Shown in pieces: positions 1 through 39,635 of a stretch of DNA of 39,635 nucleotides. The first letter of the stretch is position 1. Every line of letters starts with the position of its first letter. The stretch spans positions 1-39,635 of the forward strand of contig NZ_POTW01000061.1 in the NCBI RefSeq assembly GCF_003236295.1, read 5' to 3'. The notes beneath the pieces are model-generated. The model worked only from the letters and a program-made list of their open reading frames with translations, was not told the DNA's origin and made no database searches. Position numbers and translations under genes: made by a program. Source of the DNA: Jiangella anatolica (GTDB taxonomy: Bacteria; Actinomycetota; Actinomycetes; Jiangellales; Jiangellaceae).

Positions 1-1376
1 GCGTCACCCCCGGACGCGTCCCCGCCGCCGTCGCCACCCGAGGCATCGCCGCCGCCCTCGTCGCCACCGGGGCCGGGCTGCGGAGCGCCGCCGGTGCCGG
101 TCGCACACTGGACCGGCCCCTGCTGGTCGCACTCGGGTGGGTAGGGCGCGTTCTCGGCCAGGGTGTTGGTGCCGTCGGTGGAGAACGTCGGGTTGTTGCA
201 GTCGGCGACGTTGAGGTTCTGTACGTCGACGCCGGGGATCTCGCGGACCTGCGCGAACCCGGCCTCGACCAGGTTGATCGGCAGTGGCGAGTAGCCCAGC
301 GCGGGCGCGGAGCGCTGCCCCTCGCAGAGGAAGTGGTAGGCGAACGCGCCCAGCGTGTAGCCCTTGTTCGCGGTGAACCCGTACTCCAGTTCGTCGGGCA
401 GGATCATGTACGAGTACGACGACAGCGGGTACGCGCGCCGGTCCTCGTTCCGGTAGACGCCGGTGAGGTCCTGCGTCAGGTAGTCCTGCGACGTCTCGTC
501 CTCGTTGATCCGGGCGCCGAGCAGCCCGACGGCGACCGCCTCGGGTGTGGGCTCGACGTAGTAGCCGGACCGGTTCAGCACCTTCACCACCGGGAAGCCG
601 GCCTCGTCGGCGTAGGAGTACTCGACGTAGGTGATCGCGCCCTCGTTGTGCGCCTGCGCGACGTAGCCGGCGACGTTGTTCGAGCCGGAGGCGCCGTGGA
701 AGCCGGTCGGGATCGGGTAGTACGACGTCTGCCCGCACGGCGTCTCGCGGCCGACCCGCTCGCAGAACGCGTTCCACAGCGCCGTGTGCTCGGTCGCCAT
801 CCAGAGCGAGAACTGCGCCGACGTGCCGGAGCCGTCCGAGCGGACCACCGGGACGATCTTGCGGGCCGGCAGCGCCAGCGCCGGGTTGTCCTGCTTGATC
901 GCCGGGTCGTTCCACATCGTGATGACGCCGGTGAAGATCTTCGTGAGCACCTCGCCGGACAGCCGCAGGTTCGTCACCCGCTGCCCGCCGATCGTCAGGT
1001 TGTACATGAACGACGTGCCGCCGGCGACGATCGGCATGTAGCGGAAGCTGCGCTCCGGCGGCGGGTCCGACGCCTGCGTCCCGGTGTCGCGCAGGCCGTA
1101 CGGGATCTCGGACACGGCGAAGTCGACGGTGCCCTGGCCGAACTGCTGCCGCCCGGCCGACGAGCCGACGCCGGAGTAGTTGACCGTCATGCCGTACTGG
1201 TTGACGTTGCGGGCCCACTGGGCGATGGCGTTCTGGCTCCACGTCGAACCGGAGCCCGTCACCGTCACGTAGGTGCCCTGGGCGACCGCGGGATCCGCGC
1301 CCGAGACCACCGCACCGCCGATCAGCGCCGCGGCCGCGAGCACGCCCGCGATCCGCGTCACCATTGCGAACCTCAT
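1..1376 (-). CDS. pstS: Phosphate ABC transporter substrate-binding protein PstS (3' end outside window)
   Basis: Periplasmic-type phosphate-binding protein that would deliver phosphate to PstCA. The reading frame is open from ATG 1376 to the window edge (458 codons seen). Residues 1-33 form a signal peptide (MRFAMVTRIAGVLAAAALIG, then a cleavage site near AVA-QG). The mature part starts TVTGSGSTW and has the PstS hallmarks SGVGSSAGRQQFGQGTVDF and VRSDGSGTSAQF, which bind phosphate through main chain and Ser/Thr/Asp. There is no lipobox cysteine, unlike usual actinobacterial PstS. After a Cys-containing segment (CDQQGPVQCATGTG) comes a Gly/Asp/Ser-rich linker that continues past position 1, so the protein is longer than a normal PstS and may be anchored at its C-terminus. 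Its ATG overlaps the pstA stop (ATGA), so it is translated last in the operon, which is unusual. Confidence 0.93.
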   Translation of the reverse strand, partial: MRFAMVTRIAGVLAAAALIGGAVVSGADPAVAQGTYVTVTGSGSTWSQNAIAQWARNVNQYGMTVNYSGVGSSAGRQQFGQGTVDFAVSEIPYGLRDTGTQASDPPPERSFRYMPIVAGGTSFMYNLTIGGQRVTNLRLSGEVLTKIFTGVITMWNDPAIKQDNPALALPARKIVPVVRSDGSGTSAQFSLWMATEHTALWNAFCERVGRETPCGQTSYYPIPTGFHGASGSNNVAGYVAQAHNEGAITYVEYSYADEAGFPVVKVLNRSGYYVEPTPEAVAVGLLGARINEDETSQDYLTQDLTGVYRNEDRRAYPLSSYSYMILPDELEYGFTANKGYTLGAFAYHFLCEGQRSAPALGYSPLPINLVEAGFAQVREIPGVDVQNLNVADCNNPTFSTDGTNTLAENAPYPPECDQQGPVQCATGTGGAPQPGPGGDEGGGDASGGDGGGDASGGD

Positions 1377-2578
1377 GGTGCTTCTCCCTCGGCCGATCGG
1401 TGCTGGTCGCGGACGGCGAACCGCTCGGCGTCGCGGCGCGAGACGGCCGCCCGTCGCCGCAGCTGCCGCTTGGTGAGCCGGCCCGGACCCCGTCCGCCGA
1501 TCACGCGGGCGGCGACGAACAGGCCCAGCACGATCACCATCAGCAGCGCCGCCGCGCCGAACCCGCGCGCGATGTAGGCCGGCTCCGGCGAGCGGACCAG
1601 GTCGAACGTGAGCAGCGGGAGGGACACCATCGGCCCGTCCAGCGGGTTGAGGCTGAGGTGGTTGGTGAAGCCGGCCGTCAGCAGCACGGGCGACGTCTCG
1701 CCGATGCCGCGTGCGGTGCCGAGGATGACCGACGTCGTCAGGCCCGAGCGCGCGGTCGGGAGCGTGACGTGCCAGACGGTGCGCCAGTGGCCGCCGCCGA
1801 GCCCGTAGGACGCCTCCTTCAGCGTCCCCGGCACCAGCCGCAGCACGACGTCGGCGGCCCGGATGACGATCGGCAGCATCATCACCGACAGCGCCAGCGA
1901 CGCGGCGATGCCGGAGAAGCCCATGCCCAGCGCCACGACCACCGTCGCGTAGATGAACAGGCCCGCGACGATCGACGGCAGCGCCGTCATCGCCTCGACG
2001 ATGGTGCGGACGAACCGGCTGTACCGCCCCGGGAACTCACTGAGGAAGACCGCGCAGAGCAGCCCGATCGGCACCGTGATCAGCACCGCGATGGTGATCA
2101 TGATCAACGTGCCGGCCATGCCGTGCAGCACGCCGCCGACGTCCAGCCCGTCCAGCGGGCCGGCGTTGCGCAGGTCCTGGACGTAGAAGTTCAGGTGCCG
2201 CATCGGCTCCCGGCCGCGCCAGAACGTGAACGCGATCACCGAGATCAGGGCCGTCAGCATGAGCACCGCGGCGCTGTGCATGACCACCGTCGACAGCCGG
2301 TCGCGCACGGCCGGGCCGCTCTCGTCATAGGAGACCAGCAGCGCGTAGAACGCGAGGAACAGCACGTACGCGACGACGATGAAGCCGATCAGACCGCTGA
2401 ACGGGGTCAGCAGCGAGAAGAACAGCGTGGTGACGGCGAGGGCGGCGAGGCCCGCGCCGACCAGCGCGAGGACGTCGGAGCGGCGCACCGACGCGGTCCT
2501 GCGCAGCACCTCGGCCTGGGCCGGCGGCCGCTGCGGCACCGTCGTCCGCGCCTCGGGCTCGGTGGTCATGACGGTCAT
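1373..2578 (-). CDS. pstA: Phosphate ABC transporter permease PstA
   Basis: Inner-membrane permease of the high-affinity phosphate importer, partner of PstC. The 401-residue protein carries the binding-protein-dependent permease domain in its C-terminal 280 residues, with the EAA-loop region (LGGGHWRTVWHVTLPTARSG) and the PstA-typical GIGETSPVLL. It is about 100 residues longer than most PstA proteins because of an N-terminal extension with two extra hydrophobic segments (VLALVGAGLAALAVTTLFF and GLIGFIVVAYVLFLAFYAL). It starts 4 bp after pstC, and its TGA overlaps the pstS ATG, so pstC-pstA-pstS are almost certainly one transcript. A second ATG three codons in (MTTEP) is an alternative start. 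No pstB ATPase is seen; it may lie beyond position 1. Confidence 0.95.
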   Translation of the reverse strand: MTVMTTEPEARTTVPQRPPAQAEVLRRTASVRRSDVLALVGAGLAALAVTTLFFSLLTPFSGLIGFIVVAYVLFLAFYALLVSYDESGPAVRDRLSTVVMHSAAVLMLTALISVIAFTFWRGREPMRHLNFYVQDLRNAGPLDGLDVGGVLHGMAGTLIMITIAVLITVPIGLLCAVFLSEFPGRYSRFVRTIVEAMTALPSIVAGLFIYATVVVALGMGFSGIAASLALSVMMLPIVIRAADVVLRLVPGTLKEASYGLGGGHWRTVWHVTLPTARSGLTTSVILGTARGIGETSPVLLTAGFTNHLSLNPLDGPMVSLPLLTFDLVRSPEPAYIARGFGAAALLMVIVLGLFVAARVIGGRGPGRLTKRQLRRRAAVSRRDAERFAVRDQHRSAEGEAP

Positions 2579-2582
2579 CGGC

Positions 2583-3587
2583 TCACGCCTCGCTCGCCGC
2601 GCCGGACCGGGTGCGCGCCACGATCGACGAGGCCGCGAAGTTCACGACCAGCGTCATCAGGAACAGCGTCAGCCCGGCCGCCATCAGCGCCGACATGCCG
2701 AACTCCGTCGCCTCGCCGAACCGCAGCGCGATCAGCGCGGAGATCGAGTTCGACCCGGTCTGCAGGAGGTTCGGCTGGATCTCGAAGACCGGCGAGATGA
2801 TCAGGTAGACGGCGATCGTCTCGCCCAGCGCCCGGCCCAGGCCCAGCATCGACCCGCCGATCATGCCGCCGGTGCCGAACGGCAGCACGACGGAGCGGAT
2901 CATCCCCCAGCGGGTCGCGCCCAGCGCGTACGCGCCCTCTCGCTCGCCGGGCGGCGCCTGGGAGAACACCTCGCGCATGATCGAGCAGATGATCGGGGTG
3001 ATCATCAGTGCGACCACGATGCCGGCGATGAACGTCGAGGACGTGAAGACCGACATCGACAGCAGCGGGTCGTCGGGGTCGAAGCCGTCGACGCTGAGGA
3101 ACGGGATCCAGTCCAGCCAGGTCGCGAGCCACCGCGACAGCCCGATCACGTGCGGCTGCAGCAGGTACAGCCCCCAGATGCCGTAGACGATGCTGGGCAC
3201 CGCCGCCATCAGGTCGACCATGCTGATCAGCGTCTGCTTGAACCGGCGCGGCGCGTACTCGGAGATGTACAGGGCCGCGCCGGCCGCCAGCGGCACCGCG
3301 ATGACGATCGCGACCAGCGCGATCAGCACCGTCAGCACCAGCACGGCGGCGATGCCGAAGTTGTGCGAGTCAGGCTCCCAGGCGCGGGTGGTGACGAACG
3401 CCCTGGGCCCGTCGGCCGAGAGCGCCTGCCAGCCGCGGTAGAGCAGGAACAGGCCGACCAGCGACATGACGGCGAGCACGACGAAGCCCGCCAGCCGCGA
3501 CACGGCGCCGAAGACCCGGTCCGCGGCGCCGGTGACGGTGGTCAGCCGGCGCGGCGCGTCCTGCTCCTGCGTCGGTGCGTCGATCAC
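2583..3587 (-). CDS. pstC: Phosphate ABC transporter permease PstC
   Basis: Inner-membrane permease, partner of PstA. From GTG 3587 it has 334 residues, normal for PstC. I chose that start because it overlaps the TGA of the upstream gene (GTGA), and because the protein then begins VIDAPTQEQDAPRR, with the first membrane segment about 25 residues later (LAGFVVLAVMSLVGLFLLY). The open frame continues about 110 codons upstream, but that stretch is antisense to the neighbouring gene and has no family resemblance. The PstC features YGIWGLYLL, the EAA loop GATRWGMIRSVVLPFG and GRALGETIAVYLI are all present. It is the first transport gene of the operon. Confidence 0.94.
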   Translation of the reverse strand: MIDAPTQEQDAPRRLTTVTGAADRVFGAVSRLAGFVVLAVMSLVGLFLLYRGWQALSADGPRAFVTTRAWEPDSHNFGIAAVLVLTVLIALVAIVIAVPLAAGAALYISEYAPRRFKQTLISMVDLMAAVPSIVYGIWGLYLLQPHVIGLSRWLATWLDWIPFLSVDGFDPDDPLLSMSVFTSSTFIAGIVVALMITPIICSIMREVFSQAPPGEREGAYALGATRWGMIRSVVLPFGTGGMIGGSMLGLGRALGETIAVYLIISPVFEIQPNLLQTGSNSISALIALRFGEATEFGMSALMAAGLTLFLMTLVVNFAASSIVARTRSGAASEA

Positions 3588-4048
3588 AGCGAGCCCACGC
3601 TGCTCCGGTCGGTCCGGCCGCGGCTCTCGACCTGGCGGACGCCCTCGACCAGCTGCGCGCCGGGAACCGCTGCCAGGAACGTGCGCAGGCTGTACCGGCA
3701 CTCGCGTTCGCGGTGGTACATCCGGCCGGACCGGGCCACCGGCCGGTCGCCGAGCGTCACCCGCCAGGTCCACATGCCGGTCGCCGTGTCCGTCGCCATC
3801 GACGTCTCCAGCCGGTCCACCCCCTGCTGGAGGATCCCGACGTCGGAACGCCCGGCCGCGTAGCTGTCCCACACCCGGAAGCTGCGGCCGAGCTCGCGGT
3901 TGTTCGGCGAGGCGAGCAGCCACGCGAAGCAGACCGCGGGCGCGCCCCTACGGCGCCCTGGTCCCGGCTCGGCGCTGCGGCCCCAGCTGGGACTGAGCGA
4001 ACGATCCGGGTCGTGCAGGGCAAGGAAGATGAATCGAGCTGACCGCAC
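3584..4048 (-). CDS. Small conserved-looking protein of unknown function ahead of pstC
   Basis: I do not recognise a named family. From GTG 4048 the product has 154 residues starting VRSARFIFLALHDPDR; a second GTG at 4051 also fits, with a GAGGGGG ribosome-binding site just upstream. The open frame reaches further (ATG 4147), but that part looks non-coding. The C-terminal half (WTWRVTLGDRPVARSGRMYH, then RECRYSLRTFLAAVP) resembles the short beta-strand layout of YegP/DUF1508 domains: a residue string, a 'variable-then-serine' strand and a helix. This is only a fold-level impression. The TGA overlaps the pstC GTG, so it is coupled to phosphate transport genes and should be the first gene of that operon. 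Confidence 0.6.
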   Translation of the reverse strand: MRSARFIFLALHDPDRSLSPSWGRSAEPGPGRRRGAPAVCFAWLLASPNNRELGRSFRVWDSYAAGRSDVGILQQGVDRLETSMATDTATGMWTWRVTLGDRPVARSGRMYHRERECRYSLRTFLAAVPGAQLVEGVRQVESRGRTDRSSVGSL

Positions 4049-4265
4049 CACGCCACCCCCTCGACGGCGATCCGTCAGAACTCGGGCGCGACGCGCGCCG
4101 TCAGGGTGCGACTCTGCTGGGTATGCGTTGCATCTCAACCAGGGCAACGTGTACGCCGGACATGCGACAAGTGAAGAGGATCTCCGCTTTTCGCCTACAT
4201 TTCCGGCGACAATTCGTCACGGTCGGCGTCATGATCGACATGGGCCCTGAGCTGGGCGTTGCCAT

Positions 4266-4282
4266 TACATCGTAGCGATGTA
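4266..4282. promoter_or_regulatory. Orphan operator-like palindrome
   Basis: TACATCG-TAG-CGATGTA is a perfect 7+7 dyad with a 3-bp centre, in a locally AT-richer stretch between the pst operon and the repeat element. It has the shape of a winged-helix repressor operator (PadR or BlaI type). No gene starts next to it: the nearest ones are the minus-strand gene at 4048 and the end of glnD at 5059. The rest of 4049-4330 shows no gene and no clear PHO box. Confidence 0.4.
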
Positions 4283-4330
4283 TTTCCGGCGCCGCAGCCT
4301 GGGCGAGTGCGACAGTTGGTTTGAGGGTGT

Positions 4331-5025
4331 GAACGTTGGCCGTCCCCCTGCTGCCCATTCTCTTAACCGCGAGCACGCGCCTCAAGTCCGACGCCTCTGG
4401 CTGTTCGCTGTCCGTTGTGGTCGGGGGCTCTGGACTTGACCCGCGCACTCCCGGCTAAGAACGGGCAGCTATCAGGGGGACGGGGGGAGTGTGGCGACGC
4501 CCCGTCGGGCTCCGGCGCTGGGTTGGCGAGTGGTTCGGGTCCGCTGGCCGCTCCCGCCGGCCTGTCGGGCCGTCGGGTCGGGTTCGGTGTGGCGTTGGTG
4601 TCGTTAAGTGTCCACCTAGTGAGATTTCGCCGGGTCATCCGGGCCGCCCACCAGGCGTTCTCACGCTTCTTTAGGCATGCATGGGTGGTCGAGCGAGAGA
4701 ACGCCTAGGGACGTGCGCGATCGTTGATGATCATTGCTGTCCACAGCCCCACAAACGCCGCGACCCGGACACCACAGGTTGCCACAGCGGCCAGCGGACC
4801 CGACGAGGCGCCAACCCGACGCCCGAGCCCCGACGGACGGCGCCGGAGCCCCGGCGGACGTGCCCACACTCCCCCCGTCCCCCTGATAGCTGCCCGTTCT
4901 TGGCCCCGGAGCCGCGGGTCAAGTACGCGGCCCCCAACCACCAGCCACATCAGCGACAGGGGCCGCGGACTTGAGGCGCGGCTCCGGGGCTAAGAGAATG
5001 GGCAGCAGGGGGACGGCCAACGTTC
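4331..5025. mobile_element. 695-bp nested inverted-repeat element (MITE- or BIME-like), non-coding
   Basis: Its ends are perfect 35-bp inverted repeats (4331-4365 and 4991-5025). A second perfect inverted pair of 38 bp lies inside (4457-4494 and 4864-4901), and weaker pairing continues inward to about 4560/4780. The same roughly 50-bp unit occurs four times: reverse at 4340-4389 and 4875-4925, forward at 4432-4483 and 4967-5016. Each unit has a CTTGA-type end, a TAAGA-type middle, GGGCAGC and GGGGGACGG. The units therefore form two head-to-head pairs. The centre holds another stem of 15 bp with one mismatch (4653-4667 with 4692-4706). Open frames here are short and look like no protein. I saw no clear target-site duplication. 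Confidence 0.7.
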
Positions 5026-5058
5026 GCAGCCCCACAAGCCAACGGGCGGGCATCGGAC

Positions 5059-9021
<3,963 letters not shown>

Positions 9022-9097
9022 CGTTGGCTCCTAGCCGAGTCGGAACGCCGGCGCCCTCACCGGGGCCGGCACGTCCCTGTGATGGTGGCCACCCGGC

Positions 9098-9135
9098 GTT
9101 ACTCGAACGTGCGCCACCCATTACGGGGACGTGAC
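9098..9135. promoter_or_regulatory. Likely GlnR nitrogen-response box upstream of amt
   Basis: Four 5-bp half-sites with exact 6-bp spacers are seen: on the minus strand GTCAC-N6-GTAAT-N6-CGCAC-N6-GTAAC. The spacing matches the known actinobacterial GlnR pattern (GTnAC and GAAAC half-sites every 11 bp), although the GAAAC-type positions are degenerate. It lies 77-114 bp before the amt start, and amt-glnB-glnD is a standard GlnR target in Streptomyces. Confidence 0.6.
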
Positions 9136-9171
9136 ATGGGCGGCCTTCGCGTTACGAGTACGTGAACAGCT

Positions 9172-10203
9172 TCAGGCGGCGGCGGGTGATGTGGTGGAGC
9201 TGCGCTCGATCAGCGTGGTGGCGAGCTCGAAGTGGTGGGTCTCGGGTCGCCGGCCCTGCGCGAGCCCGAGCAGTGTGCGCAGCGCCACCCGGCCCATCTC
9301 GCGCATCGGCTGCCGCACCGTGGTGAGCTGGGGCGACGTCCAGGCGGCGGCATAGGTGTCGTCGAAGCCGACGATGCTGAGGTCGTCCGGCAGGCGCAGG
9401 CCGCGTCGGCGGGCCTCTTCCATGACGCCGAGCGCGGAGCCGTCGCAGCCGGCGACGATCGCGGTCGGCGGTTCGGGGAGGTCGAGCAGACGGGCGGCCA
9501 TGGTCTGCCCGTCCTCGTAGCTGAACCCCACCTGCTGCACCAGGTCGTCGTCCGCCGAGGCGGGGAGGCCGGCGCTGCTCAGGGCGGCGAGGTGGCCGTG
9601 CAGCCGCTGCTGCGCCGGCCGCGACGCGGGCAGGCCGCCGGCGAACCCGATGCGCCGGTGGCCCAGGCCCAGCAGGTGCTCGGTGGCCTGCAGGCCGCCG
9701 GACCAGTTGGTGGCGCTGACGCTCACCAGCTGGTCGGTGGTGCTGGGGTCGATCGACACGGGGTCGACGGCGACGAGGCCGAGGCCGGCGTCGGCGCAGG
9801 CGCGGACCTCGGACGGGCTGACCTCGGTGGTGACGACGATCAGTCCGAGGTGCCCCTTGGCCGACAACCCGCGGAACCACTCGGGCTCCAGCGCGCCGGA
9901 CCCGGCCAGATGCGTGACGACGACGTCGACGCCCTGCTCCAGGCCGGCCGACACGATGCCGGACAGCACCTGCGCCGAGTAAAGGTTCACGAACGCGTCG
10001 AACAGGACGGTGACCGTCGGCGTGGTGTCGTGCACGCGCCGGCCGGTGCTGGGGACGTAGCCCAGCGACCCGATCGCCTCCTGCACCCGGGCCCGCGTCG
10101 CCGCCGCGACGTCGCCGCGCCCGTTGAGCACCTTCGACACCGTCGCCTTGGACACACCTGCGGCCTGCGCGACGGTGTCCAGGGTCGGCCGCTCTCCTCG
10201 CAT
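9172..10203 (-). CDS. LacI-family transcriptional repressor
   Basis: Sugar-responsive repressor, 343 residues. Residues 7-29 form the LacI helix-turn-helix (TLDTVAQAAGVSKATVSKVL) followed by the hinge region (NGRGDVAAATRARVQEAIGS). The rest is the periplasmic-binding-protein-like effector domain, with the typical GLGHRRIGFAGG and LSIVGFDDTYAAAWTSPQLTTVRQP. It is transcribed away from a sugar ABC importer and GH3 glycosidase operon, which it very likely controls. A perfect CGAAA-CTA-TTTCG palindrome overlaps its own -10, so it probably also represses itself. The inducer is probably a product of the glycosidase, a beta-linked oligosaccharide. Confidence 0.93.
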   Translation of the reverse strand: MRGERPTLDTVAQAAGVSKATVSKVLNGRGDVAAATRARVQEAIGSLGYVPSTGRRVHDTTPTVTVLFDAFVNLYSAQVLSGIVSAGLEQGVDVVVTHLAGSGALEPEWFRGLSAKGHLGLIVVTTEVSPSEVRACADAGLGLVAVDPVSIDPSTTDQLVSVSATNWSGGLQATEHLLGLGHRRIGFAGGLPASRPAQQRLHGHLAALSSAGLPASADDDLVQQVGFSYEDGQTMAARLLDLPEPPTAIVAGCDGSALGVMEEARRRGLRLPDDLSIVGFDDTYAAAWTSPQLTTVRQPMREMGRVALRTLLGLAQGRRPETHHFELATTLIERSSTTSPAAA

Positions 10204-10208
10204 GCGCC

Positions 10209-10240
10209 CGAAACTATTTCGACTTCCGTCCCGTTGTCAA
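10209..10240 (-). promoter_or_regulatory. LacI-gene promoter with overlapping operator
   Basis: On the minus strand TTGACA (10240-10235), an 18-bp spacer and TAGTTT (10216-10211) form a promoter for the repressor gene. The perfect palindrome CGAAA-CTA-TTTCG (10209-10221) covers the -10 and ends 6 bp before the start codon, which points to autorepression. Confidence 0.65.
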
Positions 10241-10247
10241 GCACCCA

Positions 10248-10311
10248 TTGACGCCATCCACCTGCCTGATTACCCTCTCGGTCAACCGAAACACCGTCGC
10301 AACTGTTTCGG
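10248..10311 (+). promoter_or_regulatory. Importer-operon promoter with LacI operator downstream
   Basis: TTGACG (10248-10253), a 17-bp spacer and TACCCT (10271-10276) make a good sigma-70-type promoter for the sugar importer. Starting just after the expected transcription start are perfect inverted half-sites CCGAAACA (10286-10293) and TGTTTCGG (10304-10311), separated by 10 bp. They share the CGAAA/TTTCG half-site with the operator in front of the LacI gene, so both are likely bound by that repressor. Confidence 0.65.
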
Positions 10312-10343
10312 AACCAGTCGCTCCACGAGGACAGGATGGCGCA

Positions 10344-11678
10344 ATGAGGCACACCAGACTCCGGGCCGCGGCAGCAGCGATGGTCGCCGCCACGGCGCTC
10401 ACACTCGCGGCCTGCGGGGGCGCGAGCCCCGGCGACTCCACCGACGCCGGCACGGACGGCGGCGACGATGCCCAGAACGGCGAGGGCGGCGCGGCCAGCG
10501 CCTGGATCCTCACCGGCGGCGGCTGGCCCGTCACCGCCGCCTCGTTCGAACGCTGGAACGGCGAGCACGACGACCAGCCGATCGCGGTCGAGGAGTTCGA
10601 GAACGACGCGTTCAAGGAGAAGATCCGCACGTCGGTCGGCTCCGGCGAAGCCCCGACGCTGATCATGAACTGGACCGGCGGCACCCTGGCCGACTACGTC
10701 GCGAACGACCAGGTCGTCGACATCGGCGCCGAGACGGCCGACCTGACCGGCCGGGTCATGCCGTCGGTCGCCCAGAACGGCGTGATCGACGGCGTCACCT
10801 ACGCGGTCCCGATGAACGACGTCCAGCCGGTTGTCCTTTACTACAACGAGGACCTGTTCGCGCAGGCCGGCATCGAGGTGCCGACGACCTGGCAGGAGAC
10901 GCTGGACGCGGTCGCGACGTTCAAGGACGCCGGCATCATCCCGTTCTCGCTGGCCGGTCAGAGCGTCTGGCCGGAACTGATGTGGATCCAGTACCTCACC
11001 GACCGCATCGGCGGCCCCGAGGTCTTCCAGGCCGTCCTCGACGGCGAGCCGGACGCGTGGTCCGACCCGGCGATCACCGAGGCGCTGACGAAGATCCAGG
11101 AGCTGGTCGAGGCCGGCGGGTTCGGCGACGCGTTCGCCTCCGTAGCGGCCGACCAGAGCGCCGACGCCGCGCTCGTGCACACCGGCCGCGCCGCGATGCT
11201 GCTGCAGGGCAGCTGGGTCTACGCGACCTTCCACACCGACAACCCGGAGTTCGCGACGTCGGCGCTCGGCTTCACGTCGTTCCCGGAGATCGAGGGCGGC
11301 AGCGGCGACCCGGCGAACATCGTCGGCAACCCGGCCAACTTCTGGTCGGTCTCGGCGTCGGCGAGCGACGAGGAGCAGCAGACCGCGCTGGACTACCTCA
11401 ATGAGTTCGTCTACGACGACGAGCAGCTCACCGCCATGCTCGACGCCGGCAGCGTGCCGCCGGTCGCGGGCCTCGAGGACCGCATCGCCCAGAGCGACGA
11501 CGCCGAGTACCTGGGCTTCGCCTACGGGCTGGTGCAGGACGCGCCGCACTTCCAGTTGTCCTGGGACCAGGCGCTGCCCTCGGACCAGGCGCAGGAGCTG
11601 CTGACGAACCTCAGCCAGATCTTCCTCGGCGAGATCACCCCGCAGCAGTTCGTCGACGCGATGAACGCCACGCTCTGA
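10344..11678 (+). CDS. Sugar ABC transporter substrate-binding lipoprotein
   Basis: Extracellular solute-binding protein (family 1) of a carbohydrate importer. The start at ATG 10344 is set by a GAGGACAGG ribosome-binding site and by the signal peptide MRHTRLRAAAAAMVAATALT, which ends in the lipobox LAAC with acylated Cys24. An acidic Gly/Asp linker follows, then the binding domain (WILTGGGWPVTAASFERWN and VPMNDVQPVVLYYNEDLF, typical of this family). Length is 444 residues. It is the first gene of an operon with two permeases and a GH3 enzyme. No ATPase gene is present; in actinomycetes such importers often share one encoded elsewhere (MsiK type). Confidence 0.93.
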   Translation: MRHTRLRAAAAAMVAATALTLAACGGASPGDSTDAGTDGGDDAQNGEGGAASAWILTGGGWPVTAASFERWNGEHDDQPIAVEEFENDAFKEKIRTSVGSGEAPTLIMNWTGGTLADYVANDQVVDIGAETADLTGRVMPSVAQNGVIDGVTYAVPMNDVQPVVLYYNEDLFAQAGIEVPTTWQETLDAVATFKDAGIIPFSLAGQSVWPELMWIQYLTDRIGGPEVFQAVLDGEPDAWSDPAITEALTKIQELVEAGGFGDAFASVAADQSADAALVHTGRAAMLLQGSWVYATFHTDNPEFATSALGFTSFPEIEGGSGDPANIVGNPANFWSVSASASDEEQQTALDYLNEFVYDDEQLTAMLDAGSVPPVAGLEDRIAQSDDAEYLGFAYGLVQDAPHFQLSWDQALPSDQAQELLTNLSQIFLGEITPQQFVDAMNATL

Positions 11679-11679
11679 C

Positions 11680-12663
11680 ATGCGGACGGCCGAAGGAGAG
11701 TCCGGCCGGACCGGACGGGGCGTAGCCGGCGTCAAGAGCGCACGCGGCATGCTTCACCGCCGCGAGGCGGAGCCGGCGCAGCCTCGTCCGGCCCGGCAGG
11801 GCCCGCCGTTCTGGCTGGCCGTGCCCGCCCTCGCGTTCTTCGGGCTGTTCGCGCTGCTCCCCCTCGGCGGCGTCGCCGTCCTCTCGTTCATGGAGTGGGA
11901 CGGCCTGGGCACGCCGCGCTGGGCCGGCGCGGAGATCTGGCTGGACACCCTCGCCGACCCCGCGACCCGCGCCGCGCTCTGGCGCACCGTCGTGTTCGTC
12001 GTCGTGTCGTTCCTGTTCCAGGCGCCGGTCGCGCTGCTGCTCGGCGTGTTCACGGCCGGCCGGCAGCGCTACCGGGCGGCGTTCGCCGTCTTGTACTTCC
12101 TGCCGCTGCTGTTCTCGTCCGCGGCGATCGGCATCGTGTTCCGGTCGCTGCTGGACCCGAACTTCGGGCTCTCCCGCGCGTTCTCCCCCGGCACGCTGTC
12201 GACGAACTGGCTCGGCGACCCGGACCTCGCGCTCTATGCGGTGATCTTCGTCGTCGGCTGGGCTTTCGTCCCGTTCCACGCGCTGCTCTACCAGGCCGGG
12301 GTCCGGCAGATCCCGGCCTCGCTGTACGAGGCGGCGACGCTGGACGGCGCCGGGCGGTGGCAGCAGTTCCGGTACGTGACGCTGCCGCAGCTGCGCTACA
12401 CGATCGTGACGTCGTCGACGCTGATGCTGGTCGGCTCACTGACGTACTTCGACCTCGTGTTCGTGCTGACCGGCGGCGGTCCGGGCGACGCGACCCGGAT
12501 CCTGCCGCTGGACATGTACCTCACCGGCTTCCGCAGCTACCAGATGGGGCCGGCCAGCGTCATCGCCGTCCTCCTGGTCGCGATCGGGCTGGCGCTGTCG
12601 CTGTTCCTCAGCCGCGTCTCCGGCTCGGGCCGGATGCAGAGCCAGCAGGCGGGGGCCGCATGA
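11680..12663 (+). CDS. Sugar ABC transporter permease (MalF/UgpA type)
   Basis: First membrane subunit of the importer, 327 residues, starting 1 bp after the binding-protein gene. An N-terminal cytoplasmic tail of about 45 residues is rich in Arg, Pro and Gly. Six membrane segments follow, the first being FWLAVPALAFFGLFALLPLG. The EAA loop that contacts the ATPase is LYEAATLDGAGRWQQFRYVT. Its TGA overlaps the next ATG (ATGA), indicating translational coupling with the second permease. Confidence 0.93.
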   Translation: MRTAEGESGRTGRGVAGVKSARGMLHRREAEPAQPRPARQGPPFWLAVPALAFFGLFALLPLGGVAVLSFMEWDGLGTPRWAGAEIWLDTLADPATRAALWRTVVFVVVSFLFQAPVALLLGVFTAGRQRYRAAFAVLYFLPLLFSSAAIGIVFRSLLDPNFGLSRAFSPGTLSTNWLGDPDLALYAVIFVVGWAFVPFHALLYQAGVRQIPASLYEAATLDGAGRWQQFRYVTLPQLRYTIVTSSTLMLVGSLTYFDLVFVLTGGGPGDATRILPLDMYLTGFRSYQMGPASVIAVLLVAIGLALSLFLSRVSGSGRMQSQQAGAA

Positions 12664-13490
12664 GGCGGCGGATCCGCGAGACCCCGAACGCGCTCGGGGC
12701 GCTCGGCGGCCTGGTGTGGGTCGTCGTGACGATCGTGCCGATCTACTACCTGGTGCTCACCAGCCTGCGCCGCCAGCAGGACTACTACATCGAGAACCCG
12801 CTGCTGCCGCCGGCGGACCCGACGCTGGACGCGTACCGGCTGGTCCTGGAGAACGACTTCGTGCGCTACCTGAGCAACAGCCTGATCGTCACGGTCGCGT
12901 CGGTGGCGGTGATCCTGACGGTGTCGCTGATGGCGTCGTACTACCTGGTCCGGGCGGGGACGCCGCTGTCGCGCGGCACGCTGCGGCTGGTGCTGCTGGG
13001 CCTGGCCATCCCGGTGCAGGCCACGATCATCCCGGTGTACTACCTGATCGTCCGGCTCGGGCTGTACGACAGCCTGGTCGCGCTGATCCTGCCGGCGATC
13101 GCGTTCGCGATCCCGATCAGCGTGCTGATCATCGTCAACTTCGTCCGCGACATCCCGGCGGAGCTGTTCGAGTCGATGCGCGCCGACGGCGCCGGGCACG
13201 GGCGCATCCTGCTGGCGCTGGTGCTCCCGCTGAGCCGGCCGGCGCTGCTGACCGTCGGCATCTACCAGGCGCTGCAGGTGTGGAACGGGTTCCTGTTCCC
13301 GCTGATCCTGACCCAGAGCTCGTCCGTGCGGGTGCTCCCGCTGTCGCTGTGGACCTACCAGGGCCAGTTCGCCGTCAACGTGCCCGCCGTCCTGGCCGCG
13401 GTGACGCTGTCCGCGCTCCCCGTCCTGGCCGCCTTCGTCGTCGGCCGCCGCCAGTTGGTGTCCGGCCTGACCGCCGGCTTCGGTAAGTGA
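12660..13490 (+). CDS. Sugar ABC transporter permease (MalG/UgpE type)
   Basis: Second membrane subunit, 276 residues from ATG 12660 (MRRRIRETPNALGALGG). The frame is open further upstream, but that part overlaps the other permease and is not coding. Six membrane segments; periplasmic loop after the first one (RRQQDYYIENPLLPPADPTL) as in MalG proteins; EAA loop ELFESMRADGAGHGRILLAL, in which the usual EAA reads ESM. It ends 7 bp before the GH3 gene. Confidence 0.93.
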   Translation: MRRRIRETPNALGALGGLVWVVVTIVPIYYLVLTSLRRQQDYYIENPLLPPADPTLDAYRLVLENDFVRYLSNSLIVTVASVAVILTVSLMASYYLVRAGTPLSRGTLRLVLLGLAIPVQATIIPVYYLIVRLGLYDSLVALILPAIAFAIPISVLIIVNFVRDIPAELFESMRADGAGHGRILLALVLPLSRPALLTVGIYQALQVWNGFLFPLILTQSSSVRVLPLSLWTYQGQFAVNVPAVLAAVTLSALPVLAAFVVGRRQLVSGLTAGFGK

Positions 13491-13497
13491 GGAATCG

Positions 13498-15834
13498 ATG
13501 ACCGCTGACACCTGGGCCGGTCCCTGGCACGACACCGGGCTCCCGCTCGCCGAGCGGGTCGACGCCCTGCTGGCCGCGATGACCCCGGAGGAGAAGGCCG
13601 GCCAGCTGGGCAGCCACTGGCACCGCCCGGCCGACGACCTGGGCGACCCCGGTGATCAGGGCGGCGACGTCGCGCCGATGGAGGGCGACATGCCCGGGCC
13701 GGCGTCGTTCGAGGCGGCCATCGAGCACGGCCTGGGCCACCTCACCCGGGTGTTCGGGACGGCGCCGGTTCCGGTCGCGGACGGCGTCGCGGACCTGCGC
13801 GCCCGGCAGACCGCCGTGGTGCGGGCGTCCCGCTTCGGGATCCCGGCGATCGCGCACGAGGAGTGCCTGACCGGCTTCACCGCGTACGGCGCCACGATCT
13901 ATCCGACGCCGCTGGCCTGGGGCGCCGCGTTCGACCCGGAGCTCGTCGAGGAGCTGGCCGCCGCGATCGGCCGCGATCTGCGCTCCGTCGGCGTCGACCA
14001 GGGGCTGGCGCCGGTGCTCGACGTCGTCCGCGACTACCGGTGGGGCCGGGTCGAGGAGTCCGTCGGCGAGGACCCGTACCTGGTCGCGACGGTGGCGACG
14101 GCGTACGTGCGCGGGCTGCAGTCCACCGGGCTGGTGGCGACGCTCAAGCACTTCGCCGGCTACTCGGCGTCGCGCTCGGCGCGCAACCACGGCCCCGTCG
14201 CTCTAGGTGCCCGGGAACTGGCCGAGGTGCTGCTGCCGCCGTTCGAGCTGGCGATCCGCGAGGGCGGCGCCGGCTCGGTGATGCCGTCGTACGCGGCGGT
14301 CGACGGCGTGCCGCCCACCGCCAGCCGCGCGCTGCTGACGACGCTGCTGCGCGACGGGTGGGGGTTCGGCGGCACCGTCGTGTCGGACTACTGGGCGGTC
14401 CCGTTCCTGCGCCGCACCCAGCGCATCGCGGCGGACGACGCCGGCGCGGGCGCGCTCGCGCTGGCCGCCGGCGTGGACGTCGAGTTGCCCGAGACCGTCG
14501 GCTTCGCGTCCGCCGCGTCCGCCGTCCCGGAGCCGGTGCTGGACGAGGCCGTCCGCCGGGTGCTGCTGCAGAAGGGCCGGCTCGGCCTGCTCGACGCCGG
14601 CTGGCAGCCACGCGGCGACGACGGCGTCGACCTGGACTCCCCCGCGAACCGCGCGCTGGCCCGCCGGCTGGCCGAGCGGTCGGTCGTGCTGCTGGCCAAC
14701 GACGGGACGCTCCCGCTGCGCACGGCGGGAGCCGGGCCGGGCCGCGTCGCCGTCATCGGCGCCACCGCGGTGGAGCCGCGCACGCTCCTCGGCTGCTACT
14801 CCTTCCCGAACCACGTGCTGGCCGGGTACGACGGCGACGACCTCGGTGTCGCGGTGCCGACCCTGCTGGAGGCGCTGCGCGCGGAGCTGCCGGACGCGGA
14901 GGTGCCGCACGCGGCCGGTGCGGCGATCACCGGCGACGACCGGTCCGGGTTCGCGGCGGCGGCGGCGCTGGCGGCGCAGGCGGACGTCGCGATCGTCGCC
15001 GTAGGCGATCTCGCCGGGCTGTTCGGCCGCGGCACGTCCGGCGAGGGCTGCGACGCGCCGGACCTCACGCTGCCGGGCGTCCAGGCCGAGCTGGTCACGG
15101 CCGTGCTGGACACCGGGACGCCGGTCGTGCTGGTGGTGGTGTCGGGGCGGCCGTACGCGCTCGGCGCCCTCGCGCCCCGCTGCGCCGCCGTCGTCCAGGC
15201 GTTCTTCCCCGGTGAGGAAGGCGGCGCCGCGATCGCCGGCGTGCTGTCGGGACGGGTCGAGCCGAGCGGCCGGCTCCCCGTCGCGGTGCCGCGGACGCCG
15301 TCGGGCGCGCTGCCGACGTACCGGGCGGCGCCACTGGACCAGCGCACCGACGGCATCTCCAGCCTCGACCCGGCGCCGCTGTACCCGTTCGGGCACGGCC
15401 TGTCGTACACGACGGTGACGTACGAGTCGCTGCTGCTCAGCGCGTCGGCCATCCCGTACGACGGCTCCGTCGACGTGACCGTGACGGTGCGCAACGCCGG
15501 CGACCGCCCGGCCGCCGAGGTCGTCCAGCTCTACCTCACCGACCACGTCGCGCAGGTCGTCCGGCCGGTGCGCGAGCTGATCGGCTACCGCCGGGTGCCG
15601 CTGGCGCCCGGCCAGACTCGCCGGGTCACGTTCACCGTCCACGCCGAACGCACCTCGTTCCCCGGCCTGGACCTCCGGCGCATCGTCGAGCCGGGCACGT
15701 TCACGCTGGCCGCGGGCCCGTCCAGCGAGAACCTCCCGGTGGCCGCCGAGCTCGAGATCACCGGCGACGCGCCGCGGGTGCTCGACGGCGCCCGCGTCAT
15801 GACGACCCCGTCCCGCCTCGACGACGTCACCTGA
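13498..15834 (+). CDS. Glycoside hydrolase family 3 (beta-glucosidase / beta-xylosidase type)
   Basis: Probably an intracellular exo-acting glycosidase that cleaves oligosaccharides brought in by the adjacent importer; no signal peptide is visible. It has 778 residues with the usual order: GH3 TIM-barrel (LVATLKHFAGYSASRSARNH, nucleophile Asp297 in VVSDYWAV), GH3 alpha/beta sandwich (VVLLANDGTLPL to the FPGEEGGAAIAGVLSG region, with the YPFGHGLSYT signature), and a C-terminal fibronectin-III-like domain (VTVRNAGDRPAAEVVQLYL). A GTAAGTGAGG ribosome-binding region precedes ATG 13498. Sequence reading alone does not separate glucosidase from xylosidase or arabinosidase activity. Its last codons lie inside the first copy of the repeat array downstream. 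Confidence 0.93.
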   Translation: MTADTWAGPWHDTGLPLAERVDALLAAMTPEEKAGQLGSHWHRPADDLGDPGDQGGDVAPMEGDMPGPASFEAAIEHGLGHLTRVFGTAPVPVADGVADLRARQTAVVRASRFGIPAIAHEECLTGFTAYGATIYPTPLAWGAAFDPELVEELAAAIGRDLRSVGVDQGLAPVLDVVRDYRWGRVEESVGEDPYLVATVATAYVRGLQSTGLVATLKHFAGYSASRSARNHGPVALGARELAEVLLPPFELAIREGGAGSVMPSYAAVDGVPPTASRALLTTLLRDGWGFGGTVVSDYWAVPFLRRTQRIAADDAGAGALALAAGVDVELPETVGFASAASAVPEPVLDEAVRRVLLQKGRLGLLDAGWQPRGDDGVDLDSPANRALARRLAERSVVLLANDGTLPLRTAGAGPGRVAVIGATAVEPRTLLGCYSFPNHVLAGYDGDDLGVAVPTLLEALRAELPDAEVPHAAGAAITGDDRSGFAAAAALAAQADVAIVAVGDLAGLFGRGTSGEGCDAPDLTLPGVQAELVTAVLDTGTPVVLVVVSGRPYALGALAPRCAAVVQAFFPGEEGGAAIAGVLSGRVEPSGRLPVAVPRTPSGALPTYRAAPLDQRTDGISSLDPAPLYPFGHGLSYTTVTYESLLLSASAIPYDGSVDVTVTVRNAGDRPAAEVVQLYLTDHVAQVVRPVRELIGYRRVPLAPGQTRRVTFTVHAERTSFPGLDLRRIVEPGTFTLAAGPSSENLPVAAELEITGDAPRVLDGARVMTTPSRLDDVT

Positions 15835-15973
15835 TCATCTTCCCGTTGACGATCAGGTGACGAACCGCGCCTGATTCCGGCAGGTTCGTCACCTGATCGT
15901 CTCCAGCACGTGGACGACCGATGATCAGGTGACGAACCGGCGCGTTCGGAGCCTGTTGTGTCACCTGATCGTC
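15826..15973. repeat. Array of five alternating palindromic repeats
   Basis: The core GTCACCTGATCRTC occurs five times in strictly alternating orientation: reverse 15826-15839, forward 15848-15866, reverse 15883-15901, forward 15920-15938, reverse 15960-15973. The middle copies are extended by GAACC, so 15848-15866 and 15883-15901 pair perfectly over 19 bp. The first copy contains the stop codon of the GH3 gene. The array can fold into alternative hairpins and may terminate transcription or be a REP/BIME-like element. Confidence 0.8.
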
Positions 15974-16027
15974 CGGCGGACGCCGAGGAGCCGCTTAGCC
16001 GGACATCGCCACCTCCGGGACGAGGAC

Positions 16028-16059
16028 TTGCAACCGGTACCCCGGTACGGGTTTACCGT
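16028..16059 (+). promoter_or_regulatory. MerR-type promoter with stretched spacer, leaderless
   Basis: TTGCAA (16028-16033) and TACCGT (16054-16059) are 20 bp apart, longer than a normal promoter, as in MerR-activated promoters. The spacer is an almost perfect 22-bp dyad (16032-16053; AACC-GTACC against GGTAC-GGTT). The ATG at 16066 is 6 nt after the -10, so the transcript is probably leaderless. Confidence 0.7.
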
Positions 16060-16065
16060 CGGGGC

Positions 16066-16377
16066 ATGGACATCGACGCCGCCTTCGTCCCATCCTCGTG
16101 CACGCTGCCGACCGCCGAGCGACCGCTGCGCCTGGCCGAGTTCGCCGACCTCTTCGCCCGGTCCGCCCGGCGGCCGCGCCGGGTGTCGCCGACCCGGCTG
16201 GAGCTCGCCCTGGACGACGACGCCGCCGTCCTGGCCACCGCCCGTGACCTCGCCCAGAGGGAGAGCGCCTGCTGCGCGTTCTTCACGTTCACGTTCGGCG
16301 CCGGCGGCGCGCTGACGGTCGAGGTCCCGGCCGCGCAGTCGCCGGTGCTCGACGGCCTGGAGCGGCTGGCCCGATGA
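16066..16377 (+). CDS. Small cysteine-pair protein co-transcribed with merR
   Basis: Product of 103 residues, MDIDAAFVPSSCTLPTAERP at the N-terminus. The most striking feature is ESACCAFFTFTF near residue 70, a Cys-Cys pair followed by aromatic residues. I recall short proteins with this motif next to metal regulators in actinobacteria, but I do not know a proven function. ATG 16066 is chosen because it sits 6 nt after the -10 of a MerR-type promoter; the longer open frame from 15958 would start inside the repeat array. Its TGA overlaps the merR ATG (ATGA). Metal or metalloid binding is inferred from the cysteines and the neighbour only. Confidence 0.7.
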   Translation: MDIDAAFVPSSCTLPTAERPLRLAEFADLFARSARRPRRVSPTRLELALDDDAAVLATARDLAQRESACCAFFTFTFGAGGALTVEVPAAQSPVLDGLERLAR

Positions 16378-16787
16378 CGTTGCGCAGCGGCGAACTGGCC
16401 GCGGCGGCCGGGGTCAACCTGCAGACGCTCAGGTACTACGAGCGCCGCGGGCTGCTGGCGGCGCCGGAGCGGACGCTCGGCGGGCACCGTGTCTACGACG
16501 ACGACACGCTGACGACCGTCCGCATCATCAAGGCGGCGCAGCGGCTCGGGTTCACGCTGGACGAGATCGCCGATCTGGTCGACACCGGGCGCGGGCACGC
16601 CCGCGACGACGCGGACCTGCGCGCGAAGGCGGCGGCCAAGATCGCCGAGATCGAGTCGCGCATCGCCGCGCTGGAGACGATCCGCGACACGCTCCGCGCC
16701 GCCGTCGACGCCGGGTGCCACGACCTGCGCGACTGCGCCGGCAGCCCCGGCTGCCCGATCCCCTTCCCCGACCTCGCCGACGACTGA
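16374..16787 (+). CDS. MerR-family regulator with MerR-like C-terminal cysteines
   Basis: Dimeric regulator of 137 residues that probably acts on its own promoter at 16028. The N-terminal winged helix reads SGELAAAAGVNLQTLRYYERRG; a dimerisation helix follows (DLRAKAAAKIAEIESRIAAL); the C-terminus has C-HDLRD-C-AGSPG-CP, similar to the metal loop of mercury-type MerR. The first of the three mercury ligands, normally a Cys at the start of the dimerisation helix, appears to be missing (GHARDDADL). The effector may therefore not be mercury, or the chemistry may differ. No mer or efflux genes other than the P-type ATPase downstream are present. Confidence 0.88.
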   Translation: MTLRSGELAAAAGVNLQTLRYYERRGLLAAPERTLGGHRVYDDDTLTTVRIIKAAQRLGFTLDEIADLVDTGRGHARDDADLRAKAAAKIAEIESRIAALETIRDTLRAAVDAGCHDLRDCAGSPGCPIPFPDLADD

Positions 16788-16808
16788 ACCCGGCACCCGC
16801 CGCCCGGC

Positions 16809-16814
16809 TAGGGT
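16809..16814 (+). promoter_or_regulatory. Leaderless -10 element for the P-type ATPase gene
   Basis: TAGGGT ends 6 nt before the ATG at 16821, the usual layout of actinobacterial leaderless promoters. No convincing -35 is seen, and it lies only 22 bp after merR, so read-through from merR is also possible. Confidence 0.5.
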
Positions 16815-16820
16815 CGTCCC

Positions 16821-19193
16821 ATGACGGACCGGATGACGGCGCCAGCCGAGGTCGAGCGGGGGCTCTCCAGCGCACAGGTGGCGGAACGGGTCGCCGCCGG
16901 GCGGACGAACGACGTGCCGGCGCGGGCCAGCCGCAGCGTCTGGGAGATCATCCGGGCCAACGTCTTCACCCGCATCAACGCGATCCTGCTGGTGCTGTTC
17001 CTCATCGTGCTCAGCACCGGCTCCCTGCTCGACGGCCTGTTCGGCGGCATGATCGTCGCGAACAGCGTCGTCGGCTTGATCCAGGAAATGCGGGCGAAAC
17101 GCACGCTGGACCGGCTCACCATCGTCGGGCAGGCCAGGCCGCGGGTGCGCCGCGACGGCGTCACGGCCGAGCTCGCGCCCAACGAGGTGGTGGCCGACGA
17201 CGTCATCGAGATGAGCGCCGGCGACCAGGTCGTCGTCGACGGCGAGGTGGTGGCCGCCGACGCGCTGGAGGTGGACGAGTCGCTGCTGACCGGCGAGTCC
17301 GACCCGGTGATCAAGCAGGCCGGCGACCCGGTGATGTCGGGCAGCTTCGTCGTCGCCGGCAGCGGCGCGTACCGGGCGACGAAGGTGGGCCGCGAGGCGT
17401 ACGCGGCCCGGCTGTCGGAGGAGGCCAGCCGGTTCACCCTGGTCAACTCCGACCTGCGCAACGGCGTCAACACGATCCTGCGCTTCATCACCTACCTGCT
17501 GATCCCGGCCGGCGCGCTGTCGATCTACAACCAGCTCTCCGGCGACCAGGACCTGCCCGACGCGCTGCGCGGCATGGTCGCGGCGCTGGTGCCGATGGTG
17601 CCCGAGGGCCTGGTGCTGATGCTCTCCATCGCGTTCGCCGTCGGCGTGGTCCGGCTCGGACGCCGCCAGTGCCTGGTCAACGAGCTGCCGGCGATCGAAG
17701 GGCTGGCCCGGGTCGACGTCGTGTGCGCGGACAAGACCGGCACGCTGACGGAGAACGCGATGCGGCTGTCCGAGCTGCGCGACCTCGACGGCGACCCCGC
17801 CGCGGCGAGCACCGCCCTGGCCGCGCTGGCCGCCGCCGACCAGCGGCCGAACGCCAGCCTGCAGGCCATCGCCGAGGCATACCCGGACGACCCGGGCTGG
17901 CGGGTCACCGGCGTCGCGCCGTTCTCGTCCGCGCGCAAGTGGAGCGGGGCCAGCTTCGGCGACGACGGCGACTGGGTGCTCGGCGCCCCCGACGTGCTGC
18001 TGCCCGACGGCGACGCCACCCGGGCCGAGGCCGAGTCCACCGGCGCCAAGGGCCTGCGCGTCCTGCTGCTCGGCCGCGCCGGCCAGCCGGTCGACGCGGC
18101 CGGGGCGCCCGGCGCCGTCACCCCGTCGGCGCTGGTGATCCTGGACCAGAAGGTCCGGCCCGACGCCAAGGACACGCTCGCCTACTTCGCCGAGCAGGAC
18201 GTCACCGTCAAGGTGATCTCCGGCGACAACGCCGCGTCGGTCGGCGCGGTCGCGGGCTCCCTCGGGCTGCCCGGCGCCACCCACACCGTCGACGCCCGCA
18301 CGCTGCCGGACGGGCGCGACGAGCTGGCCGGCGTGCTGGACCAGAACGCGGTGTTCGGCCGGGTCACGCCGGACCAGAAGCGGGCCATGGTCGGCGCGCT
18401 GCAGTCGCGCGGGCACACCGTCGCGATGACCGGCGACGGCGTCAACGACGTGCTCGCGCTCAAGGACGCCGACATCGGCGTCGCGATGGGCGCCGGCAGC
18501 CCGGCCACCCGCTCCGTCGCGCAGATCGTGCTGCTGGACAACAAGTTCGCGACGCTGCCGCACGTCGTCGCCGAGGGCCGCCGCGTCATCGGCAACATCG
18601 AGCGGGTCGCGACGCTGTTCCTCACCAAGACGGTGTACTCGGTGCTGCTGGCGTTCATGGTCGGCGTGCCCGGCCTGGTCGGCTTCGACGCGCTGCCGTA
18701 CCCGTTCTACCCGCGGCACGTGACGATCACCGGGTGGTTCACCATCGGCCTGCCGGCGTTCGTGCTGTCGCTGGCGCCGAACACCGAACGGGCCCGGCCC
18801 GGCTTCGTCGGCCGGGTGATGCGCACGTCGCTGCCGGCCGGCATCGTCATCGGCGTGGCCTGCTTCGTCGCCTACATCCTCACCTACCAGGGCGCCGACG
18901 CGACCGAGGCCGAGCGCACCCAGTCGACCACGACGGCGCTGATCACGGTGACGATCCTGGCGATGTGGGTGCTGGCGATCGTCGCCCGGCCGTACGCGCC
19001 GTGGAAGATCGCGCTGGTGGCGGTCATGTCGGCGGCGTCGGCGCTGATGTTCCTGCTGCCGTTCACCCAGGACCTGTTCCTGCTCGACCCGAGCAACTCC
19101 GGCTACACCGTCATCGGGCTGGCCTGCGCCGCCGCCGGGATCGTGCTGATCGAGCTGGCCTGGCGCTGGGGCGATCACGGGAAGCGCGAGTGA
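16821..19193 (+). CDS. P-type cation-transporting ATPase, CtpE-like
   Basis: Membrane pump of 790 residues. The phosphorylated Asp304 is in DKTGTLT; the actuator loop has LLTGESDPV; the hinge is [22 protein letters not shown]. The transmembrane ligand region reads VPMVPEGL, a PEGL type like calcium ATPases, with no CPC/CPx motif and no N-terminal metal-binding domain, so it is not a typical heavy-metal pump. The [23 protein letters not shown] stretch resembles mycobacterial CtpE, which has been linked to calcium uptake; assignment of the ion is an inference. It starts 33 bp after merR but has its own -10. Its TGA overlaps the next GTG. Confidence 0.9.
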
Positions 19194-19498
19194 CCGGCCC
19201 GGTGCAGCGATTCACGTTCGACGGGGCGGTGCGGCCGTTCGGCGCCGAGGGATCGTGGCGGTTCGTCACGCTGCCGGCCGACGTGTCCGACGACATCAGG
19301 TCGCGGCCGCGGCCGCCGCGGCCGGGGTTCGGCTCGCTCCGGGTCGACGTGCGGCTGGGCGGCTCGTCGTGGTCCACGTCGATCTTCCCGGACGCGAGCA
19401 GCGGCTGCTACGTGCTGCCGGTGAAGAAGGCGGTCCGCGTCGCCGAAGGCGTCGACGACGGCGACGCGGTCACCGTCGAGCTGACGCTGCTGGAGTAG
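19190..19498 (+). CDS. DUF1905-type small protein
   Basis: 102 residues starting at GTG 19190, which overlaps the TGA of the ATPase (GTGA). The sequence [20 protein letters not shown], then [20 protein letters not shown] and the ending [19 protein letters not shown], fits the DUF1905 beta-barrel family. Its biochemical role is not known. The overlap suggests co-translation with the pump, but a functional link is not shown. Confidence 0.82.
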
Positions 19499-19501
19499 CG
19501 A

Positions 19502-19879
19502 TCAGGCGGTCCAGGCGACGATCAGCGCGACGTTGACGGCCAGCACGACGGCGATGGCGAGCCACTGCCGGCCGACCGGCCGCTGCCGCGCCACGCCCGC
19601 GACCAGCACGATCGCCCCGCCGACGCCGGCCAGCAGGCCGGTGATCGCCTGCCCGGCCGATCCCGCCAGCAGTCCCGCGACGGCGACGACGAGCGCGAGC
19701 GTCGCCGTGCCGATGATCATCGCGTCGCGCAGGAAGCCCTCGGCCAGCCCGGCCAGCGCGGCGCCGACGGCGGCCACGACGCCGGTCCGGCGGCGCGGCG
19801 AGAGCGGCTGGGACGGCGGAGCGGACGGAATCCGGACGGGCTCGGCATCGGCCTGGTCGGCGGCCTCGTCACCGGACAT
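19502..19879 (-). CDS. Small membrane protein of the palindrome regulon
   Basis: 125 residues from ATG 19879 (MSGDEAADQADAEPVRIPSA). After a polar Pro-rich N-terminus of about 35 residues come four hydrophobic segments (for example GTATLALVVAVAGLLAGSAG and LAIAVVLAVNVALIVAWTA). No family recognised. A longer start at 19915 exists, but ATG 19879 lies 7 nt after a TAGGGT -10 and 41 nt from the centre of the 19-bp palindrome at 19911-19929. It is divergent from the DUF7144 gene and convergent with the DUF1905 gene (3 bp between the stops). Confidence 0.7.
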   Translation of the reverse strand: MSGDEAADQADAEPVRIPSAPPSQPLSPRRRTGVVAAVGAALAGLAEGFLRDAMIIGTATLALVVAVAGLLAGSAGQAITGLLAGVGGAIVLVAGVARQRPVGRQWLAIAVVLAVNVALIVAWTA

Positions 19880-19910
19880 ATCGGTCACCCTAGCGGGACC
19901 GTCCAGCGGG

Positions 19911-19929
19911 ATCACCCCCGGTGGGTGAT
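19911..19929. promoter_or_regulatory. Regulon operator copy 1 (between 19879 gene and DUF7144 gene)
   Basis: ATCACCC-N5-GGGTGAT. On the plus side, 22 nt later, is GAGGGT (19952-19957), the likely -10 of the DUF7144 gene. On the minus side TAGGGT (19892-19887) follows after 18 nt and precedes ATG 19879. The operator centre is 41 nt from that ATG and 79 nt from ATG 19999. Confidence 0.75.
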
Positions 19930-19959
19930 GCTCCCGCGTCCGGCCCGCCGAGAGGGTGA

Positions 19960-19981
19960 GATGCGGGGATCTCCCCGCATC
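19960..19981 (+). promoter_or_regulatory. Stem-loop at the 5' end of the DUF7144 transcript
   Basis: GATGCGGGGA-TC-TCCCCGCATC is a 10-bp perfect inverted repeat with a 2-bp centre. It starts right after the GAGGGT -10, so it would form at or near the 5' end of the messenger. A clear AGGAGG ribosome-binding site follows before ATG 19999. It could stabilise the transcript or bind a further regulator. Confidence 0.5.
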
Positions 19982-19998
19982 AGCTCGCAGGAGGAGTC

Positions 19999-20424
19999 AT
20001 GACCGATTTCCGCACCGCTCCGACCGACACGTCCCGCCCGGAGCCGTCCGGCTGGGCCATGGGCGGGGTCGTCTTCGCCGCCACCATGATGATCATGATC
20101 GGCGTCTTCCAGGCGCTCGAGGGCCTCGCGGCGATCATCGACGACGACTTCTACGTCGTGCTGCCCAACTACACCTTCGACCTCGACGTCACCGCCTGGG
20201 GCTGGGTGCACCTGATCGTGGGCGTCCTGATCGCGGTGGCCGGGTTCTACCTGTTCACCGGCAGTGCCGTGGCCGGCGGGGTGGCGATCGCGCTGGCGAT
20301 GGTGAGCGCCATCAGCAACTTCTTCTTCATCCCGTACTACCCGTTCTGGTCGCTGCTCATCATCGCGCTCTGCGTCTTCGTGATCTGGTCGGTCGCCCGC
20401 TCCGGCATCCTCAGCCGGACCTGA
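19999..20424 (+). CDS. DUF7144-family membrane protein
   Basis: 141 residues, four membrane segments (GGVVFAATMMIMIGVFQALE, WVHLIVGVLIAVAGFYLF, AGGVAIALAMVSAISNFFF, SLLIIALCVFVIWSVA). The pattern with FQALEGLAAIIDDDFYVV between segments one and two matches the actinobacterial DUF7144 family, function unknown. An AGGAGGAG ribosome-binding site lies 7 nt before ATG 19999. Regulon operator copy 1 is upstream. Its end overlaps a decayed gene fragment on the other strand. Confidence 0.85.
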   Translation: MTDFRTAPTDTSRPEPSGWAMGGVVFAATMMIMIGVFQALEGLAAIIDDDFYVVLPNYTFDLDVTAWGWVHLIVGVLIAVAGFYLFTGSAVAGGVAIALAMVSAISNFFFIPYYPFWSLLIIALCVFVIWSVARSGILSRT

Positions 20425-20537
20425 CGCAGCGGAAGCCGACGTTGCCGGCCGAGCTGCCCGGCGTGGCCGGTGGCGGCGCCGTCAACGTCGGCGCCGCCAC
20501 CAGCTCCCCCGTGTCCCGAGCCGCCGCGCAGCATGGC
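20411..20537 (-). pseudogene. C-terminal relic of a formylglycine-generating enzyme (SUMF1/FGE) protein
   Basis: On the minus strand one frame reads MLRGGS and, after an apparent 2-nt loss, a second frame reads DTGELVAAPTLTAPPPATPG followed by SSAGNVGFRCVRSG and a stop at 20411. RGGS and the ending SSAGN-GFRC are the signature C-terminal elements of the FGE/SUMF1 domain, normally RGGS-(W/Y)...TPDSSAGNLGFRC. The catalytic cysteine segment that usually follows RGGS is absent. Only about 40 codons remain, squeezed between the DUF1269 stop and the DUF7144 end, so this is a remnant and not a working gene. Confidence 0.6.
20469..20501. terminator. Bidirectional terminator-like hairpin
   Basis: A perfect 13-bp stem (20469-20481 with 20489-20501; GGTGGCGGCGCCG arm) with a 7-nt loop lies between the convergent DUF7144 and DUF1269 genes. 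There is no clear U-tract, as is common in GC-rich actinomycetes. It is formed from sequence of the FGE relic. Confidence 0.6.
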
Positions 20538-20543
20538 GCCGGC

Positions 20544-21035
20544 TCACTCGGCGAAGGCATCGCGCAGCTTCTCCTCCTGCTCCGTCGTCAGGTTCGACTG
20601 CACCAGCTCCGGCTTCAGGCCGGACTCCTCGAACGCCTGCAGCACCTTGTCTTGTACCGCGCCGCTGGTGAGGACGAACAGCGCGGACGTCCCCGGCGTG
20701 ACCTTCTCCCGGGTCTGGCGGATGAAGTCGTCGTCGATGCCGACGTCGGTGAGCGAGCCGCCGAGCGCGCCCGCGGCCGCCCCGACCGCCGCACCGAGCA
20801 GCGGGATGAAGAACAGCAGGCCGAACAGCAGCCCCCAGAACGCGCCGCCGAGCGCGCCGACCTTGGTGAGGCTCGACAGCTGCCGGGTCTTCGGCTTCTT
20901 CTTCTCCGGCTCCCACGACACCGTGGCGGCGTCGTGCACCTGGATCAGCTCCTGCTTCTGCAGCGACTCCAGCAGCGTGACGGCGCGGTCGGCGGCGGTG
21001 TGGTCGTCGAACTTCCAGACGGTGAACGTGGCCAT
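20544..21035 (-). CDS. DUF1269 membrane-associated protein, copy A
   Basis: 163 residues from ATG 21035, with a strong GAAGGAG ribosome-binding site. N-terminal ferredoxin-like part (FTVWKFDDHTAADRAVTLLE, QKQELIQVHDAATVSW), a Gly/Ala-rich hydrophobic hairpin in the middle (GALGGAFWGLLFGLLFFIPL, GAAVGAAAGALGG), and a C-terminal part with FIRQTREKVTPGTSALFVLT. This is the DUF1269 layout; function unknown. A paralogue lies at 32035. Regulon operator copy 2 lies about 110 bp upstream, inside the end of the SulP gene; the leader carries a small hairpin. Confidence 0.88.
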   Translation of the reverse strand: MATFTVWKFDDHTAADRAVTLLESLQKQELIQVHDAATVSWEPEKKKPKTRQLSSLTKVGALGGAFWGLLFGLLFFIPLLGAAVGAAAGALGGSLTDVGIDDDFIRQTREKVTPGTSALFVLTSGAVQDKVLQAFEESGLKPELVQSNLTTEQEEKLRDAFAE

Positions 21036-21068
21036 CGGGATCTCCTTCTCAGTCTCGGGCCAGGGCGG

Positions 21069-21088
21069 CCTGGAGCCGGCGCTCCAGG
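21069..21088 (-). promoter_or_regulatory. Leader hairpin between SulP and DUF1269 genes
   Basis: CCTGGAGC-CGGC-GCTCCAGG is a perfect 8-bp stem with a 4-nt loop, 34 bp upstream of the DUF1269 ATG. It lies within the expected leader RNA of the DUF1269 gene and after the SulP stop, so it may weakly terminate the SulP message or protect the downstream one. Confidence 0.4.
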
Positions 21089-21108
21089 TCCAGGTAGCGG
21101 CCGTCGAC

Positions 21109-22821
21109 TCATCGTCCGGCGGCGCCGTCGCCGGCGGCCTCACCTTCTCCGGGTGAGGTCGCCGCGACCGCCGCGTCGATCGACGGGTACAGCCGGTCCA
21201 CGACGGCCGCCGCGCCGGCCCGCCGCAGCACGTCGCGCACCTGCCCGACGTCGCCGACGACGAGCAGCCGGACGCCGTCGCCACGCAGCTCGGCGGCCGT
21301 GTCGCGGAGCATCCCGGCGGCGGTGACGTCGACGAACGGCACGGTGGCGGCGTCGAGGACGAGGGCGCGAACGCCGTCGGCGCCGGCCAGCTCCAGCAAC
21401 CGGTCCTGGACGGTGTCCGAGTTGGCGAAATAGAGGCCGCTCTCCACCCGGACCACCACGACGCCGTCAACCGGGGTACTCCCCGGTTCCCGCGCCCGAT
21501 CGACCCACTGGTCCTGCCCGGCCACCCTCCCCAGGACGGCGATGTGCGGGCGCGCCGAGCGGGCCAGCAGCAGCACCACCGACAGCACGACGCCGATGAG
21601 CAGGCCGGGCAGCGTGCCGAAGACCAGCACGCCGAGCAGGGCGCCGAGCGCGCAGATGAAGTCCGCCCGGGCCGCCCGGCCGTAGATCGAGGCCAGCGCG
21701 GCCGTGTTCACTTCGTACAGCCGCCGCAGCCCGCCGACGTCGACCAGCTCGATCACGGCCGCGATGACGACGGCCGCCAGCGCCGGCTCCGGCAGCTGCG
21801 CGAACAGCGGCGTCAGGATGAGCAGCGTCAGCACCGTCAGCGCGGCCACCGTCCAGCCGGACACCTGCGACCGGGCGCCGGCGCCGGCGTTGACCGCGGT
21901 CTTCGACAGGCTGCCGTTGACCACCATGCCCTGCAGGAACCCGGAGCCGAGGTTGGCCGCGCCCAGGCCGGCCAGCTCGCGGTTCGCGTCGATCCGGTAG
22001 CCGTCGCGGCGGGCGTAGTTCTTCGCCGCGCCGAGGCCCTCGGCGAAGCCGATCAGCATGACGCCGGCCGCGCCGGACAGCAGCAGCGGGATGTCCGACG
22101 CGGCGTTCAGGTCCGGCACCGCGGGCGCGGCCAGCCCGGCGTCGATGTGCCCGACGACGTCGACGCCGCGGTCCTCCAGGTCCAGCAGCGTCGCCAGCAC
22201 GATGCCCAGCACGACGGCGGCCAGCGACCCGGGCACCAGCGGCGCCACCCGGCGCAGCACCAGGACGAGGGCGAGGCAGCCCAGCCCGGTCAGCGCCGAC
22301 CAGCCGTTGGTGTCGCCCAGCGAGGTGACGACCGCCCACAGCTTCTGGAAGAAGTCGCCGTCGCCGCCCTCGATCCCGAACAGCTTCGGCAGCTGCCCGA
22401 CGATGATCACCAGCGCCATCCCGACGATGAAGCCCTTGAGCACGGGCTCGGAGACGAAGTTCGCGAGGAAGCCCAGCCGCAGCAGCCCGGCCAGCACCGC
22501 CAGCGCGCCGACGGCGAGCGCCAGCCCGGCGGTGTAGGCGGGGAACTCCCCGGATCCGTTGCTGACGATGCCGCCGACCACTCCTGCCGACAGCGCCGCC
22601 GTCGCCGACATCGGCCCGACCACGAGGTGCCGGGAGCTGCCCAGGACCGGGTACAGCAGCAGCGCCGGGATCGCCGCGTACAGCCCGATCACCGGCGGCA
22701 CGCCGGCGATGGACGCGTAGGCCAGCGACTCCGGGATCAGCACCGCCCACACCGTCAGCCCGGCCATCAGATCGCGGCGCAGCGACGCCCCTCGCAGCGA
22801 CCCGAACACCCATGCCGGCAT
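21109..22821 (-). CDS. SulP-family anion transporter with STAS domain, copy A
   Basis: 570 residues from ATG 22821 (MPAWVFGSLRGASLRRDLMA). The SulP signature is near the N-terminus (AVLIPESLAYASIAGVPPVI, GLYAAIPALLLYPVLG), with 10-14 membrane segments and a C-terminal STAS domain (VVVRVESGLYFANSDTVQDR, LVLDAATVPFVDVTAAGML). SulP proteins carry sulfate, bicarbonate or other anions; the substrate is not readable here. ATG 22821 is preferred over 22860 because CAGGCT lies exactly 6 nt upstream (leaderless) and the operator centre is 44 nt away. It is divergent from the GAP/SulP-B operon. Confidence 0.92.
   Translation of the reverse strand: MPAWVFGSLRGASLRRDLMAGLTVWAVLIPESLAYASIAGVPPVIGLYAAIPALLLYPVLGSSRHLVVGPMSATAALSAGVVGGIVSNGSGEFPAYTAGLALAVGALAVLAGLLRLGFLANFVSEPVLKGFIVGMALVIIVGQLPKLFGIEGGDGDFFQKLWAVVTSLGDTNGWSALTGLGCLALVLVLRRVAPLVPGSLAAVVLGIVLATLLDLEDRGVDVVGHIDAGLAAPAVPDLNAASDIPLLLSGAAGVMLIGFAEGLGAAKNYARRDGYRIDANRELAGLGAANLGSGFLQGMVVNGSLSKTAVNAGAGARSQVSGWTVAALTVLTLLILTPLFAQLPEPALAAVVIAAVIELVDVGGLRRLYEVNTAALASIYGRAARADFICALGALLGVLVFGTLPGLLIGVVLSVVLLLARSARPHIAVLGRVAGQDQWVDRAREPGSTPVDGVVVVRVESGLYFANSDTVQDRLLELAGADGVRALVLDAATVPFVDVTAAGMLRDTAAELRGDGVRLLVVGDVGQVRDVLRRAGAAAVVDRLYPSIDAAVAATSPGEGEAAGDGAAGR
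21139..21157. promoter_or_regulatory. Regulon operator copy 2 (upstream of DUF1269-A)
   Basis: CTCACCT-N5-GGGTGAG, one mismatch from the perfect dyad, inside the last codons of the SulP-A gene. On the minus strand GACGAT lies about 22 nt further on (21116-21111), a possible -10; start codon at 21035. Confidence 0.6.
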
Positions 22822-22855
22822 GTCCCCAGCCTGAGCCGGACCGCCCGCCGCGGTC

Positions 22856-22874
22856 CTCACCCCCTCCGGGTGAC
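22856..22874. promoter_or_regulatory. Regulon operator copy 3, shared by two divergent leaderless promoters
   Basis: CTCACCC-N5-GGGTGAC. The centre (22865) is exactly 44 nt from both start codons, 22821 on the minus and 22909 on the plus strand. On each side a -10-like hexamer follows after exactly 22 nt and ends 6 nt before the ATG: CAGGCT (22833-22828) and AAGGAT (22897-22902). This symmetric layout is the best evidence that the dyad is a regulator site. Confidence 0.85.
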
Positions 22875-22908
22875 GACGGCCCGGGCAGGTGGGCCCAAGG
22901 ATCGGGGC

Positions 22909-23586
22909 ATGGGTGAGGCGATCGGCGCGGTGCTGCCGCTCGGCGTGGGCGTCGCGCTGAGCCCGCTGCCGATCGTCGCAGTGGTGCTGATGCTCGGCAG
23001 CGCCCGCGGCCGGTCGAACGGGCCGGCGTTCCTGATCGGCTGGCTGCTCGGGCTGGCCGTGGCGGGGACGGCGTTCCTGCTGCTCGCGGCCGCCGCGGGG
23101 CCGTCCGACGACGGCGAGCCGGCGGCGTGGGTGTCGTGGCTGAAGCTGGTGCTCGGCCTGCTGGTGCTGCTGCTGGCCGTGCGCACCTGGCGGACCAGGC
23201 CGAAGGGCGACGACGACCCGCGGCTGCCCGGCTGGATGACGGCGCTCGACTCCTGGACGGCGGCCAAGACGCTGGGCCTGGGCGCCGCGCTCTCCGCCGT
23301 CAACCCGAAGAACCTCATGCTGACGATCGCCGCGGCCGCGGCCATCGCGCAGACCGGCGCCGGCGCCGGGGAGCAGGCCGTGGCGCTCGCGGTGTTCGTC
23401 GTCATCGGCGCGCTCGGACCGGGGATCCCGGTGGTCCTCGCGCTGGCGCTCGGCGACCGGGCCGACCGCATGCTCGCGGAGCTGAAGACCTGGCTGGCCA
23501 GCAACAACGCGGCGGTGATGACGGTCGTGCTGCTGGTGATCGGCGCGAAGCTGATCGGCGACGCGATCGCCGGACTGTCCGCGTGA
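22909..23586 (+). CDS. GAP-family (LysE-like) membrane protein
   Basis: 225 residues, six hydrophobic segments, starting MGEAIGAVLPLGVGVALSPL. The ALSPLPIVAVVLML start and the later AALSAVNPKNLMLTIAAAAA fit the GAP/Sap (sulfolipid-addressing-type) family within the LysE superfamily of exporters. The substrate is unknown. ATG 22909 is 6 nt after an AAGGAT -10 and 44 nt from the centre of operator copy 3. Its TGA overlaps the GTG of the SulP gene, so both are co-translated. Confidence 0.85.
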   Translation: MGEAIGAVLPLGVGVALSPLPIVAVVLMLGSARGRSNGPAFLIGWLLGLAVAGTAFLLLAAAAGPSDDGEPAAWVSWLKLVLGLLVLLLAVRTWRTRPKGDDDPRLPGWMTALDSWTAAKTLGLGAALSAVNPKNLMLTIAAAAAIAQTGAGAGEQAVALAVFVVIGALGPGIPVVLALALGDRADRMLAELKTWLASNNAAVMTVVLLVIGAKLIGDAIAGLSA

Positions 23587-25172
23587 GCGTGCGCGCCGAC
23601 GTCGTGGCGGGGATCGGCGCCGGCGCGGTCGTGCTCCCGCAGGCGATGGGGTACGCGGGCGTGGCCGGGCTGCCGGCGCAGGTCGGCCTCTACACGTGCA
23701 TCGTGCCGATGGCCGCGTACGCGCTGCTCGGCGGCGCCCGCCGGCTGAGCATGAGCACGACGTCGACGATCGTGGCGCTGGCCGGGCTGGCGCTCGCCGC
23801 TGCGGGCACGCCGGACGACCCGGACGCGGCGATGGCCGCAGTCAGCACGCTGACGCTGCTCACCGGGCTGGCGCTGCTGCTGTTCTGGCTGCTCCGGCTC
23901 GGCTGGACGGTCGACGCGATCTCCGACACCGTCGTCGCCGGGCTGAAGATCGGCGTCGGGCTGACGATCATCGTCGACCAGCTGCCGCATCTGCTCGGCA
24001 TCGACGCCGGGCCGGACGGGTTCCTGCGCGGCGTCGGGCACGCCGCCGGCCACCTCGGCGACGCGAACCGGGCCACCGTCGTCGTCGCGGCGGCGACGCT
24101 GGGCGGGCTGTGGGCGCTGCGCCGATGGGCGCCGCGGGTGCCCGGGCCGCTGCTCGCCGTCGCCGGCGGGATCGCGGCGACGGCGTGGGCGGACCTGCCC
24201 GGCCGCGGCGTCGAGCTGATCGAGCCGGTGCCCAGCGGGCTGCCGGTCCCCGCCCTGCCGCCGCTGGACGACGCCGGGACGCTGCTGCCGTACGCGCTGG
24301 CCATCGCGCTGATGGCGTTCATGGAGACGATCGCCGTCGGCCGCAGCACCCGCGAGCCGCTGGACCCGCCGATCGTCGCCGGACGCGAGCTGCTGGCCAA
24401 CGGGACGGCCGCGATCGCCGGCGCGTTCGTCGCGACGGCGCCGCCGGCCGGCGGGTTCTCGCAGACGATGGTCAACGTCGGCGCCGGCGCCCGCACCCAG
24501 CTCGCCTCGCTCGTCACTGCCGGCGTCGCGGTGGCGGCGGCACTGTTCCTCGCGCCCGTGCTCAGCGACCTGCCGGAGGCGACGCTGGCCGCCGTCGTCG
24601 TGGTCGCGGTGACCGGTCTGCTCGACCTCGACGAGCTGCGCCGGATCGGCCGCATCGACCGGACCGAGCTGCTGGTCGCGCTCGCCACCGGCGCGTTCGC
24701 GCTGGTGACGAACCTGCTGGCCGGCGTCGTCGCGGGCGTCGTCCTCACCTACTACCTGGTGCTGCGCCGGCTCAACCACCCGGTGCTGACGCAGGACAGC
24801 CCGGCGCCGGGGCTGCTGGTCGTGCGCATCGGCGGCGCGCTGTACACGATGAACGTGCGGACGGTGCAGGCCGAGCTGCTGCGCCGGGCGACGACGGCGG
24901 ACCCGCGGCCGCGGGTGCTGCTGCTGGACCTGGCGGCGACGCTGGACACGTCGGTCACCGTCATCGACGCGTTCGTCGCGACCGAGCAGCAACTGGCCCG
25001 GCACGACATCGACCTGTGGGTCGCGTTGGTCCCGGCGCCGGCGCTGGCGAAGGCGCAGCGGACGGCTGCCTGGCCGGCCTGGCGTGACGGCGGCCGGGTG
25101 CACCCGGACCTGCCGGCCGCCGTCACCGCCTACGAGGGCCTGGCCGCCGGCGGCCCGGACCGCGCCGCCTGA
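23583..25172 (+). CDS. SulP-family anion transporter with STAS-like domain, copy B
   Basis: 529 residues from GTG 23583 (GTGA overlap with the upstream gene), MSVRADVVAGIGAGAVVLPQ. The SulP signature is AMGYAGVAGLPAQVGLYTCI; the core is TSTIVALAGLALAA and GAFVATAPPAGGFSQTMVNV; the C-terminus is a STAS-like domain (VVRIGGALYTMNVRTVQAEL, VLLLDLAATLDTSVTVIDAF). It is only distantly similar to copy A, so the pair is not a recent duplication. Its end overlaps the convergent membrane-protein gene by 43 bp. Confidence 0.91.
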   Translation: MSVRADVVAGIGAGAVVLPQAMGYAGVAGLPAQVGLYTCIVPMAAYALLGGARRLSMSTTSTIVALAGLALAAAGTPDDPDAAMAAVSTLTLLTGLALLLFWLLRLGWTVDAISDTVVAGLKIGVGLTIIVDQLPHLLGIDAGPDGFLRGVGHAAGHLGDANRATVVVAAATLGGLWALRRWAPRVPGPLLAVAGGIAATAWADLPGRGVELIEPVPSGLPVPALPPLDDAGTLLPYALAIALMAFMETIAVGRSTREPLDPPIVAGRELLANGTAAIAGAFVATAPPAGGFSQTMVNVGAGARTQLASLVTAGVAVAAALFLAPVLSDLPEATLAAVVVVAVTGLLDLDELRRIGRIDRTELLVALATGAFALVTNLLAGVVAGVVLTYYLVLRRLNHPVLTQDSPAPGLLVVRIGGALYTMNVRTVQAELLRRATTADPRPRVLLLDLAATLDTSVTVIDAFVATEQQLARHDIDLWVALVPAPALAKAQRTAAWPAWRDGGRVHPDLPAAVTAYEGLAAGGPDRAA

Positions 25173-26476
25173 CCGGTCACCAGCTCCAGCGCCGCCAGCA
25201 GCACCCCCGCGACCAGCAGGATCCCCAGCACGACGGCCGCGTTCGGGTAGTTCCAGAAGACGAACACGACCACCGCGACGACCAGCACCGCCACTTGCGC
25301 CGGCCGCTTGTGCTCCCGCAACCGGGCGGCGGCGGCCGAGTCGCGCCAGCCCCACGCGGAGCCGACGGAGCCGAGCCGCCCCACACCCCGGCGCACCGCG
25401 ACCGCCTGCGGCGACGGCCCGGTCAGCCAGGCGACCAGCGCCACCACCAGTCCGACGGCCAGCACCATCCGCAGCGACGTCCGCAGCAGCGACACGATCT
25501 GGTCGAACACCGCTCCCGCCGCCGCGTCGTCGACGGACGGCGGCAGGGCGGTCAGGTAGACCGGCCGCGCGATGGTGAGCGCGGCGCCGAGCAGCAGCAT
25601 CGCGGCCGCGAGGCCGATGCCGGCGCCGATCAGCGCCCGCCGCCGGCCCCGGGCCACGATCACCCCGGCGGCGATCAGCGCCAGCGCGACGACCGGCAGC
25701 CAGGTGCCCAACCGGTCCAGCAGCCGCAGCGCGCCCTGCGCCTTCTCCACGTCGTCGGACTGGAACAGCGTCAGCTGGACGTCCGCCGACGGGATCGACG
25801 ATGCCCGGCTGAACCCGGCGTCGGCCAGCCGCTGCTTGACATCGTCGACGATCGGCGCGAGCTGGATGCTGACGGTGTTCCCCTCGACCTGGACCGCGCC
25901 GTTCTGGGTGTCGCCGGTGAGCGCCGTCAGCACCGCCTGGTGCGCGGCCCGGTTGGCCTGCGACCAGACGTCGGCGAACCGGTCGCTCGCGACGACGGTG
26001 CCGACCTGGTCGTGCACCCAGCCGTCCACGGCGCCGCCGATCGGGCCGGCCAGGTCCGCCAGCGTCGACGTCACCCGCGGGCCGGCGCCCTGGTTCGCCA
26101 GCGCGTCGGAGGCCTCCCGCACCACCGACGGCACGTCGAGCTCCTGCGCCACCCGGTCGCTCACCCGGTTGGTGACGGCGCGCTGGACGTCGGGATCGCG
26201 GGCCAGCGGGCCGACGGTCTCGACGTACCGGTCGGTGTCGGTGACGACCGAGTCCAGCCAGACCGCCGCCGTCGCCGGGATCGCCAGCAGGCAGCCGAGG
26301 CCGATCAGCAGCGGCGCCAGCACCGCACGCCAGCGCCCGCCACCCGGCCCGGCGTCACCCCGTGCGTCGGCCCGGGCCCCGCCCCGGGCCTCGTCACGCG
26401 CGTCGGCCGCGGCCCGCAGCCGGGCCACCTCGGCGCGCAGCCGGGCCAGCTCGGCGCCCGCGTCCTCGTCGGCCAT
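25130..26476 (-). CDS. Membrane protein with N-terminal coiled coil
   Basis: 448 residues. Residues 5-30 are a heptad-rich helix (AELARLRAEVARLRAAADAR), then an Arg/Gly-rich linker, a membrane segment (LLIGLGCLLAIPATAAVW), a large extracytoplasmic region (about 65-255; DRYVETVGPLARDPDVQRAV, VSIQLAPIVDDVKQRLADAG), then about five more membrane segments and a short tail. I have seen this layout in actinobacterial hypothetical proteins, but know no function. It starts 12 bp after the small gene at 26489 and is the last gene of the DUF6325-A operon under operator copy 4. Confidence 0.82.
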   Translation of the reverse strand: MADEDAGAELARLRAEVARLRAAADARDEARGGARADARGDAGPGGGRWRAVLAPLLIGLGCLLAIPATAAVWLDSVVTDTDRYVETVGPLARDPDVQRAVTNRVSDRVAQELDVPSVVREASDALANQGAGPRVTSTLADLAGPIGGAVDGWVHDQVGTVVASDRFADVWSQANRAAHQAVLTALTGDTQNGAVQVEGNTVSIQLAPIVDDVKQRLADAGFSRASSIPSADVQLTLFQSDDVEKAQGALRLLDRLGTWLPVVALALIAAGVIVARGRRRALIGAGIGLAAAMLLLGAALTIARPVYLTALPPSVDDAAAGAVFDQIVSLLRTSLRMVLAVGLVVALVAWLTGPSPQAVAVRRGVGRLGSVGSAWGWRDSAAAARLREHKRPAQVAVLVVAVVVFVFWNYPNAAVVLGILLVAGVLLAALELVTGQAARSGPPAARPS

Positions 26477-26488
26477 CGCAGGTTCCGA

Positions 26489-26686
26489 TCAGCCCGCGCC
26501 GGCCCGGGCGCCCGCCGGCGCCGGCCGCCGCTCGGCCGGCACGTCGTCCCGCGGCAGGGCCTGCGCGGGCAGCCGCCGCGCCGTCGAGTGCGTCACCGCG
26601 TTCCGGATCACCTGCGGCGTCCCGTCCAGGACCGCCGCCCGGGTCACCGTCGCCAGTAGCCCGGGCCGGTCGTAGCGTCCACTCAT
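26489..26686 (-). CDS. Short SHOCT-less relative of the 31203 protein
   Basis: 65 residues from ATG 26686, which overlaps the DUF6325-A stop (ATGA). MSGRYDRPGLLATVTRAAVL followed by DGTPQVIRNAVTHSTARRLP aligns by eye with the N-terminus of the SHOCT protein at 31203 (GLLRGMARTAVVAGTATAVS then NRVSRRQAERW). It lacks the SHOCT segment and ends in a Pro/Ala/Arg tail. Like that protein it directly follows a DUF6325 gene, so it is probably a diverged, shortened copy of the same pair. Confidence 0.65.
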   Translation of the reverse strand: MSGRYDRPGLLATVTRAAVLDGTPQVIRNAVTHSTARRLPAQALPRDDVPAERRPAPAGARAGAG

Positions 26687-27147
26687 GACTCCCCCTTCAA
26701 TACGTCGCCGGCCGCCTCCGACGGGATCAGGACGTGCAGCGCGACCTGTCCGCCGCCGTCCCGGATCGCCTCGGAGACCCGGCGCACCCAGGTGTTCTCG
26801 TACGCGATCAGCACCGCCGAGTGCCCCGGCGGCAGCGTGTCGGCCACGACGGCGATGTCCTCGTCGTTGACCAGCTCGCCCTCGGCGATCTCCACCCCGC
26901 CGAAGCCGAACCCGTCCGCCCCCTCGTCGAACTCGACGACCCGCAGGTCGCCGTTGGGCTCGCGAGTGGCGAACACGATGTCGAGCAGCGTGACGTCGCC
27001 CATGTCGACGACGCCGCGCAGCGCCTCCACGGCGAGCGGGTCGACCCGCTCGCCGGCGAAGGTCAGGATCAGCACCTCCACCGGCCGGAACCTCATCGCA
27101 GCCCCCGTCTGCGCCTGGCCATGCGCCACCCCATTCCCCCCGCCCAT
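26683..27147 (-). CDS. DUF6325-family protein, copy A
   Basis: Up to 154 residues. The conserved part begins MRFRPVEVLILTFAGERVDP and includes LRGVVDMGDVTLLDIVFATR and VLIAYENTWVRRVSEAIRDG, closely following copy B at 30754. The family is actinobacterial, with a ferredoxin-like pattern and no known activity. Two starts are possible: ATG 27147, 5 nt after CAGGGT and 42 nt from the centre of operator copy 4 (leaderless), or ATG 27096, where family similarity begins. I give 27147 because the promoter geometry equals that of the other regulon genes; confidence in the exact start is only moderate. Confidence 0.82.
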   Translation of the reverse strand: MGGGNGVAHGQAQTGAAMRFRPVEVLILTFAGERVDPLAVEALRGVVDMGDVTLLDIVFATREPNGDLRVVEFDEGADGFGFGGVEIAEGELVNDEDIAVVADTLPPGHSAVLIAYENTWVRRVSEAIRDGGGQVALHVLIPSEAAGDVLKGES

Positions 27148-27179
27148 CGCTCACCCTGCCCAGTGGTGATCGAACTCGC

Positions 27180-27198
27180 CTCACCCGCACCGGGTGAG
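27180..27198. promoter_or_regulatory. Regulon operator copy 4 (upstream of DUF6325-A operon)
   Basis: CTCACCC-N5-GGGTGAG, extended to perfect 9-bp arms (27178-27200, GCCTCACCC and GGGTGAGGC). On the minus strand CAGGGT (27158-27153) follows after 21 nt and ATG 27147 lies 5 nt beyond. It lies just 3' of the LuxR gene, so it serves only the DUF6325-A operon. Confidence 0.8.
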
Positions 27199-27206
27199 GC
27201 GCACTC

Positions 27207-29882
27207 CTACAGCAGCCCCAGCTCCCGCGCGCGGTCCACCGCCTGCCGCCGGCTGCCGACGTCGAACTTGCGGTAGATCGCCTTCAGATGCGTCTTGACG
27301 GTGTTGACGCTCAGCACGTGCGCGCCGGCGATCTCTTCCAGCGACAGCAGCGACGGCAGGTCGCGCAGCAACTCCAGCTCGCGCGCGGTGAGCGCCTCGC
27401 CGGACACCGTCGCCGTGCCCCCCTCCCCCGCGTCGTCGCCGAACAGGCCGACGACGGTGCGGACGAACGGCTCGTACCGCCCGAACCTCCCCTCCCCGTG
27501 GATGAGCAGCGACCGGACCCGCCCGGACGCCGCGACGAACTCCCGGTACAGCCGCCGCGGCTCGGCGAGGTCCAGCGCGTGCAGCAGCGCGTCGTGCGCC
27601 CGCGCGGGCTCGTCCAGCTCGGCGGCGAAGTGCGCGGCCAGCAGCCAGCCGGTGATCTCCGCGCCGACCAGCTGGCAGGCCGTCGTCCCGGCCAGCACCG
27701 GGTGCAGCGCCGCCCGCGCCGCCGCCTTGCGCCCGTCGTGCGCGTGCGCCAGCGCCCGCAGCACCAGCACGTCGCCGGTCTCGCCGAGCAGCCGCTCGGC
27801 CCGGGCCAGCGCCTCTCCCGCGGCCGGCCGGTCGCCGGCGGCCAGCGCCAGCCGCAGCTCCGTCAGGCAGAAGTAGACGACGCTGGTCGGCGGCAGCGCG
27901 GCGTCGTCGTAGGGCCAGGCCCGGCGCAGCAGCCGGACCGCCTCGTGCCGGTTCGGCGTCTCCGCGGCGGCCAGGCAGGCCCGCAGCAGCCGGGCCGACA
28001 GCTCCACCTCCGGCTCCATGTCGGCGTCGACGGCGGCGAGCAGCGCCAGGTATCGCGCGGCGTCGGCGTCCTCGAGCCGCTCGAACGCGGCGCCGGCCGC
28101 CACCAGGTACACCGGCGGCATCCGCCCGGTCGACGACCAGCCGCGGCACGCGGCGAACTCGATCGCCTCGCTGGTCCGCCGGTTGACGGCGTCGGCGTCG
28201 CCCCGCGCGGCGGCGCTGACCGCGAGGTAGGACAGGCACTCCAGCGCCAGCGCGTCGCGGCCGTCGCGGCGGGCCATCCGCAGGGCGGCGTTGAGGTCCT
28301 CCTCGGCGGCCAGGAACTCACCGAACCAGATCCGGAGGATTCCCCGGTTCACCGCGGCCAGCAGCAGCAGGTCCGGCTCGCCGGGCACCTGCTCGTCGCT
28401 GAGCGCGATGAGGTTCACCAGCTCCGGGCCGCGGTCGCCGCGCAGCCGCGCCTCGTACATCAGCGCGGTGGTGTGCAGCAGCCGCAGCCGCCCGGACCGA
28501 TGCCGCGACGGGTCCCGCCCGACCAGGTCGATGTGCCGGCGGGCCACCGCCAGCGCGCCCTCGTGCAGCGCCGCCAGCGCCGCGACCAGCGCCGTCACCG
28601 GCTCGGTGACGAGGTCGTCGGGCAGCTGCCGCATCGTCGCCGTCAGCCGGCCCGCGTCGCCGGACAGCAGCAGCCGCAGCCCGTACCGGTCCACCAGCTC
28701 GGCGGTGCGCGGCCAGTCGCCGCCGCCGGCCGCGTGGTCCAGCGCCGGACCGGGCAGCCCGTGGTCGGCGAACCAGCGCGACGCCTCGACGTGGGCGCGG
28801 CGCTGCCCGACGACGTCGCGCCGGGTCCCCTCGGCCAGCAGGAAGCTGCGCAGCAGGCCGTGCACCCGGTACGCCGTCGGCGCCCGCCCGACCCGCGACA
28901 CCAGCGCGTTGTCGCGGGCCAGCCGGGCCAGGACGGCGCCGGCGTCGGCCCGGCCGGACAGGCGGCTGGCGAGGTCCGTGGTGAGCGTCTCGGCCACCGC
29001 GGTGGCCAGCAGCAGCTCGACGGTGTCGGCGGAGAGCGCGTCGAGCACCTCCGCGACCAGGTAGTCGGCCAGCGGCCGCTCGTCGCCGGCGAACCCGGCG
29101 ATGTACTTGGTCACGTCGTCCTGCGACGCCAGTGACAGCGCGGCCAGGCTGAGCCCGGCCGCCCAGCCCTCGGTCCGTTCCAGCAGCAGGTCCAGGTCCG
29201 GCTCGGTCAGCTCCAGGCGCCGGTGGCGCAGCAGCTGGCCGGCCTCGTCGCGGTCGAACGCGAGGTCGGCCGCGCGGACCTCGGCGGCCTGCCCGTCCAG
29301 CACCATCCGGGCCACCGGCAGCGGTGGGTCGAACCGGCTGCCGAGCACGAGCCGCAGGCCGGCCGGACGGTACCGGATCAGCCCGGCGAGGCAGGCCAGC
29401 CCGCGCGGCGACGCGATCACGTGCACGTCGTCGATCAGCATCCACAGCGGTCCGCCGAGCGCGTCGACGGCCTCGGCGAACGCGGTCAGGAAGCCGCGGT
29501 TGCCCGCGTCGCCCGGCGGCGTCAGCGCGGCCAGCCGCACCTCCGCGGCGGCGTCGACCCCGCGCACCGCGCGGCCGCAGGCGCGCAGCAGCCCGGACCA
29601 GAGCACGTGCGGGTCGTCGTCGTGCTCGTCCAGCGCCAGCCAGGCCACCGGGACGCCGGCCGAGCGCTGCCGCTGCCACCACTGCGTCAGCAGCATGGTC
29701 TTGCCCGCTCCGGCCGGGGCCGAGACCAGCGCCAGCACGCGCCCGTCCGCCTCCGCGTCCGCCAGGCCGCGGAGCAGCCGGGTGCGTGGCACCGCGCTGG
29801 CCGGCATCCTGGGAACCCGCAGCTTCTGCTCGAGGATCCGGGCCCGTCCAGCGAACTGGGCGGCTTCGACCACGATCTTCAC
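27207..29882 (-). CDS. Large LuxR-family regulator of LAL/MalT type, probable regulon activator
   Basis: 891 residues from GTG 29882 (VKIVVEAAQFAGRARILEQK). The usual MalT-like beginning is KLRVPRMPASAVPRTRLLRG; Walker A is SAPAGAGKTMLL (about 54-64); Walker B is LWMLIDDVHV; then come winged-helix and TPR-like helical repeats and a C-terminal LuxR helix-turn-helix (LTARELELLRDLPSLLSLEE, SVNTVKTHLKAIYRKF). Such STAND ATPases work as ligand- or protein-controlled activators. The open frame goes on to 30278, but the upstream part lacks family similarity; GTG 29873 is another possible start. Operator copy 4 lies just past its end and copy 5 in its own promoter, so it is the natural candidate to bind them and activate itself. 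Confidence 0.9.
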   Translation of the reverse strand: MKIVVEAAQFAGRARILEQKLRVPRMPASAVPRTRLLRGLADAEADGRVLALVSAPAGAGKTMLLTQWWQRQRSAGVPVAWLALDEHDDDPHVLWSGLLRACGRAVRGVDAAAEVRLAALTPPGDAGNRGFLTAFAEAVDALGGPLWMLIDDVHVIASPRGLACLAGLIRYRPAGLRLVLGSRFDPPLPVARMVLDGQAAEVRAADLAFDRDEAGQLLRHRRLELTEPDLDLLLERTEGWAAGLSLAALSLASQDDVTKYIAGFAGDERPLADYLVAEVLDALSADTVELLLATAVAETLTTDLASRLSGRADAGAVLARLARDNALVSRVGRAPTAYRVHGLLRSFLLAEGTRRDVVGQRRAHVEASRWFADHGLPGPALDHAAGGGDWPRTAELVDRYGLRLLLSGDAGRLTATMRQLPDDLVTEPVTALVAALAALHEGALAVARRHIDLVGRDPSRHRSGRLRLLHTTALMYEARLRGDRGPELVNLIALSDEQVPGEPDLLLLAAVNRGILRIWFGEFLAAEEDLNAALRMARRDGRDALALECLSYLAVSAAARGDADAVNRRTSEAIEFAACRGWSSTGRMPPVYLVAAGAAFERLEDADAARYLALLAAVDADMEPEVELSARLLRACLAAAETPNRHEAVRLLRRAWPYDDAALPPTSVVYFCLTELRLALAAGDRPAAGEALARAERLLGETGDVLVLRALAHAHDGRKAAARAALHPVLAGTTACQLVGAEITGWLLAAHFAAELDEPARAHDALLHALDLAEPRRLYREFVAASGRVRSLLIHGEGRFGRYEPFVRTVVGLFGDDAGEGGTATVSGEALTARELELLRDLPSLLSLEEIAGAHVLSVNTVKTHLKAIYRKFDVGSRRQAVDRARELGLL

Positions 29883-29940
29883 AGTAGCGGCGAATACCCC
29901 GAACGGGACCGGATCACGCACCTCGTTCTCGGGTGGCCCC

Positions 29941-29959
29941 CTCACCCCGTGCGGGTGAG
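29941..29959. promoter_or_regulatory. Regulon operator copy 5 (between LuxR and the 30024 gene)
   Basis: CTCACCC-N5-GGGTGAG, perfect. On the plus side CATCGT (29981-29986) follows after 21 nt; on the minus side CGTGAT (29918-29913) follows after 22 nt. Start codons are further away here (30024 plus, 29882 minus), so both transcripts would have short leaders. Confidence 0.75.
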
Positions 29960-30023
29960 CCGGTCCGGTGGCCGGGCCGCCATCGTGGAGGAGTCCCGCC
30001 GCACTGCATGGGGGCGCATCGAC

Positions 30024-30224
30024 ATGCGTTACGAGTTCCTCGTCACCGGCCGCGTCTCCGACACGGTCCGGGCGGCGTTTCCCGAGTTCGACGTCGCCGA
30101 CGGCCCGGCCGGCGGCACGTCGATCTATGGGCCGGTGCGCGACCGGGCGGCGCTGCGGGGCATGCTCGCGCGGCTGGACGCCCTCGGGCTGACGATCGTG
30201 GAGATGCGCCGGCTGCCCGACTGA
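30024..30224 (+). CDS. Small 66-residue protein, unknown function
   Basis: MRYEFLVTGRVSDTVRAAFP at the N-terminus, then EFDVADGPAGGTSIYGPVRD and LARLDALGLTIVEMRRLPD. The short strand-helix-strand pattern, ending in a strand that follows a helix, suggests a small ferredoxin-like domain. I recognise no named family. The ribosome-binding site is weak; the in-frame GTG at 29985 would overlap the presumed -10. It is followed 20 bp later by the DUF6069 gene and lies downstream of operator copy 5. Confidence 0.7.
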   Translation: MRYEFLVTGRVSDTVRAAFPEFDVADGPAGGTSIYGPVRDRAALRGMLARLDALGLTIVEMRRLPD

Positions 30225-30244
30225 TCCCCGAGGAGGCTGTGCCG

Positions 30245-30697
30245 ATGACCAGCGAACCCTACGCCCGGTCCGGGCCACCCGAGGTCGACGCCCGCCGGTT
30301 GTGGTCCGGCGGCGTCGCGACCGCCCTGGTCGGCGCGCTCATCGCCGTCGTCGGGATCGTGCTGGTCCGTGGCGTGCTGGACATCCCGGTCCTGGCGCCG
30401 GAGGGCGAGGGTGTCTGGGGCGACGCGAGCACCGGCTGGTACGCGGCCGGCGCGGCCCTGGCGGCGCTGGTGTCCACCGGCCTGGCGCACGTGCTGCTGC
30501 TGACGACGCCGCAGCCGCTGCGGTTCTTCGGCTGGGTCGTGGGGCTGGCGACGGTGATCGGCGTCGTCGCGCCGTTCACGTCGGACGCGGACCTCGACGC
30601 CGAGGTCGCGACCGCCGGGCTGAACCTGGTGCTCGGGGTGGCGATCGGCACGCTGGTCGCGTCGGTGGCGCGGGCCGCCGTCCGCCGCCGGCGCTGA
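30245..30697 (+). CDS. DUF6069-family membrane protein
   Basis: 150 residues from ATG 30245, preceded by GAGGAGG. Four membrane segments: VATALVGALIAVVGIVLVRG, GWYAAGAALAALVSTGLAHV, PLRFFGWVVGLATVIGVVAP and ATAGLNLVLGVAIGTLVASV. The combination VDARRLWSGG, VLDIPVLAPEGEG and TTPQPLRFFGW fits the DUF6069 family of actinobacteria, function unknown. It shares the operator-5 transcript with the small gene before it and ends 5 bp before operator copy 6. Confidence 0.85.
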   Translation: MTSEPYARSGPPEVDARRLWSGGVATALVGALIAVVGIVLVRGVLDIPVLAPEGEGVWGDASTGWYAAGAALAALVSTGLAHVLLLTTPQPLRFFGWVVGLATVIGVVAPFTSDADLDAEVATAGLNLVLGVAIGTLVASVARAAVRRRR

Positions 30698-30701
30698 CGC
30701 C

Positions 30702-30720
30702 CTCACCCGCGACGGGTGAG
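30702..30720. promoter_or_regulatory. Regulon operator copy 6 (upstream of DUF6325-B operon)
   Basis: CTCACCC-N5-GGGTGAG, perfect. GAGGCT (30742-30747) follows after 21 nt and ends 6 nt before ATG 30754; the operator centre is 43 nt from the ATG. This is the same leaderless architecture as copy 3. Confidence 0.82.
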
Positions 30721-30753
30721 GCGTCGCGTGCCGAGGGGGCGGAGGCTGGCCGC

Positions 30754-31197
30754 ATGGACACCGTGGACGTGGGACCGGTCGACATCCTGATGCTGAGGTT
30801 CCCGGGGAACCAGTTCCGGGGCGAGATCGTGCCGGCGCTGCGCGACCTCGTCGTGACCGGGCTGATCCGGGTCGTCGACCTGATGTTCGTGTACCGCGAC
30901 GAGGACGGGACGGTCGGCTCGGTCGAGCTGGCCGGGCTCGGCCCGGAGCTGAAGCCCGCCTTCGCCGACCTGGACGGCCAGCTCGGCGGCGGGATGCTCG
31001 ATGCCGAGGACGTCGAGGAGGTCGCGGCCGGGCTGCCGCCAGGCTCCTCCGTCGCCGTCCTCGTCGTGGAGAACACCTGGGCGATCCCGTTCGTCAACGC
31101 CGTCCGGCGGGCCGGCGGCGAGGTCGCCGACCAGGCCCGCATCCCGGCGGAGACGGCCGAGCGCGCGCTGCGCGACCTGGGCCTCGGGCTGGGGTGA
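30754..31197 (+). CDS. DUF6325-family protein, copy B
   Basis: 147 residues, leaderless start at ATG 30754. MDTVDVGPVDILMLRFPGNQ, then ALRDLVVTGLIRVVDLMFVY, VAAGLPPGSSVAVLVVENTW and AVRRAGGEVADQARIPAETA match copy A at the same positions (VEVLILTF, LLDIVF, LPPGHSAVLIAYENTW). It is the first gene of a four-gene operon: DUF6325, SHOCT protein, lipoprotein, DUF1269. Function unknown; the conserved ENTW stretch may be an interaction surface. Confidence 0.86.
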   Translation: MDTVDVGPVDILMLRFPGNQFRGEIVPALRDLVVTGLIRVVDLMFVYRDEDGTVGSVELAGLGPELKPAFADLDGQLGGGMLDAEDVEEVAAGLPPGSSVAVLVVENTWAIPFVNAVRRAGGEVADQARIPAETAERALRDLGLGLG

Positions 31198-31202
31198 GGA
31201 CG

Positions 31203-31505
31203 ATGGGACTGCTGCGCGGCATGGCCCGGACGGCGGTCGTGGCCGGCACGGCGACGGCGGTGTCGAACCGGGTGTCGCGGCGCCAGGCCGAGCGCTGGCA
31301 GCGTCAGGCCTACGAGGAACAGGCGATGGCCGCGCCACCCGCGGCCGCGGCAGCGCCACCCGCGGCCGCGCCTGCACCGCCCGCCGCCGCCCCGCAGGCC
31401 GGCGACTCGCTGGCCGACCAGCTGGACCGCCTGGCCGATCTGAAGGCGCAGGGTGTGCTCACCGACGAGGAGTTCGCTGCCGCCAAGGCCCGGCTGCTGG
31501 GGTGA
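31203..31505 (+). CDS. SHOCT-domain protein
   Basis: 100 residues from ATG 31203 with GTGAGGA as ribosome-binding site; a GTG at 31194 overlapping the DUF6325-B stop is an equally possible start. The N-terminal helix is MGLLRGMARTAVVAGTATAV; the middle is an Ala/Pro repeat (three copies of an APPAAA-type unit); the C-terminal SHOCT segment is LADQLDRLADLKAQGVLTDE followed by EFAAAKARLLG. SHOCT is an oligomerisation helix pair often attached to membrane or secreted parts. A relative without SHOCT is at 26489. Confidence 0.86.
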   Translation: MGLLRGMARTAVVAGTATAVSNRVSRRQAERWQRQAYEEQAMAAPPAAAAAPPAAAPAPPAAAPQAGDSLADQLDRLADLKAQGVLTDEEFAAAKARLLG

Positions 31506-31510
31506 GCCGG

Positions 31511-32038
31511 ATGCGGGCGACCCTCGGGCTCGCGGCGTCGGTCGTGCTGCTGGCCGGCTGCGCCGACGACGCGTCGCCGGCGACCGACTGGGCCGACGGC
31601 GTCTGCTCGGCCTGGGACCAGCTGTCTTCCGACCTGCGCGCGCTGACCTCCGGCCTCGACGGCGATCTGTCCGGCCGGCTGGACGCCGTGCAGGCCAGCG
31701 CGCAGGACCTCGTCGACGCGATCGCCGACACGCCCGACGGCGCCGACGAGGCCGTCGAGGACGCCCAGCAGGAGTTGAGCGGAGAGGCCGGGGACGTCCG
31801 GTCCGGGCTGGACTCCGTCGCACAGGCGCTGCAGGGCCTCACCGACGCGAGCAGCCAGGACGACGTCGCCGCCGCGCTCTCCGAGGCGCAGGACGGGCTG
31901 AGCGCGACCGGCCAGGCGCTCACCGCTCTCGGCGACACCGTCGGCGGCTACGCGTCGGCCGCCGACGACACGCTCCAGCAGGCCTTCGACGAGGCGCGGT
32001 CCTGCCGCGAGACGCGCACGGGAGGGACGTCGTCATGA
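31511..32038 (+). CDS. Lipoprotein with helical, coiled-coil-like body
   Basis: 175 residues from ATG 31511; signal peptide MRATLGLAASVVLLAGC with lipobox LAGC and acylated Cys17. The mature part is acidic and helical (DQLSSDLRALTSGLDGDLSG, LDAVQASAQDLVDAIADTPD, GLDSVAQALQGLTDASSQDD), with heptad-like Leu/Ala spacing, and ends in CRETRTGG. Another Cys near the mature N-terminus (GVCSAWDQL) may form a disulfide with that C-terminal Cys. No family recognised. Its TGA overlaps the next ATG. Confidence 0.8.
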   Translation: MRATLGLAASVVLLAGCADDASPATDWADGVCSAWDQLSSDLRALTSGLDGDLSGRLDAVQASAQDLVDAIADTPDGADEAVEDAQQELSGEAGDVRSGLDSVAQALQGLTDASSQDDVAAALSEAQDGLSATGQALTALGDTVGGYASAADDTLQQAFDEARSCRETRTGGTSS

Positions 32039-32541
32039 GCGACAGCACAATCGAGGTCTTCGTGGCCGCGTTCGGCGCCGAGGACGAGGCCGGGCAGGTC
32101 CTGACGGAGCTGCGCGCGATGGACCGCGAGGGGGTCATCGAGCTCATCGACGCCGCGGTCGTGGTCCGGCGGGCCGACGGCAAGGTCACGCTCCAGGAGA
32201 CCGGCGACCCGAGCGGGCGGACGTGGGCCAAGCGCGGCGCCGTCGCCGGCGGCCTGGTCGGGCTGATCTTCCCGCCTAGCCTGCTGGTGTCCGCGGCGGT
32301 CGGGGCTGCCGGCGGCGGACTCTGGGGCAAGCTGCGCGACAAGGGCTTCCAGGATGCCGACCTGCGCGCCGTCGGCGACGGCCTCGAGCCCGGCACGTCC
32401 GCCGTCATCGCCGTCGCCGAGGACCGGATGCTGGACCGGCTGCAGGAGGCCATCGAGGGCTACCGCAGCATCGCCCGGCACGCCGTCAGCGCCGAAGCCG
32501 CGGCCGCCGTCGCCGCCGCGGAGCCGCCACCCCCGTCCTAG
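32035..32541 (+). CDS. DUF1269 protein, copy B
   Basis: 168 residues from ATG 32035 (ATGA overlap). IEVFVAAFGAEDEAGQVLTE and DREGVIELIDAAVVVRRADG correspond to the N-terminal domain of copy A; the Gly/Ala hydrophobic hairpin is GAVAGGLVGLIFPPSLLVSA; the C-terminal part DADLRAVGDGLEPGTSAVIA also lines up. An Ala/Pro tail ends the protein. It is the last gene of the operator-6 operon. Its TAG and the TAG of the convergent gene share the same CTAG. Confidence 0.87.
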   Translation: MSDSTIEVFVAAFGAEDEAGQVLTELRAMDREGVIELIDAAVVVRRADGKVTLQETGDPSGRTWAKRGAVAGGLVGLIFPPSLLVSAAVGAAGGGLWGKLRDKGFQDADLRAVGDGLEPGTSAVIAVAEDRMLDRLQEAIEGYRSIARHAVSAEAAAAVAAAEPPPPS

Positions 32542-33305
32542 GTCAGCTGGCCGGAGAAGTAGGCCAGCGCCGTGCGGGTCTTGGTCTGCTGCACGCCGCC
32601 GAGGGCGATGCCGCGCGCGCCGAGGAACGCCCGCGACTCGGCGGCGACGTTGAGCGCCTCGCCGGGCGGGCACTTGGTGGACAGCTCCAGGATCCGGCCG
32701 CCGTCGGGGTAGAACCACAGCTCCGCGACCAGCCGGCGGCCGTAGTCGCCGGGCGTGAACTTGAGCTTCATGATGGTGATCGGGCCGAGCGGGCGCAGCT
32801 CATCCAGCTCGACGCCCTCCGGCCCGTGTGCGGCGAACAGGTCGCGCTGCTGTTTGGTGAACAGCTTGCGGATCGGCCGCTGCCCGCTCAGCACGTCGGC
32901 CACGTGCGCGTTGTCGACCGGCGCCTTCATCGTGCCGGACGCGACGAACGAGCCGCCCGGCATCGCGTCGACCTCGACCCCGAAGTCCGGCGACCGGCGC
33001 AGCGACGCCGGCAGCTTCTCCGGTCGCACCGGCCGCAGCTTCACCACCGCGTCGCCCGGCCGGCGCTGTACCCGCCGGGCCCGCACCACCACGCCGTGGC
33101 GGTCCAGCGTCAGATCCGGGGTGTCGAAGAACACCACCTGCCGGATCTGCGCGTCCAGCGGATCCATCCCCAGCGCCGAGACCGCCGACCGCTGGTCGCC
33201 GTCGGGCACGCTCAGCTTCAGCTCGACCGTGTCGGCTCCCTTGAGCAGCGCGAGCAGCTCACCCAGCCGGTCGCTGGACATGATCGGCAACGCCACCTCG
33301 CTCAT
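32538..33305 (-). CDS. CYTH-like domain protein
   Basis: 255 residues from ATG 33305 (MSEVALPIMSSDRLGELLAL). VELKLSVPDGDQR, then QVVFFDTPDLTLDRHGVVVR followed by ARRVQRRPGDAVVKLRPV, resembles the substrate tunnel of CYTH (triphosphate tunnel) proteins; later come ITIMKLKFTPGDYGRRLVAE and a C-terminal ELSTKCPPGEAL. The N-terminal ExExK metal motif is reduced to E-L-K, so normal triphosphatase or cyclase chemistry is uncertain. It lies under regulon operator copy 7, divergent from the SnoaL-like gene. Confidence 0.7.
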   Translation of the reverse strand: MSEVALPIMSSDRLGELLALLKGADTVELKLSVPDGDQRSAVSALGMDPLDAQIRQVVFFDTPDLTLDRHGVVVRARRVQRRPGDAVVKLRPVRPEKLPASLRRSPDFGVEVDAMPGGSFVASGTMKAPVDNAHVADVLSGQRPIRKLFTKQQRDLFAAHGPEGVELDELRPLGPITIMKLKFTPGDYGRRLVAELWFYPDGGRILELSTKCPPGEALNVAAESRAFLGARGIALGGVQQTKTRTALAYFSGQLT

Positions 33306-33351
33306 CCGGACCACCCCCGTCTGGATCGTCGCGGTAAGAGACCCTTCCGGC

Positions 33352-33370
33352 CCCACCCGATCCGGGTGAT
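33352..33370. promoter_or_regulatory. Regulon operator copy 7 (between CYTH-like and SnoaL-like genes)
   Basis: CCCACCC-N5-GGGTGAT. Plus side: GAGGTT (33392-33397) after 21 nt, with ATG 33411 13 nt further on; a second hexamer CAGGCT lies 6 nt before that ATG. Minus side: GACGAT (33330-33325) after 21 nt, before ATG 33305. It is the weakest dyad of the set, but the spacing is the same. Confidence 0.7.
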
Positions 33371-33410
33371 GCCTTGACCTGAACCGCGCTTGAGGTTGCA
33401 GGCTGGTGGC

Positions 33411-33860
33411 ATGACCACAGACATCGACGCGGGCGGCGCGGCGGCCGAACTGGACGCGATCCGCCGCGTCATCGACACCGTCGAGCACGCGCAGAACCAC
33501 GAGTTGCCCGACGAGTTCCTGGCGCTGTTCCGGCCGGACGCGATCTGGACCACCGGCGGCGGCAAGCGGCTCTACGGGCTGGACGAGATCGCCCGGTTCA
33601 CCCGCGAGGTGCTGCCCGGCGGCATGCGCGGCCTGTCGGTGCGGTTCGAGCTGGAGCACGTGATGTTCATCCGCCCCGATGTCGCCGCCGTGAAGCTGCG
33701 ACAGGTGTACAGCACACCGGACGGCCTCGACGTCGGCTCGCCGCTGTGGATCCTGGCCAAGGAGGACGGCCGCTGGCTGCTCACCGCCTGCCAGAACATC
33801 GGCGTCCCCGACGACGAGGACGTGGCGCCGAGCCGGCCGGTCTTCGGCAGCGCCGCCTAG
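33411..33860 (+). CDS. SnoaL/NTF2-like protein (SgcJ/EcaC type)
   Basis: 149 residues, MTTDIDAGGAAAELDAIRRV at the N-terminus. The cone-shaped NTF2-like fold is indicated by the long first helix, LPDEFLALFRPDAIWTTGGG, KRLYGLDEIARFTREVLPGG and the C-terminal strand GSPLWILAKEDGRWLLTACQ. Relatives often degrade or sequester small molecules, but catalytic residues cannot be assigned. Its TAG shares CTAG with the convergent adenosine deaminase stop. Confidence 0.82.
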   Translation: MTTDIDAGGAAAELDAIRRVIDTVEHAQNHELPDEFLALFRPDAIWTTGGGKRLYGLDEIARFTREVLPGGMRGLSVRFELEHVMFIRPDVAAVKLRQVYSTPDGLDVGSPLWILAKEDGRWLLTACQNIGVPDDEDVAPSRPVFGSAA

Positions 33861-34846
33861 GCACCCAGCTCGGCCAGCAGGGCGGCCTTGACGGCGTCCG
33901 GCGCGAACGAGGCGGCGACGCCGGCCCGGGCGAGGTCGGCGGGGTCGTGGCCGGTCAGCCGCGCGACCAGCGCGTACTCCGCGTTGAGGTCGGTGCCGAA
34001 CATGCCCGGGTCGTCCGTCCCCGGCACCACGACGACACCCGCGGCCGCCAGCGCGGCGACGGGGTGCGCGTCGGGTCCGGCGACGACGCCGGTGCAGACG
34101 TTCGACGTGACGCAGACCTCCAGCGGCGTGCCCGCGTCGGCGAGGAACGCCACCAGGGACGGGTCGTCGGCGGCGCGCAGGCCGTGGCCGATCCGGTCGG
34201 CGTGCAGCAGCGACAGCGCGTCGTGCACCGACTCCGGGCCGCTCGCCTCGCCGGCATGGATCGCGGCCCGCAGCCCCAGGTCGCGGGCCTGCGCAACGTG
34301 GCGGACGAAGTCGCGGCGCGGGGCGTCCGGCTCCAGGCCGGCCAGCCCGATCGCGACCGTCCCCGCCGGCGCGTGCCGGGTCAGGAAGTCGACCGTCGCG
34401 TCGGCGGCGCCGAGCCCCTGCTCCCCCGGGATGTCGACGATCCAGCCGATCTCCACCCCGTGCTCGGACCGGGCCCGCTCCCGGCCCTCCTCCAGCGCCG
34501 CCCGCAGCGCGCCGCCGTCGATGCCGGCCTTCAGGTGGGTCGCCGCGGTGACGGTCAGCTCCAGCCAGCGCACGTTGCTGACCGCCGCGTCCCGGGCCGC
34601 GCCGACCACCAGCGTCGTGACGTCGGCCGGCGTCGTCACCAGCCGGTCGACGGCGTTGTAGACGTCGATGAAGTGCGCGAAGTCGCGGAACGTGTAGAAC
34701 GCGGCCAGCTCGGCCGGGTCGAGCGGCACGCCGGCGCCCGGCGTGCGGGTGGCCAGCGCCAGCACCGTCTGGACCGACGCCGACCCGACGAGGTGCAGGT
34801 GCAGCTCGGCCTTCGGCAGCGCGGCGATCGCGGCGGTTCCGGTCAT
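33857..34846 (-). CDS. add: Adenosine deaminase
   Basis: Zinc enzyme converting adenosine to inosine, 329 residues (typical 330-340). Zinc ligands HxH in KAELHLHLVGS; catalytic HAGEASGPESV region with the active Glu; RIGHG; second zinc/proton-transfer motif TDDPGMFGT. The substrate-loop GS replaces the common EG (LVGS rather than LEGA/LDGS), so activity on adenosine versus related nucleosides is not fully certain. A TAGGAT -10 lies 8 nt before the ATG, so the messenger is near-leaderless. Gene purpose: purine salvage. Confidence 0.9.
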   Translation of the reverse strand: MTGTAAIAALPKAELHLHLVGSASVQTVLALATRTPGAGVPLDPAELAAFYTFRDFAHFIDVYNAVDRLVTTPADVTTLVVGAARDAAVSNVRWLELTVTAATHLKAGIDGGALRAALEEGRERARSEHGVEIGWIVDIPGEQGLGAADATVDFLTRHAPAGTVAIGLAGLEPDAPRRDFVRHVAQARDLGLRAAIHAGEASGPESVHDALSLLHADRIGHGLRAADDPSLVAFLADAGTPLEVCVTSNVCTGVVAGPDAHPVAALAAAGVVVVPGTDDPGMFGTDLNAEYALVARLTGHDPADLARAGVAASFAPDAVKAALLAELGA

Positions 34847-34854
34847 GGCCGCCG

Positions 34855-34874
34855 ATCCTAGCCTCGCCTACGCT
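34855..34874. promoter_or_regulatory. Two divergent, nearly leaderless -10 elements in 34 bp
   Basis: TAGGAT on the minus strand (34860-34855), 8 nt from the adenosine deaminase ATG, and TACGCT on the plus strand (34869-34874), 6 nt from GTG 34881. The -35 region of each promoter overlaps the other gene's start, so the two RNA polymerases would exclude one another. Confidence 0.5.
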
Positions 34875-34880
34875 CACGAC

Positions 34881-35663
34881 GTGCGGATCGCGGTGACGGG
34901 GGCGAGCGGGCGGGTCGGCGGCCGGGTGGCCGAGCTGCTGGCGCCGGAGCACGACGTGGTCGCACTGGTGCGGCCGGCGTCGCCGTACACGCCGCCGCCG
35001 GGGGTCACCGTCGCGCCCGCCGACTATGCCGACCCCGCGTCGCTGCGGGCGGCGTTGGACGGCGTCGACACGCTGGTGTTCGTGTCCAGCGACGGCCACG
35101 CGGCCACCGTCATGCTGCACCACGCGAACGTCGTGGCGGCCGCCGCCGACGCGCGCGTCGGGCACGTCGTCGCGCTGAGCGGCCTGGACGCCGACGTCGA
35201 GTCGCCGTTCTGCTACGCCGTCACCAACGGGCACACCGAGCGGCTGCTGGAGGCCAGCGGCTGCGGCTACTCACTGGCCCGCGCGTCGGTCTACACCGAG
35301 TTCTTCCGGTCCCTCGTGCGGGGCGCCCGGCGCGGCGACGAGGTCCGGCTGCCCGCCGGCGACGCCCGGGTGTCGCTGGTCGCCCGGGCCGACGTCGCAC
35401 GGTCGCTGGCCGCGCTGGCGCTGCGCCCGCCGTCGGGCACGCACCACGACCTCACCGGGCCGGCCGCGCCCGCCGTCGCCGAGGTGGTCGCCGCGGAGGG
35501 CGCCCGCCACGTGGAGGTCACCCTGGCCGAGTACGTCGCCGCGCTGCTCGACGGCGGCGAGACGTCGTGGTGGGCGCACGCCTACGGGACGATGCTGGAG
35601 TCGATCCGCCTGGGCCGCTGGGCCACCGTGAGCGACGAGGTGGCGACGCTCACCGGCGGCTGA
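34881..35663 (+). CDS. NmrA-type NAD(P)-binding protein (short-chain dehydrogenase-like)
   Basis: 260 residues from GTG 34881 (VRIAVTGASGRVGGRVAELL), 6 nt after a TACGCT -10. The Rossmann motif is TGASGRVG; VFVSSDGHAATVMLHHANVV and GHVVALSGLDADVESPFCYA follow; the C-terminus ends WWAHAYGTMLESIRLGRWAT, typical for NmrA/YtfG-like quinone reductases or redox sensors. The usual SDR YxxxK is not preserved. The end overlaps the convergent reductase gene by 14 bp. Confidence 0.87.
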   Translation: MRIAVTGASGRVGGRVAELLAPEHDVVALVRPASPYTPPPGVTVAPADYADPASLRAALDGVDTLVFVSSDGHAATVMLHHANVVAAAADARVGHVVALSGLDADVESPFCYAVTNGHTERLLEASGCGYSLARASVYTEFFRSLVRGARRGDEVRLPAGDARVSLVARADVARSLAALALRPPSGTHHDLTGPAAPAVAEVVAAEGARHVEVTLAEYVAALLDGGETSWWAHAYGTMLESIRLGRWATVSDEVATLTGG

Positions 35664-37023
35664 GCCGGGCCCACGCCTGGGTGGCCAGCTGGGTCGCGTC
35701 CCAGGGCGATCCGAGCGGCGGAGTGTAGGAGAGGTCGAGCTCGCTGAACCCGTCGACGGTCATGCCGTGGAACAGCGCGGTGGCGTAGGTGTCGACGCGC
35801 TTGGCGGTCTCGGTGCCGCGCGCGCCGACGAGCTGCGCGCCGAGGAGCAGGCCGGTCCCGACGTCGCCAGTGACGCGGATCGTGATCGGCTGGGCGCCCG
35901 GGTAGTAGGCCTTGTGGTCGTCCGGGGTCGCGGTCGCACTGACCGGCGTGAACCCGGCCGCCGTCGCCTCGTGCTCGCGCAGCCCGGTGCGGGCCGCGAC
36001 GAGGTCGAACACCTTCACGACCTGGGTGCCGAGGCTGCCGGCGAACCGCGCCGCGCCGCCGAGGGCGTTCTCGCCGGCGACGCGGCCCTGCTTGTGCGCC
36101 GTCGTGCCCAGCGGCAGGTAGGTGACGCCGAGCTGACGGTGATGGGTGACGACGCAGTCGCCGGCCGCCCACACGTGCGGCAGCCCGGTCGCCATGGTCT
36201 CGTCGACGACGACGGCGCCGCGCGGGCCCGTCCGTGCCCCGGCCGCGACGAGCAGGTCGGCGTCCGGGCGCACCCCGACCACGACGAGGACGAGGTCGAC
36301 GTCCCAGGCCAGCGGCTCGCCGTCAGGCCCGGCGCCCTCGACGTGCAGGCCCGCGTCGCCGCGGCCGACCCTCGTCACCGTCGAGCCGGTGTGGACGGTG
36401 ACGCCGTGCCGGTCCAGCTCGGCGTGCACGAGCGCGCCGAGCTCGGGGTCGACGGTGGGCAGAACCTCGGGCAGCATCTCGACCTGCGTGACGGCGATCC
36501 CGCGCGTGGTCAGCCCCTCGGCCATCTCCAGCCCGACATAGCCGGCGCCGACGATCAGCGCCGTGGCCGGCCGGATCCGGTCCAGGCTGCGTTCGAGGGC
36601 GAACGTGTCGTCCATCGAGTGCAGCACGTGCACGCCGTCGGCCGCCCCCAGCGGGTCCAGGCCCGCGATCGGCGGGCGCACCGGTAGCGCGCCGGTGCCG
36701 ACGACCAGCTCGTCGTAGCCCAGCGTGGTCTCCGTGCCGTCGCTCTCGCGCAACGCGAGCCGCCGCCCGTCGACGTCGATCCCGGTCGCGAGCGTGTCCA
36801 GCCGCAGCCGCATCCCGGTGGCCTCGAGGTCGGCATGCGTGCGGTGGGCCAGGTTCGACCAGTGGCCCACCTCGCCGGAGAGGTAGTACGGGATCCCGCA
36901 GATGGAGAAGTTCGGGTAGGCGTCGGCGACCACCACGGTCACCTCGGCCGAGGGGTCCAGTTCGCGGGCGCGCAGCGCGGCGGAGATGCCGGCGTCGCTG
37001 CCGCCGACGGCGACGATGTGCAT
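35650..37023 (-). CDS. FAD-dependent pyridine nucleotide-disulfide oxidoreductase (CoA-disulfide reductase / NADH oxidase type)
   Basis: 457 residues. N-terminal FAD-binding motif VAVGGSDAGISAALRARE; a single redox cysteine (Cys42) in NFSICGIPYYLSG, as in CoA-disulfide reductase and NADH oxidase; NAD-binding TALIVGAGYVGLEMAEGL; second FAD motif VWAAGDCV; C-terminal dimerisation domain with AYYPGAQPITIRVTGDVGTG. It starts 9 bp after the aquaglyceroporin gene, in an arsenic block, so it may help keep thiols or arsenical redox state in balance; that link is inference. Confidence 0.9.
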   Translation of the reverse strand: MHIVAVGGSDAGISAALRARELDPSAEVTVVVADAYPNFSICGIPYYLSGEVGHWSNLAHRTHADLEATGMRLRLDTLATGIDVDGRRLALRESDGTETTLGYDELVVGTGALPVRPPIAGLDPLGAADGVHVLHSMDDTFALERSLDRIRPATALIVGAGYVGLEMAEGLTTRGIAVTQVEMLPEVLPTVDPELGALVHAELDRHGVTVHTGSTVTRVGRGDAGLHVEGAGPDGEPLAWDVDLVLVVVGVRPDADLLVAAGARTGPRGAVVVDETMATGLPHVWAAGDCVVTHHRQLGVTYLPLGTTAHKQGRVAGENALGGAARFAGSLGTQVVKVFDLVAARTGLREHEATAAGFTPVSATATPDDHKAYYPGAQPITIRVTGDVGTGLLLGAQLVGARGTETAKRVDTYATALFHGMTVDGFSELDLSYTPPLGSPWDATQLATQAWARLSRR

Positions 37024-37032
37024 GGGTGCCTC

Positions 37033-37713
37033 TCAGAGTCGGACCCGCGCGGGCGCGGGGTACAGGGCGAGGACGAGCACGACGCCGACGGCGGCGCCCA
37101 CCAGCTGGGCGGCGACGAAGGCCGGCGCCGACGACGGCGCGATGCCGGCGAAGGTGTCGGAGAAGATCCGGCCTACTGTGACGGCCGGGTTGGCGAACGA
37201 GGTGGAGCTGGTGAACCAGTACGCCGCCCCGATGTAGGCGCCGACGGCCGGCGCCGCCAGCGCGGCCCGGCCGGTCCGGACGAGGGCGAAGATCAGCAGC
37301 ACCAGCCCGGCCGTCGCCACCACCTCGCCCAGCAGCAACCCGGTCCCGGTGCGCTCCGTCGTCGCGAGCCCACCGTCGACGGAGAACATGGCGTTCGCCA
37401 GCAGCGCGCCGCCGATCCCGCCGGCACACTGCGCCACCACGTAGGCGCCGGCCGCACCACCGGACAGGCCCGTGCCGGACCCGCGGCCCAGCCACCAGTC
37501 CGCCACCGACACCACCGGGTTGAAGTGCGCACCGGACACCGGACCGAACAGCAGGATCAGCACCGCCAGCCCCAGCACCGTCGCGGTGCTGTTCTGCAGC
37601 AGTTGCAGACCGGTGTCGTCCGGCGACAGCCGCTGCGCCGCGGTCCCCGACCCCACCACCACCGCCACCAGGAGGCCGGCGCCGAGGAACTCGGCCAGCA
37701 GCCGTCGTGTCAT
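37033..37713 (-). CDS. MIP-family aquaglyceroporin, AqpS-like, in arsenic cluster
   Basis: Channel protein of 226 residues from ATG 37713 (MTRRLLAEFLGAGLLVAVVV); ATG 37725 is a possible alternative. Both half-helix motifs are present: FNPVVS (Asn65) and ANPAVT (Asn175). In the second half WFTSSTSFANPAV lacks a bulky Arg filter just before the motif, as expected for a wide pore. Relatives in arsenic operons (AqpS of rhizobia) let arsenite made by arsenate reductase leave the cell. The gene is divergent from the ArsR fusion and no ArsB/Acr3 pump is seen, which supports this role. Confidence 0.88.
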   Translation of the reverse strand: MTRRLLAEFLGAGLLVAVVVGSGTAAQRLSPDDTGLQLLQNSTATVLGLAVLILLFGPVSGAHFNPVVSVADWWLGRGSGTGLSGGAAGAYVVAQCAGGIGGALLANAMFSVDGGLATTERTGTGLLLGEVVATAGLVLLIFALVRTGRAALAAPAVGAYIGAAYWFTSSTSFANPAVTVGRIFSDTFAGIAPSSAPAFVAAQLVGAAVGVVLVLALYPAPARVRL

Positions 37714-37727
37714 CACGCGCCCCATCC

Positions 37728-37759
37728 TTGACGACAGGAGATAGCTCAGTCAATATTGA
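37728..37759. promoter_or_regulatory. Divergent ars promoters with overlapping ArsR operator
   Basis: Plus strand: TTGACG (37728-37733), 17 bp, CAATAT (37751-37756), then ATG 37764, leaderless. Minus strand: TTGACT (37753-37748), 18 bp, AAGGAT (37729-37724). The perfect palindrome TCAATATTGA (37750-37759) covers the plus -10 and the minus -35, so one bound repressor would silence both transcripts. Confidence 0.65.
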
Positions 37760-37763
37760 GGCA

Positions 37764-38435
37764 ATGAACGCTGAGCGAACAACCCTGGAGCGGCGGGCCG
37801 CCACGTATGCGGCGCTGTCGGATCCGGCGCGGCTGCACATCGTCGACCTGCTCAGCCTCGGCGACCTCTCCCCCAGCGAGCTGCAGGCCAGGCTCGGCAT
37901 GCCGTCGAACCTGCTGGCCCACCACCTCAAGACCCTGGAGACCGCGGGCCTGCTCACGCGCGGCCGGTCCGAGGCCGACCGTCGGCGCAGCTACGTCCGG
38001 CTCACGCCCGGCGCGCTCGACGGGCTGACCCCCGGCGCCGTCGGCCACGCCCACCGCGTCGTGTTCGTCTGCACGGCGAACTCCGCCCGCTCCCAGCTCG
38101 CCGCGGCGCTCTGGCGGCGCACCAGCCCGATCCCGGTCGCCTCGGCCGGCACCCACCCGGCCGACCGGGTCGACCCTGGCGCCGTCGCCGCGGCCCGCCG
38201 CCACCGGCTCGCCCTGCACGCGACCCGGCCCCGGCGGTTGGCCGACGTCGCCGCCGACGACGACTTCGTCATCACCGTCTGCGACCACGCCCACGAGGAG
38301 CTCGGCGACCTCGGCGGGCTGCACTGGTCCATCCCGGACCCCGTCCGCGCGGGCACCGCCGACGCCTTCGACACCACCGTCACCGCCCTCGCCCACCGGG
38401 TCGACGGCCTCGCCGCGCGCCTCGCGGCGATCTGA
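37764..38435 (+). CDS. arsR: ArsR regulator fused to a low-molecular-weight phosphatase / arsenate reductase domain
   Basis: 223 residues. Residues 1-90 are an ArsR winged helix (AATYAALSDPARLHIVDLLS, then LGMPSNLLAHHLKTLETAGL). Residues 95-223 are an LMW-PTP-like domain with the P-loop VFVCTANSARSQLAAALW (Cys103) and the IPDPV acid loop. Such fusions are known in actinobacteria. The ArsR half contains no cysteine at all; the only cysteines are Cys103 and Cys173, both in the phosphatase half. The start at ATG 37764 is leaderless, right at the operator. It is followed 13 bp later by arsC. Confidence 0.9.
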   Translation: MNAERTTLERRAATYAALSDPARLHIVDLLSLGDLSPSELQARLGMPSNLLAHHLKTLETAGLLTRGRSEADRRRSYVRLTPGALDGLTPGAVGHAHRVVFVCTANSARSQLAAALWRRTSPIPVASAGTHPADRVDPGAVAAARRHRLALHATRPRRLADVAADDDFVITVCDHAHEELGDLGGLHWSIPDPVRAGTADAFDTTVTALAHRVDGLAARLAAI

Positions 38436-38448
38436 GAGGAGAACGATC

Positions 38449-39087
38449 ATGGCGAACGCCGACATCACCCTGGACCAGCAGTACGCGCTCACCACCGCCG
38501 CCACCCGGCTGGCCGGCGACTTCGAGGGCACCTTCGGGCAGGAGACGATCGAACGGTTCCTGCACACGTCCTACGACCAGTTCGCCGGCCGCGCGGTCGT
38601 CGCGAACTTCCTCCCGCTGCTGGCCGAACGGTTCGCGCGGCAGCGGCTCACCGCGCTGGCCCGGGTCGAGGGACGCAGCGACGACGGCCGGCCCACCGTG
38701 CTGTTCCTCTGCGTGCACAACGCCGGCCGCTCGCAGATGGCGCTGGGCTTCTTCCAGCACCACGCCGGCGACGAGGCGATCGGCTGGTCCGGCGGCTCCG
38801 AGCCCGGCGCGCAGATCAACCCGGTCGCCGTCGCCGCCATGGCCGAGCGCGGCATCGACATCTCCGCCGAGTACCCCAAGCCCTGGACCGACGAGATCGT
38901 CCGCGCCGCCGACGTCGTCGTCACCATGGGCTGCGGCGACGCCTGCCCGCTGTTCCCCGGCAAGCGCTACGAGGACTGGACCCTCGAGGACCCCGCCGGC
39001 CAGGACCTCGCCGCCGTCCGTCCCATCCGCGACGAGATCGAGCGACGCGTGCTCACGCTGCTGAACGAGATCGGCGTGCGGAGCTAG
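38449..39087 (+). CDS. arsC: Arsenate reductase ArsC (LMW-phosphatase type) with N-terminal helical domain
   Basis: 212 residues; GAGAGGAG precedes ATG 38449. Residues 1-75 form a three-helix bundle (LAGDFEGTFGQETIERFLHT, FLPLLAERFARQRLTALARV), as in the mycothiol-linked actinobacterial ArsC group. Residues 82-212 are the reductase domain with LFLCVHNAGRSQMALGFF (Cys88) and TMGCGDACPLFPGKRYEDW (Cys162, Cys166), the three redox cysteines of this class. It reduces arsenate to arsenite, probably with mycothiol or thioredoxin; arsenite would leave through the adjacent channel. Confidence 0.93.
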   Translation: MANADITLDQQYALTTAATRLAGDFEGTFGQETIERFLHTSYDQFAGRAVVANFLPLLAERFARQRLTALARVEGRSDDGRPTVLFLCVHNAGRSQMALGFFQHHAGDEAIGWSGGSEPGAQINPVAVAAMAERGIDISAEYPKPWTDEIVRAADVVVTMGCGDACPLFPGKRYEDWTLEDPAGQDLAAVRPIRDEIERRVLTLLNEIGVRS

Positions 39088-39132
39088 CCTCGGGCTTTCA
39101 CGTCTCTGGGGTCGTGTGCGGCGTGTGATGCA

Positions 39133-39204
39133 CGGAAGTGCCTGTTCAGCGCGGGATTCTTGGCTTGTCGAAGGTCAAGATCCGCCGCGTTGAAAGGCAC
39201 TCCG
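39133..39204. repeat. Imperfect 72-bp palindrome ahead of IS1380-type transposase
   Basis: The stretch reads almost the same on both strands: CGGAAGTGCC at the left pairs with GGCACTCCG at the right, GCGCGGGATTCTTG pairs with CAAGATCCGCCGCG, with a central TTGTCGA. It lies 3 bp before the transposase start, so it probably includes the left end of the element and could form a hairpin that hides the start from outside transcripts. The exact IS border is not visible here. Confidence 0.5.
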
Positions 39205-39207
39205 TAG

Positions 39208-39635
39208 GTGAAGCGTAGCCCTGGTCAGAGTCTTGTTGTGGATGCTGTGCGCGAGTCGTTGGTCTCTTCGTCGGGGGCGGTGCTCCTCAACGAGACGGTC
39301 CGGGTCGCGGGTATCGACCGGCTGCTCGCGGCGGCGTTGGTGCCGTGGCGTTCGGATCGGGTGGTCCACGACCCCGGCAAGGTGCTCCTCGACGTCGCGA
39401 CGGCGGTCGCTCTCGGAGGTGACTGTCTGGCAGACCTGGCGGTGGTGCGCGCTCAACCCGAGTTGTTTGGGCCGGTGGCTTCCGACCCGACGGTGTCGCG
39501 GGTCATCGCCAAGTTGGCCGATGACATCGACGCGTCACTGCCGGCGATCCGGGCTGCTCGAGCGCAGGCGCGGGCGGCGGTATGGGGTCGACGCCGGCCA
39601 CTGGGTCGACCGCCGGGCGGGGGTGCGGGCAGGGG
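39208..39635 (+). CDS. IS1380-family transposase, N-terminal part (cut by window edge)
   Basis: The frame from GTG 39208 is open to the window edge (about 142 codons): VKRSPGQSLVVDAVRESLVS, then LLNETVRVAGIDRLLAAALV, VVHDPGKVLLDVATAVALGG, DCLADLAVVRAQPELFGPVA and SDPTVSRVIAKLADDIDASL. The order 'HDPGK - GGDCLADL - FG-VASDPTVSR' is typical of IS1380 transposases of actinobacteria. Third codon positions use more T and A (GTT, CTT, GGT, GCT, TTG) than the neighbours, as expected for imported DNA. The last 15 codons (WGRRRPLGRPPGGGAG) look unlike the family, so a frameshift near 39585 is possible. Confidence 0.8.
   Translation, partial: MKRSPGQSLVVDAVRESLVSSSGAVLLNETVRVAGIDRLLAAALVPWRSDRVVHDPGKVLLDVATAVALGGDCLADLAVVRAQPELFGPVASDPTVSRVIAKLADDIDASLPAIRAARAQARAAVWGRRRPLGRPPGGGAGR

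Follow-up and report, generated by a model that had tools for sequence, protein, structure and literature searches.

To our knowledge, LAL proteins are common in actinobacteria and their known sites are few, mostly those of pathway-specific regulators, and the STAND LuxR proteins that we know of act as activators. In Escherichia coli, the STAND LuxR activator MalT controls the maltose regulon, and MalT boxes are asymmetric GGGGAKGA-like elements arranged in repeats. In promoters of LuxR-type activators acting from the class II position, the site is centred at -42.5. Among related regulators, BldM is a LuxR-type protein, mainly an activator, with the half-sites TCACCCG/CGGGTGA, and its Group I sites, 5'-TCACcCgnncGgGTGA-3', have been footprinted in S. 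venezuelae, according to the available part of that study (PMC4125116). In antibiotic clusters, the site of MilO consists of three direct repeats, TGTC(N)3CGGT, 142 bp upstream of the start, and heptameric direct repeats have been proposed as the binding site of PimR (both from the available part of PMC11784345).

The window analysed here, a stretch of 39,635 nucleotides from Jiangella anatolica (contig NZ_POTW01000061.1), carries on its minus strand (27207-29882) an intact open reading frame with a GTG start, which encodes an 891-aa protein and is the predicted reader of the dyads described below. A GerE/LuxR helix-turn-helix (PF00196, 2.1e-9) is matched at the C-terminus (residues 830-885), and matches to TPR_MalT (2e-10) and, weakly, to AAA_16 are under the Pfam cut-off. 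At the N-terminus the Walker A motif APAGAGKT is conserved in an alignment of 11 sequences, which also contains a Walker-B-like LIDDVH and in which G58, G60, K61, T62, D151 and D152 are invariant. The AlphaFold model (mean pLDDT 84; 11 sequences) has helices at 342-814 that match MalT domain III (1hz4), and the top PDB match by both sequence and fold is MalT 8bob (profile search E 1.8e-69; Foldseek fold E 1.6e-15), with 1hz4 also among the Foldseek hits. Assignment as a MalT orthologue was rejected on the NCBIfam equivalog cut-off, which was missed (222.9 versus 537 bits). Because of the Pfam and MalT fold matches together with an NCBIfam score far under the cut-off, the protein is of LAL/STAND architecture and is not a MalT orthologue. 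Pfam matched no receiver domain in it, its N-terminus being of the NTPase type, and the closest named relatives found belong to Jiangella species and Haloactinopolyspora alba. The initial annotation had described it as the only regulator in the block, which agrees with the called genes of 19502-33860 (calls from a purpose-written script, only part of the genes being scanned), among which no other was recognised.

The 17-bp dyad core TCACCC-N5-GGGTGA has 10 exact copies in the genome, five of them in the window, and none in the reversed control. The longer form CTCACCC-N5-GGGTGAG, with at most one mismatch, occurs in eight places in the 7.0 Mb genome, again with five in the window and none in the reversed control. 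Both positions reported in the initial annotation, 29941-29959 and 27180-27198 near the end of the regulator gene, are perfect copies of this longer form, as is the one at 30702; weaker copies lie at 19911, 21139, 22856 and 33352. Taken alone, the count in the window at up to three mismatches (7 matches versus 4.4 expected) is little proof of a signal, because 14 of 100 shuffles also reach 7, and it is the genome-wide picture that is beyond chance. The short core TCACCC..GGGTGA occurs in this genome 10 times with N5, twice with N9, once each with N3, N6 and N7 and never with N4 (reversed control, all spacings together: 2), and within the window the N4 and N6 spacings give one three-mismatch match each. 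Across dyad loci, spacings from 0 to 12 gave 98 occurrences of N5, six of N0, one each of N4 and N9 and none of the others. Membership in a BldM Group I regulon was considered and rejected, as the spacer in the window is N5, the genome has ten N5 and no N4 cores, and the regulator in the block has no receiver match. In the literature searched, which had most subscription papers outside its reach, no description of the N5 dyad as a LAL site was found, nor anything on DUF6325, LuxR with SHOCT, LuxR with HdeD or BldM with spacing; among the matches listed for TCACCCG with CGGGTGA, none seemed related by title.

The dyads are a feature of promoters. The survey took in the window and, apart from L004, loci L001-L113, and found 98 exact N5 dyads, a number that includes repeated orthologous loci as well as L001-L003 and the window, which were chosen because of their dyads. 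A start codon lies within 250 bp of 96 of these 98, compared with 16% of random positions, and four lie inside genes, compared with 68% of random positions. In a promoter set built from dyads with at most one mismatch, outside genes and oriented to genes (231 promoters, 194 after removal of near-copies), 124 of the 194 have a degenerate -10 (ANNNT) at a distance of 32 or 33 bp from the dyad centre (72 at +32 and 52 at +33), compared with a mean of 3.5 at other offsets (sd 2.0, maximum 11). With offset 31 also allowed, the phased -10 is present in 15/21, 16/21, 55/70 and 35/76 promoters at gene distances of 36-48, 48-70, 70-100 and 100-250 bp; the signal holds at every distance and is therefore not that of the start codon. 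These promoters have no recognisable -35, and leaderless starts fall at +43 to +45 from the dyad centre. The centre would thus lie some 43-44 bp before the transcription start as predicted from the sequence, and a dyad that covers the -35 region with its centre near -42, together with a phased -10, would correspond to the class II activator position, a statement about geometry and not about activity. The same phasing is found in this genome outside the window, where all five exact sites have a phased -10 on the gene side and none on the opposite side, and within it, where each of the seven dyads has at least one (9 of 14 sides in all).

The predicted regulon in this genome comprises 14 promoters from 12 dyads, nine in the window and five elsewhere. 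The perfect dyad at 27180-27198, with a phased -10 at 27153-27157 on the minus strand, faces a gene for a DUF6325 protein (26683-27096, minus strand) and not the regulator. Another perfect dyad (30702-30720) has its phased -10 at 30743-30747 on the plus strand, and the first gene behind it, also for a DUF6325 protein (30754-31197, plus strand), starts 43 bp from the dyad centre and is likely leaderless; it probably forms an operon with the plus-strand genes for a SHOCT protein (31194-31505), a lipoprotein-like product (31511-32038, by eye) and a DUF1269 protein (32035-32541). Two dyads have phased -10s on both sides. The first, with an exact core (22856-22874; -10s at 22898-22902 on the plus and 22828-22832 on the minus strand), would serve an SfLAP (Sap) membrane protein (22909-23586, plus) and a SulP permease with a STAS domain (21109-22821, minus), and the second, with one core mismatch (33352-33370; -10s at 33393-33397 on the plus and 33325-33329 on the minus strand), a DUF4440/SnoaL-like protein (33411-33860, plus) and a 255-aa protein without a Pfam match (32538-33305, minus). 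Further predicted targets are a DUF1269 protein (20544-21035, minus), whose start at 21035 is faced by a one-mismatch dyad (21139-21157, -10 at 21111-21115, minus), and a DUF7144 membrane protein (19999-20424, plus) behind a dyad with an exact core and differing outer bases (19911-19929, -10 at 19953-19957, plus). Outside the window, predicted targets include PLDc_N-SHOCT, DUF1254/DUF1214 and arylsulfatase proteins. Across loci, 76 of 88 target representatives were scanned (ten LALs and two short ones were left out), giving PLDc_N in 11, SHOCT in 10, DUF308 in eight, DUF7144 and DUF6325 in seven each, SfLAP in five, ion channels in four, sulfatases in three and SulP in two. Many predicted targets are small membrane proteins, which, along with a weak match of one DUF308 member to the acid-resistance protein HdeD (49.5 versus 189 bits, far under the cut-off), suggests a role of the predicted regulon in envelope or ion stress.

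Further gene clusters were noted in passing. A 20-kb LAL cluster (L174, G028:C283) comprises, mostly by eye, two SulP-like and two SfLAP-like genes, sulfatase-like genes and one formylglycine-generating-enzyme-like gene; N5 dyads, counted at up to one mismatch, number five there. The window itself encodes at 25130-26476 a 448-aa membrane-type protein without a Pfam match, and proteins resembling it by eye directly follow a dyad in clusters L168, L172 and L036. At 35650-39087 lie genes for a pyridine-nucleotide disulphide reductase, a membrane channel-like protein, an ArsR-LMWPc fusion and a phosphatase/arsenate-reductase-like protein, a group that, judged by eye and partly from Pfam matches, resembles an arsenic-handling cluster.

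The dyad at 29941-29959 had been placed in the regulator's own promoter by the initial annotation, a placement that did not stand, as this dyad lies between divergent genes and its phased -10 (29982-29986, plus strand, from offsets) faces only a gene for a 66-aa protein at 30024-30224 (plus strand), downstream of which lies a DUF6069 gene (30245-30697, plus). The same orientation, with the -10 toward the 66-aa gene, is found in the window and in all 12 of 12 further loci (eleven orthologues and the 39% paralogue L027). In a fourteenth locus, L018, a one-mismatch dyad beside the regulator has a phased -10 on neither side, and in L014 and L017 (2 of the 15 family orthologues) the intergenic stretch beside the regulator start has no dyad. 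Self-regulation through the adjoining dyad was rejected because in 13 of the 14 loci the -10 points away from the regulator, to the 66-aa gene beside it, and in none of the 14 toward the regulator; judged by the geometry of dyad and -10, the regulator's own gene does not seem to be a target.

The 66-aa protein most likely represents the nearest predicted target of the LAL regulator. It matched no Pfam or NCBIfam family, and its model, a confident one (pLDDT 93), is a beta-alpha-beta-beta-alpha-beta arrangement whose PDB fold matches are weak (best E 0.014) and mostly to acylphosphatase, PII and other ferredoxin-like folds; a function based on fold was dropped on that E value. Of 135 LAL frames, 56 have a match to a profile built from 11 members no further than 300 bp away, and matches also occur in 7 of 19 low-GC loci. 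Eight of the 93 profile hits are further than 3 kb from a LAL, and these too come from LAL-centred loci. Such genes carry an upstream N5 dyad (at most one mismatch) in 29 of 50 cases in K loci and an upstream TCACCA-N4 dyad in 7 of 13 cases in R loci (classes defined below), with no crossing. The neighbouring DUF6325, DUF1269 and SHOCT proteins, for which a part in signal sensing had been suggested, behave as targets, and the 66-aa protein is the better candidate for a partner.

That the regulator would be the reader of these dyads had been tied by the initial annotation to their co-occurrence across actinobacterial genomes. In the window's family (22 genomes), all 15 carriers of an orthologue have 4-19 sites (8, 16, 16, 13, 10, 15, 12, 19, 7, 17, 10, 14, 8, 4 and 11), and all seven non-carriers have 0-2 (2, 0, 0, 2, 2, 2 and 0), where an orthologue is a protein of at least 46% identity, a cut chosen after the gap was seen, and two of the seven genomes are incomplete (75% and 81%). 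Among 148 genomes of the class, the exact N5 core is present in 58 and the BldM-type N4 core in 102, and at least three dyads are found in 24 of 67 LAL-positive and 2 of 81 LAL-negative genomes (16/57 and 2/80 after removal of the window's family). The mean number of N5 sites is 2.57 in LAL-positive and 0.40 in LAL-negative genomes (1.47 versus 0.40 without the family, Mann-Whitney p 1.4e-4). Because the LAL-negative mean exceeds the reversed control (12 sites across the 148 genomes), a few N5 sites may be read or kept by something without a LAL. The screen scored only six candidates per genome, which makes an absence unsure, as in the false negative G148, where the dyads appeared to lack a LAL and one was found on another contig (L171). 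In G106, which has five exact N5 dyads and in-phase -10s at the two sites checked (L156 and L159), no LAL was found among 71 scored candidates. Two of the sites in this genome (G106:C1:2953776 and 2956885; positions 9777 and 12886 of L170), some 3.1 kb from each other, are almost identical N5 dyads with phased -10s and lie near a transposase-like frame seen by eye. The co-occurrence thus stands in the family (15/15 against 0/7) and as an enrichment in the class, and dyads without a LAL found, the case that had been named as refuting, occur at least once.

The recognition helix gives a second line of evidence. High-GC LAL loci, most of them fetched by protein similarity alone, were grouped into K (NTVK-[TSA]-H-[LV]) and R (NTxRTHT), after four of 139 LALs without a helix-turn-helix alignment had been left out and four duplicate loci dropped. 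Of the 60 K-helix loci, 40 contain TCACCC-N5 (35 of 53 once the window, L171-L174, L177 and L216, whose genome dyad counts were known beforehand, are set aside), as does 1 of the 13 R-helix loci; TCACCA-N4-TGGTGA is present in 10 of 13 R-helix and none of 60 K-helix loci. The R-type dyad came from a count of inverted repeats without preset words and was found and counted on the same loci, so that the Fisher p of 4.6e-10 is optimistic, and it is also overstated since the tree, a quick FastTree of the protein without its helix-turn-helix and with several long branches, shows K changing to R only once. Independent pairs on this tree number one, and because of that single change the relation of helix to dyad type amounts, as far as the tree tells, to a single evolutionary contrast that many genomes share. 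At R-type dyads a -10 stands at +32 on 10 of 20 sides, compared with a mean of 0.53 over all offsets, which supports TCACCA-N4 independently of the motif count. Both kinds occur together in G091 (L181 with N5, L187 with N4), G117 (L179, L193) and G009 (L005, L029), the first locus of each pair being K and the second R. No exact dyad was found in 20 of the 60 K loci, nor in any of seven low-GC K-helix LALs. Outside the K/R comparison stood 15 K-other, six R-THVI, six N and 11 other loci, with TCACCC-N5 in three, two, one and one of these and TCACCA-N4 in one K-other and one other locus; the six N-helix loci showed no dyad of their own. As a stand-alone regulon marker TCACCA-N4 proved unusable, being present in 52 of 148 genomes and mostly once. 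The LALs of L171 and L173, with the helices SENTVKTHV/TENTVKTHV, have dyads in which one half reads GGGGGA, and these may be a third variant of the site.

Taken together, co-occurrence in family and class and the co-variation of helix and dyad support the LAL protein as dyad reader, and we consider it probable that this regulator activates the dyad regulon from a class II position, its own gene excepted. The protein would be idle until ATP and a signal cause oligomerisation, an expectation from family knowledge; inducibility by a small molecule likewise follows from the family only. The LuxR helix-turn-helix domains of the oligomer would then bind the 17-bp dyad, which would replace the -35 element, and RNA polymerase would use the weak -10 (ANNNTG) at the phased distance. 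The 66-aa ferredoxin-like-fold protein is proposed to be made in a feedback loop and to act as co-regulator or signal-binding partner.

Three other readings bear on this proposal. Paralogous LALs might share the dyad, making the gene at 27207-29882 one reader among several, which is unlikely and still to be reckoned with: another LAL locus of the same genome (L213, G000:C133) has an adjoining N5 dyad and DUF7144-like gene, and a 39% paralogue in G006 is ringed by dyads of its own, but G010, with LAL matches and without this orthologue, has only two sites at up to one mismatch and no exact core, and five of the ten exact sites of the J. anatolica genome lie in this window. The name of master regulator may therefore be too strong, although the role of reader is supported. 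It is improbable that the reader is another LuxR-type protein, BldM or a relative, with the LAL gene as a mere neighbour; the half-sites of the S. venezuelae Group I site are identical in the available part of the source (PMC4125116), and G106 has N5 dyads with no LAL found, but BldM has a spacer of N4, the exact N4 and N5 cores vary separately in the 148 genomes, the J. anatolica genome has ten of N5 and none of N4, N5 tracks the presence of a LAL, and a different LAL helix class tracks a different dyad. On sequence alone, cross-binding by BldM is conceivable. Repressor operators are very improbable: many repressors have dyads between divergent genes, but the fixed distance from centre to -10, the absence of a recognisable -35 and the leaderless starts at +43 to +45 would place the dyad ahead of the -10 and not over it, and STAND LuxR proteins are, as far as we know, activators. 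On the fixed phasing this repressor reading was dropped.

Beyond activation by the LAL regulator, a wider scheme can be put forward tentatively, as one that we hold to be possible and rather doubtful. A small set of half-sites would be common to actinobacterial LuxR-type activators, and the spacer length and the final base would serve as an address code: BldM would be addressed through TCACCC-N4, STAND proteins with a K helix through TCACCC-N5 and those with an R helix through TCACCA-N4. Such a STAND protein and its tiny ferredoxin-like-fold partner would form a two-gene unit, the partner gene often being the nearest target; the partner, present also outside Actinobacteria, would be a receptor for an intracellular signal or a brake acting by feedback.

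For a whole LAL subfamily these results offer a predicted operator, promoter geometry, regulon and candidate partner, and they assign a predicted regulator to many genes of unknown function (DUF6325, DUF7144, DUF1269, PLDc_N-SHOCT and DUF308). They also allow a clear test of whether regulons of two LuxR-type proteins that share their half-sites are kept apart by one base pair of spacing. The regulator resembles MalT in its order of NTPase, helical repeats and LuxR helix-turn-helix, but it is predicted to bind, in the class II position, a palindrome of 17 bp, and its predicted targets are not maltose genes. MilO and PimR are likewise LuxR-type actinobacterial activators, PimR also with LAL architecture, whereas here a single palindrome lies at about -43 and the regulon is unlike an antibiotic cluster. 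BldM, as described in the available part of its source, is an orphan response regulator with a 16-bp palindrome spaced by N4, in contrast to the N5 spacer and STAND protein of this locus.
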